From: Rhodoglobus sp.
GTDB taxonomy: Bacteria > Actinomycetota > Actinomycetes > Actinomycetales > Microbacteriaceae
Assembly (NCBI GenBank): GCA_025464445.1
Contig: JAODLY010000028.1
Coordinates: 27,439 to 91,438 of the forward strand
DNA: 64,000 nucleotides
Reading direction: 5' to 3'
Part shown: in pieces, positions 1 through 64,000 of the stretch
Layout of the letters: each line of letters begins with the position of its first letter
Numbering within the stretch: position 1 is the stretch's first letter
Translations under genes and position numbers: made by a program
The notes under the pieces: generated by a model
Database searches by the model: none
What the model was told of the DNA's origin: nothing
Seen by the model: the letters and a program-made list of their open reading frames with translations, nothing else

Positions 1-970
1 CCGTCCAGAACGGCTCGCCGCGCGTCACCGCGGGTCGCCTGAGCACAGCGCTGGCCTCGCCGCGCAGCGCCTCCACGATGGGCGAGTCGAGGGGTGCCTC
101 GAATGCCGCGCGGGCGACGAGCCGGGTGAGGGTAGTGGTCGCCGGGCCGTCCACTGCGGCGATCGCGCGCCGCAGTTGCTCTTGCACGTGGTCGGGGCTT
201 TCGCCGGGCAGGAAACGGCGCTCAACCGTGAGGATGCATGAGGGCGCGACCGTCGCGGCATCCACACCGCCGTTGATCGTCGCGACCCGCACCGTGCCGT
301 GGCCGAGAGTGGGATGCGGCGGCATCGCCTCCAGCTCGGCACCCAGCCTATCGAGCGCAACCAGCACCCGCCCGGCCTGCGCAATCGCATCGATGCCGAG
401 CTCCGGCATCGAGCCGTGGGACGCGAGCCCGCTGATCCGCACCTCGAACCAGGCGAAGCCGCGGTGCGCGGTAGTGATCTCGAGCCCGCTCGGCTCGGTG
501 ACGATGGCGCCGTCTGCCGCGTAGCGCTCGAGCACCTCTTCGGTGCCGGTGCTGCCGAACTCCTCGTCCGCGACGAGCGTGACGATGAGGTCGCCGCGAA
601 GTGTTCCCGCGGCGGCGGCCGCTGCGACGAGCATGGCGGCGATGCCGCCCTTCGTGTCGAATGCGCCGCGACCGAAGAGCATGCCGTCACGTTCCACGGG
701 TTCGAGCAGCGCGGCATGGGAAACGCCCACGGTGTCGAGGTGGCCGTTGAGCATGAGCGAGCGGCCACCACCGCTACCGGCGAACAGCCCGACAACCGAT
801 GGCCGCCCCGGCCGGCGCTCAAGGGTCGTGACCTCGAATCCGCGTGCGGCCAGCCACGCGGCGCAGAATGAGGCGATTGCGCTCTCGCCCGCTGCCGACG
901 CCACGAGGGACGGGTTGACGGAGTCGATGGCGATGAGTTCGCGGGCGAGCGCTACGGGGTCGTCATCCAC
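1..970 (-). CDS. M20 family peptidase (ArgE/DapE-like), 3' end cut by window edge
   Basis: Manual translation from GTG at 970: VDDDPVALARELIAIDSVNPSLV...LMLNGHLDTVGVS...GRGAFDTKGGIAAML...VADEEFGSTGTEEVL; M20 metal-binding motifs. Not in the ORF track because of the GTG start. Confidence 0.85.
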   Translation of the reverse strand, partial: MDDDPVALARELIAIDSVNPSLVASAAGESAIASFCAAWLAARGFEVTTLERRPGRPSVVGLFAGSGGGRSLMLNGHLDTVGVSHAALLEPVERDGMLFGRGAFDTKGGIAAMLVAAAAAAGTLRGDLIVTLVADEEFGSTGTEEVLERYAADGAIVTEPSGLEITTAHRGFAWFEVRISGLASHGSMPELGIDAIAQAGRVLVALDRLGAELEAMPPHPTLGHGTVRVATINGGVDAATVAPSCILTVERRFLPGESPDHVQEQLRRAIAAVDGPATTTLTRLVARAAFEAPLDSPIVEALRGEASAVLRRPAVTRGEPFWT

Positions 971-1000
971 CCCATCAGGCTAGCGCCGCTCGATCTCGCG

Positions 1001-1225
1001 TCAGGCCGTCGTCCCGGAGTAGGCACCGGGCGCGCGAACCACCTCAGGCTCAACCGGGATCACTATCCACATCACGATGTAGACGATGAGCTGCGGGCCC
1101 GGCAGCAGGCAGGACAGCACGAACAGCAGTCGCACGACGTTCGCGTTCCAGCCGAAGCGTCGCGCGAGGCCGGCGCAGACGCCGGCAATGACCCGGCCGG
1201 TGCGGGGTCTCTGGAGAGTTGTCAT
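1001..1225 (-). CDS. PspC domain-containing small membrane protein
   Basis: MTTLQRPRTGRVIAGVCAGLARRFGWNANVVRLLFVLSCLLPGPQLIVYIVMWIVIP is typical of PspC. Confidence 0.85.
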   Translation of the reverse strand: MTTLQRPRTGRVIAGVCAGLARRFGWNANVVRLLFVLSCLLPGPQLIVYIVMWIVIPVEPEVVRAPGAYSGTTA

Positions 1226-1274
1226 GCTTACACACTGCCACCGTGTCCCGCCGGAAAGTATGGGGGTAACCCCC

Positions 1275-1784
1275 TTATTCCTCCAGCGGGAACACCAGCA
1301 GGGTGCTGCTCGCCGTCGCGACAATGCGGCCCTGCGAGTCCGTCAACTCCCCCTCAGCGAAGGCGACGCGTTTGCCCGGCTTGATGACCCGTCCGGTCGC
1401 CGTGAGAGCACCGGTCGTCGTGCTCAGCCCACGCAGGTAGCTCACCTTGATCTCGAGCGAGGTGTAGCCCGTCCCCCGCGGCAACGTGGTCTGCACGGCG
1501 CATCCCGCTACCGAGTCGAGCACCGTGCAGGCGAAACCGCCGTGCACGGCACCGATCGGGTTGTAATGCGACTCGTCGGGCTGGGCGCTGAAGACCACGA
1601 CGCCGGTCTCGACTGAGACGAGTGTCATGTTCATGAGTGCGATGATCGGCGGGAGTGGCACAGCCCCATCCCGCAGTGCCTGCATGTACTCGAGGCCGCT
1701 CATTGTGCCCATCGTGGATGCCCCGATCATCGGGTCCTCCCAGGTAATCGTCCTGCTGCGCTCGGCGCCCGTCGAAGTAGTCAT
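1275..1784 (-). CDS. PaaI-like hotdog thioesterase
   Basis: NPIGAVHGGFACTVLDSVAGCAVQTTLPRGTGYTSLEIKVSYLRGL hotdog motif. Confidence 0.8.
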   Translation of the reverse strand: MTTSTGAERSRTITWEDPMIGASTMGTMSGLEYMQALRDGAVPLPPIIALMNMTLVSVETGVVVFSAQPDESHYNPIGAVHGGFACTVLDSVAGCAVQTTLPRGTGYTSLEIKVSYLRGLSTTTGALTATGRVIKPGKRVAFAEGELTDSQGRIVATASSTLLVFPLEE

Positions 1785-1910
1785 GTCCCAAGTCTGCGCC
1801 CCTAGCAACACTTGCTGGGAAGTCAAGCACTAGCAGCTGCGCCGTTACCTTGGTCTAATTGATCACCACCCATTCGGGGGTAGACACCCCGACGGCCAAG
1901 AGGAGCGACA

Positions 1911-2144
1911 ATGACCATTGAGTCTTTCTCCAGGCATGCCACCCGCCCGGACATCTCCCTCGTGTCTGAAGACACCTATTGCGTGCTCTCCCCCGAGGAG
2001 ACGATGGGGTTCGTCGCCAAGGTGGGCAACCTCTTCGTCGCACACTCGGGCACGGATCTCGCCCACGCCATCGAAATCGGGCAGTCCCTGTCATGGGACG
2101 AAGCCGTCTCCATGGTCGTGCGCGCGTTCGGCACCCTTCGCTAG
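1911..2144 (+). CDS. Small hypothetical protein (77 aa)
   Basis: ORF with upstream aggagcgac SD; no family recognised. Confidence 0.6.
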   Translation: MTIESFSRHATRPDISLVSEDTYCVLSPEETMGFVAKVGNLFVAHSGTDLAHAIEIGQSLSWDEAVSMVVRAFGTLR

Positions 2145-2160
2145 CTTCGGCGAGCGGCCT

Positions 2161-3039
2161 CTAACCGGCCACGAAATCGATGAGCTGCTCGACTCGCCCG
2201 AGGAGCGCGGGCTCGAGATCGGCGTAGCTGTCGACCCGGCCCAGGATGCGCTTCCACGCCGCCGCGATGTCCGCCTGGTCGGCGTGCGGCCAGCCCAGTG
2301 CCTCGCACACGCCGTGCTTCCACTCCGTGCCGCGCTCGATCACCGGCCATGCGGTCATCCCGAGCCTGCCCGGTTTGACCGCCTGCCAGATGTCCACGAA
2401 TGGATGCCCGACCACGAGCACATGCGCGCCGAACTGGCCGCTGCTCACCGCATCCGCGATGCGGCTCTCCTTCGACCCCGGCACGAGATGGTCGACGAGC
2501 ACCCCCGCCCTCCGCTCCTGCGACGGCCGGAACTCGCGCAGCACGTCTTCGAGCAGGTCGACACCCTCGAGGTATTCGACGACGACCCCCTCGACGCGCA
2601 GGTCGTCCCCCCAGACCCGCTCGACCAGTTCGGCATCGTGCCTGCCCTCGACGAATATGCGACTCGGCAGCGCCACCCGCGCCCTCGTGTCGGCGACAGC
2701 CACCGACCCCGACGCCGTGCGCTTCGGCGCCGCCTGCGCGACCGCCGGCTTGGCGAGTCGTACCGGTTTGCCATCGATGAGGAATCCGGCGCCGAGAGTG
2801 AATGTGCGCACAGCCCCCTTGCGGTCTTCTAGTTCGACGAGACCGTTCGCATACGCCACAATCGCGCCGACGAAACCGGTGCCGGTCTCCTCGATCACGA
2901 GGCCGGCTTCGATCGGGACCGAGGGGATCACACTCGGACCGCGCTGCAGGCGGAATCCGGCGAGAACGTCGTTCCCGTACCGGTCATCGCCGTGCCGGTC
3001 ATCGCGGTACCGGTCATCGCCGTGTCGGTCATCGTTCAC
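2161..3039 (-). CDS. DUF3097-family protein
   Basis: DRYGNDVLAGF...GLVIEETGTGFVGAIVAYANGLVELEDRKG pattern; N-terminal DDRHG/DDRYR repeats. Confidence 0.75.
   Translation of the reverse strand: MNDDRHGDDRYRDDRHGDDRYGNDVLAGFRLQRGPSVIPSVPIEAGLVIEETGTGFVGAIVAYANGLVELEDRKGAVRTFTLGAGFLIDGKPVRLAKPAVAQAAPKRTASGSVAVADTRARVALPSRIFVEGRHDAELVERVWGDDLRVEGVVVEYLEGVDLLEDVLREFRPSQERRAGVLVDHLVPGSKESRIADAVSSGQFGAHVLVVGHPFVDIWQAVKPGRLGMTAWPVIERGTEWKHGVCEALGWPHADQADIAAAWKRILGRVDSYADLEPALLGRVEQLIDFVAG
2981..3034 (+). repeat. 15-bp tandem repeat (cggtcatcgccgtgc, about 3.6 copies) coding the N-terminus of the DUF3097 gene
   Basis: cggtcatcgccgtgc/cggtcatcgcggtac/cggtcatcgccgtgt/cggtcatcg. Confidence 0.85.
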
Positions 3040-3202
3040 CGGTCGAGGCTAAGCCCGCGCCCATCCCCGGCCCACCACGCCGCGCGGGGTTCGAACCCGC
3101 GAGATGCGTCAAACACACGTTCCGGCGCGCAGCGAAGGTGCGATCGGCGCATCTCGCGAGGATGGCGCGGCGCGAGCAGCCCGCCCCCGAGGGATGCGCC
3201 CG

Positions 3203-3913
3203 CTAAAGCACCGGCGAGTTTGCGTGCTGCAGCAACCACGCCTGCGGGTCGATCTCGATGCCATCGGCTCCCAGAACCCCGAAGTGCAGGTGGGGACCGG
3301 TGCTGGAACCGGTGTCGCCGACCGTGCCGAGTTGCTGGCCGCGGGCGACCGCGTCGCCGACGTTGAGGGTGAGCGAGCCGACCTGCATGTGCGCATACAG
3401 GCTTGAGAACACCTGCCCGTCGATGACGTGCTGGATGATGACGTGAACCCCGAGCCCGTCGACGTCGGAACGGGCTTCCGTTACGACCCCGTCAGCGACC
3501 GCCTGGATCGGATAGCCCGTTCCCGGAGTGAGATCGATGCCCTTGTGGTCCGCCGAGCAGCCGGCGCAGGAGCGCCAGCCGAATCCGTCGCTCATTGTCG
3601 TGGTGGACGGGACCGGCCACTGCACGAGCGTGTACGCCGTGACTCCGAACCCGTCGCGCTGCACGATGACGGGCAGGAAGCTCCCGGGTGAGTCATAGGA
3701 CTGGAGGACGGAGGTCGCCGCCTCCTCTTGCACCACCTCGGCCCCGGCCGGGAGCGATTGGATGCTCGTGAGCAGGCCGCAGGCCGCGACCGCGCCGAGG
3801 GCAAGCACGCGACGGTTGTAGTTGAGGAATCCGATGTGGCGGGGTATCGCCGGGCGCAGCACAGAAGCGGGCAGGTAAGTAGGCACGGGGGTGGATCTCC
3901 GGGTAACGCGCAC
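3203..3913 (-). CDS. M23 family metallopeptidase (LytM-like)
   Basis: DHKGIDLTPGTGYPIQAVADGVV...GSSTGPHLHFGV. Confidence 0.9.
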   Translation of the reverse strand: MRVTRRSTPVPTYLPASVLRPAIPRHIGFLNYNRRVLALGAVAACGLLTSIQSLPAGAEVVQEEAATSVLQSYDSPGSFLPVIVQRDGFGVTAYTLVQWPVPSTTTMSDGFGWRSCAGCSADHKGIDLTPGTGYPIQAVADGVVTEARSDVDGLGVHVIIQHVIDGQVFSSLYAHMQVGSLTLNVGDAVARGQQLGTVGDTGSSTGPHLHFGVLGADGIEIDPQAWLLQHANSPVL

Positions 3914-4025
3914 GTCGGGCGCGGGGTGCTGCAGCGCACGAAACGGTCAGGTCGGCGGCATCCGGGTGGATACGAGCGGGCTTCAGCGGTGAGATCCGGC
4001 GGTCATTTTCACGCCGACACGAGCA

Positions 4026-4433
4026 TCAGTCCTGGGGTATTTCCCTGCTGCCAGCCTGCGTGACGATCCTGTGAGGTTCATGTGATCGCATCGATGGGCG
4101 TCTCGGCGCCGTCGCGGCGAGCGCGATCAGCACACCCAGGGTGGCTCCAGCGCTGCCCCACACGACGTCCATCGCGGCGGCATAGCCCAATGGCATCCAC
4201 ACCGATTGGGCCGCCTCGATCCACGCCGCGCCAAGCATGCCGAAGGCCATTGCCGCCCACCAACGGCGGCGACCGAGCAGCAGCAGGAGCAGCACCCCTA
4301 CAGGCACGAACGCGGCGAGCGGCCAATACCAGGCAGCTCGATTGGTCGCCGAGCCGGGCACGAATGCCATGCCGATGATCGCGCCGAAATACAGCGCGGC
4401 GACCACGCTCAGGATGAATCGCCTCCGCCTCAT
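4026..4433 (-). CDS. VanZ-like membrane protein
   Basis: MRRRRFILSVVAALYFGAIIGMAFVPG... multiple TM helices, VanZ-like. Confidence 0.55.
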   Translation of the reverse strand: MRRRRFILSVVAALYFGAIIGMAFVPGSATNRAAWYWPLAAFVPVGVLLLLLLGRRRWWAAMAFGMLGAAWIEAAQSVWMPLGYAAAMDVVWGSAGATLGVLIALAATAPRRPSMRSHEPHRIVTQAGSREIPQD

Positions 4434-4579
4434 TGCACGAGTATCGCAAGCGTGGCTTGACGCCGGATGGGAAAACGGTGAACGGCGCGTGTGCGCTTTG
4501 CCGGCCCGCAGCGCGTCACACGGGAATCGACCGGCGACTCCCCCGGTTGGTACCCTCGAAGCACCCCAGGGAGGACAGC

Positions 4580-5140
4580 ATGGACCACGATTGGCTCGTT
4601 TTGCAGAAGCGCGTGCACGCCGAATTCGCAAAGCGGCTCGCAGCGATCCAGGACTGGGACGGCTCAACCCCCGACACCGAGTGGACCGTGCGGGACCTTG
4701 TCGCGCACGTCATCGAGGAGCAACAGTGGGTGCCGTACCTGCTGGCGGGGCAGAGGATCGCCCTCGCGAAGGCAGAAATCCAGCCGTTGCGCCTTGACGA
4801 TTTACGGGCGGAGTGGGATCTGTACTCGCTCGCGGCAACCTCGGCGTGGGCAGCGACTCCGCCCGACACGCTTGTGCACCTCTCCTACGACACGGTCACG
4901 ATGGCCGATTACCTGCGCGAGCAGGTGAGCGATGTCGCCATCCACACCTGGGATCTCGCGCGCGCGATCGGCGCAGACGAGAAGCTCGACGACGAACTCG
5001 TCGAAGCCGTTTGGACTGTTTTCGAGCCGCAGGCCGACACCCTCGCGGCGAGCGGCCTCTACGCGGCCCCCGTGCCGATTCCGGATGACGCGCCCCTCCA
5101 AGAGCGCCTGCTCGCCCTGACCGGCCGCGACCCGCGCTAA
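4580..5140 (+). CDS. TIGR03086/maleylpyruvate isomerase N-terminal (DinB-like) family protein
   Basis: TPDTEWTVRDLVAHVIEEQQWVPYLLAG...SDVAIHTWDLARAIG. Confidence 0.85.
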   Translation: MDHDWLVLQKRVHAEFAKRLAAIQDWDGSTPDTEWTVRDLVAHVIEEQQWVPYLLAGQRIALAKAEIQPLRLDDLRAEWDLYSLAATSAWAATPPDTLVHLSYDTVTMADYLREQVSDVAIHTWDLARAIGADEKLDDELVEAVWTVFEPQADTLAASGLYAAPVPIPDDAPLQERLLALTGRDPR

Positions 5141-6357
5141 CTCTCCCTACCCACCTCGACGCCGAGCTCTCGAGGCTTACGGAAATACACGATCGCCCCG
5201 TAAACGGCGGGGATCGTCAATGCGCCAATACACAGCGCGAGTGCGAGAGCTGTCGGCAGTGGCGGGCCGACCCAGGCCAGTACCGCGAGGCATAGCCCGA
5301 CGACGACCTTGAGCATGGGGCTGGCCACCGCGCCGGTGGGTTCGTCGGGTGCTCGGTCGAGAGTGATCTCGAGCTGGGCGAACGCGAGGAGGGTGAAAGC
5401 CAGGCCATACAGCAGCAGGGCGCGCACGTCTGGGGCGAGCGGGGCATCCCCGGTGCCTTCGAGCGCCTGGGCGATCGCGACGCCGACGACGATGATTCCG
5501 CTGAGCGAGGCGATGTGCAGATACACCCAGGTCAGGGCCGCCGCGAACACGGGCCGTGTCGGTCGCCTGGCGATGAAGTCGAAATAGAGCCACCAGAGGC
5601 CGAAACCGATGGCAAGCCCGGCGGCAGCTTCGACTATTGTCCCTGCCGAGAGCCCGGTCTGCGCGTTCGAGGTGGCGACGCCGCGGATGACGCCGGCAAC
5701 GGTCTCACCGAGCACGATCATTGTCAGCAGTCCGAAGCGCTCAGGGAACTTGTCACGACTGAGCGGCGGGAGCCCGGCCTGGAAGCGCTGCGTCACCGCC
5801 GGGGTCGCGATATCCACGACCACCGCGAGCGCGAAGAGCACGAGTCGCCACCGCTCGTCGACGAACAGGCTCGCCGCGAGCAATAGCACCGCCGCCACGA
5901 AGCCTCCCGCGAACCCCCAGGCGGCACGGCGAAAACGCGGCTCGTGGCTGGCCGCGTTTATCCACAGGCCGATGTTGAGCGCCCGCGCGAGTACGTAGGA
6001 CGCGGCGAATCCCAGGTAGTTGTGGCCGAGCCCGTCCTCACCCCAGATTGCGAGGCCGGCGACCGTGAGGATTGCGATGAACGCAAACAGTCGGTTCTCG
6101 AGGCCATGCGACTCGAAGCGCTCCGTGTAATAGGTGTACCCGTTCCAGGCCCAGAACACTGCGAGAAACTGCAGCCCGAAACGCAGCAGCCCACCGGGGT
6201 CGATGTGCTGCTGCAGGTCGTGTGCGAGCACCGCGACAATCACGACGAAGACGAGATCGAAGAACAGCTCGATCCAGCCGACCGGCCTGTGGTGGTCGCC
6301 GTCGTCACGCAGGGAAGGCCGTTGCCACGCTCCCCTGCCGCGACCCGGATCGCTCAT
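5137..6357 (-). CDS. Low temperature requirement protein A (LtrA) family
   Basis: GWIELFFDLVFVVIVAVLAHDL...PERFGLLTMIVLGETVAGV. Confidence 0.9.
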   Translation of the reverse strand: MSDPGRGRGAWQRPSLRDDGDHHRPVGWIELFFDLVFVVIVAVLAHDLQQHIDPGGLLRFGLQFLAVFWAWNGYTYYTERFESHGLENRLFAFIAILTVAGLAIWGEDGLGHNYLGFAASYVLARALNIGLWINAASHEPRFRRAAWGFAGGFVAAVLLLAASLFVDERWRLVLFALAVVVDIATPAVTQRFQAGLPPLSRDKFPERFGLLTMIVLGETVAGVIRGVATSNAQTGLSAGTIVEAAAGLAIGFGLWWLYFDFIARRPTRPVFAAALTWVYLHIASLSGIIVVGVAIAQALEGTGDAPLAPDVRALLLYGLAFTLLAFAQLEITLDRAPDEPTGAVASPMLKVVVGLCLAVLAWVGPPLPTALALALCIGALTIPAVYGAIVYFRKPRELGVEVGRES

Positions 6358-6361
6358 GTAG

Positions 6362-7936
6362 TCATGCTGGCAGCAGCAACCCGGTAAGCACCAGTTCGCG
6401 CAGCTGCGGAATGACCTCGGCTGAGAGCTCTGTCGCGTCAACCTCGAGGATCTGCGCAACCGCACTGCAGATCGCCCCGACGGTCATGGTGCCGTCGCAC
6501 GCGCCGACCACCGCGGCGAGAGCCGTACCCACCGGCACGGTGCGGGCGAAGCCCGATCCCTGGCGCAGCAGCATGACCGTGGGGTGCTCGGCGCCCGGCC
6601 AGTAGTGGCGCTCCTCGGTGACATCGGGCGCGATCGTGAGGGTGGTCTCGGCGAGTGCCGCGTCATCCCGGGCATCCAGCCAGTCATGGGCGGCGAACAC
6701 GGCCGCGATGTGGTCGCCGAGGGAACCGCCCAGCGGGGCGTCGTAGCGCTCGAAGCGCCGGAAGGTGGGGGCGCCGAGCGGCAGGCGCAGCGTCACGTAG
6801 CCGAAGCCGACCTCGGTGACTCCACGCTCCGCGAAGTCGTCGAGCCAGGCCGCGTAGAGCCTGTCGAACTCCTTGCCGGGCCGGGTGCCGCCGTCCCGGA
6901 TCCAGGTTTCGGCGTAGAGTTCCACGCTTTGGCGTTCCCGCTCGACAACCCAGGCGTCAAGCCCGGTATCGGCCACCCACGACTCGACGCGCTCGAGGCC
7001 GTCGAGAGCCCCGTACTCCCAGTTCCCGAGCAGTTGCGCGAAGCCGCCGGGCTCGAGCCGTGCTTCGACGCCCAGGATGACCGCGCGCACGATCCCGTCG
7101 CCCACCATGCCGCCGTCGCGGTACTCGTACGCCGGCACGCCCGCGGCGCGCGGTGTGATCACGAAGGGCGGGTTGGACACGACGTGGCCGAACCGCTCCT
7201 CCACGACGGGCTCGAACAGGCTGCCTAGCCGGAACTCGATGTTCGTGAAGCCGTTGAGTTCGGCGTTGAGACGCGCAAGGTGCAGCGCCCGCTCCGAGAT
7301 GTCGGTGGCGATCACCCGTTTCGCATGGCGCGCGGCATGCAGTGCCTGGATGCCGCATCCAGTGCCCAGGTCGAGTGCGAGCTGCACCGGCCCCGCCATC
7401 ATGAGCCCGCTCAGCGTCGTCGATGCCCCACCGACGCCGAGCACATGGTTCTCGGGAATGGCATGGCCCAGCGCGAGCTCGCCGAGGTCAGACGCGATCC
7501 ACCAGCTGGTCACGCCGCTGCCGTCCACGACGCTGTACGGCCGCAAGTCGAGCAGCGGTGCACCGGCCTCGTCGACGAGGCCGAGCTCGACAGCCCCCGC
7601 GACGCCGAGTGTTGGCAGAGCGGCCTCGAGAGCCGCCGGGTCGACGGCGAGCCCGAGCACGAACGCCGTCGCGAGGGTCGCGAGCGCCCCCCTTCGGAAA
7701 TTCAGGAGATCCTGCTCGACACGCGGCCTTTTCGCTCGTAGAACTGCCGTTTCGCCGCCGGACTCCTGAATTTCCGAAGGGGGCGACGGAGTACCCGCGG
7801 CGAGCGCCCTGAGGGCGGGGACGCGCTGGCCGCGGTGGAGGGCGGCCGCGGCATCCTCGCCCCAGAGGTCGGTGAGGGCATCGACTGTGAAGTTCGCGGC
7901 ACGGAGGTCAGCTGCGAGGCGGGCGAGAGAAGTCAT
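6362..7936 (-). CDS. Class I SAM-dependent methyltransferase (HemK-like)
   Basis: ALDLGTGCGIQALHAARHAKRVIATDISERAL...VVSNPPFVI. Confidence 0.85.
   Translation of the reverse strand: MTSLARLAADLRAANFTVDALTDLWGEDAAAALHRGQRVPALRALAAGTPSPPSEIQESGGETAVLRAKRPRVEQDLLNFRRGALATLATAFVLGLAVDPAALEAALPTLGVAGAVELGLVDEAGAPLLDLRPYSVVDGSGVTSWWIASDLGELALGHAIPENHVLGVGGASTTLSGLMMAGPVQLALDLGTGCGIQALHAARHAKRVIATDISERALHLARLNAELNGFTNIEFRLGSLFEPVVEERFGHVVSNPPFVITPRAAGVPAYEYRDGGMVGDGIVRAVILGVEARLEPGGFAQLLGNWEYGALDGLERVESWVADTGLDAWVVERERQSVELYAETWIRDGGTRPGKEFDRLYAAWLDDFAERGVTEVGFGYVTLRLPLGAPTFRRFERYDAPLGGSLGDHIAAVFAAHDWLDARDDAALAETTLTIAPDVTEERHYWPGAEHPTVMLLRQGSGFARTVPVGTALAAVVGACDGTMTVGAICSAVAQILEVDATELSAEVIPQLRELVLTGLLLPA
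7685..7785. repeat. Inverted-repeat element (21 bp perfect arms, about 101 bp total) inside the methyltransferase CDS
   Basis: cccccttcggaaattcaggag ... ctcctgaatttccgaaggggg. Confidence 0.85.
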
Positions 7937-7978
7937 CCCGCCCATTCTGCCGGGCGCCCGGGCGCTCTCCGGCGAGCG

Positions 7979-8371
7979 TCAGTTGGAGAGCACGGAGAGT
8001 ACGTTGCCCGCAGGGTCGAGGAACCACGCGATGTCAGGGCCCTGACCTGCGGCTTTGCCGCGCGCAACCCCTTTTTCGTCCTGTTGGGCGCCCTCGTACT
8101 TCTCGAACTTCACGCCCTTGGCGACGAGTTCGTCGACAGTCGAATCGATGTCGTCGACCGGGAAGTTCAGCACCGTATAGGAGGCGGGTGTGTGGTCAGG
8201 CTTGGGGTAGACAAACACCACCCCGCCGGAGTCGAGCTGCAACGTGATCGCGCCCATGCCCGCGTCCTCGACCGGGATGCCCAGCGTGTCTTCATAGAAC
8301 TTGCGCGACGCTGCGATGTCATTGGATGACATCCCGCTGAAGGCTTCGGTTGTGCTGAACATAAGATCCTC
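7979..8371 (-). CDS. VOC (glyoxalase-like) family protein
   Basis: AFSGMSSNDIAASRKFYEDTLGIPVED...GPDIAWFLDPAGNVLSV. Confidence 0.85.
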   Translation of the reverse strand, partial: EDLMFSTTEAFSGMSSNDIAASRKFYEDTLGIPVEDAGMGAITLQLDSGGVVFVYPKPDHTPASYTVLNFPVDDIDSTVDELVAKGVKFEKYEGAQQDEKGVARGKAAGQGPDIAWFLDPAGNVLSVLSN

Positions 8372-8447
8372 CATGATCATTCGCCGCACGATATGTTTAC
8401 GCTGTCAACACTTGCATACAATGGTGTGAACGTCCACAGGGAGGCCC

Positions 8448-9092
8448 GTGACAACCCCAGCAGAAGGACAGCGCCAGAACTACCACCACGGCGACCTCAT
8501 GCAGGCGTTGCTGGCGGCGGGGGTCGACCTTGCGCGCGAAGGCGGGCCGGATGCCGTGGTGCTGCGCGAGGCGACAAGGCGCGTCGGGGTGTCGCCCAAC
8601 GCCGCCTACCGGCACTTCGCCGACCGCGATGCGCTGCTCGACGCGGTGAGCGACGCGGCCCTCGCACAGCTCGCGACGGCTATCGACGCCCACTTCGACG
8701 CGATCGCACCAGGCGATGCGGAGACAGTGGCGCGCGCCCACCTGCGGGCGGTTGGCACTGGCTACGTGGCCTTCGCCCAAGATGAACCCGGACTGTTCCG
8801 CGCGGCATTCTTCGTGCCGGCCGACCTGCACAATCCGGGTACCGCGGCGAGATCGGGGCCGAGCGGCAGGAGCCCGTTCGTGCTTCTCGCCGACGCACTC
8901 GACGAGTTCGTCGCGTGCGGCATCATGCCTTCGGCGCGCCGACCACAAGCCGAATTTCTCGCGTGGTCGGCGGTGCACGGGTTTGCCCTGCTCGTGATCG
9001 ACGGGCCGCTGCGCGCCCTGCCCCGCGGGCAGGCCGACGCCGTGACCCAGCGCGTGATCGACATGGTGGAGGCGGGGCTGACCGCGCCCTGA
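8448..9092 (+). CDS. TetR/AcrR family regulator
   Basis: NYHHGDLMQALLAAGVDLAREGGPDAVVLREATRRVGVSPNAAYRHFADRDALL HTH. Confidence 0.9.
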   Translation: MTTPAEGQRQNYHHGDLMQALLAAGVDLAREGGPDAVVLREATRRVGVSPNAAYRHFADRDALLDAVSDAALAQLATAIDAHFDAIAPGDAETVARAHLRAVGTGYVAFAQDEPGLFRAAFFVPADLHNPGTAARSGPSGRSPFVLLADALDEFVACGIMPSARRPQAEFLAWSAVHGFALLVIDGPLRALPRGQADAVTQRVIDMVEAGLTAP

Positions 9093-9104
9093 CCCGCCCG
9101 TCAG

Positions 9105-9155
9105 TTGCGGACTTCCGCCCCGCTGCGTGTCACCCGGGTGGGCGAAAGTCCGCAA
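9105..9155. repeat. Imperfect palindrome (15/16 bp arms)
   Basis: ttgcggacttccgccc ... gggcgaaagtccgcaa. Confidence 0.8.
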
Positions 9156-9219
9156 GTCGAGTCGTTCCCCGGACGAGTCGTTCCCCGGACGAGTCGTTCC
9201 CTGGACGAGTCGTTCCCTG
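9156..9219. repeat. 16-bp tandem repeat x4 (gacgagtcgttcccYg)
   Basis: Four abutting 16-bp units, 9156-9171, 9172-9187, 9188-9203, 9204-9219. Confidence 0.95.
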
Positions 9220-9240
9220 GACAATATGTAGTGTGGAAGG

Positions 9241-9735
9241 GTGCAGCCGCTCAGCCCAGCCGAGATCCGCGAGAGCTTCGTGAATGCCACGCAGGGCGAG
9301 ATCGAGCGCATCCCGCTGCCCGGCCTGCACGAGGTGATCTGGGGCGACCGGGAGTACCTCGGCTGGCGCGACGCGCAGGCGCACCAGCGCGGCTACCTCG
9401 TGCACTGGGTGAGTGACCGGCCAGTCGGAATCGTGCTGCGATCATCGGATTTCGCGTTGCGTGCCGGCATCTCGGCGATGTGCTCGTTGTGCCGCATCAC
9501 CCAGCCCTCGGGCCAGGTGTCGCTGTTCTCGGCTCCACGGGCCGGGCAGGCGGGACGCGACGGCAACACCGTGGGCACCTACATCTGCGACGACCTGGCG
9601 TGCTCGCACATGATCCGCGTGCTTCCGCCGCCGCATCCCATGCAGATCCCGCGCGAGGAGTTGCTCGCGCAGCGCTCGACGAGCCTGCTCGAGCGGGTGC
9701 AGGCGTTCACCGCGGACGTGATGAAGACGGCCTGA
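9241..9735 (+). CDS. FBP (FusB/EF-G-binding-like zinc-finger) domain protein
   Basis: CSLCRITQPSGQVSLFSAPRAGQAGRDGNTVGTYICDDLACSHMIR; four-Cys treble-clef-like pattern. Confidence 0.75.
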   Translation: MQPLSPAEIRESFVNATQGEIERIPLPGLHEVIWGDREYLGWRDAQAHQRGYLVHWVSDRPVGIVLRSSDFALRAGISAMCSLCRITQPSGQVSLFSAPRAGQAGRDGNTVGTYICDDLACSHMIRVLPPPHPMQIPREELLAQRSTSLLERVQAFTADVMKTA

Positions 9736-9791
9736 CCAGCGTGCCCGCGTCGCTACACCGACGCCTGACTCAGCGCGCGAGCTCGTTGGGG

Positions 9792-9853
9792 CGTCGAAAC
9801 TCCAGTTTCGACGTGTGCGGTTAGGCGTCCGCGCAAGAACTGGCTTTTCGACG
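9792..9853. repeat. Hairpin/palindromic element
   Basis: cgtcgaaact-cc-agtttcgacg plus outer pairing with aactggcttttcgacg. Confidence 0.75.
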
Positions 9854-10018
9854 GCAGTCGCGGCAAACGGGGCCGACGGTGCTCGGGCGGGTTTGGCGAC
9901 GGAACGGGATCGCTCCAGCATTCGCTCGCGCGGGCTCGCGCACGGCCGCGCGTCCACCTGACTCACACATGGCGGGCCGCGATCCTGATGAGATCTTGAC
10001 ACGGGGCCCGAAATCCCG

Positions 10019-10042
10019 ATACTTAAGTACATGCTTAAGTAT
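10019..10042. promoter_or_regulatory. Palindromic operator spanning the start codon of the ArsR-like gene
   Basis: atacttaag-tacatg-cttaagtat, 9-bp perfect arms; ATG at 10031. Confidence 0.7.
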
Positions 10043-10408
10043 TCGGATGACGCATCACCCGCCCAGGTCGATGCCTTGTTCCACGCGCTCGCCGACGCCA
10101 GCCGCCGTTCGATGGTGGATCGGCTCAGCCGCGGGCCGGCGTCGGTGACCGAGCTCGCGACGCTCCTGACCATCACCCTCGCCGCGGTCGTGCAGCACCT
10201 GAAGGTGCTCGAATCCAGCGGGCTCGTGACGACCGAGAAGGTCGGCCGGGTGCGCAGCGCAACCCTCAGGACCGCGGCATTGGCGAGCGTCGAAGCCTGG
10301 ATCGCCGACCGGCGGGTCACCTGGGAGCGCCGGTACGACCGCCTCGGGGCATTCCTCGATTCACCAACCCCGCAAGATCCATCAACCCCACAAGGAGAGA
10401 CAGCATGA
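10031..10408 (+). CDS. ArsR-family HTH regulator
   Basis: ALADASRRSMVDRLSRGPASVTELATLLTITLAAVVQHLKVLESSGLV. Confidence 0.9.
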   Translation: MLKYSDDASPAQVDALFHALADASRRSMVDRLSRGPASVTELATLLTITLAAVVQHLKVLESSGLVTTEKVGRVRSATLRTAALASVEAWIADRRVTWERRYDRLGAFLDSPTPQDPSTPQGETA

Positions 10409-10857
10409 CCGACTACAGCATCACCCACGCCGACTTCACGCTGAAGCGCAGCTTCAAGTCCAGCCCGGCCAGGGTCTTCCAGGCATTCTCCGACAAGGCG
10501 AAGAAGGCCGCCTGGTTCGGGGATCCGACCGTCGATGGGGGCGAGTGGACGTTCGACTTCCGCGAAGGCGGCATCGAGGTGAACAGCGGCGAGTTCCACG
10601 GCCAGTCGAACTCGTTCGAAGCGCTGTACCACGACATCGTGCCGGACACCCGGATCGTCTTCAGCTACACGATGCGTGTCGGCGGCGTGAAGCTGTCGGC
10701 GTCGCTGACCACCATCGAGTTCGAGCCGGAAGGGACGGGCACGCTCGTTGTCCACACCGAGAAGGGCGCGTTCTTCGACGGCCACGAAGACCCGAAGATC
10801 CGGGAGGAAGGCACCGCCGGGATCCTCGAGGCCCTCGCGGCGGCCGTCGACGGGTAG
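10405..10857 (+). CDS. SRPBCC/AHSA1-like protein
   Basis: LKRSFKSSPARVFQAFSDKAKKAAWFGDP; start overlaps previous stop. Confidence 0.85.
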   Translation: MTDYSITHADFTLKRSFKSSPARVFQAFSDKAKKAAWFGDPTVDGGEWTFDFREGGIEVNSGEFHGQSNSFEALYHDIVPDTRIVFSYTMRVGGVKLSASLTTIEFEPEGTGTLVVHTEKGAFFDGHEDPKIREEGTAGILEALAAAVDG

Positions 10858-11027
10858 CTGTCCCTGGCTCGCCCACGCCGCCAGTGCAGCACCTCCGAAG
10901 TCGGTCGGCCGCGAGCGACGGATGGATGCCGCGGCACGCCGCCCCACGTGGGCGACGCGCCGCGGCATCCCGCGTTTGTCCGGCATGGGCCGGGTACTTG
11001 ACACCGGCGTCGCCCCGCCCTACTCTG

Positions 11028-11057
11028 TAACCAATCGCTTTCAGAACTAATTGGTTA
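11028..11057. promoter_or_regulatory. Palindromic operator upstream of second ArsR-like gene
   Basis: taaccaat...attggtta, 8-bp perfect arms. Confidence 0.6.
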
Positions 11058-11066
11058 TGGAGAGTC

Positions 11067-11444
11067 GTGGAAACGCAACAGCTCGACTCGGTGTTCGCGG
11101 CCCTCGCCGACCCCACACGGCGGGCGCTGCTGCAGCGCCTCACCGATGGGGACGCGAGCGTCGCCCAGCTTGCCGAGCCGTTCAGGATGAGCCAGCCGGC
11201 GATCTCCAAGCACCTCAAGGTGCTCGAGGCCGCCGGGCTGATCTCGCGCAACCGCGTCGCCACCGCGCGCTACAGCCACCTGGAAGCCGAGCCGCTGAAG
11301 GAGGCGACCGAATACATGGAACGGTACCGCCGCTTCTGGGCGAAGACCTTCGACCGACTGGATGCCGCGCTCGCCGCGTTCCAGCAGGCCGAGACGACCG
11401 AGACAGCCGACATCACGAACAAGGAGAACGAGAACGATGACTGA
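11067..11444 (+). CDS. ArsR-family HTH regulator
   Basis: VFAALADPTRRALLQRLTDGDASVAQLAEPFRMSQPAISKHLKVLEAAGLI. Confidence 0.92.
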   Translation: METQQLDSVFAALADPTRRALLQRLTDGDASVAQLAEPFRMSQPAISKHLKVLEAAGLISRNRVATARYSHLEAEPLKEATEYMERYRRFWAKTFDRLDAALAAFQQAETTETADITNKENENDD

Positions 11445-11904
11445 CCTCATCCCCGCGGCGACCGACCGCGACGTCTACATCAGCCGCAGTTTCGCGGCAC
11501 CGCGCGAGGTGGTCTGGAAGTTCTGGACCGACCCCGAGCGCCTCGCCGAATGGTTCGGCCCGACCGGCGTCCACACTCCCGTCGAGAACATCGACGTCAG
11601 CCTCGAGCCGGGCGGCCGCTGGGACCTCGGGATGACCGACGACGCGACCGGCGAGGTCTACCCGCTGTCGAGCCGCATCCTGAAGGTCATCGAGGGCGAA
11701 TACCTCGAGATGCACATCGAGGCGGCCAGCGGTGGGCAGATCGAAGACGTGATCCTGCGCGTGCAATTCCACGACCACGGCGAGACTACGAGGATGACCC
11801 TGCACCAGGGCCCGTTCACCCCCGAGTTCCGCGACCTGACAATCGAGGGCTGGTACGAGTCCTTCTGCAAGCTCGACAAGATCTTCGAAGGAGCCAACTC
11901 ATGA
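11437..11904 (+). CDS. SRPBCC/AHSA1-like protein
   Basis: DVYISRSFAAPREVVWKFWTDPERLAEWFGPTG. Confidence 0.9.
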   Translation: MTDLIPAATDRDVYISRSFAAPREVVWKFWTDPERLAEWFGPTGVHTPVENIDVSLEPGGRWDLGMTDDATGEVYPLSSRILKVIEGEYLEMHIEAASGGQIEDVILRVQFHDHGETTRMTLHQGPFTPEFRDLTIEGWYESFCKLDKIFEGANS

Positions 11905-12713
11905 CCACCCAAACGTCCACGGCAACCCAGACCGTCACCTCGAAGGACGGCACGACCATCGCCTACGAGAAGGTCGGGACCGGGCCGGCACTCGTGCTCG
12001 TCGACGGGGCGATGTGCTACCGCGACTTCGGCCCATGCCGCAGCCTCGCCAACCACCTCGCGGACAAGTACACCGTCTACTTCTACGACCGTCGCGGACG
12101 CGGGGCGAGCGGGGATGTGCAGCCGTACGCGCCGGAGCGTGAGTTCGAGGATCTCGCGGCGGTCATCGCGGCCACGGGCCGGGACGCGTATGTTCTGGGG
12201 TTCTCGTCAGGGGCCGGGCTGGCCTTGGAGGCCGCGGCATCCGGGGTGAAAATGAAGAAGCTCGCCTCGTACGAGGCACCCTTCGTCGGCCAGGTGCTCG
12301 TCAAGGGCAAGCCCGTCGACGCTCTCGCGGAACTCAGGAAGAAGCTCGCCGCTGGTGACCGATCCGGCGCAGTCGGTTACTTCATGGTGCAAGTGGTGGG
12401 CGGGCCTGCCTTCCTGCCCTTCATGATGAAGTACCTCATGCCCAAGGTCGGCAAGCAGCTGGCGGCCGTAGCGCACACGCTGCCCTACGACACCGAGCTC
12501 ATGCGCGGCTTCGTCGTGCCGAAGGCCGAATTCGCCAAGATCACCGTGCCGACGCTCGTGATGGGCGGTAGCAAGGCCAAACCCAACATGGTCGCGGCAG
12601 TGCAGGGTGTTGCGGACGCCGTTCCGGGATCCGTGCACAAGACGCTCGCCGGGCAGACGCACCAGGTGAAGGATGAGGCCATCGCGCCGGAGCTCATCGC
12701 GTTCTTCCGATAG
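11901..12713 (+). CDS. Alpha/beta hydrolase
   Basis: SKDGTTIAYEKVGTGPALVLVDGA...DRRGRGASG...VLGFSSGAGLAL. Confidence 0.9.
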   Translation: MTTQTSTATQTVTSKDGTTIAYEKVGTGPALVLVDGAMCYRDFGPCRSLANHLADKYTVYFYDRRGRGASGDVQPYAPEREFEDLAAVIAATGRDAYVLGFSSGAGLALEAAASGVKMKKLASYEAPFVGQVLVKGKPVDALAELRKKLAAGDRSGAVGYFMVQVVGGPAFLPFMMKYLMPKVGKQLAAVAHTLPYDTELMRGFVVPKAEFAKITVPTLVMGGSKAKPNMVAAVQGVADAVPGSVHKTLAGQTHQVKDEAIAPELIAFFR

Positions 12714-12721
12714 CCGAGGCG

Positions 12722-14077
12722 CTACCAGTCCAGCGGACCGGCAGTTCCGGCTGGGTAGCTGTCGAGTGGGACCTTGCCCGCGCGCCACGCGTCGATGACG
12801 GGGCTGATGATCCGCCAGCACTGTTCGGCGACGTCGCCGCGCACCGACAGCGTGGGGTCGCATTCGAGCAGCTCGGCCAGCACCTCGCCGTACGCGCTCA
12901 GCTCCCCCGCACCGAGGTCGCTGTGCAGCGGGACCCGCTCGAGGGTGAACGGGTCGCCCTGGCCGTTGATCACGAGGTCGAGATCGAGGGTCGCCGGCTT
13001 CAGCGAGATGCGAAGGCAGGATGGGCCCTCCACGCCGGTGAGCCCCGTGGGCAGGTGCGGCACGGCCTTGAACACCACGCGGATATCCTGGCGGGACTCC
13101 CCCAGCCCCTTGCCGGAACGCAGGATGAACGGGACCCCAGCCCAGCGCCAGTTGTCGATGGCGAGCGTGACCTCGGCGAGCGTCTCGGTCCCGCGGGACG
13201 CGTCGACGCCATCCTCGTCCTGGTACGCGGGCAGTCTCCTGCCCTCGATGGTGCCTGCGGCGTAGCGTGCCCTGTGGCTCGACTTGCCGTTCTTCGCCCA
13301 ACTGCGTGTCGCCCGCAGTACCTGCGCCATCGACCCGCGCAGGTCGTCTTCGCTCAGGCTCGCGGGTGGCTCCATCGCCGTGAGTGCGAGCACGAGCAGC
13401 AGGTGGCTCTGGATCATGTCGGTCAGCGCGCCGGCCTTGTCGTAGTAGCCAGCCCTGCCTTCCAGGGCGAGCATCTCGTCGAAAACGATCTCCACCCGAT
13501 CCACGTTCTGCGAGGAGAACAGCGGTTCGAAGATGCGATTCGCGAAGCGCAGGCCGAGCAGGTTGAGCACAGTCGACTTTCCGAGGAAGTGGTCGACGCG
13601 GAATAGCTGCTCCTCCGGCAGCATGCTCTCGAGCAGCCGGTTGAGCGACTTCGCCGACGCCAGGTCTGTGCCGAACGGCTTCTCGAGGGCGAGCGTGATG
13701 CCCTTCGGCAGGTCCAACTTCGAGAGCTGAGTGCAGGCGATCACCGTGACGGCGGGTGGCAGCGCGAAGTAGAGCGCGATGCGGCCCGGGGCCTCGGCGA
13801 GCACCCGGGCGAGATCACTTGCGCTCGTGGCATCCCCCTGCACGTAGCGCGTCTTCGCGGCGACCTTCCTGGCGAGCGGCGAGGGCTCGGCATCGAAGGC
13901 GGCCTTGACCTTCTCGCGCCACGCGGCATCCGTCTGCTGCGCGCGGTCGACCCCGATCACGAGCAGGTCCGCGCCGCGGGACGACCCGAGATACGACGCA
14001 AGGCCCGGCAACAGCAGGCGGGATGTCAGGTCACCGCCCGCACCGAGGATGACAAGGGTATCGATGCGTTCAGCCAC
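12722..14077 (-). CDS. zwf: Glucose-6-phosphate dehydrogenase
   Basis: ILGAGGDLTSRLLLPGL...LFRVDHFLGKSTVLNLLGLRFAN (G6PD active-site region). Confidence 0.92.
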   Translation of the reverse strand: MAERIDTLVILGAGGDLTSRLLLPGLASYLGSSRGADLLVIGVDRAQQTDAAWREKVKAAFDAEPSPLARKVAAKTRYVQGDATSASDLARVLAEAPGRIALYFALPPAVTVIACTQLSKLDLPKGITLALEKPFGTDLASAKSLNRLLESMLPEEQLFRVDHFLGKSTVLNLLGLRFANRIFEPLFSSQNVDRVEIVFDEMLALEGRAGYYDKAGALTDMIQSHLLLVLALTAMEPPASLSEDDLRGSMAQVLRATRSWAKNGKSSHRARYAAGTIEGRRLPAYQDEDGVDASRGTETLAEVTLAIDNWRWAGVPFILRSGKGLGESRQDIRVVFKAVPHLPTGLTGVEGPSCLRISLKPATLDLDLVINGQGDPFTLERVPLHSDLGAGELSAYGEVLAELLECDPTLSVRGDVAEQCWRIISPVIDAWRAGKVPLDSYPAGTAGPLDW

Positions 14078-14116
14078 CCTGCCGACAGTACTACGCGTGC
14101 TATCAGGCCAGCCTGG

Positions 14117-14746
14117 TCAGTCGGGTTCGGCAGCCTTGACAGGTTCAGCGGCCTCGATTGATGACACGGCCTCCGAGTCGGTCACCGCGACGGGGGTGCC
14201 GTCGGCCTGCTCGACAACGACGGCAGGCCCGCGGTGGCCCCATGTCATCCACAGCCAGATGAGCACGCCGACGATTATCGTGCCGACCACGAAGACGAAC
14301 GGACCGAGAAAAAGCGGCCCGGAGACGTTCGTGTCCGAGAGTTTGCCCGCGATGAACAGGTAGAGCACGAAGAGCGGCAGGTCGAGGACCGCCGCGATCA
14401 CCACCGCGCTCAGGGTCGTCGCCCACGGCTTACGCACCCTGCCGCCCTTGAGGATCCATCCGCTGACAAGGAATCCGAGAAGCATCAGCAGCAACGAGAT
14501 CACGCCGAAGACGACCCCGACAACCTGGATAACGGCGCCGGCCTGTGACAGGAAGGCGCTTATCGACTGCACGTCGCCGAATCCGCCCGCGATTCCGCCG
14601 ATCGACGCGCCGAAAACGAGCAGCAGGCCACCGCCGAGCAGCAGGAATCCGAGCCCGAGCCAGCCGAGCGCAAAGAGGAGGTGCCCGAAGATTCCCGCGA
14701 AGATTGCCGCCCCGCGCTGGCGGCCGGTGAGCATTGCTTTCTGCAT
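14117..14746 (-). CDS. Multi-pass membrane protein, unknown function
   Basis: Several hydrophobic helices; no family recognised. Confidence 0.6.
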   Translation of the reverse strand: MQKAMLTGRQRGAAIFAGIFGHLLFALGWLGLGFLLLGGGLLLVFGASIGGIAGGFGDVQSISAFLSQAGAVIQVVGVVFGVISLLLMLLGFLVSGWILKGGRVRKPWATTLSAVVIAAVLDLPLFVLYLFIAGKLSDTNVSGPLFLGPFVFVVGTIIVGVLIWLWMTWGHRGPAVVVEQADGTPVAVTDSEAVSSIEAAEPVKAAEPD

Positions 14747-14821
14747 GTCTCATTCATAGTGCCGGGGATGACGCGCCCACAAGCAGGCGGACCGCCCGGC
14801 ACACGGGCGGTCCGCCGCCGG

Positions 14822-15562
14822 TCAGCTCGCCATCGTCCTGCGCAGGATCGCCCGCTCCCCCAGCGTCCACGCCGTGGTGACGGCGAGGTAGATCGTCGCC
14901 GCGAGCGGCACGAGGGCCGCGAAGACCACGGTGAGGAACGGGAGCCAGCTCAACACGGCGCCCGCGGACCGCAGTGCACCGGCGACGGGTACTACGGGTA
15001 CGGGAGCCATGCGCAGTGCGGTTCGGCGCGACATCCACGCCACCGCGGCGATCGCCAGTAGCAGCCCGACAAACACGAGCAGCTGCGGCCACGCGGTGGC
15101 AGAGCCCAGCACCGCGAGCAGGGACGAGCCGAGCGAAACCCCGAACAGGTGTTCGGTGAGCAGTGCATTCGGATGGCCGGCGATGATCGCGAGCACGAAC
15201 AGGCCGTAGAGCACAGAGAGCACAGGTGCCTGCAGCAGCGTCGGCAGGATCCCGCCGAACGGGGAGGCCTTCTCCTGCCGGTACAGTTCGAGCGTCTTGC
15301 GCTGCAGCAGTTGCGGGTTCTTCTTGTACTTGCGCTGCAGCTCAGCGAGTTTCGGCGCAAGCCGCCTGCGGATGATCTCCGCCCGCACCTGCGAGATGCC
15401 CACCGGTACGAGCAGTGTGCGCACAATCGTTGTCAACAGCACTATTGCGAATGCGGCGCTCGAGGTACCGCCAAACGGCTCGAGCGCTGCCGAAAGCGCA
15501 GAGATGACGTGGTACGCCCCGTCGAGCACAGCTGCGACAGGGGGAAACGAATAGAAGTTCAT
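14822..15562 (-). CDS. YidC/Oxa1-family membrane insertase (accessory paralogue)
   Basis: LLTTIVRTLLVPVGISQVRAEIIRRRLAPKLAELQRKYKKNPQLLQRKTLELYRQEKASPFGGILPTLLQAPVL. Confidence 0.9.
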   Translation of the reverse strand: MNFYSFPPVAAVLDGAYHVISALSAALEPFGGTSSAAFAIVLLTTIVRTLLVPVGISQVRAEIIRRRLAPKLAELQRKYKKNPQLLQRKTLELYRQEKASPFGGILPTLLQAPVLSVLYGLFVLAIIAGHPNALLTEHLFGVSLGSSLLAVLGSATAWPQLLVFVGLLLAIAAVAWMSRRTALRMAPVPVVPVAGALRSAGAVLSWLPFLTVVFAALVPLAATIYLAVTTAWTLGERAILRRTMAS

Positions 15563-15622
15563 GTCAGTCCTAAGGGTCGAATCGAGTGAGGGGCCATGGC
15601 CGCTCACCGTCCGACGGACTGG

Positions 15623-15916
15623 CTATGCGGCCGCGAGACCCCGCGACGGCGCCCTCGAGCGTGTGCGACCCGGAGTTGCGGGATGCCGCGGCGCGGGCAT
15701 CCCCGACAGCGACTGCCTGTGCTGCCGCGCGCGGTGGCCGATGGTCACGACGCGCGAGCGGAATCCACCACCCGAGTACCTGGCGGCGAGCAGCATCCCG
15801 ACCGCGAGCACGGCGACACCGCTTGCGAGCACGGACGCGGACCCCGGTTGGGTGATCGAAGCCGCGAGCAGGGCAAGCGTCATGGCCATGACGAGCCGCT
15901 CCAGCATCCAACGCAT
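15623..15916 (-). CDS. Small membrane protein (DUF6412-like)
   Basis: MRWMLERLVMAMTLALLAASITQPGSA...; directly upstream of yidC-like gene. Confidence 0.55.
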   Translation of the reverse strand: MRWMLERLVMAMTLALLAASITQPGSASVLASGVAVLAVGMLLAARYSGGGFRSRVVTIGHRARQHRQSLSGMPAPRHPATPGRTRSRAPSRGLAAA

Positions 15917-15998
15917 CCTGTGACGCTACCGCAGGATCGCACATTGGCCCCCGTAGTGTCGGCAGCGCGGCGGCATGCCGAGTCGGTACGGTTTGTGT

Positions 15999-16448
15999 AT
16001 GACCGCCTGGAGGGATGACCTCAGCCCTGCAGCGCAGGCCGACGCCGATCGCCTCATCGACTCAGCGCTCACCATCGCGAGAGCCAATCTTGCCCGCGCG
16101 AGCGAGTTCGAGCCGTTCGCGATCCTCGTCGATGAGGGTGGTCGCCTGCTCGGCACCGACTGGGACACGAGTGCGCTGGGCAAACATCCCGAGATCGAGG
16201 ATGTCATCGCTGCGGCGCTCCTGCAGCTCAGGGAAATCGGGCGTACCTCCAGGGCGACGGCGCTCGTCACCAACAGCAGGCTTGCGCGGGAGAAGACCGA
16301 CGCGATCGAGGTGCTCTTCGAGCACCGCGAGGGGGTCGCCCTCGTGGTGCTCCTGCCTTACAAGCGTGCGAGGTTCGGGCCGAACATCGAGTTTGGCGAG
16401 CTCTCCGCCTTTCCGGGCAGCCGCGAAGTCTGGCGCTCCGGCGGCTGA
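15999..16448 (+). CDS. Hypothetical protein (about 149 aa)
   Basis: ORF on + strand with plausible ATG; no family recognised. Confidence 0.6.
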   Translation: MTAWRDDLSPAAQADADRLIDSALTIARANLARASEFEPFAILVDEGGRLLGTDWDTSALGKHPEIEDVIAAALLQLREIGRTSRATALVTNSRLAREKTDAIEVLFEHREGVALVVLLPYKRARFGPNIEFGELSAFPGSREVWRSGG

Positions 16449-16534
16449 CGCCGACGCCTCATCGCCACGAACTGACGCGAGCCCTTCTCCTAAGTTTTAC
16501 GTGCCCGAAACGCGCCGCGCGTAGCGTGATCGGC

Positions 16535-17575
16535 ATGGAATTCCATGTTCCCGCAGTCGATATCACCGCGTGGGTGCGGGACGGGTCAGCCGGCGCGAAG
16601 GCCGCCGTCGCAGCGGCGGTGGATGTCGCGTGCCGCGAAGTCGGATTCATGCAGGTGCTCGGGCACGGCATCCCGCCGTCGGTGACGAACGGTCTCGCAA
16701 GCGCGATGGACGACTTCTTCGGTCTCGACATCGATGAGAAGAGGCTGTCCGTCACCCCGAAGGGCATCAACCGCGGCTATAGCCCGCCGAAGGCCGAATC
16801 CTTGTCGCTCTCTCTCGGGGTCGAGTCCGCAAGCAGAATGAACGACTTCTTCGAAGCGTTCAACGTCGGCTCTGCCGCATCCGATTTCCCTCGCCTCAAG
16901 CTCGAGGGGCGCAACGACTATGCGGAGAACGTCTGGCCAGACGTGCTGAACTTCCGGCTGCGGGTCGAACGCTATTTCGCTGAGGCCAGGCGGGTCTCCC
17001 GCACGATGACGGATATCTTCGCCCAGGCGCTCGATCTCAAACCCGGCTTCTTCGACAGGTTCACCGACCACTCGATCGATGTCCTGCGCATGAACAATTA
17101 TGCGCTGCCGCCCGGCACAGTCGACCTCGATGGCGAGCTGATCGGCATGAGCGAACACACCGACTTCGGTATCGTCACGGTGCTGTGGGCGGACCAGGTC
17201 AAGGGCCTGCAGGTGCTCGGCGCCGACGGCAGCTGGAACGACGTGAGCCCAGCGGATGACGCGTTGCTCATCAACCTCGGAGATCTCACCGCCCGCTGGA
17301 CCAACGAACGCTGGCAGTCGACACTCCACCGCGTGAAGCCGCCGATCGTGAACGGCACCATCACGCGTCGTCGATCAGCCGCCTATTTCCATGACGGCAA
17401 CGCGGATGCCGTCATCTCGGCCATCCCGAGCTGCGTGCTCGACGGCGCCGAGCCGCTCTACCCGCCGATCACGGTGACGGAGCACATCGCCGCAAAGCTC
17501 GCCGGCTCGCGCGCCGGACAGTCGAACACCGGCGCCACGCGCGAGGCCGCCCGAGTGCTCGCGGCGAAGCAGTAG
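16535..17575 (+). CDS. Isopenicillin N synthase-like 2OG-Fe(II) oxygenase
   Basis: HTDFGIVTVLWAD...RWQSTLHRVKPP, HxD...H and RxS-like motifs. Confidence 0.9.
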   Translation: MEFHVPAVDITAWVRDGSAGAKAAVAAAVDVACREVGFMQVLGHGIPPSVTNGLASAMDDFFGLDIDEKRLSVTPKGINRGYSPPKAESLSLSLGVESASRMNDFFEAFNVGSAASDFPRLKLEGRNDYAENVWPDVLNFRLRVERYFAEARRVSRTMTDIFAQALDLKPGFFDRFTDHSIDVLRMNNYALPPGTVDLDGELIGMSEHTDFGIVTVLWADQVKGLQVLGADGSWNDVSPADDALLINLGDLTARWTNERWQSTLHRVKPPIVNGTITRRRSAAYFHDGNADAVISAIPSCVLDGAEPLYPPITVTEHIAAKLAGSRAGQSNTGATREAARVLAAKQ

Positions 17576-17716
17576 GGGCGCTCCCCCGCCGCTCGGCGGC
17601 TCCCCGCCTCACCCCCCGCCGCCCGGCGACTCCTCCCCCACCTGACCCTCGGCGCCCGGCGACTCCCTTCCCGGCCCTCGCACCGTCGAACGCTCCTAGC
17701 GCCTCCATCTTCGAAA

Positions 17717-17777
17717 CGCTCTTCGGAATCAGCACATTTGTTAGGAGCCCTCACAAATGTGCTGATTCCCAAGAGCG
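17717..17777. repeat. 61-bp palindromic element, copy 1 (25-bp arms, 24/25 paired; 11-nt loop)
   Basis: cgctcttcggaatcagcacatttgt-taggagccctc-acaaatgtgctgattcccaagagcg. Confidence 0.9.
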
Positions 17778-17832
17778 TATTGGGGAAGGTACCGGAGCTG
17801 GAATCCGAACCGGGTTGCAGCCACCTGGGCGA

Positions 17833-17877
17833 GTCGAGGAGGGGCGGGTCGAGGAGCGGCGAGTCGAGGAGCGGCGG
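17833..17877. repeat. 15-bp tandem repeat x3 (gtcgaggagcggcgg)
   Basis: gtcgaggaggggcgg gtcgaggagcggcga gtcgaggagcggcgg. Confidence 0.85.
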
Positions 17878-17951
17878 GTCGCAGGGCCGCCGGGTGGGCG
17901 GGGTGGGCAGGCGGGCCGCGCCGTGACAGCCGCCAAGGGTAACGTCGAGTC

Positions 17952-18425
17952 GTGGCGGAGACTAGCGCGGGCATCCTGCTGTACCGGCAGCGGCAGCAAC
18001 TCGAGGTGTGGATCGCCCACATGGGCGGTCCATTCTGGGCCCGCAAGGATGCCGCGGCCTGGTCCATCCCGAAAGGGCTCTACATCGCCGGGGAGGCGCC
18101 GCTCGCCGCCGCGCTCCGCGAGTTCGAGGAGGAGATCGGCGCGCCCCCGCCAGCAGTCGACTACGAGCTGCTCGGCGAGTTCCGCCAGCCGTCCGGCAAG
18201 GTCATCACCGTGTTCGCCGCCGACACCGACTTTGCTGTCGAAAAACTACTGAGCAACACTTTCAGCATCGAGTGGCCCCCGCGGTCGGGAAGAATGCAGG
18301 ATTTCGCCGAGATCGACGATGCGCGCTGGGTCGGTGTCGAGACCGCCAGGCAGAAGCTCGTGAAAGGCCAGCTGCCGCTGCTCGACGCACTGCTCGTGAG
18401 GCTGGCCCGACCACCCGGCGGTTGA
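17952..18425 (+). CDS. NUDIX hydrolase
   Basis: GILLYRQRQQLEVWIAHMGG...WSIPKGLYIAGEAPLAAALREFEEEIG Nudix-like box. Confidence 0.85.
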   Translation: MAETSAGILLYRQRQQLEVWIAHMGGPFWARKDAAAWSIPKGLYIAGEAPLAAALREFEEEIGAPPPAVDYELLGEFRQPSGKVITVFAADTDFAVEKLLSNTFSIEWPPRSGRMQDFAEIDDARWVGVETARQKLVKGQLPLLDALLVRLARPPGG

Positions 18426-18458
18426 GCAGTTGGCTCGAGGTCGGCGGCATCTGGCAAA

Positions 18459-20744
18459 GTGGACACCGTGAACACGCCTGGCACCGAACAGACAGCCGAT
18501 TCCCATGACGTCATCCGGGTGCGCGGCGCCCGGGAGAACAACCTGCGCGACATCTCTCTGGACATCCCGAAGCGCAGGCTCACGGTGTTCACCGGGGTCT
18601 CCGGATCCGGCAAGTCCAGCCTCGTCTTCGGCACGATCGCGGCCGAATCCCAGCGGCTCATCAACGAGACGTACAGCGCGTTCCTCCAGGGATTCATGCC
18701 CAACGTCGGGCGACCAGATGTCGACTCGCTGCAGAATCTCAGCGCCGCGATAGTGGTGGACCAGGAGCGGATGGGTGCCAACTCGCGCTCGACCCTCGGC
18801 ACCGCGACCGACGTGAACGCGATGCTACGCATTGTGTTCAGCAGGCTCGGCGAACCGCACATCGGGCCGTCGTTCTACTTCGGTTTCAATGCACCCGAAG
18901 GCATGTGCCCGGCCTGCGAAGGGCTCGGCCACGTCACCGACATCGACCTCGACGAGCTGTTCGACAAGGACAAGAGCCTCAGCGAGGGAGCCATCACCAT
19001 TCCCGGCTACAGCGCAGACGGCTGGCTCGTGCGCACGTTCACGGAGTCCGGGTTCGTTCCGGGCGATGTGAAAATCAAAGACTTCACCGAGCAGCAGCTG
19101 CAGGACTTCCTCTACAAAGAGCAGGTGAAGGTCAAGGTGGAGAGCTTCAACCTCACCTACCAGGGGCTCGTGCCCAAAGTGCAGGCGAGCATCCTGTCGA
19201 AAGACAAAGACTCCGTGCAGCCGCACATCCGCGCGTTCATCGACCGAGCCGTGACATTCAAGGAATGCCCCGAGTGTGGGGGCACTCGACTCAATGCGGC
19301 CGCCCGCTCCTCGAAAATCGCCGGTGCCAGCATCGCCGATGCGTCGAAAATGCAGATCAACGAACTCGCCGAGTTCGTCCGCGCGATCTCCGATGCGGCG
19401 GTGGCGCCGCTCATCGCCACACTGCAGCAGACTCTCGACTCGCTCGTCGAGATCGGGCTGGGCTACCTGAGCCTCGACCGCACCTCGGGCTCCCTCTCCG
19501 GCGGTGAGGCGCAGCGCGTGAAGATGGTGCGCCACCTCGGGTCCAGCCTCACCGACGTCAGCTACATCTTCGATGAGCCGACCATCGGCCTGCACCCGCA
19601 CGACATCCAGCGCCTGAACAGCCTGCTGCTTCGCCTGCGCGACAAAGGCAACACCGTGCTCGTCGTCGAGCACAAGCCGGAAACCATCTCGATCGCCGAC
19701 CACGTGGTCGACCTCGGGCCGCGAGCCGGCGTCAACGGCGGCGAGATCCAATTCGAAGGCACTGTCGAAGACCTGCGCAAGAGCGGAACACTCACCGGCA
19801 AGCACCTCGACGACAGGGCGAAGCTGCGGGATGCCCCCCGCAAGGCAAAGGGTGCGCTCGAGATCCGCGGCGCGACGTTGCACAACCTCAAGGCCGTGGA
19901 CGTCGACATCCCGCTCGGCGTGCTGACCGTCATCACCGGGGTTGCCGGGTCGGGCAAGAGCTCGCTGATCCACGGGTCGATCCCGAAGAGTGCGAATGTC
20001 AACACCGTCGACCAGGCGCCGATCAGGGGGTCGCGACGCAGCAATCCCGCCACCTACACGGGGTTGCTCGACCCGATCCGAGCGGCATTCGCGAAGGCGA
20101 ACGGCGTGAAACCCGCCCTGTTCAGCGCGAACTCGGAGGGCGCCTGCCCGAACTGCAACGGCAATGGCGTGATCTACTCCGACCTTGCCCTGATGGCCGG
20201 TGTCGCGACCGTGTGCGAACTGTGCGAGGGCAAACGGTTCCAGCAGGCGGTGCTCGAATACAAGCTCGACGGCAAGAACATCGCCGAGGTGCTCGCCCTC
20301 TCGGTGACAGAGGCCCGTGACTTCTTCGGATCCGGCCCGGCACACGCCATCCTCGATCGCATGGTGGATGTCGGGCTCGGCTACATCGGGCTCGGGCAGC
20401 CACTGACCACACTCTCCGGCGGGGAGCGGCAGCGGCTCAAGCTCGCCATCCACATGGCCGACAAGGGCGGCATCTACGTGCTCGACGAGCCGACGACCGG
20501 CCTTCACCTCGCCGATGTCGAGCAGATGCTCGCCCTGTTCGACAGGCTCGTCGACGCGGGCAAGACGGTGATCGTGATCGAGCATCACCAGGCCGTCATG
20601 GCACACGCCGACTGGATAGTCGACATCGGGCCCGGCGCGGGGCAGGACGGCGGCAGGATCGTCTTCGAAGGCACCCCTGCTGCGATCGTCGCCGATGCCA
20701 CGACGCTGACCGGGCAGCACCTCAGGCAGTACGTCGGGGCCTGA
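18459..20744 (+). CDS. UvrA-like ABC protein (short, DrrC/UvrA2-type)
   Basis: RGARENNLRDISLDIPKRRLTVFTGVSGSGKSSLVFGTI...LSGGEAQRVKMVRHLGSS...; CxxC zinc motifs; 761 aa. Confidence 0.88.
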   Translation: MDTVNTPGTEQTADSHDVIRVRGARENNLRDISLDIPKRRLTVFTGVSGSGKSSLVFGTIAAESQRLINETYSAFLQGFMPNVGRPDVDSLQNLSAAIVVDQERMGANSRSTLGTATDVNAMLRIVFSRLGEPHIGPSFYFGFNAPEGMCPACEGLGHVTDIDLDELFDKDKSLSEGAITIPGYSADGWLVRTFTESGFVPGDVKIKDFTEQQLQDFLYKEQVKVKVESFNLTYQGLVPKVQASILSKDKDSVQPHIRAFIDRAVTFKECPECGGTRLNAAARSSKIAGASIADASKMQINELAEFVRAISDAAVAPLIATLQQTLDSLVEIGLGYLSLDRTSGSLSGGEAQRVKMVRHLGSSLTDVSYIFDEPTIGLHPHDIQRLNSLLLRLRDKGNTVLVVEHKPETISIADHVVDLGPRAGVNGGEIQFEGTVEDLRKSGTLTGKHLDDRAKLRDAPRKAKGALEIRGATLHNLKAVDVDIPLGVLTVITGVAGSGKSSLIHGSIPKSANVNTVDQAPIRGSRRSNPATYTGLLDPIRAAFAKANGVKPALFSANSEGACPNCNGNGVIYSDLALMAGVATVCELCEGKRFQQAVLEYKLDGKNIAEVLALSVTEARDFFGSGPAHAILDRMVDVGLGYIGLGQPLTTLSGGERQRLKLAIHMADKGGIYVLDEPTTGLHLADVEQMLALFDRLVDAGKTVIVIEHHQAVMAHADWIVDIGPGAGQDGGRIVFEGTPAAIVADATTLTGQHLRQYVGA

Positions 20745-20748
20745 TGCC

Positions 20749-21567
20749 CTAGATCGCCCCGGTTAGCGCGATGCTCAGCGTCGAAAAGTTCGTTCCCGCG
20801 AGCTCCAGCGCGCCAATGCCGGAAGTGCCGACATCGAAGCGCACCCCGATGCCGCAGCTGGCGCCGGCGGCGAGAGCAGCGGTGCAGGTGTTCGTCACGA
20901 TGGTGAACGAGGGGTCGCCGGTTATCACGATGCCCGTGATGACGGCGTCGATCGTGCCCACATTGGTGATGTCGACGATCTCCTGGGCGCCGTCCGCGAT
21001 GCTCAACGACGATGCGGAGCTTGCCAGAACCGTCCACGGTGCGAAGTCGATCCCGATCGCGACCGCGTTGGTGTTGCTTCCCTGCGCGGTCGCCACGGTG
21101 CTGAAGCCGACCGCGGACGAAGTGACCGTGACCGGGATCAGGCAACTCGCGCCGGGGGCGAGGATTCCCGCGCAACCCGGGCCGAGTGACAGGCCGGGTA
21201 TGGACGTCGAGAGGGTCGCGACGATATCGATCGCGTCCACCGCCGACACGTTGGTGACGATCAGGTTCTGGGAGCCGGGCGCAGTAAAAGTGACGGGCGC
21301 CGCGGCGATAGTGGCTTGCGGCACCGCGCCGCCGCCCCCGCCGCTCGAGCCGCCCGCCGATGTCTGGCAGGCCATCGCGGCACGCGCATCCGAAACCGGG
21401 CCCGCGAGGCCGAAGCCGAGCCCGAGGAGCAGGATGGTCACCAACATGGTCGAGCCCCGTCGCCGACGCCCGTGCGGCAACACGAGTGCCACGCCCGCCA
21501 TCACGGCCAGGATGGCCAGGATCAGGAGCGGCAGCGGAGACGCGCCCGTCGCCGCCAGGTCACACAT
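20749..21567 (-). CDS. Secreted/surface protein with choice-of-anchor-like Ig repeats; LAATG-type sorting-like segment at its N-terminus
   Basis: MCDLAATGASPLPLLILAILAVMAGVALVLPHGRRRRGS then second hydrophobic segment; two repeats with GAGASCxIxVxF. Confidence 0.6.
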   Translation of the reverse strand: MCDLAATGASPLPLLILAILAVMAGVALVLPHGRRRRGSTMLVTILLLGLGFGLAGPVSDARAAMACQTSAGGSSGGGGGAVPQATIAAAPVTFTAPGSQNLIVTNVSAVDAIDIVATLSTSIPGLSLGPGCAGILAPGASCLIPVTVTSSAVGFSTVATAQGSNTNAVAIGIDFAPWTVLASSASSLSIADGAQEIVDITNVGTIDAVITGIVITGDPSFTIVTNTCTAALAAGASCGIGVRFDVGTSGIGALELAGTNFSTLSIALTGAI

Positions 21568-21665
21568 CGATGGGTTCCGCCGGTCTCCGCACGGGACCAC
21601 TCTGGTGGACAACACGGGCATTGCCGGCGACCATCAGGGAGTGTCGCCGGAGTAGGCTGCGGGCC

Positions 21666-22088
21666 ATGAATGCTCCCTCGATCAACTACATCGCCGTCAT
21701 CCTTGCGACTGTGTCGTCCATGGTCATCGGCTCCATCTGGTACACCCCCAGGGTGTTCGGCAAGTATTGGATGAAGGCCGCTGGCGTCACCCCGTCCGGC
21801 AACGCCAGGGACGCGGTGCGACCCATCCTGATCACCGTTGTCGTGAGTTTCATCACCGCATGGGTGCTCGCGGGAGCCGTCGCGATCTCGTTCGCTTTCT
21901 ACGGCGGCAGCTTCCTCGTCAATGCGCTCCTGACCGGGCTGATCCTCTGGGCTGGCTTCACCGCCGCGCGCTTCATCACGCACGACGCGTTCGATGGCAG
22001 GCCGACCGGGCTCACGGTGCTCAACGTCGCCCATGAGTTCGTGACCATCATGGTCATGGCGCTGATCATCGGGGTCTGGCCGGCGTAG
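21666..22088 (+). CDS. DUF1761-family membrane protein
   Basis: MNAPSINYIAVILATVSSMVIGSIWYTPRVFGKYWMKAAG. Confidence 0.8.
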   Translation: MNAPSINYIAVILATVSSMVIGSIWYTPRVFGKYWMKAAGVTPSGNARDAVRPILITVVVSFITAWVLAGAVAISFAFYGGSFLVNALLTGLILWAGFTAARFITHDAFDGRPTGLTVLNVAHEFVTIMVMALIIGVWPA

Positions 22089-22091
22089 CAG

Positions 22092-23471
22092 ATGGACAGG
22101 TTCGCCGAAAGTTACCGGGAGCCGCTGCAGCGCGCGCACGAGCTCGCGCTCGAGTGGCTCGAGTCGATTCCCACGCGCCGCGTCGCGTTCAGCGCCACGG
22201 CTGATGACCTGCTCGCCGGCTTCGGTGGTGGGCTGCCCGACGACCCAACCGATCCGGCCGACGTCATCGGCCAGCTCGCCGCCATGGCCGAGCCCGGGCT
22301 CATGGCCATGCCCTCCGGCCGGTTCTTCGGCTGGGTGATCGGCGGCACGCTGCCGGCAGCCCTCGGCGCAGACTGGCTCGTGAGCGCATGGGACCAGAAC
22401 GCCGGGATGCGGTACGCCACCCCGGCGACGGCGGCGGCCGAAGAGGCCGCGGGCGGCTGGCTGCTCGACCTGCTCGGGCTACCGGCCGGGTCGGATGTCG
22501 GCTTCACCACCGGGGCGACCATGGCCAACTTCACGGGGCTGGGCGCCGCTCGCGGCCACGTGCTGGGCGAGGTCGGCTGGGACGTGCACACCCTCGGCCT
22601 CAATGGCGCGCCGCAGATCACTGTGCTCGCCGGCGAAGAGCGGCACGCGTCCGTCGACCTCGCCCTGCGCTACCTGGGGCTCGGGCTGCCGACCCTCGTG
22701 GCGGCGGACGAGGAGGGACGGATACGTCCGGACGCGTTACGCACGGCGCTCGAGTGGGTCGACGGTCCCGTCATCCTGTGCCTGCAGGCCGGCAATCTGC
22801 ACTCCGGGGCTTTCGACCCGATGCGCGAGGCGATCGAGGTCGCGCACGAGCACGGCGCCTGGGTGCATGTCGACGGGGCCTTCGGGTTGTGGGCCGCGGC
22901 CAGCCCGCGCTTCCGCGACCAGGTCGCCGGCATCGAGCTCGCCGATTCGTGGGCGACAGACGCCCACAAGACGCTCAACGTGCCCTACGACTGCGGGGTC
23001 GCGATAGTCACCCGGCCGCAGGCGCTGCGCACCGCGTTCGGCGTGCAGACGAGCTACCTGATCACGGATGACCACGGCCCCGGCGACCCGTTCGAGAAGG
23101 TGCCGGACTTCTCCCGCAGGGCCCGCGGGGTGCCGGTCTGGGCGGCGCTGCGTTCGCTCGGACGTTCGGGCACGATCGCCCTCGTCGATCGACTCGCCAC
23201 CCACGCGAAAGGTCTCGCCGACGGGCTCGCCCTTCTGCCGGGGGTCGAGGTGCTCAACGATGTGGTGTTCACCCAGGTGAGCATCGCGTTCGGCAGTGAC
23301 GAGCGCACTCGGGAGGTGACCGCGCGTTTGATCGACGACGGCTTCGTGTGGATGTCCGGATCGAAATGGCGCGGTCGTGACATCCTGCGCATTTCGGTCA
23401 GCAACTGGTCGACCGACGAGGAGGACGTGGCCGACGCCATCGCCGCCGTCGAGCGCGCCATGGGCGACTGA
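22092..23471 (+). CDS. PLP-dependent group II decarboxylase/aminotransferase-like protein
   Basis: AWVHVDGAFGLWAA...SWATDAHKTLNVPYDCGVAI PLP-lysine motif. Confidence 0.9.
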   Translation: MDRFAESYREPLQRAHELALEWLESIPTRRVAFSATADDLLAGFGGGLPDDPTDPADVIGQLAAMAEPGLMAMPSGRFFGWVIGGTLPAALGADWLVSAWDQNAGMRYATPATAAAEEAAGGWLLDLLGLPAGSDVGFTTGATMANFTGLGAARGHVLGEVGWDVHTLGLNGAPQITVLAGEERHASVDLALRYLGLGLPTLVAADEEGRIRPDALRTALEWVDGPVILCLQAGNLHSGAFDPMREAIEVAHEHGAWVHVDGAFGLWAAASPRFRDQVAGIELADSWATDAHKTLNVPYDCGVAIVTRPQALRTAFGVQTSYLITDDHGPGDPFEKVPDFSRRARGVPVWAALRSLGRSGTIALVDRLATHAKGLADGLALLPGVEVLNDVVFTQVSIAFGSDERTREVTARLIDDGFVWMSGSKWRGRDILRISVSNWSTDEEDVADAIAAVERAMGD

Positions 23472-23473
23472 TC

Positions 23474-24337
23474 GTGCCGACTCTCGCCGCGGTCGCCGAC
23501 GACCTATACGCGCTCACGCCCGAGGAGTTCACGCCCGCCCGCAACGCCCTCGCGCGCGACACGAAGCCGGATGACGCCGCGCTCGCGAAAGACATCATGC
23601 TGCTGCGTAAGCCGACTCCGGCCGCCTGGCTCGTGAACGCGCTCGTACGACACCGCCGGGATGACGTCGAGGATGCCCTCGCCCTCGGCGCCTCGCTGCG
23701 CGAGGCCCAGGCCGAGCTCGACCGCGACGAGTTGCAGCGTCTCACCCGTGAGCGCCGGCAGCTGGTGTCCGCGCTGGCCCGCGATGGCGCGGTGCTGGCC
23801 GGCGAGCTCGGGCATCCGGTGTCGGCCGGCGTGGTGGAGGAGGTGGCGCAGACGCTGCAGGCCGCCATGTCGGATGCCGCGGCATCCGATGCGCTTCGCT
23901 CGGGGCGACTGCTGCGCCCGCTCACCGCCTCGGGTTTCGACCCGGTCGACCTCGCCGGCGCTGTCGCCGCGCCCGGCGGACTGGCCCCCGCGCCGCCGCC
24001 GCGCAAACCTGCCGCAATTCGTGACCCGCGCGAGCGCGAAGCCGCTGAGCGGGCGGAGCGCGAGGCGGCCGCCGCTCGCCAGGCCGTCAAAGACGCCGAC
24101 CGGGCGGTGGACGCGGCCGAGAAGGCGCTCGATGACGTCGACGAGCGCATCCGCCAGGTGGATCGCCGCCGCGACGATCTCGAGCTTGATCTCGCGCGCG
24201 CGGAGGCGAAACTGCGCGACCTGCGCGCGGACCTCGCTGCTGTCGACCGGGAGGGCAGGGCGCTCGGCCGGGACCGGGATAAGGCGGTGCGCACCGCTGA
24301 GGCCGCGAACGAGACCGCGGCCAGGTTGCGCGGCTAG
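23474..24337 (+). CDS. Hypothetical coiled-coil protein
   Basis: Charged heptad-rich C-terminal half; GTG start. Confidence 0.65.
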   Translation: MPTLAAVADDLYALTPEEFTPARNALARDTKPDDAALAKDIMLLRKPTPAAWLVNALVRHRRDDVEDALALGASLREAQAELDRDELQRLTRERRQLVSALARDGAVLAGELGHPVSAGVVEEVAQTLQAAMSDAAASDALRSGRLLRPLTASGFDPVDLAGAVAAPGGLAPAPPPRKPAAIRDPREREAAERAEREAAAARQAVKDADRAVDAAEKALDDVDERIRQVDRRRDDLELDLARAEAKLRDLRADLAAVDREGRALGRDRDKAVRTAEAANETAARLRG

Positions 24338-25128
24338 CGCAGGTAGCAGTTCACTATCAGGTCACCGCGGATCTCCCGCAGCCGCTCGATCACGCGCTCG
24401 ATGAGCGCGTTCGTCACGGTTCCGGATGCCGCGACATCATGCACCCCGAGCAGCTGCAGTTTGCCGCACCGCACCCGCACCACCTCCCACCCCGCCGTCC
24501 GCAGGATCCTGTCTTTGCGCCTGTCGATCGCCTCGCGCTTGCCCACGTGCTCCAGCCCGTCCCGGCCCGTGGTGTCGTATTCGATGGCGACCCGCAGTTC
24601 GGCCAGCACGATGTCAGGCCACACCTCGAGATGGCTGAAGAACTGCTGCTTCACCCGCACGGCGGTGAAACCGGCCTCGAACTCGAGCCTGCTGGCGAGC
24701 TTCTGGCGCAGGATGGCCTCGGCCGCAGACGCGGGCTTCGGTGCGCATTCGCTCACGAACGGCTCGCCGATGGCCAGCGCCGGGGTCTTCTCGCACAGCC
24801 TGCCGGTGCGCTTGCGAGCGCGCCCACCCGCCCCGGCCGCGCAGTCCGGGCACCAGGTCGAGCGGCGGCGGGACTGCCCCGGCCGCTGGCGCTGCTCCCA
24901 CGGCGTCGCCACGAATTGGTGGCCGACGTCGCACTGCCAGAGCAGGTAGACATCCGCGGCAGGAGGAACCTGGGTGAGGGTGATCCCATGGTTGAGGTCG
25001 GGGTGGAACTGGCGCACGAGCACCGGATACCGTTCCCAGTCCACCCGGAACTGGCCGACCGCATAGGGCACCGGCGCGCTCTTCGACCACTGCCGGCGCG
25101 CCCACCACGACTCGACCCGCTCAGGCAC
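24334..25128 (-). CDS. Zinc-ribbon + PD-(D/E)XK-like (Vsr/DUF559-like) protein
   Basis: WQCDVGHQF...WCPDC; FSHLEVWPDIVLAELRVAIEYDTTG...DRRKDRILRTAGWEVVRVR. Confidence 0.6.
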   Translation of the reverse strand: MPERVESWWARRQWSKSAPVPYAVGQFRVDWERYPVLVRQFHPDLNHGITLTQVPPAADVYLLWQCDVGHQFVATPWEQRQRPGQSRRRSTWCPDCAAGAGGRARKRTGRLCEKTPALAIGEPFVSECAPKPASAAEAILRQKLASRLEFEAGFTAVRVKQQFFSHLEVWPDIVLAELRVAIEYDTTGRDGLEHVGKREAIDRRKDRILRTAGWEVVRVRCGKLQLLGVHDVAASGTVTNALIERVIERLREIRGDLIVNCYLR

Positions 25129-25159
25129 GCTCGCACTGTACGACGAGCGGCCGACGGCG

Positions 25160-25795
25160 CTACTTCCTGGACTTGCCGGAGGCCACCGCGACGCTCAGGA
25201 TTCCCTCGATCGCGAACTCCGATGCGCGGGCGAGGTCCACATTGTCGGGGTCGAGACACCACTGCACCTGCAGGCCGTCCATGACAGCGAGGATCGACGC
25301 CGCCGCGTCATCCACAACCTGCTGCGTCGGCGGTTTGTCGCCGCAGACTTCGAGCAGCGCCTCGCTGACCTCTGTGCGCAATTGCGCGTAGCGCGCCCTG
25401 AACCAGTCTTTTGCCGGATGCCCGTCGGTAACCGAGTCGCCGGAGAGCACGGCATAGGCCTGCACGATTCCGGGACGCTTCGCATTGAGCGCAGCCGTGG
25501 CGACGAGGTGGGTGAACAGACCGCGCCCGCCGGGGATGTGCTTGCCTTCGAGATGCGCCACATCGGTCTTGTCCCTGTAGACCAGCACGTCGAGCAACAG
25601 CTGGTCTTTTGAGCCGAAGTGGTGCAGCACGCCCGCATGGGTGATGCCCACCTGGTCCGCGATTTCGGCGAGTGAGCCACTCTTGTAGCCGCGGCTGCCG
25701 AAGGTCTGCAGCGCCGCCTTGAGGATGTCTTCGCGCTTGCGAATCGTCTCCTCACGGGGCTGCTGGGCCTTGCGAGTGGCCGGCGTAGAGGTCAT
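25160..25795 (-). CDS. TetR family regulator
   Basis: ILKAALQTFGSRGYKSGSLAEIADQVGITHAGVLHHFGSKDQLL. Confidence 0.92.
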   Translation of the reverse strand: MTSTPATRKAQQPREETIRKREDILKAALQTFGSRGYKSGSLAEIADQVGITHAGVLHHFGSKDQLLLDVLVYRDKTDVAHLEGKHIPGGRGLFTHLVATAALNAKRPGIVQAYAVLSGDSVTDGHPAKDWFRARYAQLRTEVSEALLEVCGDKPPTQQVVDDAAASILAVMDGLQVQWCLDPDNVDLARASEFAIEGILSVAVASGKSRK

Positions 25796-25840
25796 GCAGA
25801 AAACCTTACTGCCCGGAAACCAAATTGTTTGTTGCTTAAC

Positions 25841-25858
25841 TTACTGACTCGTGAGTAA
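25841..25858. promoter_or_regulatory. Candidate TetR operator between divergent tetR and GH3 operon
   Basis: ttactgactcgtgagtaa, 14/18 symmetric. Confidence 0.4.
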
Positions 25859-25908
25859 CCTAATCCGCAACACCCCTACCGCAGCGAAGCGCCGAGGAGA
25901 TCCCCCCG

Positions 25909-28389
25909 ATGACACCGGAGTCAGCGACAGCCGACCATGGCACGCTAGCCTCCGTTGCCGGTCTCGTCGCCCGGCTCGATCTTGCCGCCAAAGTACGGCT
26001 GTTGACCGGCGAGACCGCATGGCGGCTGTTCCCCGTCGAAGAGATCGGCCTGCGCTCGCTTGCCGTCTCCGACGGTCCGGTCGGCGTCCGTGGCACGAGC
26101 GAGATCGCCGGCGAGAGTTCGAAACTCTTCCCCTCGCCCAGCGCGCTTGCTGCCACCTGGAACCCCGCACTGGCCGCAAGGCTCGGTGCGGTCTTCGCGC
26201 GCGAGGCGCGAGCCCACGGTGTGGATGTCGTGCTCGCTCCCCAGGTGAACATCCAGCGCACACCCGTGGGCGGCCGCCACTTCGAGTGCTATTCGGAAGA
26301 CCCGCTGCTCACGAGCCTCATCGCGAGCTCGCTCATCGCGAGCATGCAGGAGGCGGGGGTCGCGGCATCCGTGAAGCACTACGTGGCAAACGACTCGGAG
26401 ACCGAACGCACAGAATACGTCGCGAGCGTCGGCGAGCAGGCGATGCACGAGGTCTACCTCGCGCCGTTCGAGCACGCCGTGAAGACCGCGGGCGTCTGGA
26501 GCGTGATGAGCGCGTACAACGCGGTCGATTACGCGGGCGAGAGCTCGCCCATGTCTGAGCACGACGCACTCGTCAACGGACTGCTCAAGCAGGACTGGGG
26601 CTTCGACGGCGTCGTGATCAGCGACTGGATGGCGACGCGGCGCACTGTGGAAGCCGCGCTCGGCGGCCTCGACCTTGTCATGCCCGGTCCGGGTGGCCCA
26701 TGGGAGCAGAACCTGCTCGAGGCCGTGCGCGACGGCCGCGTGCCGGAGGCGGTCGTCGACGACAAGGTCGCGCGCATCCTGCTGCTCGCCGAACGCACCC
26801 GCGACCGCGGCCTGCCGGCCAGCGACGAGGGCGACGACCGGTTCCTGCGCGATCTCGCGGCCGGGTCTGTCGTCGTGATCAAGCGCGGCGAGACCTTCCC
26901 CGTCATGCGAACTCCGGCATCCGTCGCGCTCATCGGCCCGAATGCCGTGTCTGCATACGTGCTCGGCGGCGGTAGCTCCACAGTCAATCCCGCCCATGTC
27001 GTGAGCCCGGCCGAGGGATTCCAGGCCGCGCTGCCCAACGCGGAACTCACACTCGTGCGCGGCGGGGACGCCCGCAGGCACGCCCCGGTGCTGGATGCCG
27101 CGGCACTGGGCGCCGGCGTCACAGTCACGTACCTCGACGCGCACGGCGCCGAGCTCGACACCGAGCACCTCGCCGCATGGACGGGATGGCTGCGCGCGCT
27201 GCCCGACGCCGTGGAGACCGTGGTGCTCGACGCGCAGCTCGACCTCACTGAGCCCGGGGAGCACTGGATCGAGCTCGGCACCGTCGGCCGTTACCGGCTC
27301 GAGCTCGACGGCGCCGTCGTGGCCGGCGGCAACAGGGCCGTCGGCGCAGAGGTCATCCTCGACTCGAGCATCAACTCCCCCGACGGCGACGGAGGGTTGG
27401 TCGCCATCACCGAACCCAGGCTGGTGCCGCTGCGAGTCACCCTCGGAGCCATCCGCGCGGGCGGGTACGGCAACATCGTTCGGGCCGAACTGCGCCATCA
27501 CCGGCCGGGCCCCACAGTGGAGGACGAGATCCGCATCGCGGTAGAGGAGGCCGCCAGCGCGGACCTCGTCGTGCTCATCGTCGGCACCAATGACGAGGTC
27601 GAATCCGAGGGGTGGGACCGCACGAGCCTGCGCCTGCCCGGGCGCCAGGATGAACTCGTCGAGCGCGTGTTGGCTGTCGCCCCCGATGCGGTGATCATCG
27701 TCAATGCCGGCGCACCGCTCGTGCTGTCCTGGCTGGAGAAGGCCAGCACGGTGTTGTGGGCCTGGTTCCCCGGCCAGGAGTGCGGTCACGCGCTCGCGGA
27801 TGTCGTGCTCGGCCGCACCGAACCGGCCGGCCGCCTGCCCTGGACGCTTCCCGCCCGCGAGACCGACGTGCCAGTGCCGGATGCCAAGCCGGAGGCCGGA
27901 CGCGTCGAATACTACGAAGGCGTGCACGTCGGCTACCGGTCGTGGGAAAAGAACAACGCCGTGCCCGCGGCGGCCTTCGGCCATGGCCTCGGCTGGACCG
28001 AATGGCGCTACGACTCGGTGGTCGATGCCGGCGAGCGCGAACTCGACGTGACGATCACCAACACCGGCGAGCGCGCAGGTACCGAAGTCGTGCAGGTCTA
28101 CCTTGAGGCCCCGGGAGGCGCGTTCGAGCGCCCGGTGCGCTGGCTCGGCGGCTTCGCCACGGCCACGGTTGCCCCCGGGGAATCCGCCACCGTGCGCGTG
28201 TCCATGAGCCGGCGCAGCTTCGAGGTCTGGGATGCCGCAACCTCGGGCTGGATGCTGCCGCCGGGTGACTACCGTGCCGCCGTCGGCCGCTCTGTGCGCG
28301 ACATCCGACTGCGCAGCACGCTGCCGATTTCCGCGGAAACAACCGCGGAGCACGAAGTCTCGCCGACAGAGGAGGTCACTGCGCCCTGA
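25909..28389 (+). CDS. GH3 family beta-glucosidase
   Basis: LDLAAKVRLLTGETAWRL...GVVISDWMATRR (GH3 nucleophile SDW), C-terminal FnIII-like. Confidence 0.92.
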   Translation: MTPESATADHGTLASVAGLVARLDLAAKVRLLTGETAWRLFPVEEIGLRSLAVSDGPVGVRGTSEIAGESSKLFPSPSALAATWNPALAARLGAVFAREARAHGVDVVLAPQVNIQRTPVGGRHFECYSEDPLLTSLIASSLIASMQEAGVAASVKHYVANDSETERTEYVASVGEQAMHEVYLAPFEHAVKTAGVWSVMSAYNAVDYAGESSPMSEHDALVNGLLKQDWGFDGVVISDWMATRRTVEAALGGLDLVMPGPGGPWEQNLLEAVRDGRVPEAVVDDKVARILLLAERTRDRGLPASDEGDDRFLRDLAAGSVVVIKRGETFPVMRTPASVALIGPNAVSAYVLGGGSSTVNPAHVVSPAEGFQAALPNAELTLVRGGDARRHAPVLDAAALGAGVTVTYLDAHGAELDTEHLAAWTGWLRALPDAVETVVLDAQLDLTEPGEHWIELGTVGRYRLELDGAVVAGGNRAVGAEVILDSSINSPDGDGGLVAITEPRLVPLRVTLGAIRAGGYGNIVRAELRHHRPGPTVEDEIRIAVEEAASADLVVLIVGTNDEVESEGWDRTSLRLPGRQDELVERVLAVAPDAVIIVNAGAPLVLSWLEKASTVLWAWFPGQECGHALADVVLGRTEPAGRLPWTLPARETDVPVPDAKPEAGRVEYYEGVHVGYRSWEKNNAVPAAAFGHGLGWTEWRYDSVVDAGERELDVTITNTGERAGTEVVQVYLEAPGGAFERPVRWLGGFATATVAPGESATVRVSMSRRSFEVWDAATSGWMLPPGDYRAAVGRSVRDIRLRSTLPISAETTAEHEVSPTEEVTAP

Positions 28390-28467
28390 AACGAGGCCAC
28401 TGCCGTTCGACAGACGGCGACCCACCACCCACTATTGGAACTGCATCACGTTACATGGAGGTAATTG

Positions 28468-30123
28468 ATGAAGAAACGCATACTCGCGGCGACCGCACTC
28501 GGTCTTGCCGCGGTCTTTGCGATCAGCGGTTGCTCGAATCCGGGCAACAGCTCGGACAACACGGGTAACCCTGTGCTCACGATCGGCATGCCGAACGGAA
28601 CGCAGACGGAGAACCACAACCCGTTCGTGAACACCTCGTCTGCCCAGTCGCTCGGCTACGCGTTCGCGATCTACGAGCCCCTGGTGCAGGTCAACCCCAC
28701 GAACCCGGCGATCAAGCCGGTGCCGTGGCTGGCCTCCGCCTACGAGTGGAACACCGACTACTCCCAGATCACGTTCACGGCACGTGACGGTGTCAAGTGG
28801 TCAGACGGCAAGGATTTCACCGCCGCCGACATCGCCTTCACGCTCAACCTGCTGAAGGACAATCCGGCAGCGAACCTCAACGCCTTGCCCTTCGACACGA
28901 TCACGACGGATGGCAACAAGGTCGTCGTCAAGTTCACGAGCGGCCAGTTCACCAACCAGTACAAGGCGATGAACCTGTTCGTCGTGCCCGAGCACCTCTG
29001 GAAGGATGTCGCAGACATCACGACAGACCTCAACCCGAAGCCAGTCGGCACCGGGCCGTACACGCTCAAGTCCTGGACGCCGCAGGCCGCGACCCTCGTC
29101 GCCAACCCGAACTACTGGGGTGGAACGCCCGCGGCGCCCGAACTGCGCTACAGCTCGTACACCAACAACGACGCCCTCACCACGGCGCTCGCGACCGGTG
29201 AGGTGCAGTGGGGTTGGACGTTCATCGCGGACATCGACACCGTCTACGTCTCGAAGGACCCCGCAAACAACAAGTTCTGGGCTCCTGCCGGGCTCGGCGT
29301 CGACGCGCTGTTCCTGAACACGACGACGAAGCCGTTCAACAACGCGGCAGTGCGCCAGGCCCTGAACCTCGTGGTCGACCGCCAGGTAATCCAGCAGCAG
29401 GCGACATCCGGGGTATTCCCCCCGCTCGAGAACGTCACGGGCATGCCGCTGCCGGCCGGGGACAACTACCTCGCCTCCGCGTACAAGGGCGACAACTATG
29501 CGGTCGACGTGACCAAGGCGAAGCAGATTCTTGCGGATGCCGGCTACACCCTCAACGGTGACGTGCTCAGCGACCCTGACGGGCAGCCGGTCACATTCAC
29601 GCTGACAAACCCGGCAGGCTGGAACGACTACCTCACGGAGCTGCAGATAGTCGCAGATGCCGCGAAGCAACTCGGCATCAGCGCAACCGTCGAGGCGGCA
29701 AACGTGGACGCATGGTTCAACGACATCGGAAACGGCAACTTCCAGGCGTCGATGCACTGGACGGACTCCGGCCCCACGCCGTGGGACATGTACTCGGACA
29801 TCGCAGACGGGGCGAAGTTGTTCCCGATCGGCGAGAAGGCCAACTGGAACTTCGGTCGCTACGACAACGCGGAGTTGACGAAGGCTCTCGAGACCTACGC
29901 GACGACCACGGACGAGGCCGAACGCCAGGCGGCGATCGAGAAGGTACAGCAGATCTTCGTGACCGATGTGCCCGCAATCCCCGTTGTCACCCGCCCGGCG
30001 GCCGCCGAGTACTCCACAAAGAACTACATCGGATGGCCGGATGACTCGAACCCGTACAACCAGCCCCAGCCCACAGGTCCACAGGCATCGCAGATCCTGA
30101 TAAACCTCAAGCCGGCTAAGTAG
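28468..30123 (+). CDS. ABC transporter substrate-binding lipoprotein (SBP_bac_5)
   Basis: [12 protein letters not shown] lipobox; [13 protein letters not shown]. Confidence 0.92.
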
Positions 30124-30184
30124 CATCGCCAGGCGGTGGCCAGGTCGTACAGGCCCGGCCACCGCCCCAACTCCCCAGGAAGAC

Positions 30185-31231
30185 ATGAGCAACGAAGCCC
30201 CCGATCCCGACGACAATGGCATCGCGCTGGAAGCCACAGGCCTCGAGAAACTCTTCCCCGTACGCGGTCTGCGCGGCCGGGCTGTACACGCCGTCGACGG
30301 GGTCGACATCCGTCTCGACCGGGGCCGCGTCGTCGCACTGGTCGGCGAGTCGGGTTCGGGCAAGTCGACGATCGCCAAGCTGCTCGCCCTGCTCATCCCG
30401 CGCACCGGCGGTGACCTTCGGCTCGACGGCGAACCGATCTCCGGCCGCGGGCGGCGCGCATTCCGTGCGTACAGCCGCAGGGTGCAGTTGATCTTCCAGG
30501 ACCCGTTCGCCTCGCTGAACCCCGTGCACACCGTGCGCTACACGCTGACCAGGAGCGTGCGGATCCATCGGGGCGCGCTGCGCGGTGCGGCCCTCGAGAG
30601 CGCGCTCGAACTGCTGCTCGACCGGGTGCAGCTGCGTCCGGCATCCCGCTACCTCGAGAAGTTTCCGCATGAACTGTCCGGCGGGCAGCGACAGCGGGTG
30701 GCGATAGCCCGCGCCCTCGCCGCCAACCCCGAGGTGCTGCTGGCGGATGAGCCGGTGTCGATGCTCGACGTGTCGATCAGGCTGGGCATCCTGAACCTGC
30801 TCAAAGACCTGCGCGACGACCTCAACCTCGCGATCCTCTACATCACCCACGACATCGCGTCTGCGCGGTACTTCGCCGACCGCACCTCCGTGATGTATGC
30901 AGGACGGATCGTGGAGACCGGGGACAGCGAGTCGGTCACGCAGCGGCCCGCGCATCCATACACTCGGCTGCTCATCGACTCCGCACCGGATCCCGACCAA
31001 CTCACGAAAGCGGCCCGCAAAGCGCGCGGTGAAGCGCCATCGCTGGTAACTCCCCCGGCGGGATGCCGCTTCAACCCGCGCTGCCAGTTCGCCACCGATC
31101 TCTGCCGCACCGAGAACCCGCCCCTGCTCGACGTGGACACCGGGCGCCAGGCCGCCTGCTGGGGATACTCCGACCGGCAGGACAGGCCCGTGCTCGACGA
31201 CACCCTCGTGGGCGGGAGGGTTTCGTCGTGA
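30185..31231 (+). CDS. ABC transporter ATP-binding protein (Dpp/OppF-like)
   Basis: [14 protein letters not shown]...[17 protein letters not shown]-terminal oligopeptide-ABC Cys motif. Confidence 0.92.
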
Positions 31232-32208
31232 GGTTCCTGGCCAGGCGGTTCATCTTCTACGTCATCACGGCGTGGGCAGCGATCACCATCAACTTCTTCA
31301 TCCCGCGCGCGATGGAAGGCAACCCTGTCGACGCGCTGCTCGCCCGTTACCAGGGGCAGGTGAGCCCTGACGCGATCAGGGCGCTCACCGTGCTCTTCGG
31401 CCTCGACAAGAACCAGAGCCTCTGGGACCAGTACGTGCAGTACTGGCAACTACTGTTCTCCGGCAATCTCGGGCTGTCGTTCACGTTCTTCCCGACGCCG
31501 GTCGCCACCGTCGTGCAGCAGTCACTGCCCTGGACGCTCGGCCTCGTTGGCCTCTCCACGGTCATCAGCTTCTTCGTCGGCACCCTGATCGGCACGGCGA
31601 TCGGCTGGAAACGCGGCACCTGGGCCGACGGCCTGCTGCCGGTCGCGACGTTCTTCTCCGCCGTGCCCTACTTCTGGCTCGGCCTGCTCGCGATCATGCT
31701 GTTCTCACTCACCCTCAAGCTGCTGCCTGCTGCACAGGGCTACGACCCCGGGCTCATCCCGAACCTTGACTTCATATTCATCGGTTCGGTGATCCAGCAC
31801 GGCATCCTGCCCGCCCTGACCATCGTGCTGTCGTCGATCGCCGGCTGGATGCTCGGTATGCGCAACATGATGGTCACCGTCACGAGCGAGGACTACGTGA
31901 GTGTCGCGCAGGCGAAGGGCCTGAGCGAACGCCGCATAATGTTCGGCTATGCGGCGCGCAACGCGATCTTGCCGCAGATCTCCGGCTTCGCCCTCTCGCT
32001 CGGCTTCATCGTGAGCGGCACACTCGTGATGGAGATGGTGTTCTCCTACCCCGGCATCGGTTTCGTTCTCTACCAGGCGGTCTCGGCGAAGGACTACCCG
32101 CTCATGCAGGGAGTCTTTCTCGTGATCACGCTCTCCGTGCTCGTGGCCAACATCATCGCCGACCTCGTCTACACGCTCCTCGATCCCCGCACCCGGCAGG
32201 AGGGCTGA
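31228..32208 (+). CDS. ABC transporter permease
   Basis: DppB-like; GTG start overlapping previous stop; [21 protein letters not shown] loop. Confidence 0.9.
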
Positions 32209-32211
32209 CCC

Positions 32212-33186
32212 ATGGCCATCGACCTCACGATAACGGCGCCGGATGTCACGACCGCCGCCGTGGCCGGGCGCGCGGCCCGGCACCGCTTCGTCTTCCTGCG
32301 CAACGGCAAGGCGATAACGGGCGTCGCCATCCTCGGCTTCTTCGCGATCATCGCGATCATCGGCCAGTTCATCGCCCCATACGACCCCGACACCCTCGGG
32401 CCGGACATCATGCAGCCGCCGTCGGCCGCGCACTGGCTGGGCACGACGAACCTCGGCCAGGACATCCTGTCCCAGCTGCTTATCGGCACCCGCGGCGTGA
32501 TGATCGTCGGATTCGCGGCCGGCATCATCGCCACGATCCTGGCAATAATCATCGGGGTCAGCGCCGGCTATGCCGGCGGGGTTGTCGACGAGGTGCTGTC
32601 TGCCGTCTCGAACATCTTCCTCGTCATCCCGGCGCTACCGTTGATCATCATCATCACCGGGCAGTTGCCGGGCGGCGGCGAGGTGGTCATCTCGCTCGTG
32701 ATCGCGGTCACCGGCTGGGCGTGGGGGTCGCGCATCCTGCGCGCGCAGACGCTCTCTCTGCGAAAACGCGACTTCGTCGAGGCATCCCGTGCAAACGGCG
32801 AGTCGATATTCCGCATCATCGGTTTCGAGATCCTGCCCAACCTCACGGCGATCATCGTCTCGAGCTTCATCGGCACCGTGACGTTCGCGATCCTGTCCCA
32901 GATCACGCTCGCGTTCATCGGCGTCACTTCGATCAGCGAATGGAACTGGGGAACGATCCTGTTCTGGGCGCAGTCGAACCAGGCGCTGGCCCGTGGCGCC
33001 TGGTGGTGGTTCGTCCCAGCCGGGTTGTGCATCGCCCTGCTCGGGATGAGCCTGGCGCTCATCAACTTCGGAATCGACGAGTTCATCAACCCCAGGCTGC
33101 GCAGCACCGGCCAGAACGCGAAGGCGATGCGCCGCCGCGGCATCGTCGCGCGCATCGGATTCACCCCCGTGGTGCGCAAGAGATGA
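32212..33186 (+). CDS. ABC transporter permease
   Basis: DppC-like; FVEASRANGESIFRIIGFEILPN EAA loop. Confidence 0.9.
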   Translation: MAIDLTITAPDVTTAAVAGRAARHRFVFLRNGKAITGVAILGFFAIIAIIGQFIAPYDPDTLGPDIMQPPSAAHWLGTTNLGQDILSQLLIGTRGVMIVGFAAGIIATILAIIIGVSAGYAGGVVDEVLSAVSNIFLVIPALPLIIIITGQLPGGGEVVISLVIAVTGWAWGSRILRAQTLSLRKRDFVEASRANGESIFRIIGFEILPNLTAIIVSSFIGTVTFAILSQITLAFIGVTSISEWNWGTILFWAQSNQALARGAWWWFVPAGLCIALLGMSLALINFGIDEFINPRLRSTGQNAKAMRRRGIVARIGFTPVVRKR

Positions 33187-34256
33187 GTACAGTGCTCCCC
33201 ACCCCAGCCACGGTGAAAACCGGTGAGCCCGTGCTGCAGATCAGGAACCTCGTCGTCGACTACGGGTACGGCGACGACCCGACCCATGTGCTGCGCGAGG
33301 TGTCCCTCACGCTCAACAAGGGCGAGGTACTCGGGCTTGCCGGCGAGTCCGGCTGCGGCATGTCCACGCTGGCGTACGCTGCGTCGCGGTTGCTGCCTCC
33401 GCCGGGCATCATCACCGGCGGCGAGGTGCTGTTCACGCGGCGCGACGGCTCCGTCGTCGACATCCTCAAGCTCAGCGACAAGGAGCTGCGGGCCGCGCGC
33501 TGGAATGACATCGCAATCGTCTTCCAGGGTGCGATGAACTCGCTCAACCCGGTGTATCGGGTCAGCAAACAGCTCACCGATGTGATCGCGACCCATCGTC
33601 CAGCGCTCTCGCGTCGCGAGCTGGATGACCGGGCGGCCGAGCTCCTCGAGCTGGTGGGCATCTCCCCGGACCGGCTGCGGTCATTTCCACACCAGCTCTC
33701 CGGCGGCATGCGCCAGCGGGTGATGATCGCGATGGCGCTCGCCCTCGAGCCGCAGGTGCTCATCATGGACGAGCCAACGACTGCACTCGATGTCGTGATG
33801 CAGCGCCAGATCGTCGAGCAGATCACCGACCTGCGCGAACGCCTCGGCTTCGCCGTGATCTTCATCACACACGATGTGTCCCTGCTCATCGAGGTGGCCG
33901 ACCGCATCGCGATCATGTACGCGGGCGAGATCGTGGAGAGCGCGACCGCGAGCGAGGTGTACCGGATGCCGCGGCATCCGTACTCCGACGGGCTCCTGGG
34001 CTCGTTCCCCCCGCTGCACGGTCCGCGTCGTGAGCTGGGCGGCATCCCGGGATCACCGCCGGATCTCGCGAAACCGATCGACGGCTGCCCTTACGCCGAC
34101 CGCTGCCCGTTCGCGTTCGACCGCTGCAGGGTCGAGAATCCTGCGCTCAAACAGACGGTATTCGCCGACCTGGAGCCGGAGCGTCTCGTGGCCTGCCACC
34201 TGCACGACCTGCCGTTGGCCAAAGTGCCGGTGCAGCTCACCCGCCGTCCCGCCTGA
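33183..34256 (+). CDS. ABC transporter ATP-binding protein (Dpp/OppD-like)
   Basis: GESGCGMSTLAYAASRLL; LSGGMRQRVMIAMALALEPQVLIMDEPTTALD. Confidence 0.9.
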   Translation: MSTVLPTPATVKTGEPVLQIRNLVVDYGYGDDPTHVLREVSLTLNKGEVLGLAGESGCGMSTLAYAASRLLPPPGIITGGEVLFTRRDGSVVDILKLSDKELRAARWNDIAIVFQGAMNSLNPVYRVSKQLTDVIATHRPALSRRELDDRAAELLELVGISPDRLRSFPHQLSGGMRQRVMIAMALALEPQVLIMDEPTTALDVVMQRQIVEQITDLRERLGFAVIFITHDVSLLIEVADRIAIMYAGEIVESATASEVYRMPRHPYSDGLLGSFPPLHGPRRELGGIPGSPPDLAKPIDGCPYADRCPFAFDRCRVENPALKQTVFADLEPERLVACHLHDLPLAKVPVQLTRRPA

Positions 34257-34279
34257 CGTGGCCCGACGTCCGCGGCTCG

Positions 34280-35737
34280 CTACTCTCCCGTAGGCACCTG
34301 AACCACCAGGGACCGACGAGAACGCCGCCGCGGCACCACCGCGACCACCAGCCCCGCGAACGCCACCGCGGTACTCAGGATGAGTCCGGGACGGAACTGG
34401 TCCAGCAACACGCCAGCGGAGGCCTCGGCAGAAGCGGGCCCGCCCGCGATCAGGGCCGTGGTCACGGCCAGCACCAACGCAGCACCGACCTGCGAACTGC
34501 TCTGCACGAGCCCGGCAGCGAGCCCCTGCTCACCGTCCGCGATCCCGCTGGTGGCCTGCACCTGGATGGAGGGGAACCCGAGACCGAATCCGACGCCGAG
34601 CAGCAACACGGACGGAAGGATGTCCAGCAGGTAGTTCGGCGAAGGATCCACGCGGAGGAACAGCAGGTAGCCGGCCGACAGCGACGCGAGCGCAACGATG
34701 ATGAGCAGGCGCGGGCCGAACCTGTCGATGAACCGGTCGGCGAACGGAGCGGTCGCGACCACGACCAGTCCGGTGGGCAGAAGCGAGAGCGCCATGTTCA
34801 GCGGGGACCAACCCAGCACCGACTGGAGGTAGATCGTCAGGATGAACTGGAAGCTCACGTACGAGCCGAACAGGGCGATCGCACTGAGGTTGGCGCGGGC
34901 CACCAGGCCCTGCCGCAGGATGCCGAACCGGATCAGCGGGTGCCGCACCCGGAGCTCGATAAGCGCGAAAGCCGCGAGCACGAGAGCGGATGCGACAAGT
35001 CCGCCGATCGTCTGCAGCGACCCCCAGCCGACGCCGGGGGCGGAGACGACCGTGTACACGAGCGTGAGCATGCCGACGGCGAGCGTGAGCGCCCCCCAGA
35101 AGTCGTGCCCGCTACCGGTGACGCGCTTGTCGCGTGGTACGAAGAACAGCCCGAGTACCAGCGCGGCGACGGCGAAGGGCACGGAGAAGAGGAACGTCCA
35201 GCGCCAGCTCAGGCTGGTCATCAACCCGCCCACGATGAGCCCGAGCGAGAATCCACTCGCCGCAAAGGTCGTGAAGATCGAGATGGCCTTGTTGCGGGGG
35301 GCGCCTTCGGCGAAATTCGTCGTGATCAGCGAGAAGGCTGCCGGAGCAGTGAACGCAGCGGCCACGCCCTTCACGAAGCGAGTAGCAATGAGGATGGCGG
35401 GGTCATCCACGAGGCCACCGAGCAAGGAGGCCGCCGCGAAGACGCCGAGTGCGATCAGGAGGATGCGGCGGCGACCCAACAGGTCGGCAAGTCGTCCGCC
35501 GAGAAGCAGCAGGCTGCCGTACCCGAGCACGTAGGCAGAGACGAGCCACTGCAGGCTGCTCGTTTCGAGCGAGAGTTCGGTTCCGATCGACGGCAACGCG
35601 ACGCCGACCATCGAGACGTCGAGGCCATCGAGGGCAACCACGATGCACACGACGAGTAGGAGGAGCCAGCTGCCACGCGACCACCTGTCGCTGGTCGCTG
35701 GGGATATGTGTTCGCTGAGAGTCTGAGTGGTGGACAT
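34280..35737 (-). CDS. MFS drug-type transporter
   Basis: LDGLDVSMVGVALPSIGTELSLETSSLQWLVSAYVLGYGSLLLLGGRLADLLGRRR. Confidence 0.92.
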   Translation of the reverse strand: MSTTQTLSEHISPATSDRWSRGSWLLLLVVCIVVALDGLDVSMVGVALPSIGTELSLETSSLQWLVSAYVLGYGSLLLLGGRLADLLGRRRILLIALGVFAAASLLGGLVDDPAILIATRFVKGVAAAFTAPAAFSLITTNFAEGAPRNKAISIFTTFAASGFSLGLIVGGLMTSLSWRWTFLFSVPFAVAALVLGLFFVPRDKRVTGSGHDFWGALTLAVGMLTLVYTVVSAPGVGWGSLQTIGGLVASALVLAAFALIELRVRHPLIRFGILRQGLVARANLSAIALFGSYVSFQFILTIYLQSVLGWSPLNMALSLLPTGLVVVATAPFADRFIDRFGPRLLIIVALASLSAGYLLFLRVDPSPNYLLDILPSVLLLGVGFGLGFPSIQVQATSGIADGEQGLAAGLVQSSSQVGAALVLAVTTALIAGGPASAEASAGVLLDQFRPGLILSTAVAFAGLVVAVVPRRRSRRSLVVQVPTGE

Positions 35738-35803
35738 CGCTTCAACATACATGCACCGTCATATATTTACAATTCATCGAATGCAACAGAATGTAATGCG
35801 CGC

Positions 35804-35820
35804 GCATACCATGCGTATGC
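35804..35820. promoter_or_regulatory. Candidate MarR operator in MFS/MarR divergent intergenic region
   Basis: gcatac-catgc-gtatgc. Confidence 0.45.
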
Positions 35821-35844
35821 ATATTTGTGAGCTATAATCTCTGC

Positions 35845-36222
35845 ATGACAAAGACCACGCGCGACGACGTCGTCGAAGAGTGGCGCGACCAGCAGCGGGC
35901 CTACCACGCGACCGCTTCGGTGTTGGATCGAGCGCTCGAGCAGGAATTCGACCTGGGCCTGAGCGAATTCGAGATCCTCGACCTGGTCTGGGAATCCAAC
36001 ACCGACGAGTGCACGATGCGTGACCTCGTCGACCTCACCCCGATGACGCAAAGCGCGCTGTCACGGGTCGTCGACCGCCTCACTCGAGCCGGGCTGATCG
36101 GCCGGAATGAGTGCAGTTACGATCGACGCTCGATGTTCGTGTCACTCACCCCCGAGGGCGTCTCCGTTCACGCACGGGCGAAGAAGGTCTACCGCAAGCT
36201 GTTGGCCGACGAACTGGGCTGA
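35845..36222 (+). CDS. MarR family regulator
   Basis: CTMRDLVDLTPMTQSALSRVVDRLTRAGLIGRNECSYDRRSMFVSLTPEG. Confidence 0.9.
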   Translation: MTKTTRDDVVEEWRDQQRAYHATASVLDRALEQEFDLGLSEFEILDLVWESNTDECTMRDLVDLTPMTQSALSRVVDRLTRAGLIGRNECSYDRRSMFVSLTPEGVSVHARAKKVYRKLLADELG

Positions 36223-36287
36223 CGGATACCGCTGACTACGGCTCTCAGGCCTTGATAGTGGCGCGGATTCGCGCCTAACCTCGAAGC

Positions 36288-36560
36288 ATGTGCCGCAACA
36301 TCCACGTCCTTCACAATTTCGAGCCGGCCGCGAACGGCGAAGAGGTTCACGCCGCCGCCCTGCAATACGTGCGCAAGGTCAGCGGGTCGACAAAACCCTC
36401 CAAGGCGAACACAGAGGCCTTCGAGCGCGCCGTCCACGAGATCGCGCACATCACCCAGCACCTGCTCGAGGATCTCGTCGCGACGTCTCCGCCCAAAGAC
36501 CGCGAGGTCGAGGCGGCGAAGGCTCGCGAACGTTCCGCGAAGCGGTTCGCGACCGCCTAG
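36288..36560 (+). CDS. DUF2277-family protein
   Basis: MCRNIHVLHNFEPAANGEEVHAAALQYVRKVSG. Confidence 0.85.
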   Translation: MCRNIHVLHNFEPAANGEEVHAAALQYVRKVSGSTKPSKANTEAFERAVHEIAHITQHLLEDLVATSPPKDREVEAAKARERSAKRFATA

Positions 36561-37112
36561 CTACGCCTTGGTGACGGTCGCGCTCACCGGCGTCGCGTTG
36601 GCGAAGAGGTCGAGCACGGGGCAATGCGCGTCGACCACGGCGCGCAGTTCCTGGTAGCGATCTTCGGTTTCCGGGCCTGTAATCGTGATGGCGAGGCGAA
36701 TGGCGGTGAAGCCTGCGCGCACCGACTCGTCGATGCCGAAAAGCCTGGCCGCGTCGAGGTCGCCTTCTGCGTCGATGGTGATGTCGTCCACCTGGATTCC
36801 GAGCGCCTGTGCATACAGTCGGTAGACGACCACCTGGCAGGAGACGAGGGCTCCAAGAGCGAACTCGACCGGACTGGCGGCGACATCGTCCCCGGCGAGG
36901 GCCGCAGGCTCATCGACGAGGAATGCGTGCTTGCCCGCGCTTATCGCGGTCGCGACGGCTCCCTCGCCTACGCCCCTGACGCGATAGGTGAGGTGGGCGG
37001 CGGTGCGGTCAGCGGCTATGCGGCCGCCCCACGCCGTGCCTGCCGCAGTGAGGCGATCTGACCGCTCGGAGGCGGTGACGGGCGGGACGGTGTTCGTGTC
37101 GAGAAGTGTCAT
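36561..37112 (-). CDS. OsmC family protein
   Basis: SPVEFALGALVSCQVVVYRLYAQALGIQVDDITIDAEGDLD. Confidence 0.88.
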   Translation of the reverse strand: MTLLDTNTVPPVTASERSDRLTAAGTAWGGRIAADRTAAHLTYRVRGVGEGAVATAISAGKHAFLVDEPAALAGDDVAASPVEFALGALVSCQVVVYRLYAQALGIQVDDITIDAEGDLDAARLFGIDESVRAGFTAIRLAITITGPETEDRYQELRAVVDAHCPVLDLFANATPVSATVTKA

Positions 37113-37272
37113 GCGGCGACTGTAGGGCGCCTGCCGCGACCCCCGCTGAGTGTGACGTAACCCCACGACTCCTGGCGTAACACCTATCGCCGGTTAAGGT
37201 CGCTGGGCGGCGAAGGGGCACCTGCGCCGCGCCCGAAGCGGGCCACGCGCGGAGATGGCGGCCAGGGTCAAA

Positions 37273-37333
37273 CGCTCTTGGCCGTCAGCACATTCGTGAG
37301 GGGTCCGAACAAATGTGCTGACGGACAGGAGTG
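37273..37333. repeat. 61-bp palindromic element, copy 2 (21/25 paired; 11-nt loop)
   Basis: cgctcttggccgtcagcacattcgt-gaggggtccga-acaaatgtgctgacggacaggagtg. Confidence 0.85.
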
Positions 37334-37485
37334 CACGAAAGGGGCGGGCGGGACGCGAGCCAAAGGCCGGACGATGGCGCGAGCGGGCGGCGGCCCGCGG
37401 TCGGGCAGGCGGGCCGGGCGGGCGCGCGCGCGGGAACATTAGCAGACGGCTTCTATTGGACGGATATTAGCGTTATCCTTATCTC

Positions 37486-38160
37486 ATGACGAAACAACCC
37501 ATCGGCGTCGCAGTGATCGCGGATCTCGTCGGGTCCCGCGCCCAGCCCGACCGCGCGCTAGCGCAACGGCTCATGGTGGAGGCGTTCGACGAGGTCAACC
37601 GGGAGGTGCCCGCTGTGCAGCCCCTCGCCCCCACCGTCGGCGACGAGAGCCAGGGGCTGTACGCGAGCGTCGAGGCGGCCATCCTCGGGACGCTGCTGCT
37701 GCGCCTCGTGTTGCCCGCCCCGCTCGACCTGCGGTTCGGCATCGGCGTCGGGCAGTACCGCACGGTGAGCGGGGAGGTCTCCGACGTGATCCAGGACGGG
37801 AGCGCCTGGTGGGCGGCGCGAGCCGCGATCGTCGAGACGAAGAAAAGGGAGCGCCGCGCCATCCCGTCGTTGCGCACCTGGTATCGGCTCGACCCGGAGC
37901 ATGATGGATGGGACATGACACCACCACAGGAAGCCGCGACCAATGCCTACCTGCTCGCTCGCGACCAGCTCGTGACCGGCATGGACGACCGGTACCGCAA
38001 GCGCCTGCTCGGGCTCATGCGCGGCGAGACGCAGGAGAGCCTGGCCAGGGCCGAAGGTGTGACCCAGTCCGCGATCTCCCAAAGCATGCACCGGTCTGGC
38101 GCATTCGCCGTGCTCGCCGGCAGCGAGCTGTTCGGCCTGCGCCCGGGGGCCGGCGCGTGA
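37486..38160 (+). CDS. SatD-family protein
   Basis: GVAVIADLVGSRAQPDRALAQRLMVEAFDEVN...GDESQGLYAS. Confidence 0.75.
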   Translation: MTKQPIGVAVIADLVGSRAQPDRALAQRLMVEAFDEVNREVPAVQPLAPTVGDESQGLYASVEAAILGTLLLRLVLPAPLDLRFGIGVGQYRTVSGEVSDVIQDGSAWWAARAAIVETKKRERRAIPSLRTWYRLDPEHDGWDMTPPQEAATNAYLLARDQLVTGMDDRYRKRLLGLMRGETQESLARAEGVTQSAISQSMHRSGAFAVLAGSELFGLRPGAGA

Positions 38161-38906
38161 TCGTGCTCGCCGTGCTCCTGGCCGGCATCGGCGCAGCGGA
38201 TGCCGCAGGCGCCGCAGTCACCACAACGGGGCGGGCCCGCACACTCGTGTCGCTCGTATCCGGGGCGCTCGTGGTGGCCCTCGGCACCTGGGGCGCCGGG
38301 CTCGCGGCGGGGTGGGGACTCGTCACCTTCGCGCTGCTCGTGCTGTGGGTCACCTCGACAACCGACGGCTCGGCGACTGTGCCCGCTGCTGTCGCCTCGG
38401 CATCCGTGCGGGCATACCCGTGGCCGATCGTCGGCCTCGCGGTCGCCGTCGGAGCGGCATTCGTGCTCTCGCCACGCCTGCCGCTCGCGAACGGCTGGCT
38501 CACCGACTGGTACTCGTCGCTGGCGATCAGCGGGCTCGCGGGTGTGCGGTTCGAAACGTTCGCCGTGGCGGTCGCCGCCGTCGTGTTCCTCGTCGAATCG
38601 GCAAACCTCATCGTGCGGATGGTGCTCGTCAGTTCGCTCGCGCCCGGGGCAAAGCCGGAGGCGCAGCTCAAAGGCGGGCGCATTCTCGGGCCGATCGAGC
38701 GGGTGTTCATCTTCGCGATGGCACTCACCGGGCAGTTCCTGGCGATCAGCGCGATAGTCGCGGCCAAGAGCATCCTGCGGTTCCCGGAAGTGTCGAACGA
38801 CGAGAAGAACCACGGGAGGGGCTCGGCCGCCGAATATGTGCTCGTCGGCAGCTTCGTGAGTTGGGGTATCGCCGTGCTGCTCGTCGCGCTAGTAGCGAAT
38901 AGCTGA
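38157..38906 (+). CDS. Multi-pass membrane protein coupled to SatD
   Basis: GTGA start/stop overlap; several TM helices. Confidence 0.7.
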   Translation: MIVLAVLLAGIGAADAAGAAVTTTGRARTLVSLVSGALVVALGTWGAGLAAGWGLVTFALLVLWVTSTTDGSATVPAAVASASVRAYPWPIVGLAVAVGAAFVLSPRLPLANGWLTDWYSSLAISGLAGVRFETFAVAVAAVVFLVESANLIVRMVLVSSLAPGAKPEAQLKGGRILGPIERVFIFAMALTGQFLAISAIVAAKSILRFPEVSNDEKNHGRGSAAEYVLVGSFVSWGIAVLLVALVANS

Positions 38907-39021
38907 TATTCGGCCGATATAAGTCCGAATGGCCCCTCGTACCCGAACGAGAGGCCATTCGATGTCGCTCCATCGCGAATGCGGTGTGCGAGCGCCCGTT
39001 ACCCGCGGGCAAACCTGGAAG

Positions 39022-39801
39022 TCATTTGTCGTTCTTTCCGGAGTTGCCGTTGCCGGAGTTGCCTGAACCCGAGTTGCCGTTGCCCGAGTTGCCTGAACCC
39101 GAGTTGCCGTTACCGGAATTGGAATCGCCGGACCCTGATCCGCTCGAGCTGCCGGAATCGCCCGAGCCGCTGCCGGAATCGCCCGAGCCGGAGTTACCGT
39201 TGCCGGAACCGCCCTTGGAGCTATCCTCGGGCACTGGGGTGCTCTCGTCCGCAATGGCGGTGCTGTCGTCGCCCGCGTCATGCGTGGCCACCAGGTCACG
39301 GGCGCGATCCTGGACGCCGCCGCCCACCGTCGTGTCGTCCTGGGGCGTGGTGCTGCCATCCGTGCTGCCGGTGAGGGGCGCATTGTCGTCGACGTGGATG
39401 CCGTCGTGCGGCGCAACGCTCGACACGACGGTGTCGAACGCGTGCTGGGCGACCGGGGGCAGTACGCCCGCGACGCCGGCACCCGTGACGGCCGCAGCAC
39501 CGATGGCCACGCCGAACACCACGTTTATCCCCACGCCCAGGCCGAACACTCCGCCCAGGATGCGCTTTTGGCGAGGTGAGCGCGCCGTCCGGACACCCGA
39601 AGTCCGGATCGGCGCGCTCCTCGTGCCATCCAGGTAAGCAACCAGCGCGGCCGATGGCTGCGGCGAGGTCGACACCCGAACGGCGACATGGCGATATTCC
39701 GCGAGCGAATTCGCGAGCGGAACCAACTCCGGATGCCCGTGTGGCGCCCGACCGCCCACGACCGCCTCGGCGTCGTGTTCGGAGATCCGGTAGTTGTCCA
39801 T
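39022..39801 (-). CDS. Putative membrane-anchored anti-sigma-like protein with long Ser/Gly/Asn repeat tail
   Basis: One TM segment, directly downstream of sigma factor; C-terminal (GNSGSGNSG)n. Confidence 0.6.
   Translation of the reverse strand: MDNYRISEHDAEAVVGGRAPHGHPELVPLANSLAEYRHVAVRVSTSPQPSAALVAYLDGTRSAPIRTSGVRTARSPRQKRILGGVFGLGVGINVVFGVAIGAAAVTGAGVAGVLPPVAQHAFDTVVSSVAPHDGIHVDDNAPLTGSTDGSTTPQDDTTVGGGVQDRARDLVATHDAGDDSTAIADESTPVPEDSSKGGSGNGNSGSGDSGSGSGDSGSSSGSGSGDSNSGNGNSGSGNSGNGNSGSGNSGNGNSGKNDK
39040..39210. repeat. Coding minisatellite (Ser/Gly/Asn-rich tail)
   Basis: Repeated ggagttgccgttgccggagttgcctgaacccg units on + strand. Confidence 0.8.
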
Positions 39802-39822
39802 GTCACTAGCGCTATCGCTGGA

Positions 39823-40455
39823 TCAGTCGGAAAGGGTACGGCCTGGCGAAACTTTCTTTCGAAGCGACTGGAGTGCCCTGTGTTGCAGGGCTTTCACCGC
39901 ACCGGCGCGCTTGCCCACAACCTCGGCAATCTGCTCGATCGTGAGATCACCCAGGATCCTCAGCACCATGACGTTGCGCTGGTCTTCGGGCAGGTCGTCG
40001 AGCAGCTGGACTGCGGATGCCTCGCCGAGGCGTTCGAGCGCGGCATCCTCAGCGCTGGGGCTCTCGCGCACATCCTCCTCCGCCGACCACGGCCGTGCCT
40101 CGCCGCGCCGGGTGCGCCGGCGCAGTTCGTCGACCAGCCGACGGTAGGCGATCGAGAAGACGAAAGAGCGCAGTTCGGGCTCGCCACCGACGAAATCGGG
40201 GAGTTGCTCGAAGAGGGCGAGGAAAACGTCGCTCGTGAGATCGTCGGCTTCGCGGGATCCGCGCGCGCGGGCGAACGCCGCCACGGCGGGCGCGTACTCC
40301 TGCCAGATCGTGCGGAAAGCCCATCCGGAGCCGGCCTGGGCGGCGGCGAGCACCGCGTCGAAGGCCTCGGACCCCATGCCCGCGGTTGTCGCGCGATGCC
40401 GCATCCCGGTTTCGGGCGCAGTGGGCAGGGCCAATGCCTCAGCGGCGTCGCCCAT
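39823..40455 (-). CDS. ECF RNA polymerase sigma factor
   Basis: EADDLTSDVFLALFEQLPDF...LPEDQRNVMVLRILGDLTIEQIAEVVGKRAGAVKALQHRALQSLRK; SD gggggag before ATG at 40455. Confidence 0.9.
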   Translation of the reverse strand: MGDAAEALALPTAPETGMRHRATTAGMGSEAFDAVLAAAQAGSGWAFRTIWQEYAPAVAAFARARGSREADDLTSDVFLALFEQLPDFVGGEPELRSFVFSIAYRRLVDELRRRTRRGEARPWSAEEDVRESPSAEDAALERLGEASAVQLLDDLPEDQRNVMVLRILGDLTIEQIAEVVGKRAGAVKALQHRALQSLRKKVSPGRTLSD

Positions 40456-40589
40456 CGCTCCCCCAGAGCTGTGTAAGCAAAAGGGCGCGTCGGGCACCCC
40501 TGACCTGTGACCCTATATCCGTTGCGAGAGGCGTTCTAAGCCCCCGAATGGGTGCCGGGGTAGCCTTGAGGTGACAGGAAGAGGTGCGC

Positions 40590-41444
40590 ATGGCCGAGCC
40601 GACAGACACCCGCGTTGCCGTCTATATCGACTTCGACAACATCGTGATTTCGCGCTTCAGCCAGGTGAATGGCCGGTTCAGCCGCCAGCAGAAGATGAAA
40701 GACCTCGACCCGAACGATCCCGAAACGTCGAAGATGCTCGAGGATGCCAGGGTCGACCTGGGCGCCGTGCTCGACTTCGCCTCATCGTTCGGCACCGTCG
40801 CGGTTAGTCGTGCATACGCCGACTGGTCGGTGCCCGTGAACTCGGCATACAGCAAGCAGCTCATCGATCGGGCCGTTGACCTGATCCAGCTCTTCCCTAC
40901 TGTCGGTTCGGGCAAGAATGGCGCGGACATCCGGCTCGCATTGGATGTCGCGGACGACCTGTTCCGCTTCCCGCACCTGACCCACGTGGTGATCGTCGCC
41001 GGCGACTCCGACTACATCGCCCTCGCCCAGCGCTGCAAACAGCTCGGGCGCTACGTCGTCGGCATCGGAGTGACCGGCTCGGTGAGCCCGGCCTTTGCAC
41101 TGGCCTGCAACGAGTTCAAGGACTACGACGCGCTGCCGGGCGTGACAGCCCCGCGCGTTGTGGCGCGTGTGCAGAAGCAGTCGAAAGCGCCCAGACCGAA
41201 GACCGGGGTGGATGCCGCGACCGACCTTCTCGTGAAAGCCCTGCAGCTCGCCCAGTCGAAAGACGACGACGAGTGGCAGCCCACCTCCGGCATCAAGAGC
41301 CAGATGCTGCGGCTCGACCCCACATTCCAGGAGCGGGCGCTCGGGTTCAAGTCGTTCACCGACTTCGCCCAGTCGCTGCCGGATGTCGTCGAGCTCGACG
41401 ACGGCACGACGCTGCGCAAAATCCGGTTGCGTTCGAAGGGCTGA
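40590..41444 (+). CDS. NYN-domain (PIN-like nuclease) protein with C-terminal LOTUS/OST-HTH-like region
   Basis: VAVYIDFDNIVIS...VIVAGDSDYIALAQRCKQLGRYVVGIG. Confidence 0.88.
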   Translation: MAEPTDTRVAVYIDFDNIVISRFSQVNGRFSRQQKMKDLDPNDPETSKMLEDARVDLGAVLDFASSFGTVAVSRAYADWSVPVNSAYSKQLIDRAVDLIQLFPTVGSGKNGADIRLALDVADDLFRFPHLTHVVIVAGDSDYIALAQRCKQLGRYVVGIGVTGSVSPAFALACNEFKDYDALPGVTAPRVVARVQKQSKAPRPKTGVDAATDLLVKALQLAQSKDDDEWQPTSGIKSQMLRLDPTFQERALGFKSFTDFAQSLPDVVELDDGTTLRKIRLRSKG

Positions 41445-41479
41445 GCGGCCACGGTGCCACCTCTGCTCGGGGCTGTGAC

Positions 41480-42274
41480 CTACAGCCGCTCTTCCCCAAC
41501 GCTGTTGCCGCCGTCGACGACGATCACCTGGCCCGTGACATACGACGCGCCGGGTGTCGCCAGCCACGCGATGGCCGACGCGACTTCCGCGGCAGTCCCG
41601 CTGCGGTGGGCGGGAACACGCTCACCCTCGAGCGCCTCCGACGGGAGTTGGGATGCTGTGGCGATCCACCCGGGCGCGACGGCATTCGCGGTGATCGCGG
41701 CATCCGCTTCATCGACGGCGAGCGCTCGGGTGAAGCCGACAATGCCGGCTTTCGCGGCAGCGTAGGACACGTCGCCGCGCGCGGCCATCACCGGCCCGGT
41801 CACGCTCGACACCGAGACGACGCGCCCCCATCCCGCAGCGCGCATGAATGGCAGCACGAGCCGCGTCACGAGAAACACGCTCGACAGGTTCATGGCGATG
41901 CTGCGGTCCCAGTCATCCGGGCTCATGAGGGCGTCGCCTGACGGCATTCCCGGGTCACCTGTCGCGATCATGCCTGCGTTGTTCACGAGCACCGTCGGCT
42001 CGAGGGATGCCTCAGCCAGCGTCACCCCGAACTGCCCCACAACCCCTGCGGACTCGAGGCGGGCCACGATCCCCACCGCGTCGAGGCCGAGCGCACGCAG
42101 CTCATCCGCCCGGTCGTGGATCCTGTCGGTCGTGCCGGTGACGACGAGTCGGGCACCGAGTTCGCCAAGCGCCCTGGCGCTCGCGAATCCGATACCGGTG
42201 GGGCTGCCGGCGCCCGTGATGAGGGCTGTGCGCCCGCTGAGGTCCCAGGCCGGCGGCAGTGTCATGCGGCTCAT
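41480..42274 (-). CDS. SDR family oxidoreductase
   Basis: ALITGAGSPTGIGFASARALGELGA...SYAAAKAGIVGFTRALA. Confidence 0.92.
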   Translation of the reverse strand: MSRMTLPPAWDLSGRTALITGAGSPTGIGFASARALGELGARLVVTGTTDRIHDRADELRALGLDAVGIVARLESAGVVGQFGVTLAEASLEPTVLVNNAGMIATGDPGMPSGDALMSPDDWDRSIAMNLSSVFLVTRLVLPFMRAAGWGRVVSVSSVTGPVMAARGDVSYAAAKAGIVGFTRALAVDEADAAITANAVAPGWIATASQLPSEALEGERVPAHRSGTAAEVASAIAWLATPGASYVTGQVIVVDGGNSVGEERL

Positions 42275-42291
42275 GCTACGGGGGATTGGTA

Positions 42292-42309
42292 GACTAACTT
42301 CACTTAGTC
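42292..42309. promoter_or_regulatory. Candidate Phd operator
   Basis: gactaa-cttcac-ttagtc just upstream of phd-like ATG. Confidence 0.5.
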
Positions 42310-42324
42310 CACTCGGAGGCCCGC

Positions 42325-42570
42325 ATGCGATCCGTCAACATCCACGATGCAAAGACCCAGTTCTCCCGCCTTGTCGACGAGGTCGCGGGTGGAGAGTCGA
42401 TCGTGATCGCGAAGGCCGGCAAGCCTGTCGCCCGGCTGGTGCCGCTGGACGCCGTGCCCGACAGCGAAAAAAGCCTCATCGGATTCCTGGCAGGCAGGGT
42501 GCAGGTTCCCGACGACTTCGACCGGATGGGCGAGGGCGAGATCGCCGCACTGTTCCAGGGCGGCGAATGA
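42325..42570 (+). CDS. Phd/YefM-family antitoxin
   Basis: VNIHDAKTQFSRLVDEVAGGESIVIAKAGKPVARLVPL. Confidence 0.92.
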   Translation: MRSVNIHDAKTQFSRLVDEVAGGESIVIAKAGKPVARLVPLDAVPDSEKSLIGFLAGRVQVPDDFDRMGEGEIAALFQGGE

Positions 42571-42953
42571 TCTACCTGCTCGATACCCAGCTCGTGCTCT
42601 GGGCTGCGGCCGGCTCGCCCAGGCTCAGCGACGCCGCTCGCCGGCTGCTCGACGACCCCACCAGCGGATTCATGTTCAGCGCGGCCGTGATCTGGGAGGT
42701 GGCGATCAAGTCATCATTGGGACGTCAGGATTTCGTGGCGGACCCCAGGCTGCTTCGCCGCGGGCTTCTCGAGAATGGCGCGACCGAGCTCGCGATCACG
42801 AGCGACCACGGCCTTGCCGTGATCGGCTTGCCACCGATCCACAAAGACCCTTTCGACCGCATCCAGGTCGCCCAGGCCAGGGTGGAGGGCCTCGTGCTGC
42901 TCACCGCCGACCCCGTTGTCGCACAGTACGGGTCGCCCGTCGAGTTGGTCTGA
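42567..42953 (+). CDS. PIN-domain toxin (VapC-like)
   Basis: MIYLLDTQLVLWAAAGSPRLS...DPFDRIQVAQARVEGLVLLTAD; ATGA overlap with antitoxin. Confidence 0.92.
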   Translation: MIYLLDTQLVLWAAAGSPRLSDAARRLLDDPTSGFMFSAAVIWEVAIKSSLGRQDFVADPRLLRRGLLENGATELAITSDHGLAVIGLPPIHKDPFDRIQVAQARVEGLVLLTADPVVAQYGSPVELV

Positions 42954-43017
42954 GGGTTCCTTACCGGGGTGCTCGTGCCTACGCTGAAATGAGGTAGTCC
43001 GAGCGGAGGGAGCCACC

Positions 43018-43875
43018 GTGCGAATCGCAGTCCTGGGAACAGGCACCATGGGCACAGGGATCGTCAAGACGCTGCTGCGCAACGGTTTCGACGTGACAGC
43101 GTGGAATCGCTCCCTCGACAGGGCAAGGCCGCTCGCCGCCGACGGCGCGATCGTCGCCGACACGAGTGCAGAAGCCGTGGGCGACGCGGATGTCGTGCTC
43201 ACGATCCTCTTCGACGCCGCGGCGACGCTGTCCGTGGCATCCACGTTTCTCAATGCCATGCCGACCGGCGCGGTCTGGATGCAGTCGGCGACCGTCGGCC
43301 CGCAAAGCATCCGCGAGATCGCTCGGCTCGCCGCACAGCATGGGGTGAACATCATCGACGCCCCTGTGGTCGGCACGAAGAAGCCGGCCGAAGACGGCAC
43401 GCTCGTTCCGCTCGTTTCAGGGGAGGCTGTCCTGATCGAGAAGGTGCAACCGGTGCTGGATGCTATCGGCAGCAAGACTGTTGTTGCCGGCACCGCAATC
43501 GGCGATGCGAGCTCGCTCAAGCTCGCGTGCAACGCCTGGGTGGCATCCCTGTTGGCGGGCACAGCCCAGTCGCTGGTGATGTGCGAGCAGCTCGGCGTCG
43601 ATCCGAAGCTGTTCCTGCAGGCGATGGACGGCGGCGCATCGAATGCCCCGTTCCTCCAGTTGAAGGGCGCGATGATGCTCGCGAGCGACTTCACCCCGTC
43701 TTTCGGCCTCGACGCCCTCCTCAAAGACCTCACCCTGATGGTCGAGGCGAGTGGCACCCCCAACGAACTGCTCGTTTCGCTGCGTGACATCTATAGCGAG
43801 GCGAGCGCTGCGGGCCACGGGGCGGATGATGTCGCGGCCGTGTACACCGCGTTCACGGGTGAGCGCCCGCGGTAG
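43018..43875 (+). CDS. NAD(P)-dependent beta-hydroxyacid dehydrogenase-like protein
   Basis: IAVLGTGTMGTGIVKTLLRNGFDVTAWNRS. Confidence 0.9.
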   Translation: MRIAVLGTGTMGTGIVKTLLRNGFDVTAWNRSLDRARPLAADGAIVADTSAEAVGDADVVLTILFDAAATLSVASTFLNAMPTGAVWMQSATVGPQSIREIARLAAQHGVNIIDAPVVGTKKPAEDGTLVPLVSGEAVLIEKVQPVLDAIGSKTVVAGTAIGDASSLKLACNAWVASLLAGTAQSLVMCEQLGVDPKLFLQAMDGGASNAPFLQLKGAMMLASDFTPSFGLDALLKDLTLMVEASGTPNELLVSLRDIYSEASAAGHGADDVAAVYTAFTGERPR

Positions 43876-43915
43876 GACCGGCCCGTCCCGGCGGCGACCG
43901 CGCGGGGGGTTGCCG

Positions 43916-44680
43916 CTAGCCGGCTTTGACCAGCTCGATCAGGAGGGTGCTCGAGCCGAAGGATGCGGGCGAGCCCGCGTATGGGTCGATCGTGAGGGCG
44001 CTCGGGCTGAAATCGTTCTGCACGGATAGAGGCACGTCCAGCTGGGTGGTCTGCACGAGAGTTGTCTCGGTGATCGTCGTCGTTCCCGTCGCTCTGCCTG
44101 CTGTTGTGTAGAGCAGGTCGAACCCGTTCAGTCGTAGGACGAGTTGGCCTGCCTCGATAACGGGAACTTTGAACGTCACCCGATAGACCCCGATTTCGTG
44201 AAGGACGAACTGCCCAGGCACGAACGGGTCCCGCGTGACAATCGAGGTGGTCGATGGGCCGTCCTGCGGAAACTTCACCGAATCGCCGCCTGCGATGGGG
44301 CCATTGTCCCCGAACATGGCGAAGAACAGCGCGGCCTCGCCCGACCCGTCGGCCCCTGTGGCGCCGGCCGGGCCGATCGCTCCCGCCGGGCCGATCGCGC
44401 CGGCCGCACCGGGAGGCCCTGCCGGTCCAGCTGCACCCGAGCCTGAACCGCTGGCGCCCGTCGCCCCGCGGGCGCCCTGCACGCCTGCCGTGCCAGGGGC
44501 GCCGCTGGGTCCCGTCACGCCGGGAATGCCGGAGGCGCCGGTAGCGCCCGGGGTTCCCGCGAGCCCCTGGGGGCCGGTCGACCCGGCCGGTCCGGCAGAC
44601 CCTCGCGGGGCCCAAAGGATGAGAACCAGGACCAGCGCGAGAGTGACCACGCCCAGCAGGATGGGGAGAACGCGTCGCAT
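43916..44680 (-). CDS. Collagen-like (Gly-X-Y) surface protein, paralogue A
   Basis: GSAGPAGSTGPQGLAGTPGATGASGIPGVTGPSGAPGTAG... then C-terminal globular domain; N-terminal TM/signal. Confidence 0.88.
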   Translation of the reverse strand: MRRVLPILLGVVTLALVLVLILWAPRGSAGPAGSTGPQGLAGTPGATGASGIPGVTGPSGAPGTAGVQGARGATGASGSGSGAAGPAGPPGAAGAIGPAGAIGPAGATGADGSGEAALFFAMFGDNGPIAGGDSVKFPQDGPSTTSIVTRDPFVPGQFVLHEIGVYRVTFKVPVIEAGQLVLRLNGFDLLYTTAGRATGTTTITETTLVQTTQLDVPLSVQNDFSPSALTIDPYAGSPASFGSSTLLIELVKAG

Positions 44681-44781
44681 GGGTTCCTTCCGTTTCGGTC
44701 CTCAGCGTAGCGGTCGGGACCCGCGGCGCGTGCAGGCGCGACAGCGCCCACCATGTCGGCCCCGGCGGTTATGCTCCCGGC

Positions 44782-45228
44782 ATGGCGAAGTGGTCAGAGA
44801 TCGAACGGGATGCCGCGGAGTTCGCCGAGCGCCTCCGCACGATCTTCCAGGCCGGAACCAACAAGACGCTCGCAACCCTGCGGCGCGATGGCTCCCCACG
44901 GATCAGCGGCACCGAGCTCGAGTTCGACGCCGGCGCGGCGACCCTGGGCATGATGCCCGGCTCGCGCAAAGAAGACGACGTACTTCGAGACGCGCGATGT
45001 GCAATCCACTCCCCCACGATCGAACCGCCAAAAGGTTCGCTCGGTCTCGGGGATGCGAAGCTGTCCGGCAGGCTCCTCGCGATCGACCCACCGGGGCCGG
45101 ACGCCGTGCCGGGCTCGTACTTCGAGCTGGACATCACCGAGGCGGTGGTCACCTGGGTCGAGGGGGATCGACTCGTGATGGAGTCGTGGCATCCGGGGCG
45201 GGGCATCCAGCGGACCTCTCGCACGTAG
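44782..45228 (+). CDS. Pyridoxamine 5'-phosphate oxidase-like FMN/F420 family protein
   Basis: KTLATLRRDGSPRISGTELEFDAGAATLGMMPGSRKEDDVLRDARCAIHS. Confidence 0.8.
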   Translation: MAKWSEIERDAAEFAERLRTIFQAGTNKTLATLRRDGSPRISGTELEFDAGAATLGMMPGSRKEDDVLRDARCAIHSPTIEPPKGSLGLGDAKLSGRLLAIDPPGPDAVPGSYFELDITEAVVTWVEGDRLVMESWHPGRGIQRTSRT

Positions 45229-45250
45229 CCTGCGGTTGGGCGGTCGAGCG

Positions 45251-45730
45251 TCACGATAGAGCTCGGCGCATCCTCTCTTCCCCTAGCCCGGGCCGGAGCA
45301 GGTCGCGCTGCCCGGTCGGGATAAACCCGCACCGCTCGTACACGCGCCGAGCGGTTTCGTTGCCGTCTGAGACCCACAGTGCGATCGCTGCAGCCCGCTC
45401 GCGGGTCGCCCAGTCGACGAGCGCCTCGACGAGGGATGCCGCGATCCCGCGCCCGCGCGCATCCGGCTCCACCCACATCCCGACGATCTCCCGGCTCTCC
45501 GCCTCGTGCCGGTCAGGGATACCGGCGGCAATCGCCACTGCCCGACCCTCGAGCATCCCGAACAGCGCGTAGGAGCTGCCGGAGCGCTGCCGCCAGGTCT
45601 CCTCGCCGAAGGCGCTCTCGCCCTCCAGCGTCGACCCATAGGCGTCCGGAGCACCGGCGAGCGCGCGCAACCGGATGTCGCGGTACTCGCGCCAATCGTC
45701 GGCGGTCGCGCGACAGATGGTGAGGGTCAC
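45251..45730 (-). CDS. GNAT N-acetyltransferase
   Basis: IVGMWVEPDARGRGIAASLVEALVDWA...ARRVYERCGF. Confidence 0.92.
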   Translation of the reverse strand: MTLTICRATADDWREYRDIRLRALAGAPDAYGSTLEGESAFGEETWRQRSGSSYALFGMLEGRAVAIAAGIPDRHEAESREIVGMWVEPDARGRGIAASLVEALVDWATRERAAAIALWVSDGNETARRVYERCGFIPTGQRDLLRPGLGEERMRRALS

Positions 45731-45853
45731 GGCTCAATCTTCGCCCACTTCCTTCGTCGCTGCCCCCCGAACGCGGAGTTCCGCTCACCTCATATCGCTG
45801 CGAGACTCGACAGCACCGGCGGCCGGGCCGGGTTCTGGGGCACGGGGGTGGCC

Positions 45854-47923
45854 ATGGCTGCAGCGGGAGCATCCGCCTACCTGGAATCGCGGCGCCAGCT
45901 GGCCATCGCTGACAACCATGAACTGGCGGCGCGTGAGGCGCGTGCGACAGCGGCTCGATACGGAATCGCCGCAGTAACCGAGAAGCAGGTCGCCAAGCGG
46001 CTCTCCCCGCTGAGCGCCGTGGGTTACACGCTGCTTGCCGACCGCGGTTGGCCCGGGAGCCGGCGGGCGCAGGTCGACCTGGTGGTCGTGGGGCCGTCGG
46101 GCGTGTTCATCGTCGACACCAAAGCCTGGAAAGACGTTGAGATTGCGGCGGGACATATCTATCGCGGCCAGGAAGACGTCACAGAAGACCTCGACGGGCT
46201 CGCAGACCTTGCGTATTCGACCGAACAGGTCATGGCCGACATCGGGCTCGCCCCCGGCGAGGTGCACGCCGTCGCCGTGCTAGCGGGGCGCAAGGGCATC
46301 AACGCAATGGTCGGCACGGTCGACGTCATCGGCGAGTTCGACGTTGTGCAATACGTCGCCCGCGGCGGTCAGCGCCTGACGAGTGCGCAAGTCGATGCCG
46401 TGCTTGCTGTCGCGTTGCGCCACTTTCCCGTGCTCGGCACCCCGCCTCCTGTCGATGTCACGATTGCCGAGCCGGTAGTCGCCGACGATCCCGAGCCTCT
46501 CGACCTGTCCACCGACGACGAAGTCAACGACGCGATAATGGCTGGCATCCTCGCCGCGCCCATCGAAGACTGGATGTCGTTCCTGCACCCCGACCAGGCC
46601 CGCCTCGTGCGTCGCAGCTTCGGCGGTCCCGCACGCATCCGCGGGTCCGCTGGCACGGGCAAGACAGTTGTCGGGTTGCACCGCGCCGCCTACCTCGCGC
46701 GCTCCAAGCCAGGTCGCGTGCTCGTTACTACCTACGTGAAGTCGCTTCCCGCCGTGCTGTCCACGCTGCTGCATCGCATGGCGCCCGACGTGAGTGATCG
46801 CGTGGACTTCGTGAGCGCCCATGCATTTGCGCGCCGGCTGCTGCGCGAGCGGGGCATCCACTGCGCTCTGGATAGCAAGCGCGCCGATGCGGCATTCGCG
46901 GCCGCCTGGCGTGAGATCGGAGTGCCCGGCCCTTTGGGCAAGCTGGACCAGTCGCCGCGCTACTGGAAGGACGAGATCCTCCAGGTGATCAAGGGGCGCG
47001 GAATCACGGCATTCGAGCCGTACGCTGATCTCGCCCGCACCGGCAGGCGCCGACAACTGCGTATCGAGCAGCGGCGGGCGATGTGGGACCTGTACGTCGC
47101 CTATGACAAGCGGCTGCGTGCCGATGGCATCCACGACTTCAACGATGTGATCACGTTGGCCGCGGCATCCCTTCGCGACAAACCGCTCGACACGTACAGC
47201 GCGGTGATCGTCGATGAAGCCCAGGATCTGTCCTGCTCGATGATCCGCATGTTGCATCAGCTCGTCGGCAACGAGCCCGACGGACTCACCCTCATCGGCG
47301 ATGGTCGCCAGACCGTCTACCCCGGCGGCTACACACTGGCGGAAGTCGGCATTTCGTTGGCGGGTCGTGGCGTGGTCATGACCACGAACTACCGCAACAC
47401 CGCCGAGATTCTCGACCTAGCCTCGACGATGGTCGCCAGCGACGATGTCACCGACATCGAGGGACCAGACCACGCGGATGCCGCGCCGCTGGTCGCCCGC
47501 ACCGGTGCGGCTCCCGTCGTGAAGTCGTTCACCTCGGGCAAGTCGCACGACGCGGATCTCGTCGCCCGTATCCAGCAGGTGACCCGTGACGTCGCAACCG
47601 ACCTCGGGGACGTCGCCGTGCTCGTGCTCGACAGGTACGCCCTCGCGCCGGTTTCCCTCGCCCTTTCCGCGGCCAAGATCGCCACAGTAGACCTCGACAG
47701 CTACGACGGCTCCATCGTGAACGCGGTCAAGGTCGGCACGATCAAGCGCGCCAAAGGCCTTGAGTTCAAGCAGGTATTACTGGCCGGGGTCAAAGAGGCG
47801 CTGCTCAACGGGGCGACGCCGACCGACGCTGCCTCCCTCGAACGCTACGAGCTGCAGAGACGCGAGCTTTACGTCGGGATGACCCGAGCGCGCGATGGGC
47901 TGTGGGTGGGCGTCGTTACGTAG
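45854..47923 (+). CDS. NERD-domain + UvrD/SF1-like helicase
   Basis: GRRAQVDLVVVGPSGVFIVDTKAW-type NERD region; RGSAGTGKTVVGLHRA; VIVDEAQDL; QRRELYVGMTRARDGLW. Confidence 0.9.
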   Translation: MAAAGASAYLESRRQLAIADNHELAAREARATAARYGIAAVTEKQVAKRLSPLSAVGYTLLADRGWPGSRRAQVDLVVVGPSGVFIVDTKAWKDVEIAAGHIYRGQEDVTEDLDGLADLAYSTEQVMADIGLAPGEVHAVAVLAGRKGINAMVGTVDVIGEFDVVQYVARGGQRLTSAQVDAVLAVALRHFPVLGTPPPVDVTIAEPVVADDPEPLDLSTDDEVNDAIMAGILAAPIEDWMSFLHPDQARLVRRSFGGPARIRGSAGTGKTVVGLHRAAYLARSKPGRVLVTTYVKSLPAVLSTLLHRMAPDVSDRVDFVSAHAFARRLLRERGIHCALDSKRADAAFAAAWREIGVPGPLGKLDQSPRYWKDEILQVIKGRGITAFEPYADLARTGRRRQLRIEQRRAMWDLYVAYDKRLRADGIHDFNDVITLAAASLRDKPLDTYSAVIVDEAQDLSCSMIRMLHQLVGNEPDGLTLIGDGRQTVYPGGYTLAEVGISLAGRGVVMTTNYRNTAEILDLASTMVASDDVTDIEGPDHADAAPLVARTGAAPVVKSFTSGKSHDADLVARIQQVTRDVATDLGDVAVLVLDRYALAPVSLALSAAKIATVDLDSYDGSIVNAVKVGTIKRAKGLEFKQVLLAGVKEALLNGATPTDAASLERYELQRRELYVGMTRARDGLWVGVVT

Positions 47924-47924
47924 T

Positions 47925-48288
47925 TCACGCCAGCGAATCGTCGAAGGTCGCAGTTCGCTCTCCCCCGGCACTTCCGGTGTTCACGGTCCCTGCCGGCTCG
48001 ATCAGCATTGCGTGCACCTCGCCCACCGTGATCGGGCAGTGCTCGACTCCGCGCGGAACCACGAACATCTGGCCAGGGCGAAGCTGCACGTTGCCGTCCC
48101 GCAGCTGGATGGTGAGGTCACCGGCGATCACCAGGAACAGCTCGTCGGTCTCCTCGTGCGTGTGCCATACGAACTCGCCTTGCAGCTTCACGGATCTCAT
48201 AGTCGTTGAGCCGAGCGACGACCTTCGGCGACCAGTGCTCGGCGATCAGGGACAACTTCTCCGCTAGATCCACGACGATGTTCGGCAT
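47925..48288 (-). pseudogene. Cupin-domain gene with an apparent +1 frameshift
   Basis: Frame 1 from 48288: [32 protein letters not shown]; frame 2: [26 protein letters not shown]; joined by one extra base near 48200. Confidence 0.75.
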
Positions 48289-48325
48289 AGTCCGATGCTC
48301 ACCACTAGCGTGGTGCACCTTGCGG

Positions 48326-49345
48326 TTAGCCTGCCGTCACCGCATCCAGGAACTTCACCGTCGAGTCCAGCGCGGTCTGCGCATCCTCGAAGTCCAGGTG
48401 GAACTGGTACTCGTGCGGCAGCGCCGGCACGTGGTTGTCGTCGTAGAACACGCTCGTCACCGGCACGCCGAGCGAGGTCAGCTGTGCGGCGAAGGGCTTC
48501 GACTGGGTGGCGGTGAGTGGGTCGGCATTGCCGCCGGAGATCCAGGTCTGCGGAAAGTCCGCCGTCACGTCGTCGAGGGTCGACATCTGCTGGCCACCGG
48601 GCGTGGGCGACCAGTCCTTCGTGCCCAGGTAGGCCCACAGCGCGATGCGGAAGCCCCATCCGCCGATTCCGGGAGCATTCGGGATGCCGCTGACGTCGTA
48701 GATCCCGCAGTTCAAGACGACCGCACGCAGTTGTGTCGGCGAGAGGCTCGGCACGATCCCGACGGTGGCGGCGTACTTCGGGCTCGTGATGAGCGTGGCC
48801 AGTTGCGCCGTGTACTGCGCGCCCGCCGAATCCCCCGCGATGACTATGCGGTTGGGGTCGATGCGCAGCTCGCCCGCATGCTCGACGAGGTAGCCGAGCG
48901 CGGTGTTGAGTTGCTTCAGCGCTGTCGGATAAGTGGCCTCGGGCGCGATCGTGTAGTTCAGACTGACAGTCGTGAACCCGCGAGCGGCGAGGATCTTGAC
49001 GTACGGGTCGACGTTCGACTTGTTGCCAGAGATCCAGGCGCCACCATGGATCCAGACGACAGTCGGCAGCGGGCCGCTCGAGTCCGACGGCGAGAAGGCG
49101 TCGAACGTGGTGTTGGCGCCCTCGTCGGCGTACGCGACATCCCGGGTCTCATCGATGCCGCGATCGGGCGCGTAGGGGCTCATCTCGGCGACGGTGTCGG
49201 CGGCGCCCTTCTCGAACATGGCGCGGATCGTCAGCGCGGCGGGCCACGGACTCACGGAGGCGAAGACCGCGAAGGCGACCGCCGCCGCGAGGAATGCGAG
49301 CGGGATGACGCGGCCGGGTCGTCGATACCAGGGGCGATGCGCCAC
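48326..49345 (-). CDS. Membrane-anchored/secreted alpha/beta hydrolase (esterase/lipase)
   Basis: TVVWIHGGAWISGNK...IVIAGDSAGAQYTAQLA; GTG start with aggaggctga SD. Confidence 0.88.
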   Translation of the reverse strand: MAHRPWYRRPGRVIPLAFLAAAVAFAVFASVSPWPAALTIRAMFEKGAADTVAEMSPYAPDRGIDETRDVAYADEGANTTFDAFSPSDSSGPLPTVVWIHGGAWISGNKSNVDPYVKILAARGFTTVSLNYTIAPEATYPTALKQLNTALGYLVEHAGELRIDPNRIVIAGDSAGAQYTAQLATLITSPKYAATVGIVPSLSPTQLRAVVLNCGIYDVSGIPNAPGIGGWGFRIALWAYLGTKDWSPTPGGQQMSTLDDVTADFPQTWISGGNADPLTATQSKPFAAQLTSLGVPVTSVFYDDNHVPALPHEYQFHLDFEDAQTALDSTVKFLDAVTAG

Positions 49346-49625
49346 TCTCAGCCTCCTGTCCCCATCGAGATGCGAGGCTCGGCGCCTGCGGTGAGGCAGG
49401 CATCGGAGATGGACTGTAGCGCCGCGCGCACGGCCAGACACGCAACTGCTAGTCCCCCCATGAGCGATCGCATCCCCTCGACGCTCCAAGTATTGCGTAA
49501 AAGTCCCCGCCGATACCCGCGTGGCGGGCTGTGTGTCGGCCGAGCAGTTCTGAAGAAGCCGCCGACGCGGCCGATGCCTACCATTGAAAGCGTTCCATCC
49601 ATAAGACAGCAGAGGGGTACCTGCG

Positions 49626-50054
49626 ATGGCCAACGACAAGACGAAGTCCGAGGGATTCACACCCGAAGAACGCGCAGCGATGAAGGAGCGCGCCAAGGAG
49701 GCCAAGTCGGCCGCGACTGCTGCCGAAGCCGATCGCGAAGTGCTCGCGAAGATCGTCGAGATGACGCCGCCCGAGCGTGCCATGGCAGAGCGGCTGTACG
49801 CGATCATCGCCGAGAACGCGCCAGAGCTGTCGCCGAAAACCTGGTACGGGATGCCCGCCTGGGCCAAAGACGGCAAGATCGTCTGCTTCTTCCAGAGCGC
49901 AGAGAAGTTCAAGACGAGGTACGCGACCTTCGGCTTCAACGAAGACGCGAGACTCGACGACGGTGACATGTGGCCGGTCGCCTACGCCCTGACGAAGTTG
50001 ACCGCGGGCGACGAGGCGAAGATCACCGCGCTGGTGAAGAAGGCTGCCGGCTGA
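49626..50054 (+). CDS. DUF1801-family (iron-chaperone-like) protein
   Basis: LYAIIAENAPELSPKTWYGMPAWAKDGKIVCFFQSAEKFKTRYATFGF. Confidence 0.85.
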   Translation: MANDKTKSEGFTPEERAAMKERAKEAKSAATAAEADREVLAKIVEMTPPERAMAERLYAIIAENAPELSPKTWYGMPAWAKDGKIVCFFQSAEKFKTRYATFGFNEDARLDDGDMWPVAYALTKLTAGDEAKITALVKKAAG

Positions 50055-50056
50055 GC

Positions 50057-50614
50057 TTATTGCGCCAGAGCGCCGCGCAGCTCGACCATCGCCGCGCGGA
50101 CGCGTGACGGAAGGTCTTCTTTGCCCGGCTCCTCGATCCAGCGCGCGTAGGCAGCAGTGAACACGACTATCCCGGTTTCGGCCGTGAGCCGCGCGATGGT
50201 GTCGAGGGTGCCACGGTCCCGAAGCGCCGCGGCCATCGCAGCCGCGAGTTCGGCGTGCTTCGTGAGGTTGCGTTCCTGGAGCTCGGGATTGGCCGCGATG
50301 ACCGCATCGCGCTGGCGTACGCGGTCGATGTCTTCCTGCATGATCGCGGTCCATGCCTCAAGAGCTGCACTCACCGCATCCATCGGTGTCCCGGTCGACG
50401 CAGCGATGCTGGATGCCAGCAGTTCGGCCGCCCCTTCGGCGCCGTAAAACAGAACTTCACGCTTGTCCGCGAAGTTGCGAAAGAACGTGCTCTCGGTCAG
50501 GCCCGCTGCCTCGGCGATCTCGGCGACCGTCGTGCGATCGAACCCCTGCTCGGCGTAGAGGGTCAGCGCGGCGCGCGCGAGTCGTCCCCGCGCATCCGGT
50601 TCCCATCGGCCCAT
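50057..50614 (-). CDS. TetR family regulator
   Basis: LARAALTLYAEQGFDRTTVAEIAEAAGLTESTFFRNFADKREVLF. Confidence 0.92.
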   Translation of the reverse strand: MGRWEPDARGRLARAALTLYAEQGFDRTTVAEIAEAAGLTESTFFRNFADKREVLFYGAEGAAELLASSIAASTGTPMDAVSAALEAWTAIMQEDIDRVRQRDAVIAANPELQERNLTKHAELAAAMAAALRDRGTLDTIARLTAETGIVVFTAAYARWIEEPGKEDLPSRVRAAMVELRGALAQ

Positions 50615-50630
50615 GGCTCGATGATACCCG

Positions 50631-50681
50631 ATGCGAGTGACTCGCATCAAAGTGCTACAGTGATGGGAGTCACTCGCATTG
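50631..50681. promoter_or_regulatory. Paired TetR operators in divergent promoter
   Basis: ATGCGAGTgACTCGCAT (50631-50647) and ATGGGAGTcACTCGCAT (about 50663-50679). Confidence 0.75.
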
Positions 50682-50693
50682 AAGGAGATTCTC

Positions 50694-51575
50694 ATGAAGG
50701 TATTTGTCACAGGCGCATCCGGTTGGATCGGTTCAGCCCTCGTCCCCGAACTCATCGCCGCCGGCCACCACGTCGTCGGGCTGGCGCGATCGGATGCCTC
50801 TGCCGCCAAAGTCACGGCGATGGGCGCCGAGGTGCTGCGCGGCGACACCGACGACCTCGAGCTTCTGCGCGCTGCCGCGGCGGATTCCGATGGAGTCGTC
50901 AACCTCGCCTTCAAGCACGACTTCGATGACTTCGTCAGCGCCGGCCGCGATGAAGCCCGCACCGTCGAGACTCTCGCCGCTGCGCTCGAAGGCTCCGGAA
51001 AGCCCTTGGTGGTCGCGTCCGGCACCCCTGCCGTCGCCGGAAGGGTGGCAACCGAGAACGACGAGCCGGCTCCGGTCGGCCCGGGCGCCATAAGGGCAGG
51101 AGGCCCCCGGACGGCACGCGACTACGCGACCCGGGGCGTGCGCAGCTCTGTTGTGCGGCTTCCCCGTTCAGTTCACGGCGAGGGCGACGCTCACGGCTTC
51201 ATCTCCCGTATGATCGCCGGCGCATGCGAGAAGGGTGTCTCCGGTTACGTCGGCGACGGCGCCCAGCGCTGGCCTGCCGTGCACGTATTGGATGCCGCCC
51301 ACCTGTTCCGCCTCGCCCTCGAGAGCGCGCCCGCGGGTTCGGTGCTGCACGCTGTCGGCGACGAGGGCGTGCTGACCGCTGATATCACTGCGGCGATCGG
51401 CACGCGGCTCGGCATGCCGACGGCATCGGTTACCGCCGAAGACTTCGGCTTCCTCGGGATGGTGCTCTCATTCGACCAGCCCGCCTCGAGCACGATCACG
51501 CGGGAGCTGCTCGGGTGGGAGCCGGTGCAGCCAGGACTCATCGCGGACATCGAGGCTGGACACTACTTCGACTGA
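50694..51575 (+). CDS. NAD-dependent epimerase/SDR family oxidoreductase
   Basis: MKVFVTGASGWIGSALVPELIAAGHHVVGLARSD. Confidence 0.92.
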   Translation: MKVFVTGASGWIGSALVPELIAAGHHVVGLARSDASAAKVTAMGAEVLRGDTDDLELLRAAAADSDGVVNLAFKHDFDDFVSAGRDEARTVETLAAALEGSGKPLVVASGTPAVAGRVATENDEPAPVGPGAIRAGGPRTARDYATRGVRSSVVRLPRSVHGEGDAHGFISRMIAGACEKGVSGYVGDGAQRWPAVHVLDAAHLFRLALESAPAGSVLHAVGDEGVLTADITAAIGTRLGMPTASVTAEDFGFLGMVLSFDQPASSTITRELLGWEPVQPGLIADIEAGHYFD

Positions 51576-51632
51576 TCGGCGTCGCTAGAAGGACCGCCGT
51601 CCCAGCAGCGTGGCATCCAGGGCGGCGTGGGG

Positions 51633-52349
51633 TCAGTTGGCCTTGACTAGCTCGATCAGCAACGTCGCCGACGACGAGGAGGCACCTCCCGCCAACGGGG
51701 TGATCGTCAGCGCGGTGGAGTTGCCCACCGGGTTGCGCACCGTCAGCACCTGGCCGACCGTGGTCGTGGCGACGAGGGTAGTAAGGCCGATGAGCGACGT
51801 TCCCGTCGCACGACCGGTCACCGTGTATTGCAGCGGGACACCGTCGAGTGTGAGCTCCAGCTGGCCGGCCTCGGTGACTGACACCTGGAACGACACCCGG
51901 TAGACCCCCGGCGTGGCCAGCGTGAAAGCGGTGGTAGAGGATCGCGCGATCCCCGTGTTCGTCGTCGGCCCGTTCTGGGGGAACTCAACATCCCCGCCGA
52001 CGGCGACGGTTGCCGTGTTGTCCGGGGGCATGAGCGCGAAGAAGAGCGCCGAGGCGCTCGATCCGGGAGCGCCAGGAACCCCGGCCGGCCCTTGTGGCCC
52101 GATGGCGCCCGGTGCTCCGGCGGCGCCCGATGACCCGTCTGAGCCGGACGCTCCCCTTGGCCCTGCCGCCCCCTGCGCGCCCGCCGCTCCGGGGAGGCCC
52201 GGAGCACCAGTGGGACCCTGTGCACCCTGGGGCCCTGCCGCACCGTCCGCGCCGGCGGGGCCGACCGCCGCACATCCGATCAGGGGGAGCACCAGCGCCC
52301 ACGAGATCGCGCCCACAATTAATCTTGATCCGCGCAAAGTCGCGTCCTC
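51633..52349 (-). CDS. Collagen-like (Gly-X-Y) lipoprotein, paralogue B
   Basis: [35 protein letters not shown]-terminal domain similar to paralogue A; exact start uncertain. Confidence 0.85.
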
Positions 52350-52450
52350 CCGGTCAGTGAATTGCCACCAGCGTAGGGGCAACGCTGTCGATTGGGGCTC
52401 CCCCACGTCGTCACCTCAGTGACAGCATCACTACAAGGGAAGGAACAACG

Positions 52451-52828
52451 ATGCGCTACTCACTACTGATGAATTACTCCGAGGCCGGCGGGGCCGCGGT
52501 CTCGCCCGAAGCCTTGGCCGAAGCGATGGCCGCCTTCGACGCGTACGCGAAGGCGCTCGACGACGCGGGCGTGCTGCTCGGTGCGGACGTGCTGCAGCCG
52601 GTCGCGGCATCCACCACAGTCACGCTGCGCAGCGGAAGCCTGCAGGTGCAGGACGGCCCGTTCGCCGACACGAAGGAGCAGCTCGGAGGCGTGTTCTTGA
52701 TCGACGTGCCAGACCTGGATGCAGCACTCGCCTGGGCCGAGAAGTGCCCGGCCGCGCAGTGGGGCACGATCGAGATCCGCCCGACCGGTGTGTATTTCGC
52801 CGACGGGAAGTGGAACCAAGCTGGCTAG
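52451..52828 (+). CDS. YCII-related family protein
   Basis: MRYSLLMNYSEA...LQVQDGPFADTKEQLGGVFLIDVPDLDAALAWAEKCP. Confidence 0.9.
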   Translation: MRYSLLMNYSEAGGAAVSPEALAEAMAAFDAYAKALDDAGVLLGADVLQPVAASTTVTLRSGSLQVQDGPFADTKEQLGGVFLIDVPDLDAALAWAEKCPAAQWGTIEIRPTGVYFADGKWNQAG

Positions 52829-54008
52829 GCCGATCGAGCCCGTCGAGATCCGGGCGGAGGAGGTGGCGCGCTCGTCCTACGGACGACTGCTCGCCGTGCT
52901 CGCCGCCCGCACCGGCGACATCCCGGCCGCGGAGGATGCCCTCGCCGACGCCTTCGAGCGGGCGCTGCGCACCTGGCCGGTGAACGGCATCCCGGACAAC
53001 CCGGAGGGCTGGCTCGTTACCGTGGCGAAGAACCGCTGGCTCGACGAACTGAAGCGCAAGCGGCCCTCGTCGGTCGAGCCCGTCGAGACCATCGACCCAG
53101 ACACCATCCCCGACAAGCGCCTCGAGCTCATGTTCGTCTGCGCCCACCCCGCGATCGACGCGGCGATCCGCACGCCGCTCATGCTGCAGGTGGTGCTCGG
53201 GTTCGAGGCGTCCGCGATCGCTGCCGCCTACGCGATGCCGACGGCGACCATGGCCCAGCGGCTGGTGCGGGCGAAGCGCCGGATCCGGGATGCCCGCATC
53301 CCCTTCACCGTCCCCTCCCGCGACGACATGCCGGCCCGCCTGCCCGCTGTGGTCGAAGCGGTCTACGGCGCCTATGCGATCGACTGGATGCAGGTCTCCC
53401 CACCCACCGTCCGCGACTCCCTCGCCGCGGAGGCCCTCTACCTCGCCCTCCTCCTCGCGACCCTCCTGCCCGACCCCGAAACCCTGGGCCTGGCCGCCCT
53501 GCTCTCCCTCTCGATCGCCCGCACCTCCGCGCGCATAGTCGACGGGATGCTCGTGCCGCTCGAATCCCAGGACACCGCCCTCTGGGACCACGCGCTCACC
53601 GCCCAGGGCGAGGCGCTGCTGCGGGCGGCGCACGCCTACTCCCGTATCGGCCGCTTCCAGCTCGAGGCCGCCATCCAATCGGTGCACTGTGCTCGCGCGG
53701 TCTCGGGTACTACGGACTGGGTCACGCTGCGCACGCTCTACACCGGACTCCTCCAGGTCGCCCCGACCCTCGGCGCACAGGTGTCGCTCGCTGCCGTGGT
53801 CGCCCATACCGACGGGCCCGCCGCTGGACTCGAGTCACTCGACGCCTTGGGAGAGCCCGCTTTCCAGCCCTACTGGGCAACCCGCGCGCACCTCCTGGCC
53901 GAGCTAGGGCGGCGGGATGACGCGGCTCACGCCTACGCGAAGGCGATCAGTTTGACGACTGATCAGTCTGTCCGAAGGTATATTCGCGCAGTCTCGACAG
54001 CAAGGTGA
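52788..54008 (+). CDS. RNA polymerase sigma factor (ECF, DUF6596 type)
   Basis: GRLLAVLAARTGDIPAAEDALADAFERALRTWPVNGIPDNPEGWLVTVAKNRWLDELKRK; overlaps YCII gene; start codon uncertain. Confidence 0.88.
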   Translation: MCISPTGSGTKLARPIEPVEIRAEEVARSSYGRLLAVLAARTGDIPAAEDALADAFERALRTWPVNGIPDNPEGWLVTVAKNRWLDELKRKRPSSVEPVETIDPDTIPDKRLELMFVCAHPAIDAAIRTPLMLQVVLGFEASAIAAAYAMPTATMAQRLVRAKRRIRDARIPFTVPSRDDMPARLPAVVEAVYGAYAIDWMQVSPPTVRDSLAAEALYLALLLATLLPDPETLGLAALLSLSIARTSARIVDGMLVPLESQDTALWDHALTAQGEALLRAAHAYSRIGRFQLEAAIQSVHCARAVSGTTDWVTLRTLYTGLLQVAPTLGAQVSLAAVVAHTDGPAAGLESLDALGEPAFQPYWATRAHLLAELGRRDDAAHAYAKAISLTTDQSVRRYIRAVSTAR

Positions 54009-54115
54009 GCTACAGCTGGCAGAAGTCGCCGTATCGGCGACCGCCAAGGGTGGCTCATTTGGGTGCGGTGCTTGAGGCAATATGCTGGTGCTCCATACCG
54101 ATGTAGGGAGCTTTC

Positions 54116-55171
54116 GTGGTCCCTGAGTCGGAATATGATCACGAACTCACGTGGATTTTGAAGGCTGCTTCGACATCTGCGCAGCGCTTGCAGTTTGATG
54201 AGCTGCTGAGGAAGACAGATGGGGCGTTTCCAAGCGATGTGCTCAGCGCCGCCCGACGCTTAGACCTTCAAATTGACTTCGCTGACCACGAGGCCTTGGA
54301 AGTTCGTGACGGACCGGATCCTTCACCAGCCCAAGGTGAGTTCTATTTCGATCGAGCGACCGCCAAGTTTTTAGCGTCCGCGCTGATGGGCAGAGTCCTG
54401 CTGCTAGGCGCACCATCTGTGGCCGCCGAATTGACGCATCAAGATCGACCGCTGACGCTTGTCGACTCCAGCCCTTGGCTAAACGAGCGATTCGGAATCA
54501 CTGGCTCTCTTCGAGTTGGCACGGTTGAGACCTTTCGGGCTGGGGCGGCCTTTGACAGCGCTGTGTTGGACCCGCCGTGGTATTTCCCAGAAATGACCAC
54601 TTGGCTAAGCATCGCTGCCAACGCGGTGAAGGCTGGTGGGACAATCTTGATGCCGCTCTTGGGCCGACTGACCCGCCCCTCAGCCACTCGGGATCGCATA
54701 GAGATCCTAGAAATGGCTTCACGCGTCGGATCAGTGAGCGTCGTGGAGAATGTCGTCGCCTATGACAGCCCGCACTTCGAAAGACGAGCGATAGCTCGTT
54801 CGGGCGGGCGCCTGGGTCGGGAGTGGCGACGCGCCTCGCTGCTCAAGATTTCGCGAAGTGACGCTGACATCGAGCCCCTTCTAGTCCGGAACCAGGATCC
54901 CTCGACCGTCTGGGTGGACCGACGAATCGGTCAGTCAATCGTTTCCATCCGAAGAAAAAACCCTGAATCTGGCACCCGACCCGTCGTCCATTTGCTGGAC
55001 GGGATAAGCCGTCGTGATCCTCGTATCGCAGCTTCAAACGTCTGGACATCTGAGAGTACGGCGGCCGTCGTTGACCGTCCGGAGGTGCTACTTGACGAAC
55101 TCTCGCAAGTCGAGTCCTCTTGGAGCTCGGCGACAAGGGCCCTCCTGGACCGATTGGAGATTGACCATTGA
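54116..55171 (+). CDS. DPPW-motif methyltransferase-like protein (MT-A70/N6-adenine-MTase-like)
   Basis: RVLLLGAPSVAAELTHQDRPLTLVDSSPWL...FDSAVLDPPWYFPEMTTWLSIAANAVKAGGTILMPL; GTG start with tagggag SD. Confidence 0.6.
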   Translation: MVPESEYDHELTWILKAASTSAQRLQFDELLRKTDGAFPSDVLSAARRLDLQIDFADHEALEVRDGPDPSPAQGEFYFDRATAKFLASALMGRVLLLGAPSVAAELTHQDRPLTLVDSSPWLNERFGITGSLRVGTVETFRAGAAFDSAVLDPPWYFPEMTTWLSIAANAVKAGGTILMPLLGRLTRPSATRDRIEILEMASRVGSVSVVENVVAYDSPHFERRAIARSGGRLGREWRRASLLKISRSDADIEPLLVRNQDPSTVWVDRRIGQSIVSIRRKNPESGTRPVVHLLDGISRRDPRIAASNVWTSESTAAVVDRPEVLLDELSQVESSWSSATRALLDRLEIDH

Positions 55172-56562
55172 TTGTCTTGCGCTTTTCAAGTCTGGATGAC
55201 GAAACGATTTCCGCGCATGACGCACTCATCGCTGATGAGGGATTCGCTTGGTGGGGATGGTGGAAAAAACGGCACGAACCCTGGCCGGACTCGGGTACTC
55301 TCAGCCGCATTGGACGAGCCCGACAGATTGGACTTGTCGACCGCGCCGCTGAGTTGTATTACGTCGCCTCATCGCGGGACATGGTGCACGCATCCGGCGA
55401 TGTCATCTCATCACCAGACTCGGCGCATTCCCCACGCTATTACTCGGACGCTCTCTTGCCGATGTGGCTCAAGTTCGTTCGAATAGAGAGATTGAGCGCC
55501 AACGAATGGGCAGAGAAGTTTGGGCGTGTCCCAGAGGGCGACTCAACATTGTTCGAGCAATCGCCGCAGGAGCTAAGCCGCTCGGCAGGCGGCGCTCCAG
55601 TGCGCTTTTCAAATGCGCCAGAAAGTCGAACCGCGATCCTTCACATATCGGACTTGCACTTTGGCGATGACCACGCGTATTCGGGGCAGCACACAATCGA
55701 CAACTCTATCGAGCTGCTAGATAACCTCGTCCGCGATCTTCCGTCTGCGCCGGCAGTTGTTGTCGTTTCTGGGGATTTGACTACCAGAGGAGGGCAAGCG
55801 GGCTTGGACGCTGCGCTCGAATTTCTCGAGCGGCTTGCCCTGAGACTGCAACTTCCGCGGGACAACATCATTGTCGTACCGGGCAATCACGACATACTCG
55901 TCGACGACCTTGACGACCGTAAGGACTTCGATAACGAAGGGCCATTCAGAACTTTCGTTGAGGACTTTTACGGTGAGCCTGTCGCTTTGGAGAGGATCCA
56001 CCTCGTCACGTTGTCGGACGGTCGCAAGTTTGCGTTCGGGTTAGTGAACTCGTCGCGACCCCGAACGTCGCGGCTCATGGATTACGGGTATGTAGGGCGA
56101 GACCGGGCAGCTCCAATAATGGATCTGCTCGCTCGACTGGCCGATCAGGGCTGCATCACGTTCTTTGTCCTGCACCATCATCTGCAGTCCGCGCAGGGAT
56201 TCGAGGAGCCGATCATCAACCGCCCAGTCAGCATCACTCTGGATGCTGGTGAGCTTGTTTCGTCCGCAGCTCGCAGCAACGTCACAGCGATACTGCACGG
56301 GCATCAGCATTTACCGTTTGTCGGCTCCGCCACTCGCGCAGCGGAGTTCTCACACAGCGGCCCAACTCCACTTCCTCCCACTACTCGGGCGGTCCCAACT
56401 CTCGGAGCGGGATCGCTGTCGGCAGGGATAAGTCGACTTGGCGACGAACTGCGCGACAACTCATTTTCGTTCTATGAGGTACTTGAGAACGAGTTACGAA
56501 TACGCGTCTATCGACTCAATCCAAATCAATACAGCTCGTTGATCTGGGACTTCCATATTTGA
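55168..56562 (+). CDS. Metallophosphoesterase with about 150-aa extra N-terminal domain
   Basis: HISDLHFGDDH, VVSGDLTTRG, VPGNHD, VLHHHLQ, ILHGHQHLP; TTG start overlapping previous stop. Confidence 0.85.
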   Translation: MIVLRFSSLDDETISAHDALIADEGFAWWGWWKKRHEPWPDSGTLSRIGRARQIGLVDRAAELYYVASSRDMVHASGDVISSPDSAHSPRYYSDALLPMWLKFVRIERLSANEWAEKFGRVPEGDSTLFEQSPQELSRSAGGAPVRFSNAPESRTAILHISDLHFGDDHAYSGQHTIDNSIELLDNLVRDLPSAPAVVVVSGDLTTRGGQAGLDAALEFLERLALRLQLPRDNIIVVPGNHDILVDDLDDRKDFDNEGPFRTFVEDFYGEPVALERIHLVTLSDGRKFAFGLVNSSRPRTSRLMDYGYVGRDRAAPIMDLLARLADQGCITFFVLHHHLQSAQGFEEPIINRPVSITLDAGELVSSAARSNVTAILHGHQHLPFVGSATRAAEFSHSGPTPLPPTTRAVPTLGAGSLSAGISRLGDELRDNSFSFYEVLENELRIRVYRLNPNQYSSLIWDFHI

Positions 56563-56684
56563 GCGCGCTAATCGCAATCGCCATGGTGGTTTTGCCGAGA
56601 GCGTCACGGCGAGCGGATGATGGTCCAGGCCTCTGCGAAAGCGGTAAGTCGACGACCGATGCAGCGCTACCTCGAGGGCGCCGA

Positions 56685-57344
56685 CTAGATAGCTAGCTCT
56701 TCGAGAAATTCTTGCCCTCGCCAGCGTTCGACCCGCACAACGTGATCAAGAATGTCATCAACCCCACCAATCACGCAGAGTTCCGCAACATCATTGGCGG
56801 CGGCCACAGCCCTCCGCCGCGGCGGGTGCGGATACTGTCCAATCGTCTTGAAGGTATCGCTACCTCTAGGCACGGGGTTGTAGATCGTCGATCCCGAATT
56901 GATCCTTGAAAGCCGCACAGATTGTGCGTGTACGGCCAAGAGACTAGCCGTATCAACCACTATGACGGTCTGAGCCTGGGCGCGATATGGCCCGGCATTC
57001 AGAAGGCCCATTAGCCGCTTGGGTTGAAGCCAGAAGAAAACTCGGCTATTAAGCATCTCCAGCCACTGAACTGGCGTCATGTCAGTGAGGCATCTGTCCA
57101 ATGCGGACATCCGTAGCGGCTTCTGATCTCTGACCACCGCTGTTCCGTACCTAGGGGAGCTAATCTCAACGGACTCAGGCCGTCGTTCGTGAGTCAGAAT
57201 TTCTCGTTCAGCATGAGGGACTTCGAAGAGTCGTAACAATCGATCTGTACTCAGAAGGCCATTCGCCTTTATGGACGGCCACGATCCATCTTCGGCCATG
57301 TGGTACAAGAAGGGATACAAACTGACCAAGTCGCCCTGAATCAA
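56685..57344 (-). CDS. DUF7002/DarT-like (putative ADP-ribosyltransferase-fold) protein
   Basis: LYHMAEDGSWPSIKANGLLSTDRLLRLFEV...SRVFFWLQPKRLMGLLNAGPYRAQAQTVIVVDTASLLAVHAQSVRLSRINSGST. Confidence 0.5.
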   Translation of the reverse strand: MIQGDLVSLYPFLYHMAEDGSWPSIKANGLLSTDRLLRLFEVPHAEREILTHERRPESVEISSPRYGTAVVRDQKPLRMSALDRCLTDMTPVQWLEMLNSRVFFWLQPKRLMGLLNAGPYRAQAQTVIVVDTASLLAVHAQSVRLSRINSGSTIYNPVPRGSDTFKTIGQYPHPPRRRAVAAANDVAELCVIGGVDDILDHVVRVERWRGQEFLEELAI

Positions 57345-57395
57345 GTTATTGCCCCTTTGGCCTGTGCGGAATGAAATTGCACTTTGTTCAACTAT

Positions 57396-59060
57396 CTACC
57401 ACTCCCGTCGATCGATCATGCTTCGCGCGTCGAACCCCGTGCACACGAGGGAGACGGGAGCGCCGGCAACTCGCTCAACCTCCTCGACAAAGTGAATCGT
57501 CTCGGTAGTCAATTGATCAAACCGCCGTGCATTCTGATTCGCTGCGTCGAGATAGTCCGCAAACGTGACCGCGATGTCCGTCGCCCCGTTTAGTTCGGAA
57601 GCACGCCGTAGCAGCTCCCAATCGAACTCCGCGACCCGACGCTTGCTTCCGCTGACGGATCCCTTCTCTCGCTCACGCAGCATTGCCTCGTCGAGGCTCG
57701 CTCGTTTCGCGATGACGTCCCAATCGATCTCCTGCGACATTTGGCCGGAAGATGATGATGGCGGGTTGCCGACGCGGATCGGATATGTCCGAACAACCAT
57801 GACAACCCGACGAAGGCGGTGAGGCCCAATTCCAGCCTCTGCTAGACATGCGCTAGTCGTCGTGTCTCGACTAGTCACCCAAGGGTAGAAGCCATGAAAG
57901 AGACTGAGTAGTGTTCCCTGTGTCCCTTCCAGCATGACCTTCTTGTGGGCGCGGAAGGCCATCTCCAAGATGGCTCCGGTTGGCCGAATATATGCAGCAA
58001 GTTCGGTGACGTTCTTCGCGAGCCTCACTGGGGGTGCGACCTCAGAGCTCCTACCCATAATCCTCCGGGCTGCCGCAGCGCCACCTCCTTTGCCCGTGGA
58101 GCCAATGTCCTTCTTCATCTGTTCCTCAGCCTGCCGGTCTTCTGGCTCGATGACCATCGCTTGAGGATCTATGAACAGCCGACCCGATTCGACGCCACAA
58201 TCAGCTATCTCTTGTAGAAGAACGTCCAAGTCGAGAGTCGCCCCAGGCCCGATTAGCAGGATCGCACTCGAGTTCGCGAGAGTTCCTGAAGGAAGCAGGC
58301 GGTGAGTGTAGGGGTCGGGCTGCGTCGGCACTTTGTGTCCCGCATTGGGACCACCAACTCGCATCAGAACGTCGTATTCGTTGGCGAGGTGGTAGACGAC
58401 ATTGCCCTTACCTTCGCTTCCATACTGCCCACCTATGAAAACGTCAACTAATCGCTCGGACCGAGATGAACTGAGGCCCAAAGCCGCGATTGCGCGAGCT
58501 AAGACGTCCCTCTCGGAACTACGCGAAGTATCAATGGATACGTCAGCATCCACTTCCAAGCTGGACACATTTGCCTCAGTCGGGTTTGAAGCAACCTCTT
58601 CGTAGGTTGAGAGTTCAACCAGACCACTGTCATCCCGGGACTTGTATCTCGCCGCCAGTACTTCCGCCGGAGCGTGAACGTGAATGTGGGTAACTCTTGA
58701 CGGGAAAGCTGAGCGAAGCGCGCCGATCTGGCCAACGATTCGCACCGCATCGACGACGACTAATCCGGTGCCAGCAGCGCCGCTAGCGATGAGTTCAGCA
58801 ACCTCATCGGCGACCCACGCTCCCCCCGTTTCTGTGTCGAGTTGCTCACCGAATTTCTGCATTGCGCGCCGTTCCGCATCTAACGTCTCGCCGCGGGATA
58901 CAGCGACATCGCGCATGAGATCCTGTGTACGCACATAAGCAAGGCCAAACATGTCAGCCAGATTCCTGCCAAGCGTTGACTTGCCCGCTCCAACTGGCCC
59001 GCTTAGAACGACGATGCGGGGTGTCACCTCCTCGGGGACGACCCACATCGGCTTAGCCAT
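57396..59060 (-). CDS. Fusion: N-terminal P-loop nucleotide kinase + adenylosuccinate synthetase (PurA/PurZ-like) domain
   Basis: RIVVLSGPVGAGKSTLGRNLA; DVFIGGQYGSEGKGNVVYHLA...GGPNAGHKV...IGSTGKGGGAA...EGTQGTLLSLFHGFYPWVTSRDTTTSACLAEAGIGP...YPIRVG; ORF can extend to 59108. Confidence 0.85.
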   Translation of the reverse strand: MAKPMWVVPEEVTPRIVVLSGPVGAGKSTLGRNLADMFGLAYVRTQDLMRDVAVSRGETLDAERRAMQKFGEQLDTETGGAWVADEVAELIASGAAGTGLVVVDAVRIVGQIGALRSAFPSRVTHIHVHAPAEVLAARYKSRDDSGLVELSTYEEVASNPTEANVSSLEVDADVSIDTSRSSERDVLARAIAALGLSSSRSERLVDVFIGGQYGSEGKGNVVYHLANEYDVLMRVGGPNAGHKVPTQPDPYTHRLLPSGTLANSSAILLIGPGATLDLDVLLQEIADCGVESGRLFIDPQAMVIEPEDRQAEEQMKKDIGSTGKGGGAAAARRIMGRSSEVAPPVRLAKNVTELAAYIRPTGAILEMAFRAHKKVMLEGTQGTLLSLFHGFYPWVTSRDTTTSACLAEAGIGPHRLRRVVMVVRTYPIRVGNPPSSSSGQMSQEIDWDVIAKRASLDEAMLREREKGSVSGSKRRVAEFDWELLRRASELNGATDIAVTFADYLDAANQNARRFDQLTTETIHFVEEVERVAGAPVSLVCTGFDARSMIDRREW

Positions 59061-60435
59061 TAGTTGTTCGCGCAGCGTAGGGGATACTCGGTCGCGTGTG
59101 GACGACAACCTTCAGCCCCGCATCCACCAAGTAGGACACAACAAGCCTCTCCACTTCATCCCAACGACCGCCGGCTTGGCCAGCGCCGAGCCGCGGTAGG
59201 TGAATTTCAGCCTGACGTGTCGTCGCCAGGTCAGCGAGTTTTGCCAGAGACTCTTCAAGCGCGTCGTAACGAAGCCGAGGACCCCCACCGCCGAATCCTT
59301 CTTGGGCAACGAGGCTCGCTACCCCAACCTTCCGATCGGCGATATCCCGCTCAACAAAGTGAAGCCCGCCAAGGTCAAGGTTTCGCGGGGAGGCAATCGT
59401 CCAAGCGCGGAATGCCTGTGCAAAGTCCGGGAACGCTTTGGCAAGGGTCCCGGCCGCACCCACGTGATTCCAGGTTCGGACAGAGCCTGATACGACATGA
59501 GCAAAGATGACCGGCGTTCTTCCCTCGGCCACTTCGAGTAGGTCGGAGACGACGAAGTCCAAGCCGGAGATTGCGAGTCTCTCATCCTCGCGCTCCAAGA
59601 GGGCAAGGACTCGGGGCCACTGGCTGCCCGGGTAAGCGGGAACTCCCACGCACTGCAAGTAGAGCTTTTCTTCGGCGATCTCCACCGTCCCTCGGACGGT
59701 TTGACCGACGGCCGCGCAATTGAGCAAGGGTTGGATATTTTCAAGCAGATCACCATGGCCGATGGCGGCCAGCAGATCCGACTCTCGGGCTCTGGCCGAG
59801 CTGGCCACATAATCTACCCGCATGGCAAGAGAAGCAAGATGCGTTGGTCGCGATGTCGCGAGCATCGTGAGCGACCTCGGCGTCGCTTCCACTAGCCGGC
59901 GAAGAAGCGCTTCAGTCGATACATCCCACTTACGGCGCGTTTCCATGATGAAGTCAATGTCCGGGTCAACCGTGAGCAGCCCCTCGACCGCCTGGCCAGG
60001 GATTAGCAAATCTGCGGCAATTACGTCGCAGACGAGCTCCAGCTCCCAATCGTCAGTTGCGACATCGGCGATTGATCCAGCCGCAGTTCGGTGACGTGGG
60101 CGATCTGCGACGTCAGCAAAGCGTGAGTGCGCGATCTCGTGAGCAATGCTGAAACGCAAGCGACCGCGTGGGCGGCTCGGGTTGTATTCGATTACAAGAT
60201 CTTGCATCTCAGTTGCGATGATTCGCGCATCCAAGAGGTCGTCCTTGGGGCGGAGTTGTATACCCAAAGCACTAGCAAGGCCAAATACGTCAACAGGCGG
60301 CCCGGAGAGCCCCTGCTGGTTCGCCAGCTCGACCAACTGCTCCGCCACGTTGTGCGCATGCTCCAGTGGATCCTGCCCATCCGAAAAGGCAAGGACCGAG
60401 TGATTCGACCAACTGTGAGCAATCGTCTCTGACAC
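59053..60435 (-). CDS. ImmA/IrrE metalloprotease + macro-domain fusion
   Basis: RLRFSIAHEIAHSRFAD; C-terminal FAHVVSGSVRTWNHVGAAGTLAKAFPDFAQAFRAW...IHLPRLGAGQAGGRWDEVERLV. Confidence 0.75.
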   Translation of the reverse strand: MSETIAHSWSNHSVLAFSDGQDPLEHAHNVAEQLVELANQQGLSGPPVDVFGLASALGIQLRPKDDLLDARIIATEMQDLVIEYNPSRPRGRLRFSIAHEIAHSRFADVADRPRHRTAAGSIADVATDDWELELVCDVIAADLLIPGQAVEGLLTVDPDIDFIMETRRKWDVSTEALLRRLVEATPRSLTMLATSRPTHLASLAMRVDYVASSARARESDLLAAIGHGDLLENIQPLLNCAAVGQTVRGTVEIAEEKLYLQCVGVPAYPGSQWPRVLALLEREDERLAISGLDFVVSDLLEVAEGRTPVIFAHVVSGSVRTWNHVGAAGTLAKAFPDFAQAFRAWTIASPRNLDLGGLHFVERDIADRKVGVASLVAQEGFGGGGPRLRYDALEESLAKLADLATTRQAEIHLPRLGAGQAGGRWDEVERLVVSYLVDAGLKVVVHTRPSIPYAARTTNG

Positions 60436-60462
60436 AAGGCAAAGACTAGGGCTATCCCACGA

Positions 60463-60984
60463 CTATTCGAGGAATAGTGGCGGTTGATCCAAGAGAACTC
60501 TGCGAACGTCCGGGGGACTGTACGTCGCTGGCTTCAGGACTTTTCCATCACCCCTCATCAGAGGACGGCCATCGGCGCCGAGCTTACTCATGTTGGCACG
60601 GTGCACTTCTCTCAGAACTGCGTCAAGATCGATTCCATAAGTCAACGCAGAGCCGTAAGCCACATAAACGATATCGGCGAGAGCGTCGGCGATCGCCACA
60701 AGATCGGCGTTCTCCACCGCGTCAGCAAACTCCTCAAACTCCTCCCGAAGAAGTTCCACTCTCAAACTGCCCAGGCCCCCTGCGACGTTCTGTTGCGGCC
60801 TGGTCTCGATCGGTAGGTTGAAAGCAAGATGGAACTCAGCCACGGAAGCGATCGCTTCACTGGCACCGTTCGAACGACGGGGACGTCGAGCCACCAGCCG
60901 TGGCGGCAGCCCGAGGTCGAGCTCCGGCTGGGGCGCCACAGGAGAAGGATCAACCTTCGCGACAAGGTTGATCACGCTACGCAT
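60463..60984 (-). CDS. MazG/HisE-like nucleotide pyrophosphohydrolase
   Basis: VAEFHLAFNLPIETRPQQ...RVELLREEFEEFADAVENADLVAIADALADIVYVAYGSALTYGIDLDAVLREVHRANMSKLGADGRP; start uncertain (GTG 60843 also plausible). Confidence 0.8.
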   Translation of the reverse strand: MRSVINLVAKVDPSPVAPQPELDLGLPPRLVARRPRRSNGASEAIASVAEFHLAFNLPIETRPQQNVAGGLGSLRVELLREEFEEFADAVENADLVAIADALADIVYVAYGSALTYGIDLDAVLREVHRANMSKLGADGRPLMRGDGKVLKPATYSPPDVRRVLLDQPPLFLE

Positions 60985-61068
60985 CTTTGGATCATCGCAC
61001 AGAACGGCAAACCGCCTGCTCAGTCTCAACGGGAGCATCAGTGTTTGAGATGGACCGGTGTGCACTGG

Positions 61069-61086
61069 GTCCCGCCGCGGCGGGAC
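61069..61086. repeat. Perfect 18-bp palindrome near the right edge of the island
   Basis: gtcccgccgcggcgggac. Confidence 0.8.
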
Positions 61087-61137
61087 GGCGAACCGGTGTT
61101 CAGCGTCTTCTGGCACGACACGAAGATAGCGCGGAGC

Positions 61138-61521
61138 TCAGATCATGCCGCGATGGTTGGTCGTCTTCTTGATGCTGCCGTCTGGTGCGTAGTAGGTCCA
61201 CGTGCCGGACTTGACCCCGCGGTCGAAGTGGCCCTCGTCGATGAGCGCCCCCTCGCTGGTCCAACGCTTCCAGAGGCCGTGCTTCTCGCCCTCCAGGAAG
61301 GCACCCGTCTGCAGAAGCCCGCCGCCCTGCCGAAACCAGACACATTCGGCGGTCTGCTGCCCATGGTCATAGTGGAATTCCGACCGCACCGAACCGTCGC
61401 GAAAGTGATGCCGCCACTCCCCATCACACTCACCGGCCACATACTCGCCGGAGATGATGCCACCGTGCGGGTCGGGCTCCTCCCAGAAGCCGATCTTGCG
61501 TCCCTCATCATCGAGGTTCAT
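61138..61521 (-). CDS. YwqK/MORN-variant repeat protein
   Basis: GEYVAGECDGEWRHHFRDGSVRSEFHYDHGQQTAECVWFRQGGGLLQTGAFLEGEKHGLWKRWTSEGALIDEGHFDRGVKSGTWTYY. Confidence 0.75.
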   Translation of the reverse strand: MNLDDEGRKIGFWEEPDPHGGIISGEYVAGECDGEWRHHFRDGSVRSEFHYDHGQQTAECVWFRQGGGLLQTGAFLEGEKHGLWKRWTSEGALIDEGHFDRGVKSGTWTYYAPDGSIKKTTNHRGMI

Positions 61522-61552
61522 GCTGCTCCCTACTGCTGCGTCCAGAGCCGCG

Positions 61553-62518
61553 TCATACTGCCCCGACCAACCTGCGCACCAGCACGTCGGGGAAGGTGCC
61601 GTCTGTCTCGAGCACGACCCGGCAGTTCCCGCCGGAGGTCCCGGTGAAGTTGCGATAGCGACCGCGGGTGTCGCAGATGGTCGCGCCTCGGCCCGGGCCG
61701 TCGGTGCAGTCGACCACCACGTCGATGACCGGTGCGCTGAGCGGCACCACCTCGCCGGTGAGAACACCGGCGGCCAGGGCGTCGTGGCAGGCGGAACTGC
61801 GGCGGCCGAAGGAGTCCATGCCGTAGTGGCCGAAGTAGAAGTCGGTCGCGGCCGCGACGAAGGATGCCGCCGGCACGCCCGCCACCGCCAGCCGGTCGCG
61901 GTGGTCTTCGGTGAGGATCTCGCGCATCGTGACATCCAGCGGCACGAGCGTCGTCTCCCACCCGGCGGAGATCACCCGCTGGGCGGCCTCCGGATCGTGG
62001 ATGATGTTCGCCTCGGCGGCCGGCGACTGGTTGCCGGGGGCGTCGGCGGCGCCTCCCATGATGACCACGTCGCGCACCTTGCCGACCAGGCCGGGAATCT
62101 GGTCGAGGGCATGCGCGAGGTTGGTCAGCGGCCCGATTGCGAGGATCCTGAGCTCACCCGCGTACCGCTCGGCCAGTTCGTCGATGAACTCGACGGCGGT
62201 CTTCGTGGAGGGCTGAGCCGCGACATCCACCGGCAAGCCCGCATCGCCGAGACCGTCGCTACCGTGCACGTGGGTCGCGAGGTAGGTGACCTCGCCGACG
62301 AGGGGCTTCTCGGCTCCGATCGCGACCGGGATGTCGGTGCGGCCCGCGAGTTCGAGCACGCGCAGGCTGTTGATCGCGCACTGTGCGGCCGTGTTGTTGC
62401 CGAAGACCGAGGTGACGCCGACGATCTCGACGCCGTCAGACGCGAGCAGGAAGAGGAGCGCCATGGCGTCGTCGATTCCGGTGTCGCAATCGACGAGTAC
62501 GGGTGTGCGCTGCGTCAT
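61553..62518 (-). CDS. Inosine/uridine-preferring nucleoside hydrolase
   Basis: [22 protein letters not shown] (DxDxGxDD motif). Confidence 0.92.
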
Positions 62519-64000
62519 TCCGCGGAGCCTGCGCGCTCCAGCACGAGCTCGCGCACGCGCGCGGCATCCGCGGTTCCTGCCATCGCCTTCATGACCGCAC
62601 CGATCACGGCGCCGGCGGCCTGCACCTTGCCTTCGCGGATCTTCTCGAGCACATCGGGCTGAGCCGCCAGGGCGGTGTCGATCGCGGCGATGAGGGCGGT
62701 GTCATCCGAGACGACTTTCAGGCCACGGGACTCGACGACCTGGGCCGGGGTGCCCTCCCCCGCGATGACTCCCTCCAAGACCTGTCTTGCCAGGCGATCA
62801 GTCAGGGTACCGGTTTCGACAAGCTCGACCAGCTGGGCGACGTCAGTCGCGGAGATCAGCTCGGAGCTGTCCACGCCGCGCTCGTTGGCGAGGCGGGCGA
62901 TCTCGCCGGTCCACCACTTGCGGGCCTGGGCGGCGGACGCACCGGCCGCAACGGTCTCGACGAGCTCGACCAGGAGGTTGGAGTTGACGACATCCTGGAA
63001 CTCGAGGTCGGTGAAGCCCCACTCGGCCTGCAGGCGCTTCTTGCGCAGGGCGGGCGCCTCGGGCAGGGCGGCGCGCAGCTCGGCGATCAGCTCGAGGCTC
63101 GGTTCGACGGGAAGGAGGTCGGGCTCGGGAAAATACCTGTAGTCGTCGGCGTCGCTCTTCGGACGACCGGCGGATGTCACGCCCGTGTCTTCGTGCCAGT
63201 GACGGGTCTCTTGCGTGATCGAGCCGCCGTCGTAGAGAATCGCCGCCTGGCGCTGGATCTCGTAGCGGATCGCGCGCTCGACTGACCTGAGCGAGTTGAC
63301 GTTCTTCGTCTCGGTGCGGGTGCCGAGCGGCAGGGGCGCGCCCGACGCGCGGGCGTGGGCCACCTCGGCGCGGCTGCGCAGCGAGATGTTGGCGTCGCAG
63401 CGGAGGTTGCCGCGCTCCATCTTCGCCTCCGAGATGCCGAGCGCGACGACGATGTCACGGATGGCGGAGACGTACGCTTTCGCGAGCTCCGGGGCATCCG
63501 CTTCGGCGCCGACGATCATCTTGGTGACGATCTCGACGAGGGGTACCCCTGCCCTGTTGTAATCCACGAGCGAATACTCGGCGCCCTGGATGCGGCCGGT
63601 CGCGCCGCCGACGTGGGTGAGCTTGCCGGCATCCTCTTCCATATGCGCACGCTCGATCTCGACGGTCACGACGCGCCCGGATGCGAGTTCGACCTGCACC
63701 TCGCCGTCGAAGGCGATCGGCTCGTCGAACTGGCTGATCTGGTAGTTCTTGGCGAGATCCGGGTAGAAGTAGATCTTGCGAGCGAACCTCGACGACGACG
63801 CGATCGAGCATCCGAGCGCGAGGCCCAGGCTGATCGAGTACTTGACGGCCTGCTCGTTCACGACGGGAAGCGAGCCCGGAAGACCGAGGTCGACCGGTGT
63901 GATCTGCGTGTTGGGCTCCGCGGCGACGGCACCGAAGGCGGCCGGGTTCGGCGCATCCGAGAACATCTTCGTCTGCGTTCCGAGTTCGACGTGCACCTCG
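62515..64000 (-). CDS. gatB: Asp-tRNA(Asn)/Glu-tRNA(Gln) amidotransferase subunit GatB (5' end beyond window)
   Basis: [16 protein letters not shown]...[19 protein letters not shown]...[14 protein letters not shown]. Confidence 0.95.

Follow-up and report, generated by a model that had tools for sequence, protein, structure and literature searches.

Four minus-strand genes at positions 60984-56685 of a 64,000-nucleotide stretch of Rhodoglobus sp. DNA (hereafter the window) form an operon that encodes, in this order, a MazG-like protein, a fusion of a metalloprotease with a macro domain (ImmA-macro), a fusion of a kinase with a synthetase (KinPurZ) and a DUF7002 protein. These genes, the domains of KinPurZ and two adjoining plus-strand genes are listed here with the evidence for each assignment.

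54116..55171, plus strand: methyltransferase-like gene, overlapping the metallophosphoesterase gene (Pfam N6-adenineMlase, a weak match at 0.003)
55168..56562, plus strand: gene for a Pua-like domain and a metallophosphoesterase (Pfam Metallophos 2e-18, Pua-like 9e-21)
56685..57344, minus strand: DUF7002 (PF22531), predicted ADP-ribosyltransferase (ART) fold, DarT-like, 219 aa, TTG start (Pfam 6e-66, AlphaFold, Foldseek, hhalign)
57396..59060, minus strand: KinPurZ, P-loop kinase and predicted PurZ-type synthetase, 554 aa (ATG at 59060) or 570 aa (TTG at 59108) (domain calls, tree)
57399..58451, minus strand: predicted PurZ domain of KinPurZ, residues 220-570, with a GSEGKG motif (Ser for PurA Asp13) (NCBIfam PurZ, PHROG, tree, diagnostic columns)
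58464..59024, minus strand: predicted kinase domain of KinPurZ, residues 29-215 counted from the TTG start (matched to adenylate kinases in a profile search of solved structures)
59053..60435, minus strand: ImmA-macro, 460 aa from a GTG start, an ImmA/IrrE-family metalloprotease with a macro domain attached (Pfam M78, PADLOC capP, AlphaFold)
60463..60984, minus strand: MazG-like nucleotide pyrophosphohydrolase of the PRA-PH/MazG fold, 173 aa (Pfam PRA-PH 6.6e-20)

The MazG-like and ImmA-macro genes are separated by 27 bp and those for KinPurZ and DUF7002 by 51 bp; ImmA-macro and KinPurZ overlap by 8 bp or 56 bp, depending on whether the ATG at 59060 or the TTG at 59108 is the start. The operon lies in a horizontally acquired island, where GC content is 0.55-0.61 (0.65-0.72 outside) and GC3 of the genes is 0.58-0.62, compared with 0.87-0.89 in flanking genes. 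The island starts at about 54.1 kb and includes both plus-strand genes (54116-56562). The Pua-like/metallophosphoesterase gene, which scores 282 bits against the NCBIfam model DS9_1_antiphage (below its cut-off of 420), is an optional neighbour outside the core described below; relatives were found in three other loci (L025, L028 and L033), and there too it is accompanied by the methyltransferase-like gene, likewise an optional neighbour. A promoter scan gave no score above those of shuffled sequences, and Rfam detected no RNA.

An earlier note, made from the letters of the window alone, had described four tightly spaced minus-strand genes in an AT-richer island, and had read them as a MazG/HisE-like pyrophosphohydrolase, a protease-macro fusion, a P-loop kinase fused to a PurZ-like synthetase and a protein of possible ADP-ribosyltransferase fold. 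The gene calls, both GC measures and the domain assignments agree with this description. Structural modelling and profile comparison, which the note had proposed as a check, returned macro, IrrE and CapP folds for ImmA-macro and an ART fold for DUF7002.

Domain composition of the encoded proteins

Domain searches with KinPurZ identified a P-loop kinase (2e-9) followed by Adenylsucc_synt (5e-56). The N-terminal part carries the features of nucleoside monophosphate (NMP) kinases, namely a Walker A motif (GPxGxGKST), the Arg...Gln of the NMP site within an invariant D-x2-R-x3-Q, and LID arginines. Residues D96, R99, Q103 and R130 are invariant and R134 is nearly so. Judging from its sequence, this part is predicted to be an adenylate-kinase-like NMP kinase domain.

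The C-terminal part matches NCBIfam PurZ (8e-60, with a score under the model's cut-off) and the PHROG family "2-aminooxy adenylosuccinate synthetase" (2e-69). Ser occupies the position of PurA Asp13 in all KinPurZ sequences with a readable motif, some of which were collected with the GSEGKG pattern and are thus biased to the Ser form; it is also kept in those retrieved by plain tblastn (H1-H8, G011, G132), and all 31 PurA sequences from the same sampling have Asp. Replacement of Asp13 by Ser is a published hallmark of PurZ (PMC12884076). Together with T128S, K267R and T271I (PurA-segment numbering), it is common to 46/46 KinPurZ and 42/42 phage PurZ sequences and occurs in no PurA. In the phylogenetic tree, KinPurZ and phage PurZ are split from PurA and archaeal PurA with support of 100/99, and KinPurZ forms a single clade (100/100). 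A separate housekeeping PurA is encoded in the window's own genome and in 36 of 36 genomes. A phylogeny placing the synthetase within housekeeping PurA had been named in the earlier note as fatal to its reading; the tree, the diagnostic residues and the separate PurA genes rule out such a paralogue, and KinPurZ probably contains a PurZ-type synthetase. Deoxy/ribo specificity is linked to PurA Arg303, whose contact to the ribose 2'-OH would have to be lost for dGMP specificity. At this position the window protein has Ser, and the KinPurZ clade varies between S, T, K and R, so GMP may also be a substrate.

ImmA-macro is an IrrE/CapP-like protease joined to a DarG/TARG1-like macro domain. The protease part was detected with Pfam M78 (9e-8) and PADLOC capP (4e-19) and the macro part with PHROG (3e-20) and Foldseek (8e-13). 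The AlphaFold model (pLDDT 88) matches PDB structures of macro domains (ALC1, DarG, TARG1), of IrrE/PprI and, by Foldseek, of CapP (7t5t). The HEXXH motif and E133 are invariant in all 38 sequences. Gln378 of the macro domain is also invariant and presumably stands where the catalytic lysine of DarG/TARG1 would be expected.

DUF7002 is, according to its AlphaFold model (pLDDT 95.3), predicted to be an ART-fold, DarT-like protein. Its best PDB match in Foldseek is Mycobacterium tuberculosis DarT, with an E-value of 4e-4 and a probability of 1.00 at a low TM-score (0.39), and hhalign aligns DUF7002 with DarT at an E-value of 2e-5, including the YH motif and the Glu. Six residues (H15, R55, R72, D73, N149 and E188) are invariant in 56/56 sequences; E188 is at the position of the catalytic Glu, and H15 and R55 are the predicted counterparts of the NAD-binding His and Arg of such enzymes. 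The window protein did not match the Pfam DarT family (PF14487), DUF7002 being its sole Pfam assignment; a sequence search against PDB returned only talin noise, and fold comparison was needed. Foldseek against viral structures gave only weak ART matches.

Distribution and genomic neighbourhood

Of the 93 loci eligible for the count, 80 have DUF7002 as the immediate and co-directional neighbour of KinPurZ, and ImmA-macro lies upstream of KinPurZ in 55/91, so the grouping of these genes is not due to chance. The complete triad, whose genes typically overlap or lie only a few bases apart, was found in 54 loci (a count that contains a few near-duplicates, such as L036/L043 and L118/L125) from at least ten phyla of bacteria and archaea. 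The MazG-like gene accompanies KinPurZ in only about a dozen loci (12 besides the window), mostly from Actinomycetota. Since it is so confined, the conserved core consists of three genes (ImmA-macro, KinPurZ and DUF7002), and MazG is a mostly actinobacterial accessory gene. The earlier note had proposed a survey for conservation of the four-gene set in defence islands and had counted a lack of co-occurrence among homologues as refuting its reading; recurrence near defence genes and conserved co-occurrence were borne out, and the four-gene core was rejected. On balance, we favour a defence system made of the three-protein core plus lineage-specific accessory nucleotide hydrolases, either MazG or HD enzymes.

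The system is patchily distributed, being present in 1 of 27 genomes of the genus and in 3 of 200 of the family, and occurs on conjugative plasmids and on viral contigs (L122, L123, L125). Phage integrases are among its neighbours, and restriction-modification (R-M) and other defence genes adjoin the triad. PADLOC families number 195 around the loci and 9 in matched control loci; these are redundant counts of families, inflated by R-M families. ImmA-macro is absent from about 40% of loci, and Rhizobiales carry an unrelated protein (cl3) in its place. DUF7002 is found without KinPurZ in some Actinomycetota, often directly after dnaE, and it is thus not an obligatory part of the module.

These patterns bear on an alternative that we regard as unlikely, namely a toxin-antitoxin or abortive module resembling DarTG, in which DUF7002 would be a toxin directed at DNA or nucleotides, ImmA-macro the antitoxin or de-modifier, and KinPurZ the supplier or remover of a nucleotide that regulates the toxin. 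The operon is tight, DUF7002 is similar in fold and profile to DarT, its nearest solved structure, and the macro domain resembles those of DarG and TARG1. However, an antitoxin would hardly be missing as often as ImmA-macro is, when KinPurZ is the steadiest partner; the invariant Gln of the macro domain presumably takes the place of the DarG/TARG1 lysine, and DUF7002 also stands alone beside dnaE. Other differences from DarTG are that KinPurZ intervenes between the two genes, that the macro domain is fused to a protease and that DUF7002 is a Pfam family of its own. DarTG is already known in phage defence, according to a reference in PMC13092281.

Could the operon instead be a metabolic or secondary-metabolite module, synthesizing or salvaging a purine analogue and merely located in variable islands? 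This is very improbable. It is true that PurA-like genes occur in nucleoside-type clusters, as in locus L034 next to folE, purB, queE and queC, and that DUF7002 has stand-alone chromosomal members. But the PurA-like protein of L034 falls with archaeal PurA in the tree and has retained Asp13, the triad comes without tailoring, export or resistance genes and with R-M and defence genes alongside, and the ART, protease and macro parts better suit conflict systems.

Relation to known systems and a proposed pathway

KinPurZ shares its PurZ-specific residues, including the Ser for Asp13, with PurZ/PurZ0 of Z-genome phages (phiVC8, S-2L; PMC8342488, PMC12884076) and groups with them apart from PurA; partners of the same chemical types as those of Z-phage PurZ (MazG or HD hydrolases) are present in some KinPurZ loci. 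Unlike phage PurZ, it is fused to a kinase, is encoded by bacteria and archaea and has ART and protease-macro partners. Phage-borne KinPurZ genes adjoin a DNA polymerase (L121, L124) or NDT-MazG (L004, L120), which are gene types of Z-phage nucleotide metabolism.

The operon might generate 2-aminoadenine (Z) that enters DNA, where it would poison phage replication or mark self, and DNA would also be the target of DUF7002 and ImmA-macro; we judge this improbable. PurZ chemistry is combined with a kinase, the base could be completed by host PurB, the phage genes lie beside polymerases, and the S-2L Z-cluster alone suffices to produce Z in Escherichia coli DNA, where it is toxic (PMC8342488). The Z-genome pathway comprises PurZ, MazZ or DutZ, DatZ or DmtZ, and DpoZ. 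Against a Z generator, the window operon contains no DatZ-type dATPase, MazZ or Z-specific polymerase, and constant incorporation of Z would be costly to the cell. The solved structure nearest to the MazG-like protein is DR2231 (4e-15), and MazZ was absent among the matches, so MazG was rejected as MazZ; the HD enzyme of Rhizobiales is closest to Atu1052/YfbR and was rejected as DatZ. Of the near-complete route to a modified purine deoxynucleotide suggested by the earlier note, the PurZ-like domain and the fused kinase were supported and the MazZ counterpart was not.

We consider a horizontally spread, nucleotide-based defence system, coupling a base-modified purine nucleotide to NAD+-dependent ADP-ribosylation, to be somewhat the likelier explanation. 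From its residues and phylogeny, the PurZ half would use ATP or GTP to couple aspartate to (d)GMP at position 6, yielding N6-succino-2-amino-(d)AMP. dGMP would be plentiful while a phage degrades host DNA, and the MazG and HD enzymes may shift the dGTP/dGMP balance. The adenylate-kinase-like half would then phosphorylate this product, or the 2-amino-(d)AMP that PurB makes from it, to the diphosphate, and the unusual purine nucleotide would thereby accumulate on infection only. DUF7002 is a candidate NAD+-using effector that would ADP-ribosylate DNA, a nucleotide or another target. Finally, the macro domain of ImmA-macro may bind a ligand of the ADP-ribose or nucleotide type, and the protease part would either turn the system on or hold it back.

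The closest parallel to this defence scheme may be Kongming (KomABC, with dITP as the signal; PMC12948488), which appears to follow the same logic of a base-modified purine deoxynucleotide, a kinase step and an NAD+-using effector. Here a synthetase would replace the deaminase and the system's own kinase that of the phage, and domain searches of the operon found no homologue of the KomA deaminase, KomB (HAM1) or KomC (SIR2). ImmA-macro has the M78 protease fold and HEXXH in common with CapP and IrrE (PprI) and differs from them in its C-terminal macro domain; no HTH repressor partner of the CapH or DdrO type was detected among conserved neighbour gene clusters. The macro domain of Type II Thoeris ThsA senses His-ADPR, and that of ImmA-macro could likewise be a ligand sensor in a defence effector, although here a protease takes the place of the membrane effector and no TIR protein is present.

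More tentatively, the operon may represent a cell-encoded immune pathway of bacteria and archaea, in which a 2-amino- or succino-purine (deoxy)nucleotide made by PurZ is the infection-dependent signal or substrate, read or used by a DarT-like ART and a macro-domain protease; an ADP-ribosylated modified nucleotide, for example, may be a new second messenger. In that case, phages in which KinPurZ neighbours a polymerase would owe their base-modifying enzyme to an immune system, or immunity would owe it to phages. To our knowledge, nearly all PurZ enzymes described come from phages whose DNA has adenine replaced. With a large cellular PurZ-kinase clade in a conserved, mobile and defence-linked operon, the origin of PurZ chemistry becomes a testable question, as does the use of base-modified purine nucleotides as immune signals or poisons beyond Kongming. 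DefensePredictor does not mention adenylosuccinate synthetase. Literature searches, which reached few subscription papers, returned no published account of this gene combination or of bacterial PurZ immunity and no mention of DUF7002, for which the KinPurZ operon now provides a concrete setting.

Operon layout and island

The four-gene minus-strand operon described in the earlier note was recovered at its proposed positions, with junctions of 27 bp, an overlap and 51 bp. The features discussed here are as follows.

56685-60984, minus strand: operon of MazG-like, ImmA-macro (protease and macro domain), KinPurZ (kinase-synthetase fusion) and DUF7002 genes
54116-56562, plus strand: methyltransferase-like gene overlapping a Pua-like/metallophosphoesterase gene
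51633-52406, minus strand: collagen-like repeat protein with a BclA C-terminal domain, outside the island

The best start of KinPurZ is the ATG at 59060, whose 8 bp overlap with the ImmA-macro stop is a typical coupled arrangement. GC3 is 0.58-0.62 in the six genes at 54.1-61.0 kb and 0.87-0.89 in the flanking sigma factor, nucleoside hydrolase and gatB genes. A close relative (G646, locus L281) carries the outer flanks on a single contig with different DNA in between, and only one of the 27 genomes of the genus, that of the window, has the ImmA-macro gene. The 54.1-61.0 kb region is an acquired island. Its metallophosphoesterase gene is related to the DS-9A anti-phage metallophosphatase, scoring below the NCBIfam cut-off; together with the methyltransferase-like gene, a pair also found beside KinPurZ in loci L025, L028 and L033, it may form a second defence module.

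Conservation and genomic context

A single scan of a species-level genome collection identified 414 relatives; each of the best 79 is a KinPurZ fusion or an evident fragment. Neighbours were counted in scan loci together with viral, plasmid and family-level loci that had enough flank, a few near-duplicates included. The expected co-occurrence among homologues was borne out: DUF7002 lies next to KinPurZ in the same direction in 80 of 93 loci, ImmA-macro is directly upstream in 55 of 91, and the full triad is present in 54 loci. Triad carriers include two archaeal groups as well as Actinomycetota, Acidobacteriota, Pseudomonadota, Chloroflexota, Verrucomicrobiota, Planctomycetota, Bacteroidota, Myxococcota, Gemmatimonadota and Binatota. 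Outside the window, MazG accompanies the system in 12 loci, chiefly of Actinomycetota; Rhizobiales loci have an HD deoxynucleotidase and an unrelated protein of ~455 residues in its place.

In a matched comparison, the genes around KinPurZ were set against those around housekeeping PurA, taken for the most part from genomes in common, with 118 proteins per group. At 1e-10, 195 PADLOC families matched near KinPurZ and 9 near PurA; since these families are redundant, the figures indicate enrichment and do not count genes. Among the contributors are type I R-M, PD-T4-6, Mads components and phage integrases. On Rhizobium and Agrobacterium conjugative plasmids, the system adjoins UvrD/AAA pairs, AbiE, SIR2 and AbiJ-type genes.

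Several variants and other notable loci were also seen. Archaeal locus L075 encodes KinPurZ twice, once on each strand; DUF7002 accompanies one copy and ImmA-macro the other. A gene family coding for ~250 residues (cl7) recurs just downstream of DUF7002, ~0.7-2.7 kb past KinPurZ, in Chloroflexota and archaea (L057, L068, L069, L072, L080, L081, L082, L097, L106). Genes of dCTP deaminase/dUTPase fold occur near KinPurZ in several phyla (L026 8060-8986, L030 9035-10057, L036 9861-10832, L047, L082). S. medicae pMl5 (L030 7296-11937) combines a kinase-less PurZ, an HD deoxynucleotidase, a ThiF/E1-like protein and a dCTP-deaminase-like protein whose tail is predicted to be TM/coiled-coil. On R. 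leguminosarum pCC283b_4 (L034 7483-15831), a PurA-like gene belongs to a gene cluster (folE-purB-queE-IMPDH-nitrile hydratase-queC-queD) resembling those for making deazapurine nucleosides.

The kinase-synthetase fusion

Pfam and NCBIfam assign the synthetase half to adenylosuccinate synthetases, PurZ models scoring about equal to bacterial PurA. The diagnostic position is that of the catalytic Asp13 of PurA, where phage PurZ has Ser in all 147 proteins examined (PMC12884076). KinPurZ also has Ser there, whereas 31/31 PurA proteins of the same genome set have Asp, and 46/46 KinPurZ and 42/42 phage PurZ share the residues of three further PurZ-specific columns. A maximum-likelihood tree of 107 proteins separates KinPurZ and phage PurZ from bacterial and archaeal PurA (support 100/99), with KinPurZ as a single clade (100/100). 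The proposal of a PurZ-like synthetase outside PurA thus stands, and by these sequence criteria the domain is a PurZ; each of the 36 carrier genomes checked has a normal PurA as well. Arg303 of E. coli PurA is the ribose-sensing residue (PMC8342488); this position is not conserved among KinPurZ, so the sequence does not tell dGMP from GMP as substrate.

Profile searches with the N-terminal domain retrieved adenylate kinases. It carries a Walker A motif and an invariant Asp-x2-Arg-x3-Gln, which probably corresponds to their NMP-site motif. Six loci (L100, L102, L105, L114, L115, L123) have a second, free small copy of this domain beside the fusion.

KinPurZ without DUF7002 was found on four viral contigs, downstream of a DNA polymerase in L121 and L124 and beside a nucleoside deoxyribosyltransferase-MazG fusion in L004 and L120. 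Such gene types are used by PurZ phages (PMC12884076). These neighbours favour a deoxynucleotide product and indicate that KinPurZ is able to take part in the DNA metabolism of phages. The four contigs may come from Z-like phages whose PurZ is fused to a kinase.

Partner proteins and proposed mechanism

The AlphaFold model of DUF7002 is excellent (pLDDT 95.3). Its top PDB match is M. tuberculosis DarT (E 4e-4, probability 1.00, TM 0.39), followed by other ADP-ribosyltransferases (ARTs), and profile comparison with DarT (E 2e-5) matches the N-terminal Tyr-His as well as the catalytic Glu, in agreement with the DarT-like fold suggested earlier. H15, R55, R72, D73, N149 and E188 are invariant in 56/56 sequences. 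By these matches and residues, DUF7002 is a divergent ART that retains its catalytic positions.

The ImmA-macro model (pLDDT 88) matches macro domains of B. thetaiotaomicron and S. coelicolor proteins, ALC1, DarG and TARG1, as well as the IrrE/PprI and CapP proteases. HEXXH and one further Glu do not vary in the 38/38 proteins compared. The macro domain has one invariant Gln, at what we take to be the catalytic Lys position of TARG1/DarG. We prefer a putative ligand-sensing protease over an antitoxin enzyme.

A defence system using a base-modified purine nucleotide is the favoured reading of the operon, each biochemical step being conjectural; its main rivals are a pure toxin-antitoxin module and a Z-DNA reading. 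In the favoured defence system, KinPurZ would, upon infection, convert (d)GMP to a base-modified purine nucleotide and then phosphorylate it; DarT-like DUF7002 would be an NAD+-using effector, and effector and macro-domain protease would act as executor and regulator. Nearest in logic is Kongming, in which a deaminase and kinases make dITP that activates NAD+ loss (PMC12948488). Every part belongs to a known fold, and a comparable logic is found in established nucleotide-based immunity; categorically new signal chemistry is the boldest reading. In the literature searched, we found no published description of this gene combination and no mention at all of DUF7002.

The DUF7002 family is not confined to the KinPurZ system, stand-alone members occurring in ~2-3% of sampled Actinomycetota. 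At five of the eight loci inspected, dnaE precedes them, either immediately or separated by one small gene; these (L244-L247, L251) are on the same strand as dnaE (DNA polymerase III alpha) and belong to one actinobacterial family (f18), and their genomes contain no KinPurZ. The window's genome has two more Pfam DarT-family matches elsewhere (G000:C51:25552-26142 and G000:C55:67887-68468).

Follow-up and report, generated by a model that had tools for sequence, protein, structure and literature searches.

Within the PurZ clade, a cell-encoded branch, in which the catalytic Asp of PurA is replaced by Ser and the enzyme is fused to a nucleoside-monophosphate kinase, is established as part of a conserved mobile operon that also encodes a protein with a predicted DarT fold. 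The gene described here lies in a 64,000-nucleotide stretch of a Rhodoglobus sp. contig, referred to as the window (Table 1). Z synthesis is known from phages, and the findings suggest that production of 2-aminoadenine may extend from viruses to cells, possibly for defence. The best explanation, in which slightly more belief than doubt is placed, is that the fusion protein is a bifunctional PurZ-clade enzyme and that the Z-nucleotide pathway it serves works with a conflict module of the DarTG-like kind.

Table 1. Features of the kinase::PurZ locus and its surroundings in the window.
Feature	Coordinates	Strand	Remarks
kinase::PurZ-like fusion gene	57396..59060	-	554 aa from likely ATG at 59060
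P-loop nucleoside-monophosphate-kinase domain, N-terminal	58470..59018	-	UPF0200/AdkA-like; dNMP-kinase PHROGs
PurA/PurZ-fold domain, C-terminal	57402..58451	-	
GSEGKG signature, PurA catalytic Asp to Ser	58404..58421	-	within GGQYGSEGKGNVV
GGPNAGH motif, kept	58335..58355	-	
TFADYLD nucleotide-base motif	57546..57566	-	Asp equivalent to PurA D333 kept
MazG/PRA-PH-type nucleotide pyrophosphohydrolase	60463..61116	-	first gene of the operon; neighbour in 14/88 cellular loci
IrrE/CapP-like Zn-peptidase (HEIAH) fused to SCO6735/TARG1-like macro domain	59053..60435	-	neighbour in 56/88 cellular loci
DUF7002 protein	56685..57344	-	51 nt downstream of fusion gene; neighbour in 86/88 cellular loci
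Low-GC island, ~7 kb	54001..61500	.	GC 0.56-0.60 vs 0.63-0.72 elsewhere in the window
Metallophosphoesterase related to anti-phage DS-9	55168..56562	+	same island, co-travelling, not core
Methyltransferase-like partner of the metallophosphoesterase	54116..55171	+	same island, not core

The open reading frame of the fusion gene is open to position 59108 (57396-59108, 570 aa), and Pfam and NCBIfam models divide this 570-aa frame into a P-loop kinase of the UPF0200/AdkA-like type (residues ~30-200) and a C-terminal PurA/PurZ domain, matched as adenylosuccinate synthetase (~221-569). Because the 350-aa C-terminal half matches Adenylsucc_synt (E 4.9e-56) and the archaeal-type PurA model (E 1.7e-86, the best NCBIfam model), chance can be excluded for GSEGKG. 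An AlphaFold2 model of the fusion protein was built with 45 relatives (mean pLDDT 90.9); all structure Z values given here refer to predicted models only. In structure comparison, the closest fold to the modelled C-terminal domain was P. horikoshii PurA (5k7x, Z 45.4), and PurZ0 (7vf6) and phage PurZ (6tnh) gave Z 40.8 and 40.2, respectively. The nearest structure to the modelled N-terminal domain was the AMP-bound adenylate-kinase relative SSO1041 (3lw7, UPF0200; Z 19.5), which was also matched in a profile search (E 1.4e-10). Matches of the kinase domain to phage dNMP-, guanylate- and thymidylate-kinase PHROGs were obtained as well.

An earlier note on this DNA had reported a PurZ-like GSEGKG signature with Ser in place of the catalytic Asp. 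The signature is found exactly as described on the minus strand, inside GGQYGSEGKGNVV, and the longer stretch around it reads GGQYGSEGKGNVVYHL. The GGPNAGHKV and VTFADYLDA readings are likewise present, and GSTGKG had been correctly given for a Vibrio-phage PurZ (phage J2). In the alignment to PurA and PurZ, no other acidic residue replaces the missing Asp. Ser was invariant in 45-50 aligned members of the fusion family, and Asp was present in all housekeeping PurA whose motif was read. Scans with a Ser-motif pattern are biased toward Ser; the tblastn search of plasmids, which used no motif pattern, provides an unbiased check, and all eight fusion copies obtained in this way carry Ser. The TRVGxGPFPTE loop of PurA is replaced by PIRVGNPPSSSSGQM, which is similar to PIRV(A/G)N...SG of phage PurZ. 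This PIRV...SG loop and GPNAGH match PurZ/PurZ0 in the alignment, and GP precedes NAGH as in PurZ0. Since Ser23 of S-2L PurZ adjoins the 2-amino group of dGMP (PMC8342488), the Asp to Ser change would suit a guanine ring and not a hypoxanthine one.

The TFADYLD motif had been judged closer to PurZ, which holds in part: the motif is a PurA/PurZ hybrid, since it keeps the base-specificity Asp (E. coli Asp333 position), where phage PurZ has N or Q. In PurA, Asp at this guanine-binding position goes with GTP as the donor. Because it is kept in TFADYLD, GTP rather than ATP is predicted as energy donor of the window enzyme. The position of Thr273 of S-2L PurZ is occupied by Gly in the window protein, as in PurA, and by Thr in some members of the fusion family. 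Both the Gly and the GTP-type Asp are counted against the Z-nucleotide explanation.

Phylogenetic analysis was performed on 84 sequences; the tree is unrooted, and speaking of PurA and PurZ sides assumes a root on or inside the PurA side. A 100/99 branch separated all Asp-type PurA, including the short archaeal-type and deazapurine-cluster forms, from every Ser-type sequence (phage PurZ, PurZ0, viral homologues and the fusion family). The fusion family formed a single 100/99 clade apart from phage PurZ and PurZ0, in which the nearest relatives of the window protein are actinobacterial fusions (73% identity to one from Mycobacterium gordonae). With Ser at the PurA Asp13 position and its grouping with PurZ/PurZ0 apart from Asp-type PurA, the protein belongs to the PurZ clade in the broad sense, and it lacks the catalytic Asp13 of housekeeping PurA. 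It scored below the NCBIfam cut-offs for PurZ (NF038379, 202.5 bits vs 300), which is counted against the preferred explanation, and for PurA (TIGR00184, 204.8 vs 395.55; NF003295, 290.2 vs 368). Besides the fusion, the host encodes a normal, full-length housekeeping PurA, and a separate full-length one is present in 19 of 20 other carrier genomes tested. A housekeeping PurA or a sequencing oddity is ruled out by the host's own PurA elsewhere and the family-wide Ser. In a Synergistaceae genome (G017, locus L045), the fusion was the sole PurA-family match, and the housekeeping PurA is missing or unassembled there.

The fold closest to Pyrococcus PurA and the best NCBIfam model would also suit a divergent PurA with IMP as its substrate and adenylosuccinate still as its product, serving as a back-up that is phage-resistant or regulated. 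This is considered highly improbable, since the catalytic Asp is absent family-wide, the family groups away from all Asp-type PurA and a housekeeping PurA is present. Sequence and phylogeny together support the proposal of the earlier note that the PurZ-like active site probably accepts a (d)GMP-type substrate and not IMP; (d)GMP as substrate and a Z nucleotide as product are likely for the window enzyme.

A pattern scan of genome contigs gave 414 related loci, the best 80 of which (79 distinct) are fusions that span many bacterial and some archaeal phyla, from Actinomycetota to archaea. Eight full-length fusions were identified on plasmids by tblastn, including rhizobial plasmids. In pattern-free profile searches, the fusion was found among 396 Actinomycetota only in the window's own genome, with a short form in one further genome, and among 247 Acidobacteriota in one genome, with short forms in two. 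Because so few of these genomes carry one, the fusion is sporadic. That it is a phage gene was considered and rejected: the surrounding genes that were read are chromosomal, and no full-length fusion was found in 50,697 phage records, but seven are present in IMG/VR contigs (L094-L100). A plasmid cluster of Rhizobium leguminosarum (L012:7483-15831) encodes FolE, a short Asp-type PurA, PurB, QueE, QueC, an IMP dehydrogenase-like protein and nitrile hydratase, and resembles a toyocamycin/sangivamycin-type pathway for 7-deazapurine nucleosides.

The minus-strand operon of the window consists, in this order, of MazG, IrrE-macro, kinase::PurZ and DUF7002, with a 27-nt gap, an 8-nt overlap between the stop of the IrrE-macro gene and the start of the fusion gene, and a 51-nt gap. 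In the 86 of 88 cellular fusion loci with DUF7002, the two genes are adjacent, and in 83 they are on the same strand. A YfbR-like HD protein and an uncharacterised 450-aa protein were found in 15 of the 88 loci, and PurB in seven; in six genomes the PurB of the cassette is a second copy, the housekeeping PurB being present too. The MazG and HD neighbours were ruled out as orthologues of MazZ and DatZ: they share common superfamilies only and are not close relatives, which is counted against the Z-nucleotide explanation. The 450-aa protein (L005:11134-12492 and equivalents) has no Pfam match, stands in the place of IrrE-macro in 15 alphaproteobacterial cassettes and is perhaps ATP-grasp/PPDK-like, as judged by eye. 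A small MORN-repeat protein, YwqK-antitoxin-like, is encoded immediately upstream of the window operon on the same strand (61138-61530). An uncharacterised protein family (KNQYFGDxNDYxKY...) was observed beside fused (nine loci) and unfused PurZ cassettes (L031:10308-11039, L042:10311-11042, L288:9033-9701).

For DUF7002 no DarT family match was obtained by sequence. The structures nearest to its AlphaFold2 model (pLDDT 94.9) are DarT1 (Z 10.6) and DarTG (Z 10.1), followed by Tpt1/KptA (Z 8.7), and residues H15, R55, R72, D73, N99, F103, Y120, N149, G151, F165 and E188 are invariant. DUF7002 is therefore modelled as a DarT-like ADP-ribosyltransferase with putative catalytic activity; the model has the DarT/ART fold of a DarTG toxin, a fold-level likeness that by itself shows no function. 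In the IrrE-macro protein, HEIAH is kept. The nearest matches of its macro domain are SCO6735 (5e3b; E 1.4e-43 in a profile search) and macro domains related to it, TARG1 being more distant. The curated DarG model gave 17.7 bits, below its cut-off of 250. The macro domain appears to be without the TARG1 catalytic lysine, which is counted against the preferred explanation. SCO6735 cleaves thymidine-linked ADP-ribosylation of DNA (PMC9411070).

The Tpt1/KptA neighbours of DUF7002 and the AMP-bound relative of the kinase would also agree with a ribonucleotide pathway, in which GMP is converted to 2-aminoadenosine phosphates as a signal, toxic nucleotide or RNA modification precursor, while RNA or small molecules are the targets of DUF7002, as for Tpt1/KptA. 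Ribo and deoxy substrates are not separated by sequence. However, in relatives of a second cassette type (type B) PurZ is accompanied by genes of deoxynucleotide type (dNK, DCD), and the PIRV-SG loop resembles that of dGMP-specific PurZ (PMC8342488), and this pathway is regarded as improbable.

Type B cassettes contain an unfused Ser-type PurZ and a dUTPase/DCD-like protein (L326:2523-6617, L327:3272-7550, L288:6215-9701, L013:7296-11937). In two Acidobacteriota genomes, a stand-alone kinase from the family of the fused one (profile E 2.4e-15 and 5.1e-13) precedes the unfused PurZ, overlapping it by 4 nt in one of the two, and a dCTP-deaminase/dUTPase-like gene comes after PurZ. Kinase and PurZ are thus linked even where they are not fused. 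An RNase_H_2 protein is an additional component in Acidobacteriota, a YfbR-like HD and a ThiF-like protein on a Sinorhizobium plasmid, and one actinobacterial genome (L288) combines PurZ with the same dUTPase-like family and a deoxynucleoside kinase. In PurZ0 phages, dUTPase-like enzymes (DutZ) hydrolyse dATP and dGTP (PMC12884076). No DUF7002 match was found among the ORFs compared in type B cassettes, and DUF7002 occurs without PurZ in three relatives, the latter being counted against the preferred explanation.

These two observations, the composition of type B cassettes (PurZ, kinase, dUTPase-like gene) and the MazG and HD dNTP-hydrolase-type neighbours would all be expected of a nucleotide-pool poison, by which (d)Z is made and (d)GMP/(d)GTP drained until phage replication is starved or mis-fed, the ADP-ribosyltransferase/macro pair being a separate co-travelling toxin-antitoxin module. 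The near-constant position of DUF7002 beside the fusion makes chance co-travel hard to credit, and the poison explanation is held to be rather unlikely.

In the low-GC island, the metallophosphoesterase gave 282 bits with the DS-9 model, below the cut-off of 420, and the metallophosphoesterase/methyltransferase-like pair was also found near the cassette on three rhizobial plasmids (L004:10407-12784, L006:4716-7171, L008:5326-7688). HsdM and HsdR were each present in 8 of 88 cellular loci, counted without a random-region control, and restriction, SIR2, Abi, MADS, capP or PsyrT genes are close by in other carriers. In two relatives of the same genus, DUF7002 without PurZ is located ~5-6 kb from gatB (L322:7947-8663, L323:7043-7777), as in the window, and gatB may flank a defence hotspot; no empty site was obtained from the same genus, and the gatB flanks were not syntenic.

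The Z-nucleotide pathway coupled to a conflict module is the best explanation because of the family-wide Ser with PurZ-type residues, the tree and the separate housekeeping PurA; because of the second PurB, the MazG, YfbR-like HD or PurB neighbours and the kinase beside unfused PurZ; and because of the DarT-like model of DUF7002, the SCO6735-like macro domain, the low-GC island, the plasmids and the defence-gene neighbours. From these data we infer a substrate, a pathway direction, a role in defence and a link between Z and the transferase. Most likely, the C-terminal domain would convert (d)GMP and aspartate, using GTP, to N6-succino-2-amino-(d)AMP. PurB, either that of the host or the dedicated second copy of some relatives, would remove fumarate to give 2-amino-(d)AMP ((d)ZMP), which most likely would be phosphorylated by the fused kinase. 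MazG in the window, or the YfbR/DatZ-like HD protein in alphaproteobacteria, might supply (d)GMP or trim competing dNTPs. The whole horizontally moving operon would act as a conflict module, anti-phage or toxin-antitoxin, using Z nucleotides and NAD-dependent ADP-ribosylation together. The Z nucleotide could alter replicating DNA or the dNTP pool, and the ADP-ribosyltransferase could attack nucleic acid or a nucleotide, an attack that the macro domain would reverse in the uninfected cell. Any account of the joint action of Z and ADP-ribosylation, and of its target, is speculative. A further-reaching idea is put forward tentatively and with more doubt than belief: bacteria and archaea would encode a Z pathway of their own that includes a fused PurZ-dZMP kinase and forms the metabolic arm of an immune system based on DarT-like ADP-ribosylation, and cells would thus mark or poison DNA by a base change of the phage type.

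If true, the wide occurrence in cells of a PurZ joined to the kinase that likely acts after it would mean that Z nucleotides can be of cellular making, and phage PurZ could then possibly have come from cells. Purine base chemistry would also be tied to ADP-ribosylation-based immunity. In a 2026 survey the PurZ group consisted only of phage proteins and four archaeal sequences (PMC12884076). Within the open-access literature searched, no published description of the fusion or operon system was found, and no paper placed an adenylosuccinate synthetase in a system of anti-phage defence or of ADP-ribosylation, an earlier in-silico mention being possible.

Compared with known systems, the family shares with phage PurZ/PurZ0 (phiVC8, S-2L, Archimedes) the Ser for Asp, the PIRV...SG loop, PxNAGH, the side of the tree and the fold (Z ~38-41), but it is cell-encoded, kinase-fused, forms its own 100/99 clade, keeps the GTP-type Asp and has no DatZ/MazZ orthologue; the window protein is below the NCBIfam PurZ cut-off. 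The archaeal-type short PurA (PRK04293, P. horikoshii 5k7x) is similar in length, fold and best NCBIfam score, whereas the window protein has Ser for Asp, other loops and a separate clade, and remains under that model's cut-off (290 vs 368). The kinase shares fold and profile match with UPF0200/AdkA-like SSO1041 and is related to phage dNMP kinases, but is fused to PurZ and ~19% identical. The neighbouring metallophosphoesterase is related to the anti-phage DS-9 metallophosphatase (DefensePredictor, PMC13092281); its partner, however, is methyltransferase-like and not HAD, and it lies outside the core. As in DarTG, a DarT-fold protein and a SCO6735/TARG1-type macro-domain protein are encoded together in the window operon, but DUF7002 gives no sequence match to a DarT family, the macro domain is fused to an IrrE peptidase, and the PurZ-kinase is placed between the two.

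Follow-up and report, generated by a model that had tools for sequence, protein, structure and literature searches.

What pathway would bring a nucleotide kinase and an adenylosuccinate synthetase-like enzyme together in one polypeptide, and what would their product be used for? The question is raised by a gene of Rhodoglobus sp. (GCA_025464445.1) that lies in a 64,000-nt stretch of contig JAODLY010000028.1 (positions 27,439 to 91,438 of the forward strand), hereafter the window, within which all coordinates of the locus are numbered (Table 1). A preliminary description had read the product, here called KPurZ, as an NMP/dNMP or shikimate-type kinase fused to a PurA-family enzyme, and had taken the fusion to suggest channelling of an unusual (d)NMP to the diphosphate, or supply or use of the phosphodonor.

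Table 1. Features of the KPurZ locus in the window
Feature	Coordinates	Strand	Remarks
351-aa protein	54116..55171	+	weakly similar to N6-adenine methyltransferases; forms a pair with the phosphoesterase at all three loci (window, L004, L007)
Pua-like + calcineurin-like phosphoesterase	55168..56562	+	related to anti-phage DS9_1; 3/91 loci
DUF7002 protein	56685..57344	-	219 aa; predicted ADP-ribosyltransferase, DarT/Tpt1 fold
KPurZ (kinase-PurZ fusion)	57396..59060	-	554 aa from ATG 59060; 570 aa if upstream TTG 59108 is used
KPurZ, C-terminal PurZ-type synthetase domain	57399..58448	-	residues ~221-570; GGQYGS231EGKG, S337, PI444RV, D518
KPurZ, N-terminal NMP-kinase domain	58464..59021	-	residues ~30-215; GPVGAGKST P-loop, D120-x-x-R123-x-x-x-Q127, R154/R158
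M78 (ImmA/IrrE/CapP-like) metallopeptidase + macrodomain	59053..60435	-	HExxH; BT1257/5E3B-type macrodomain at residues ~285-450; first gene of the trio
MazG/PRA-PH-type all-alpha nucleotide pyrophosphohydrolase	60463..61116	-	nearest solved relative DR2231; recurs at 11 loci
Low-GC island	54000..61120		GC 0.555-0.61 versus 0.65-0.70 in the flanks (1-kb bins); ~7 kb, all six genes

A kinase and a synthetase in one reading frame

KPurZ is encoded by a single open frame (57396..59108, minus strand) that yields 570 residues when counted from a TTG, and residue numbers in the text and Table 1 (G42, K43, S231, D518 etc.) follow this 570-aa numbering. The ATG at 59060 is likely a better start than the TTG at 59108, since it gives an 8-nt overlap with the stop of the gene before it and agrees with the start adopted in the preliminary description. 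In a family profile search, residues 30-215 matched P-loop kinase families (AAA_17, 2e-9; AAA_33, 4e-7; SKI, 3e-5) and residues 221-569 matched Adenylsucc_synt (5e-56), the whole domain also matching solved PurA/PurZ structures. The same fusion was found at 79 loci of other genomes, on several plasmids and on several viral contigs, at 42-67% identity and with its motifs kept, which confirmed that it is real and not an assembly accident. The initial observation of a kinase joined to a complete synthetase domain in one frame was thus borne out, as was that of a Walker A motif (GPVGAGKST) within the N-terminal ~200 residues: the P-loop GxxxxGK[ST] is kept across the fusions (G42 in 88/90, K43 in 87/90, S/T44 in 87/90).

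To find the other-genome loci, 84,980 species genomes were scanned; this gave 414 related loci, of which the best 79 were retained, nearly all of them full fusions. The roughly 90 full-length fusions examined come from no fewer than 14 bacterial and archaeal phyla and, in addition, from phage-like contigs; KPurZ is also found on rhizobial plasmids and IMG/VR contigs. Phylum labels change 20 times on the KPurZ tree (minimum 13, shuffled mean 50), arguing for a vertical signal with possible transfer. One archaeal (Gagatemarchaeum) locus, L046:10001-13985, carries two full, convergent KPurZ copies.

The N-terminal domain resembles adenylate kinase

As modelled (pLDDT 96), the N-terminal domain is an adenylate-kinase-like NMP kinase: the best structural match is the AMP-bound, AdK-related SSO1041 (VIA Z 19.3, 2.6 Å over 167 residues), followed by adenylate and UMP/CMP kinases. 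Of the two kinase types first envisaged, the NMP kinase therefore stood; shikimate kinase, like gluconate kinase, was rejected because the structural match was weaker than for NMP kinases. The NMP-binding motif and the lid arginine are kept (D120 in 87/90, R123 in 87/90, Q127 in 89/90 and R154 in 89/90). From a profile alignment and what is known of AdK, we take D120-x-x-R123-x-x-x-Q127 to be the equivalent of D84...R88...Q92 in AdK, where the arginine grips the NMP phosphate and the glutamine recognises adenine. The motif would suit a kinase substrate with an adenine-like base, for example dZMP or dAMP. While the domain shares its fold and NMP-binding motif with AdK-related NMP kinases of the SSO1041 type (PDB 3LW7/3H0K), it is only ~20% identical to them, is fused to PurZ and exists as a second, stand-alone copy at 6 loci.

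A synthetase domain with PurZ-type residues

NCBIfam ranked the synthetase domain nearest to archaeal PurA, at a score below the cut-off (PRK04293, 290 bits versus 368), and it also fell below the cut-off of the phage PurZ model (NF038379, 202.5 bits versus 300), which is why we term it PurZ-type and not a PurZ equivalog. We aligned its active site with those of the S-2L, phiVC8 and Archimedes PurZ proteins and of PurA from the window genome and from P. horikoshii. Ser231 occupies the site of the PurA catalytic Asp13 in 90/90 fusions, a count that was partly selected for, since the serine belongs to one of the two patterns used in the genome scan (Q[YFW]GSEGKG); the plasmid KPurZ sequences, recovered without the patterns, carry Ser231 as well. 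Three other residues, none of which is in either pattern, are also present in 90/90 fusions: Ser337 (Thr in PurA), Ile444 of PIRV (Thr in PurA) and Asp518, the last being common to PurA and PurZ0 and replaced by Gln/Asn in S-2L/phiVC8, so that a GTP-type donor is possible for KPurZ. There is also an insertion after Val446, as in PurZ; this feature and the serine at the Asp13 site are described for PurZ in PMC8342488. In a quick maximum-likelihood tree of 55 fusions, in which several viral rows were long-branched, KPurZ formed one clade (SH-aLRT 99) within the PurZ clade (100), apart from the PurA-type sequences, of which only three were sampled.

Taken by its sequence, the domain is PurZ-type and not PurA-type. 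It shares with PurZ/PurZ0 of Z-genome phages (S-2L, phiVC8, Archimedes; PDB 7ODX, 6FM1, 7VF6) the serine at the Asp13 site, GST for GTT, PIRV for TRV, the insertion behind a conserved valine and a supported clade, but adds an N-terminal NMP kinase, is mostly cellular, has at the position of the donor base an aspartate (Asp518) like that of PurA and PurZ0, and neighbours M78-macrodomain and DUF7002 genes instead of DatZ/MazZ/DpoZ. With archaeal-type short PurA (P. horikoshii, PDB 5K7X, 2D7U; PRK04293) it has in common the best whole-domain sequence match and the short architecture, whereas the catalytic Asp is a feature of PurA, and KPurZ lies below the PRK04293 cut-off and in the PurZ clade. 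An ordinary second PurA was rejected on the serine at position 13, the tree position and the separate PurA genes, a full-length PurA over cut-off being present in 37/40 KPurZ genomes searched. The partner proposed at the outset, a complete domain of the PurA superfamily, is upheld.

These features suggest dGMP and aspartate as the substrates of KPurZ and succino-dZMP as its product, although a serine at the Asp13 site alone is no proof of dGMP use and Asp518 is still that of PurA and PurZ0. The proposal that an unusual (d)NMP is involved holds up, such a nucleotide being the most likely substrate because the synthetase is PurZ-type. Channelling between the domains fared less well: direct hand-over would be awkward, as succino-dZMP must lose fumarate before an AdK-type kinase would be expected to accept it, and, because PurB (adenylosuccinate lyase) acts between the two steps, channelling within the polypeptide would be indirect.

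Among the phage-like IMG/VR contigs, L091 and L097 carry KPurZ near a gene for an NDT-like + MazG-like protein, an arrangement reminiscent of DmtZ/DutZ in the gene set of PurZ0 phages (PMC12884076). On these two contigs, as on L092 and L095, KPurZ stands without a detected DUF7002 gene; it lies beside a deoxynucleotide kinase-like gene on L092 and beside a family A DNA polymerase on L095. All four contigs are possible Z-genome phages with a fused enzyme. The viral KPurZ of L091 and L092 nest among cellular ones, and a Z-specific polymerase was shown at no KPurZ locus.

A recurrent operon with KPurZ at its centre

Among the 89 full-length loci, DUF7002 lies directly downstream on the same strand in 71, an M78-macrodomain gene lies directly upstream in 53, and both flank KPurZ in 47, mostly overlapping or separated by gaps of <40 nt. 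KPurZ thus recurs as the second of three genes in one operon, whose order, M78-macrodomain/KPurZ/DUF7002, is conserved across phyla. The preliminary description, made from the sequence alone, had missed these partners as well as the wide distribution and the island setting.

The product of the first gene keeps the HExxH of the M78 domain (H99, E100, H103), which matches PADLOC capP (4e-19) and PDB 7T5T and 3DTE. Its macrodomain is C-terminal, behind M78, and nearest to PDB 2AFC/2FG1 (BT1257) and 5E3B, TARG1 and DarG being weaker matches; against the DarG model the protein scored 17.7 bits (cut-off 250), and DarG itself has its macrodomain at the N-terminus, together with a DarT-binding domain. 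The M78 domain with HExxH is common to the regulators of CapHP, IrrE-DdrO and ImmA-ImmR; the C-terminal macrodomain sets the present protein apart, as does the lack of a conserved repressor gene directly upstream, where BLAST clustering of ~900 nt revealed neither a conserved small gene nor a conserved HTH repressor. The M78-macrodomain protein was undetected in more than a third of the loci, including 11 rhizobial-type loci that have an HD enzyme and a 472-aa protein in its place; its absence from these argues that it is not an obligatory antitoxin. Searches of Pfam, NCBIfam and the PDB sequences gave no match to the 472-aa protein. A protein of 450-517 aa in which no domain was recognised is encoded at the rhizobial-type loci lacking the M78-macrodomain gene (L004-L008, L064, L070, L078, L079, L088, L090).

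DUF7002 is a predicted ADP-ribosyltransferase

The model of DUF7002 (pLDDT 95.5) has an ADP-ribosyltransferase fold. Its closest structural neighbour is DarT1 (8baq; VIA Z 10.4, rmsd 3.6, 163 aligned residues), followed, over fewer residues, by DarTG (Z 9.9) and Tpt1 (Z 9.2); the match lists also include ADP-ribosyltransferase toxins of pathogens, which reflect the common fold only. Alignment with the DarT profile by hhalign gave a probability of 71% (E 4e-5). Residues invariant among 63 DUF7002 sequences include R55, R72, D73, N149, G151 and E188, the last of which aligns with the glutamate of DarT AE-x-LV and is the predicted catalytic C-terminal Glu. Pfam DarT (PF14487) did not match the DUF7002 protein of the window, and the best of six DUF7002 proteins tested scored 16.5 bits against a threshold of 22.5. 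Taken together, the model and these residues point to an ADP-ribosyltransferase. DarT1 itself is guanosine-specific, an Asn and an extra Asp handling the guanine (PMC11543638). We found no literature on the function of DUF7002.

Compared with DarTG (DarT1/NADAR, DarT2/DarG), the operon shares a DarT-like fold with a C-terminal invariant Glu and, at about half of the loci, a co-encoded macrodomain protein. It differs in that DUF7002 falls short of the Pfam DarT score, its macrodomain is not DarG but one of the BT1257/5E3B type on an M78 protease, and a kinase-PurZ enzyme lies between the transferase and macrodomain genes. DUF7002 is patchy among relatives (9/199 genomes) and also occurs without KPurZ, including genes without a detected macrodomain neighbour. 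Two DUF7002 genes without KPurZ lie at L196:7096-8289 and L192:7743-8480; the L196 copy adjoins the gene of a 2'-5' RNA ligase-family protein, a hint that DUF7002 may serve more broadly in RNA or ADP-ribose chemistry. The window genome itself has two DarT-family genes elsewhere (G000 contigs C51:25552-26142 and C55:67887-68468).

Satellite genes and the genomic setting

Genes that accompany the operon at some loci point to deoxypurine chemistry. An HD phosphohydrolase is encoded at 11 alphaproteobacterial loci without the M78-macrodomain gene, which are other loci than those with MazG, and it shares its H, HD, D motif with DatZ. The similarity of the locus MazG to MazZ is not close: the MazG protein of the window was rejected as a MazZ orthologue on BLASTP against S-2L MazZ, which gave a 24-residue match (E 0.06). 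A lyase cluster is present at 5 loci, and the four lyases tested all scored as PurB over cut-off; at four actinobacterial loci a PurB gene adjoins the module. Deoxynucleoside kinase genes occur at 3 loci. On a rhizobial plasmid (L009, Rhizobium leguminosarum pCC283b_4, 7483-15831), a cluster with PurA-like, FolE, PurB, QueE, QueC, 6-carboxytetrahydropterin synthase, IMPDH-like, nitrile hydratase, phosphoribosyltransferase and HAD genes has the look of a cluster for 7-deazapurine nucleosides of the toyocamycin/sangivamycin type, and the synthetase in it has retained the catalytic Asp.

In sister genomes we found no clean empty site of the low-GC island: the flank genes were on one contig in one of them only, ~100 kb apart. 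A collagen-like protein with Gly-X-Y repeats is encoded at 51633-52406 (minus strand) of the window. The phosphoesterase and methyltransferase-like pair (54116-56562) may be a companion defence system, as it recurs near KPurZ at L004 and L007. When neighbours of KPurZ and of purA from the same 20 genomes were compared with PADLOC, 119 KPurZ neighbours matched 247 families and 114 purA neighbours matched 11, the neighbours being taken as long open frames, which are equally noisy in the two sets, and the comparison covering 20 loci and one type of control locus. The families near KPurZ are led by type I restriction, for which member counts (6 methylases and 4 specificity subunits, with none near purA) are a fairer measure than family counts because there are numerous type I families and they overlap. 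A role in defence may be argued from the neighbourhood only.

Discussion

What would such an operon do? Our preferred reading, to which we give about an even chance, is that of a conflict module of prokaryotes that moves horizontally and most likely acts against phage or in the way of a toxin-antitoxin system; its core enzyme would make 2-aminoadenine (Z) deoxynucleotides, and the partners would write and erase an ADP-ribose mark. The dGMP would come from the host pool or, at some loci, from the action of MazG or of a deoxynucleoside kinase. Given its active-site residues and tree position, the PurZ domain would join dGMP and aspartate, with GTP or ATP, into N6-succino-2-amino-dAMP, from which an adenylosuccinate lyase, of the host or identified as such at the locus, would release fumarate to leave dZMP. 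The AdK-type kinase would then form dZDP, and host NDK dZTP. DUF7002, going by its modelled fold, would transfer ADP-ribose from NAD+, its target probably being a DNA base or else a nucleotide; where present, the macrodomain may bind or remove the mark and the M78 peptidase may regulate or execute the response. As to how Z synthesis and ADP-ribosylation meet, we would guess that the transferase either takes Z nucleotides or Z-containing DNA as its substrate or spares them as self. The broader claim of a cellular immune or conflict system that couples 2-aminoadenine nucleotides to reversible ADP-ribosylation across bacteria and archaea is more tentative, and we put it clearly below even.

A strict toxin-antitoxin scheme is not forced, because the M78-macrodomain protein goes undetected at so many loci and DUF7002 also occurs without KPurZ. 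A DarTG-like system, with DUF7002 as the toxin, the M78-macrodomain protein as the antitoxin and KPurZ as a pool or repair accessory that acts on ADP-ribosylated or damaged guanine nucleotides and makes no Z, would agree with the nearness of the DUF7002 fold to guanosine-specific DarT1 (PMC11543638) and with the macrodomain gene in the same operon at 47/89 loci; we consider it rather unlikely, as the PurB, MazG and HD satellites suit a biosynthetic route better than repair and some DUF7002 genes have no detected macrodomain neighbour. Alternatively, KPurZ and DUF7002 might build an ADP-ribosylated modified nucleotide that the macrodomain reads so as to activate the M78 protease, much as NAD-derived signals work in Thoeris-type systems. 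The presence of enzyme, transferase and macro-protease in one operon, together with the fusion of a macrodomain to a CapP-like protease (by its capP, 7t5t and macrodomain matches), would fit such a signal, but the macro-protease is undetected in over a third of loci and erasing ADP-ribose is a macrodomain activity too, so that this option seems improbable.

The position of KPurZ inside the PurZ clade and the phage-like contigs with KPurZ and NDT/MazG genes could also mean that cells or prophages captured a phage Z-DNA pathway and keep it for Z-genome synthesis or as a remnant, the other genes being incidental. An incidental neighbourhood sits poorly with a gene order conserved across phyla, and the nesting of viral KPurZ (L091, L092) among cellular ones also speaks against capture, which we regard as quite improbable. 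We give the least credence to a role in ordinary purine metabolism or in making a nucleoside natural product, with a second adenylosuccinate synthetase fused to adenylate kinase. An AdK-like kinase with a PurA-superfamily domain would be chemically sensible (IMP to AMP to ADP) and the annotation is adenylosuccinate synthetase; against this stand the loss of the catalytic Asp13, the separate PurA genes, the patchy island distribution and the lack of recurrent natural-product genes among the neighbours.

Our literature search yielded no description of the kinase-PurZ fusion or of its operon, nor any work joining adenylosuccinate synthetase with a macrodomain, with anti-phage defence, or with toxin-antitoxin systems and ADP-ribosyltransferases. 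Searched by term, two papers on PurZ (PMC8342488, PMC12884076) show no kinase fusion; in one of them, a 2026 survey, four archaeal sequences are placed beside phage PurZ (PMC12884076). As far as the literature found shows, KPurZ is an undescribed, mainly cellular PurZ-type branch whose conserved operon also encodes a predicted ADP-ribosyltransferase.

The operon would point to a function for DUF7002 and would make the use of non-canonical nucleotides in prokaryotic defence testable. Biosynthesis of 2-aminoadenine (Z) is known as a phage trick; if the PurZ-type reading is true, cells too would make or handle this base. The Z pathway would then be used outside phage genomes and base replacement would be linked to ADP-ribose chemistry, neither of which we found described.
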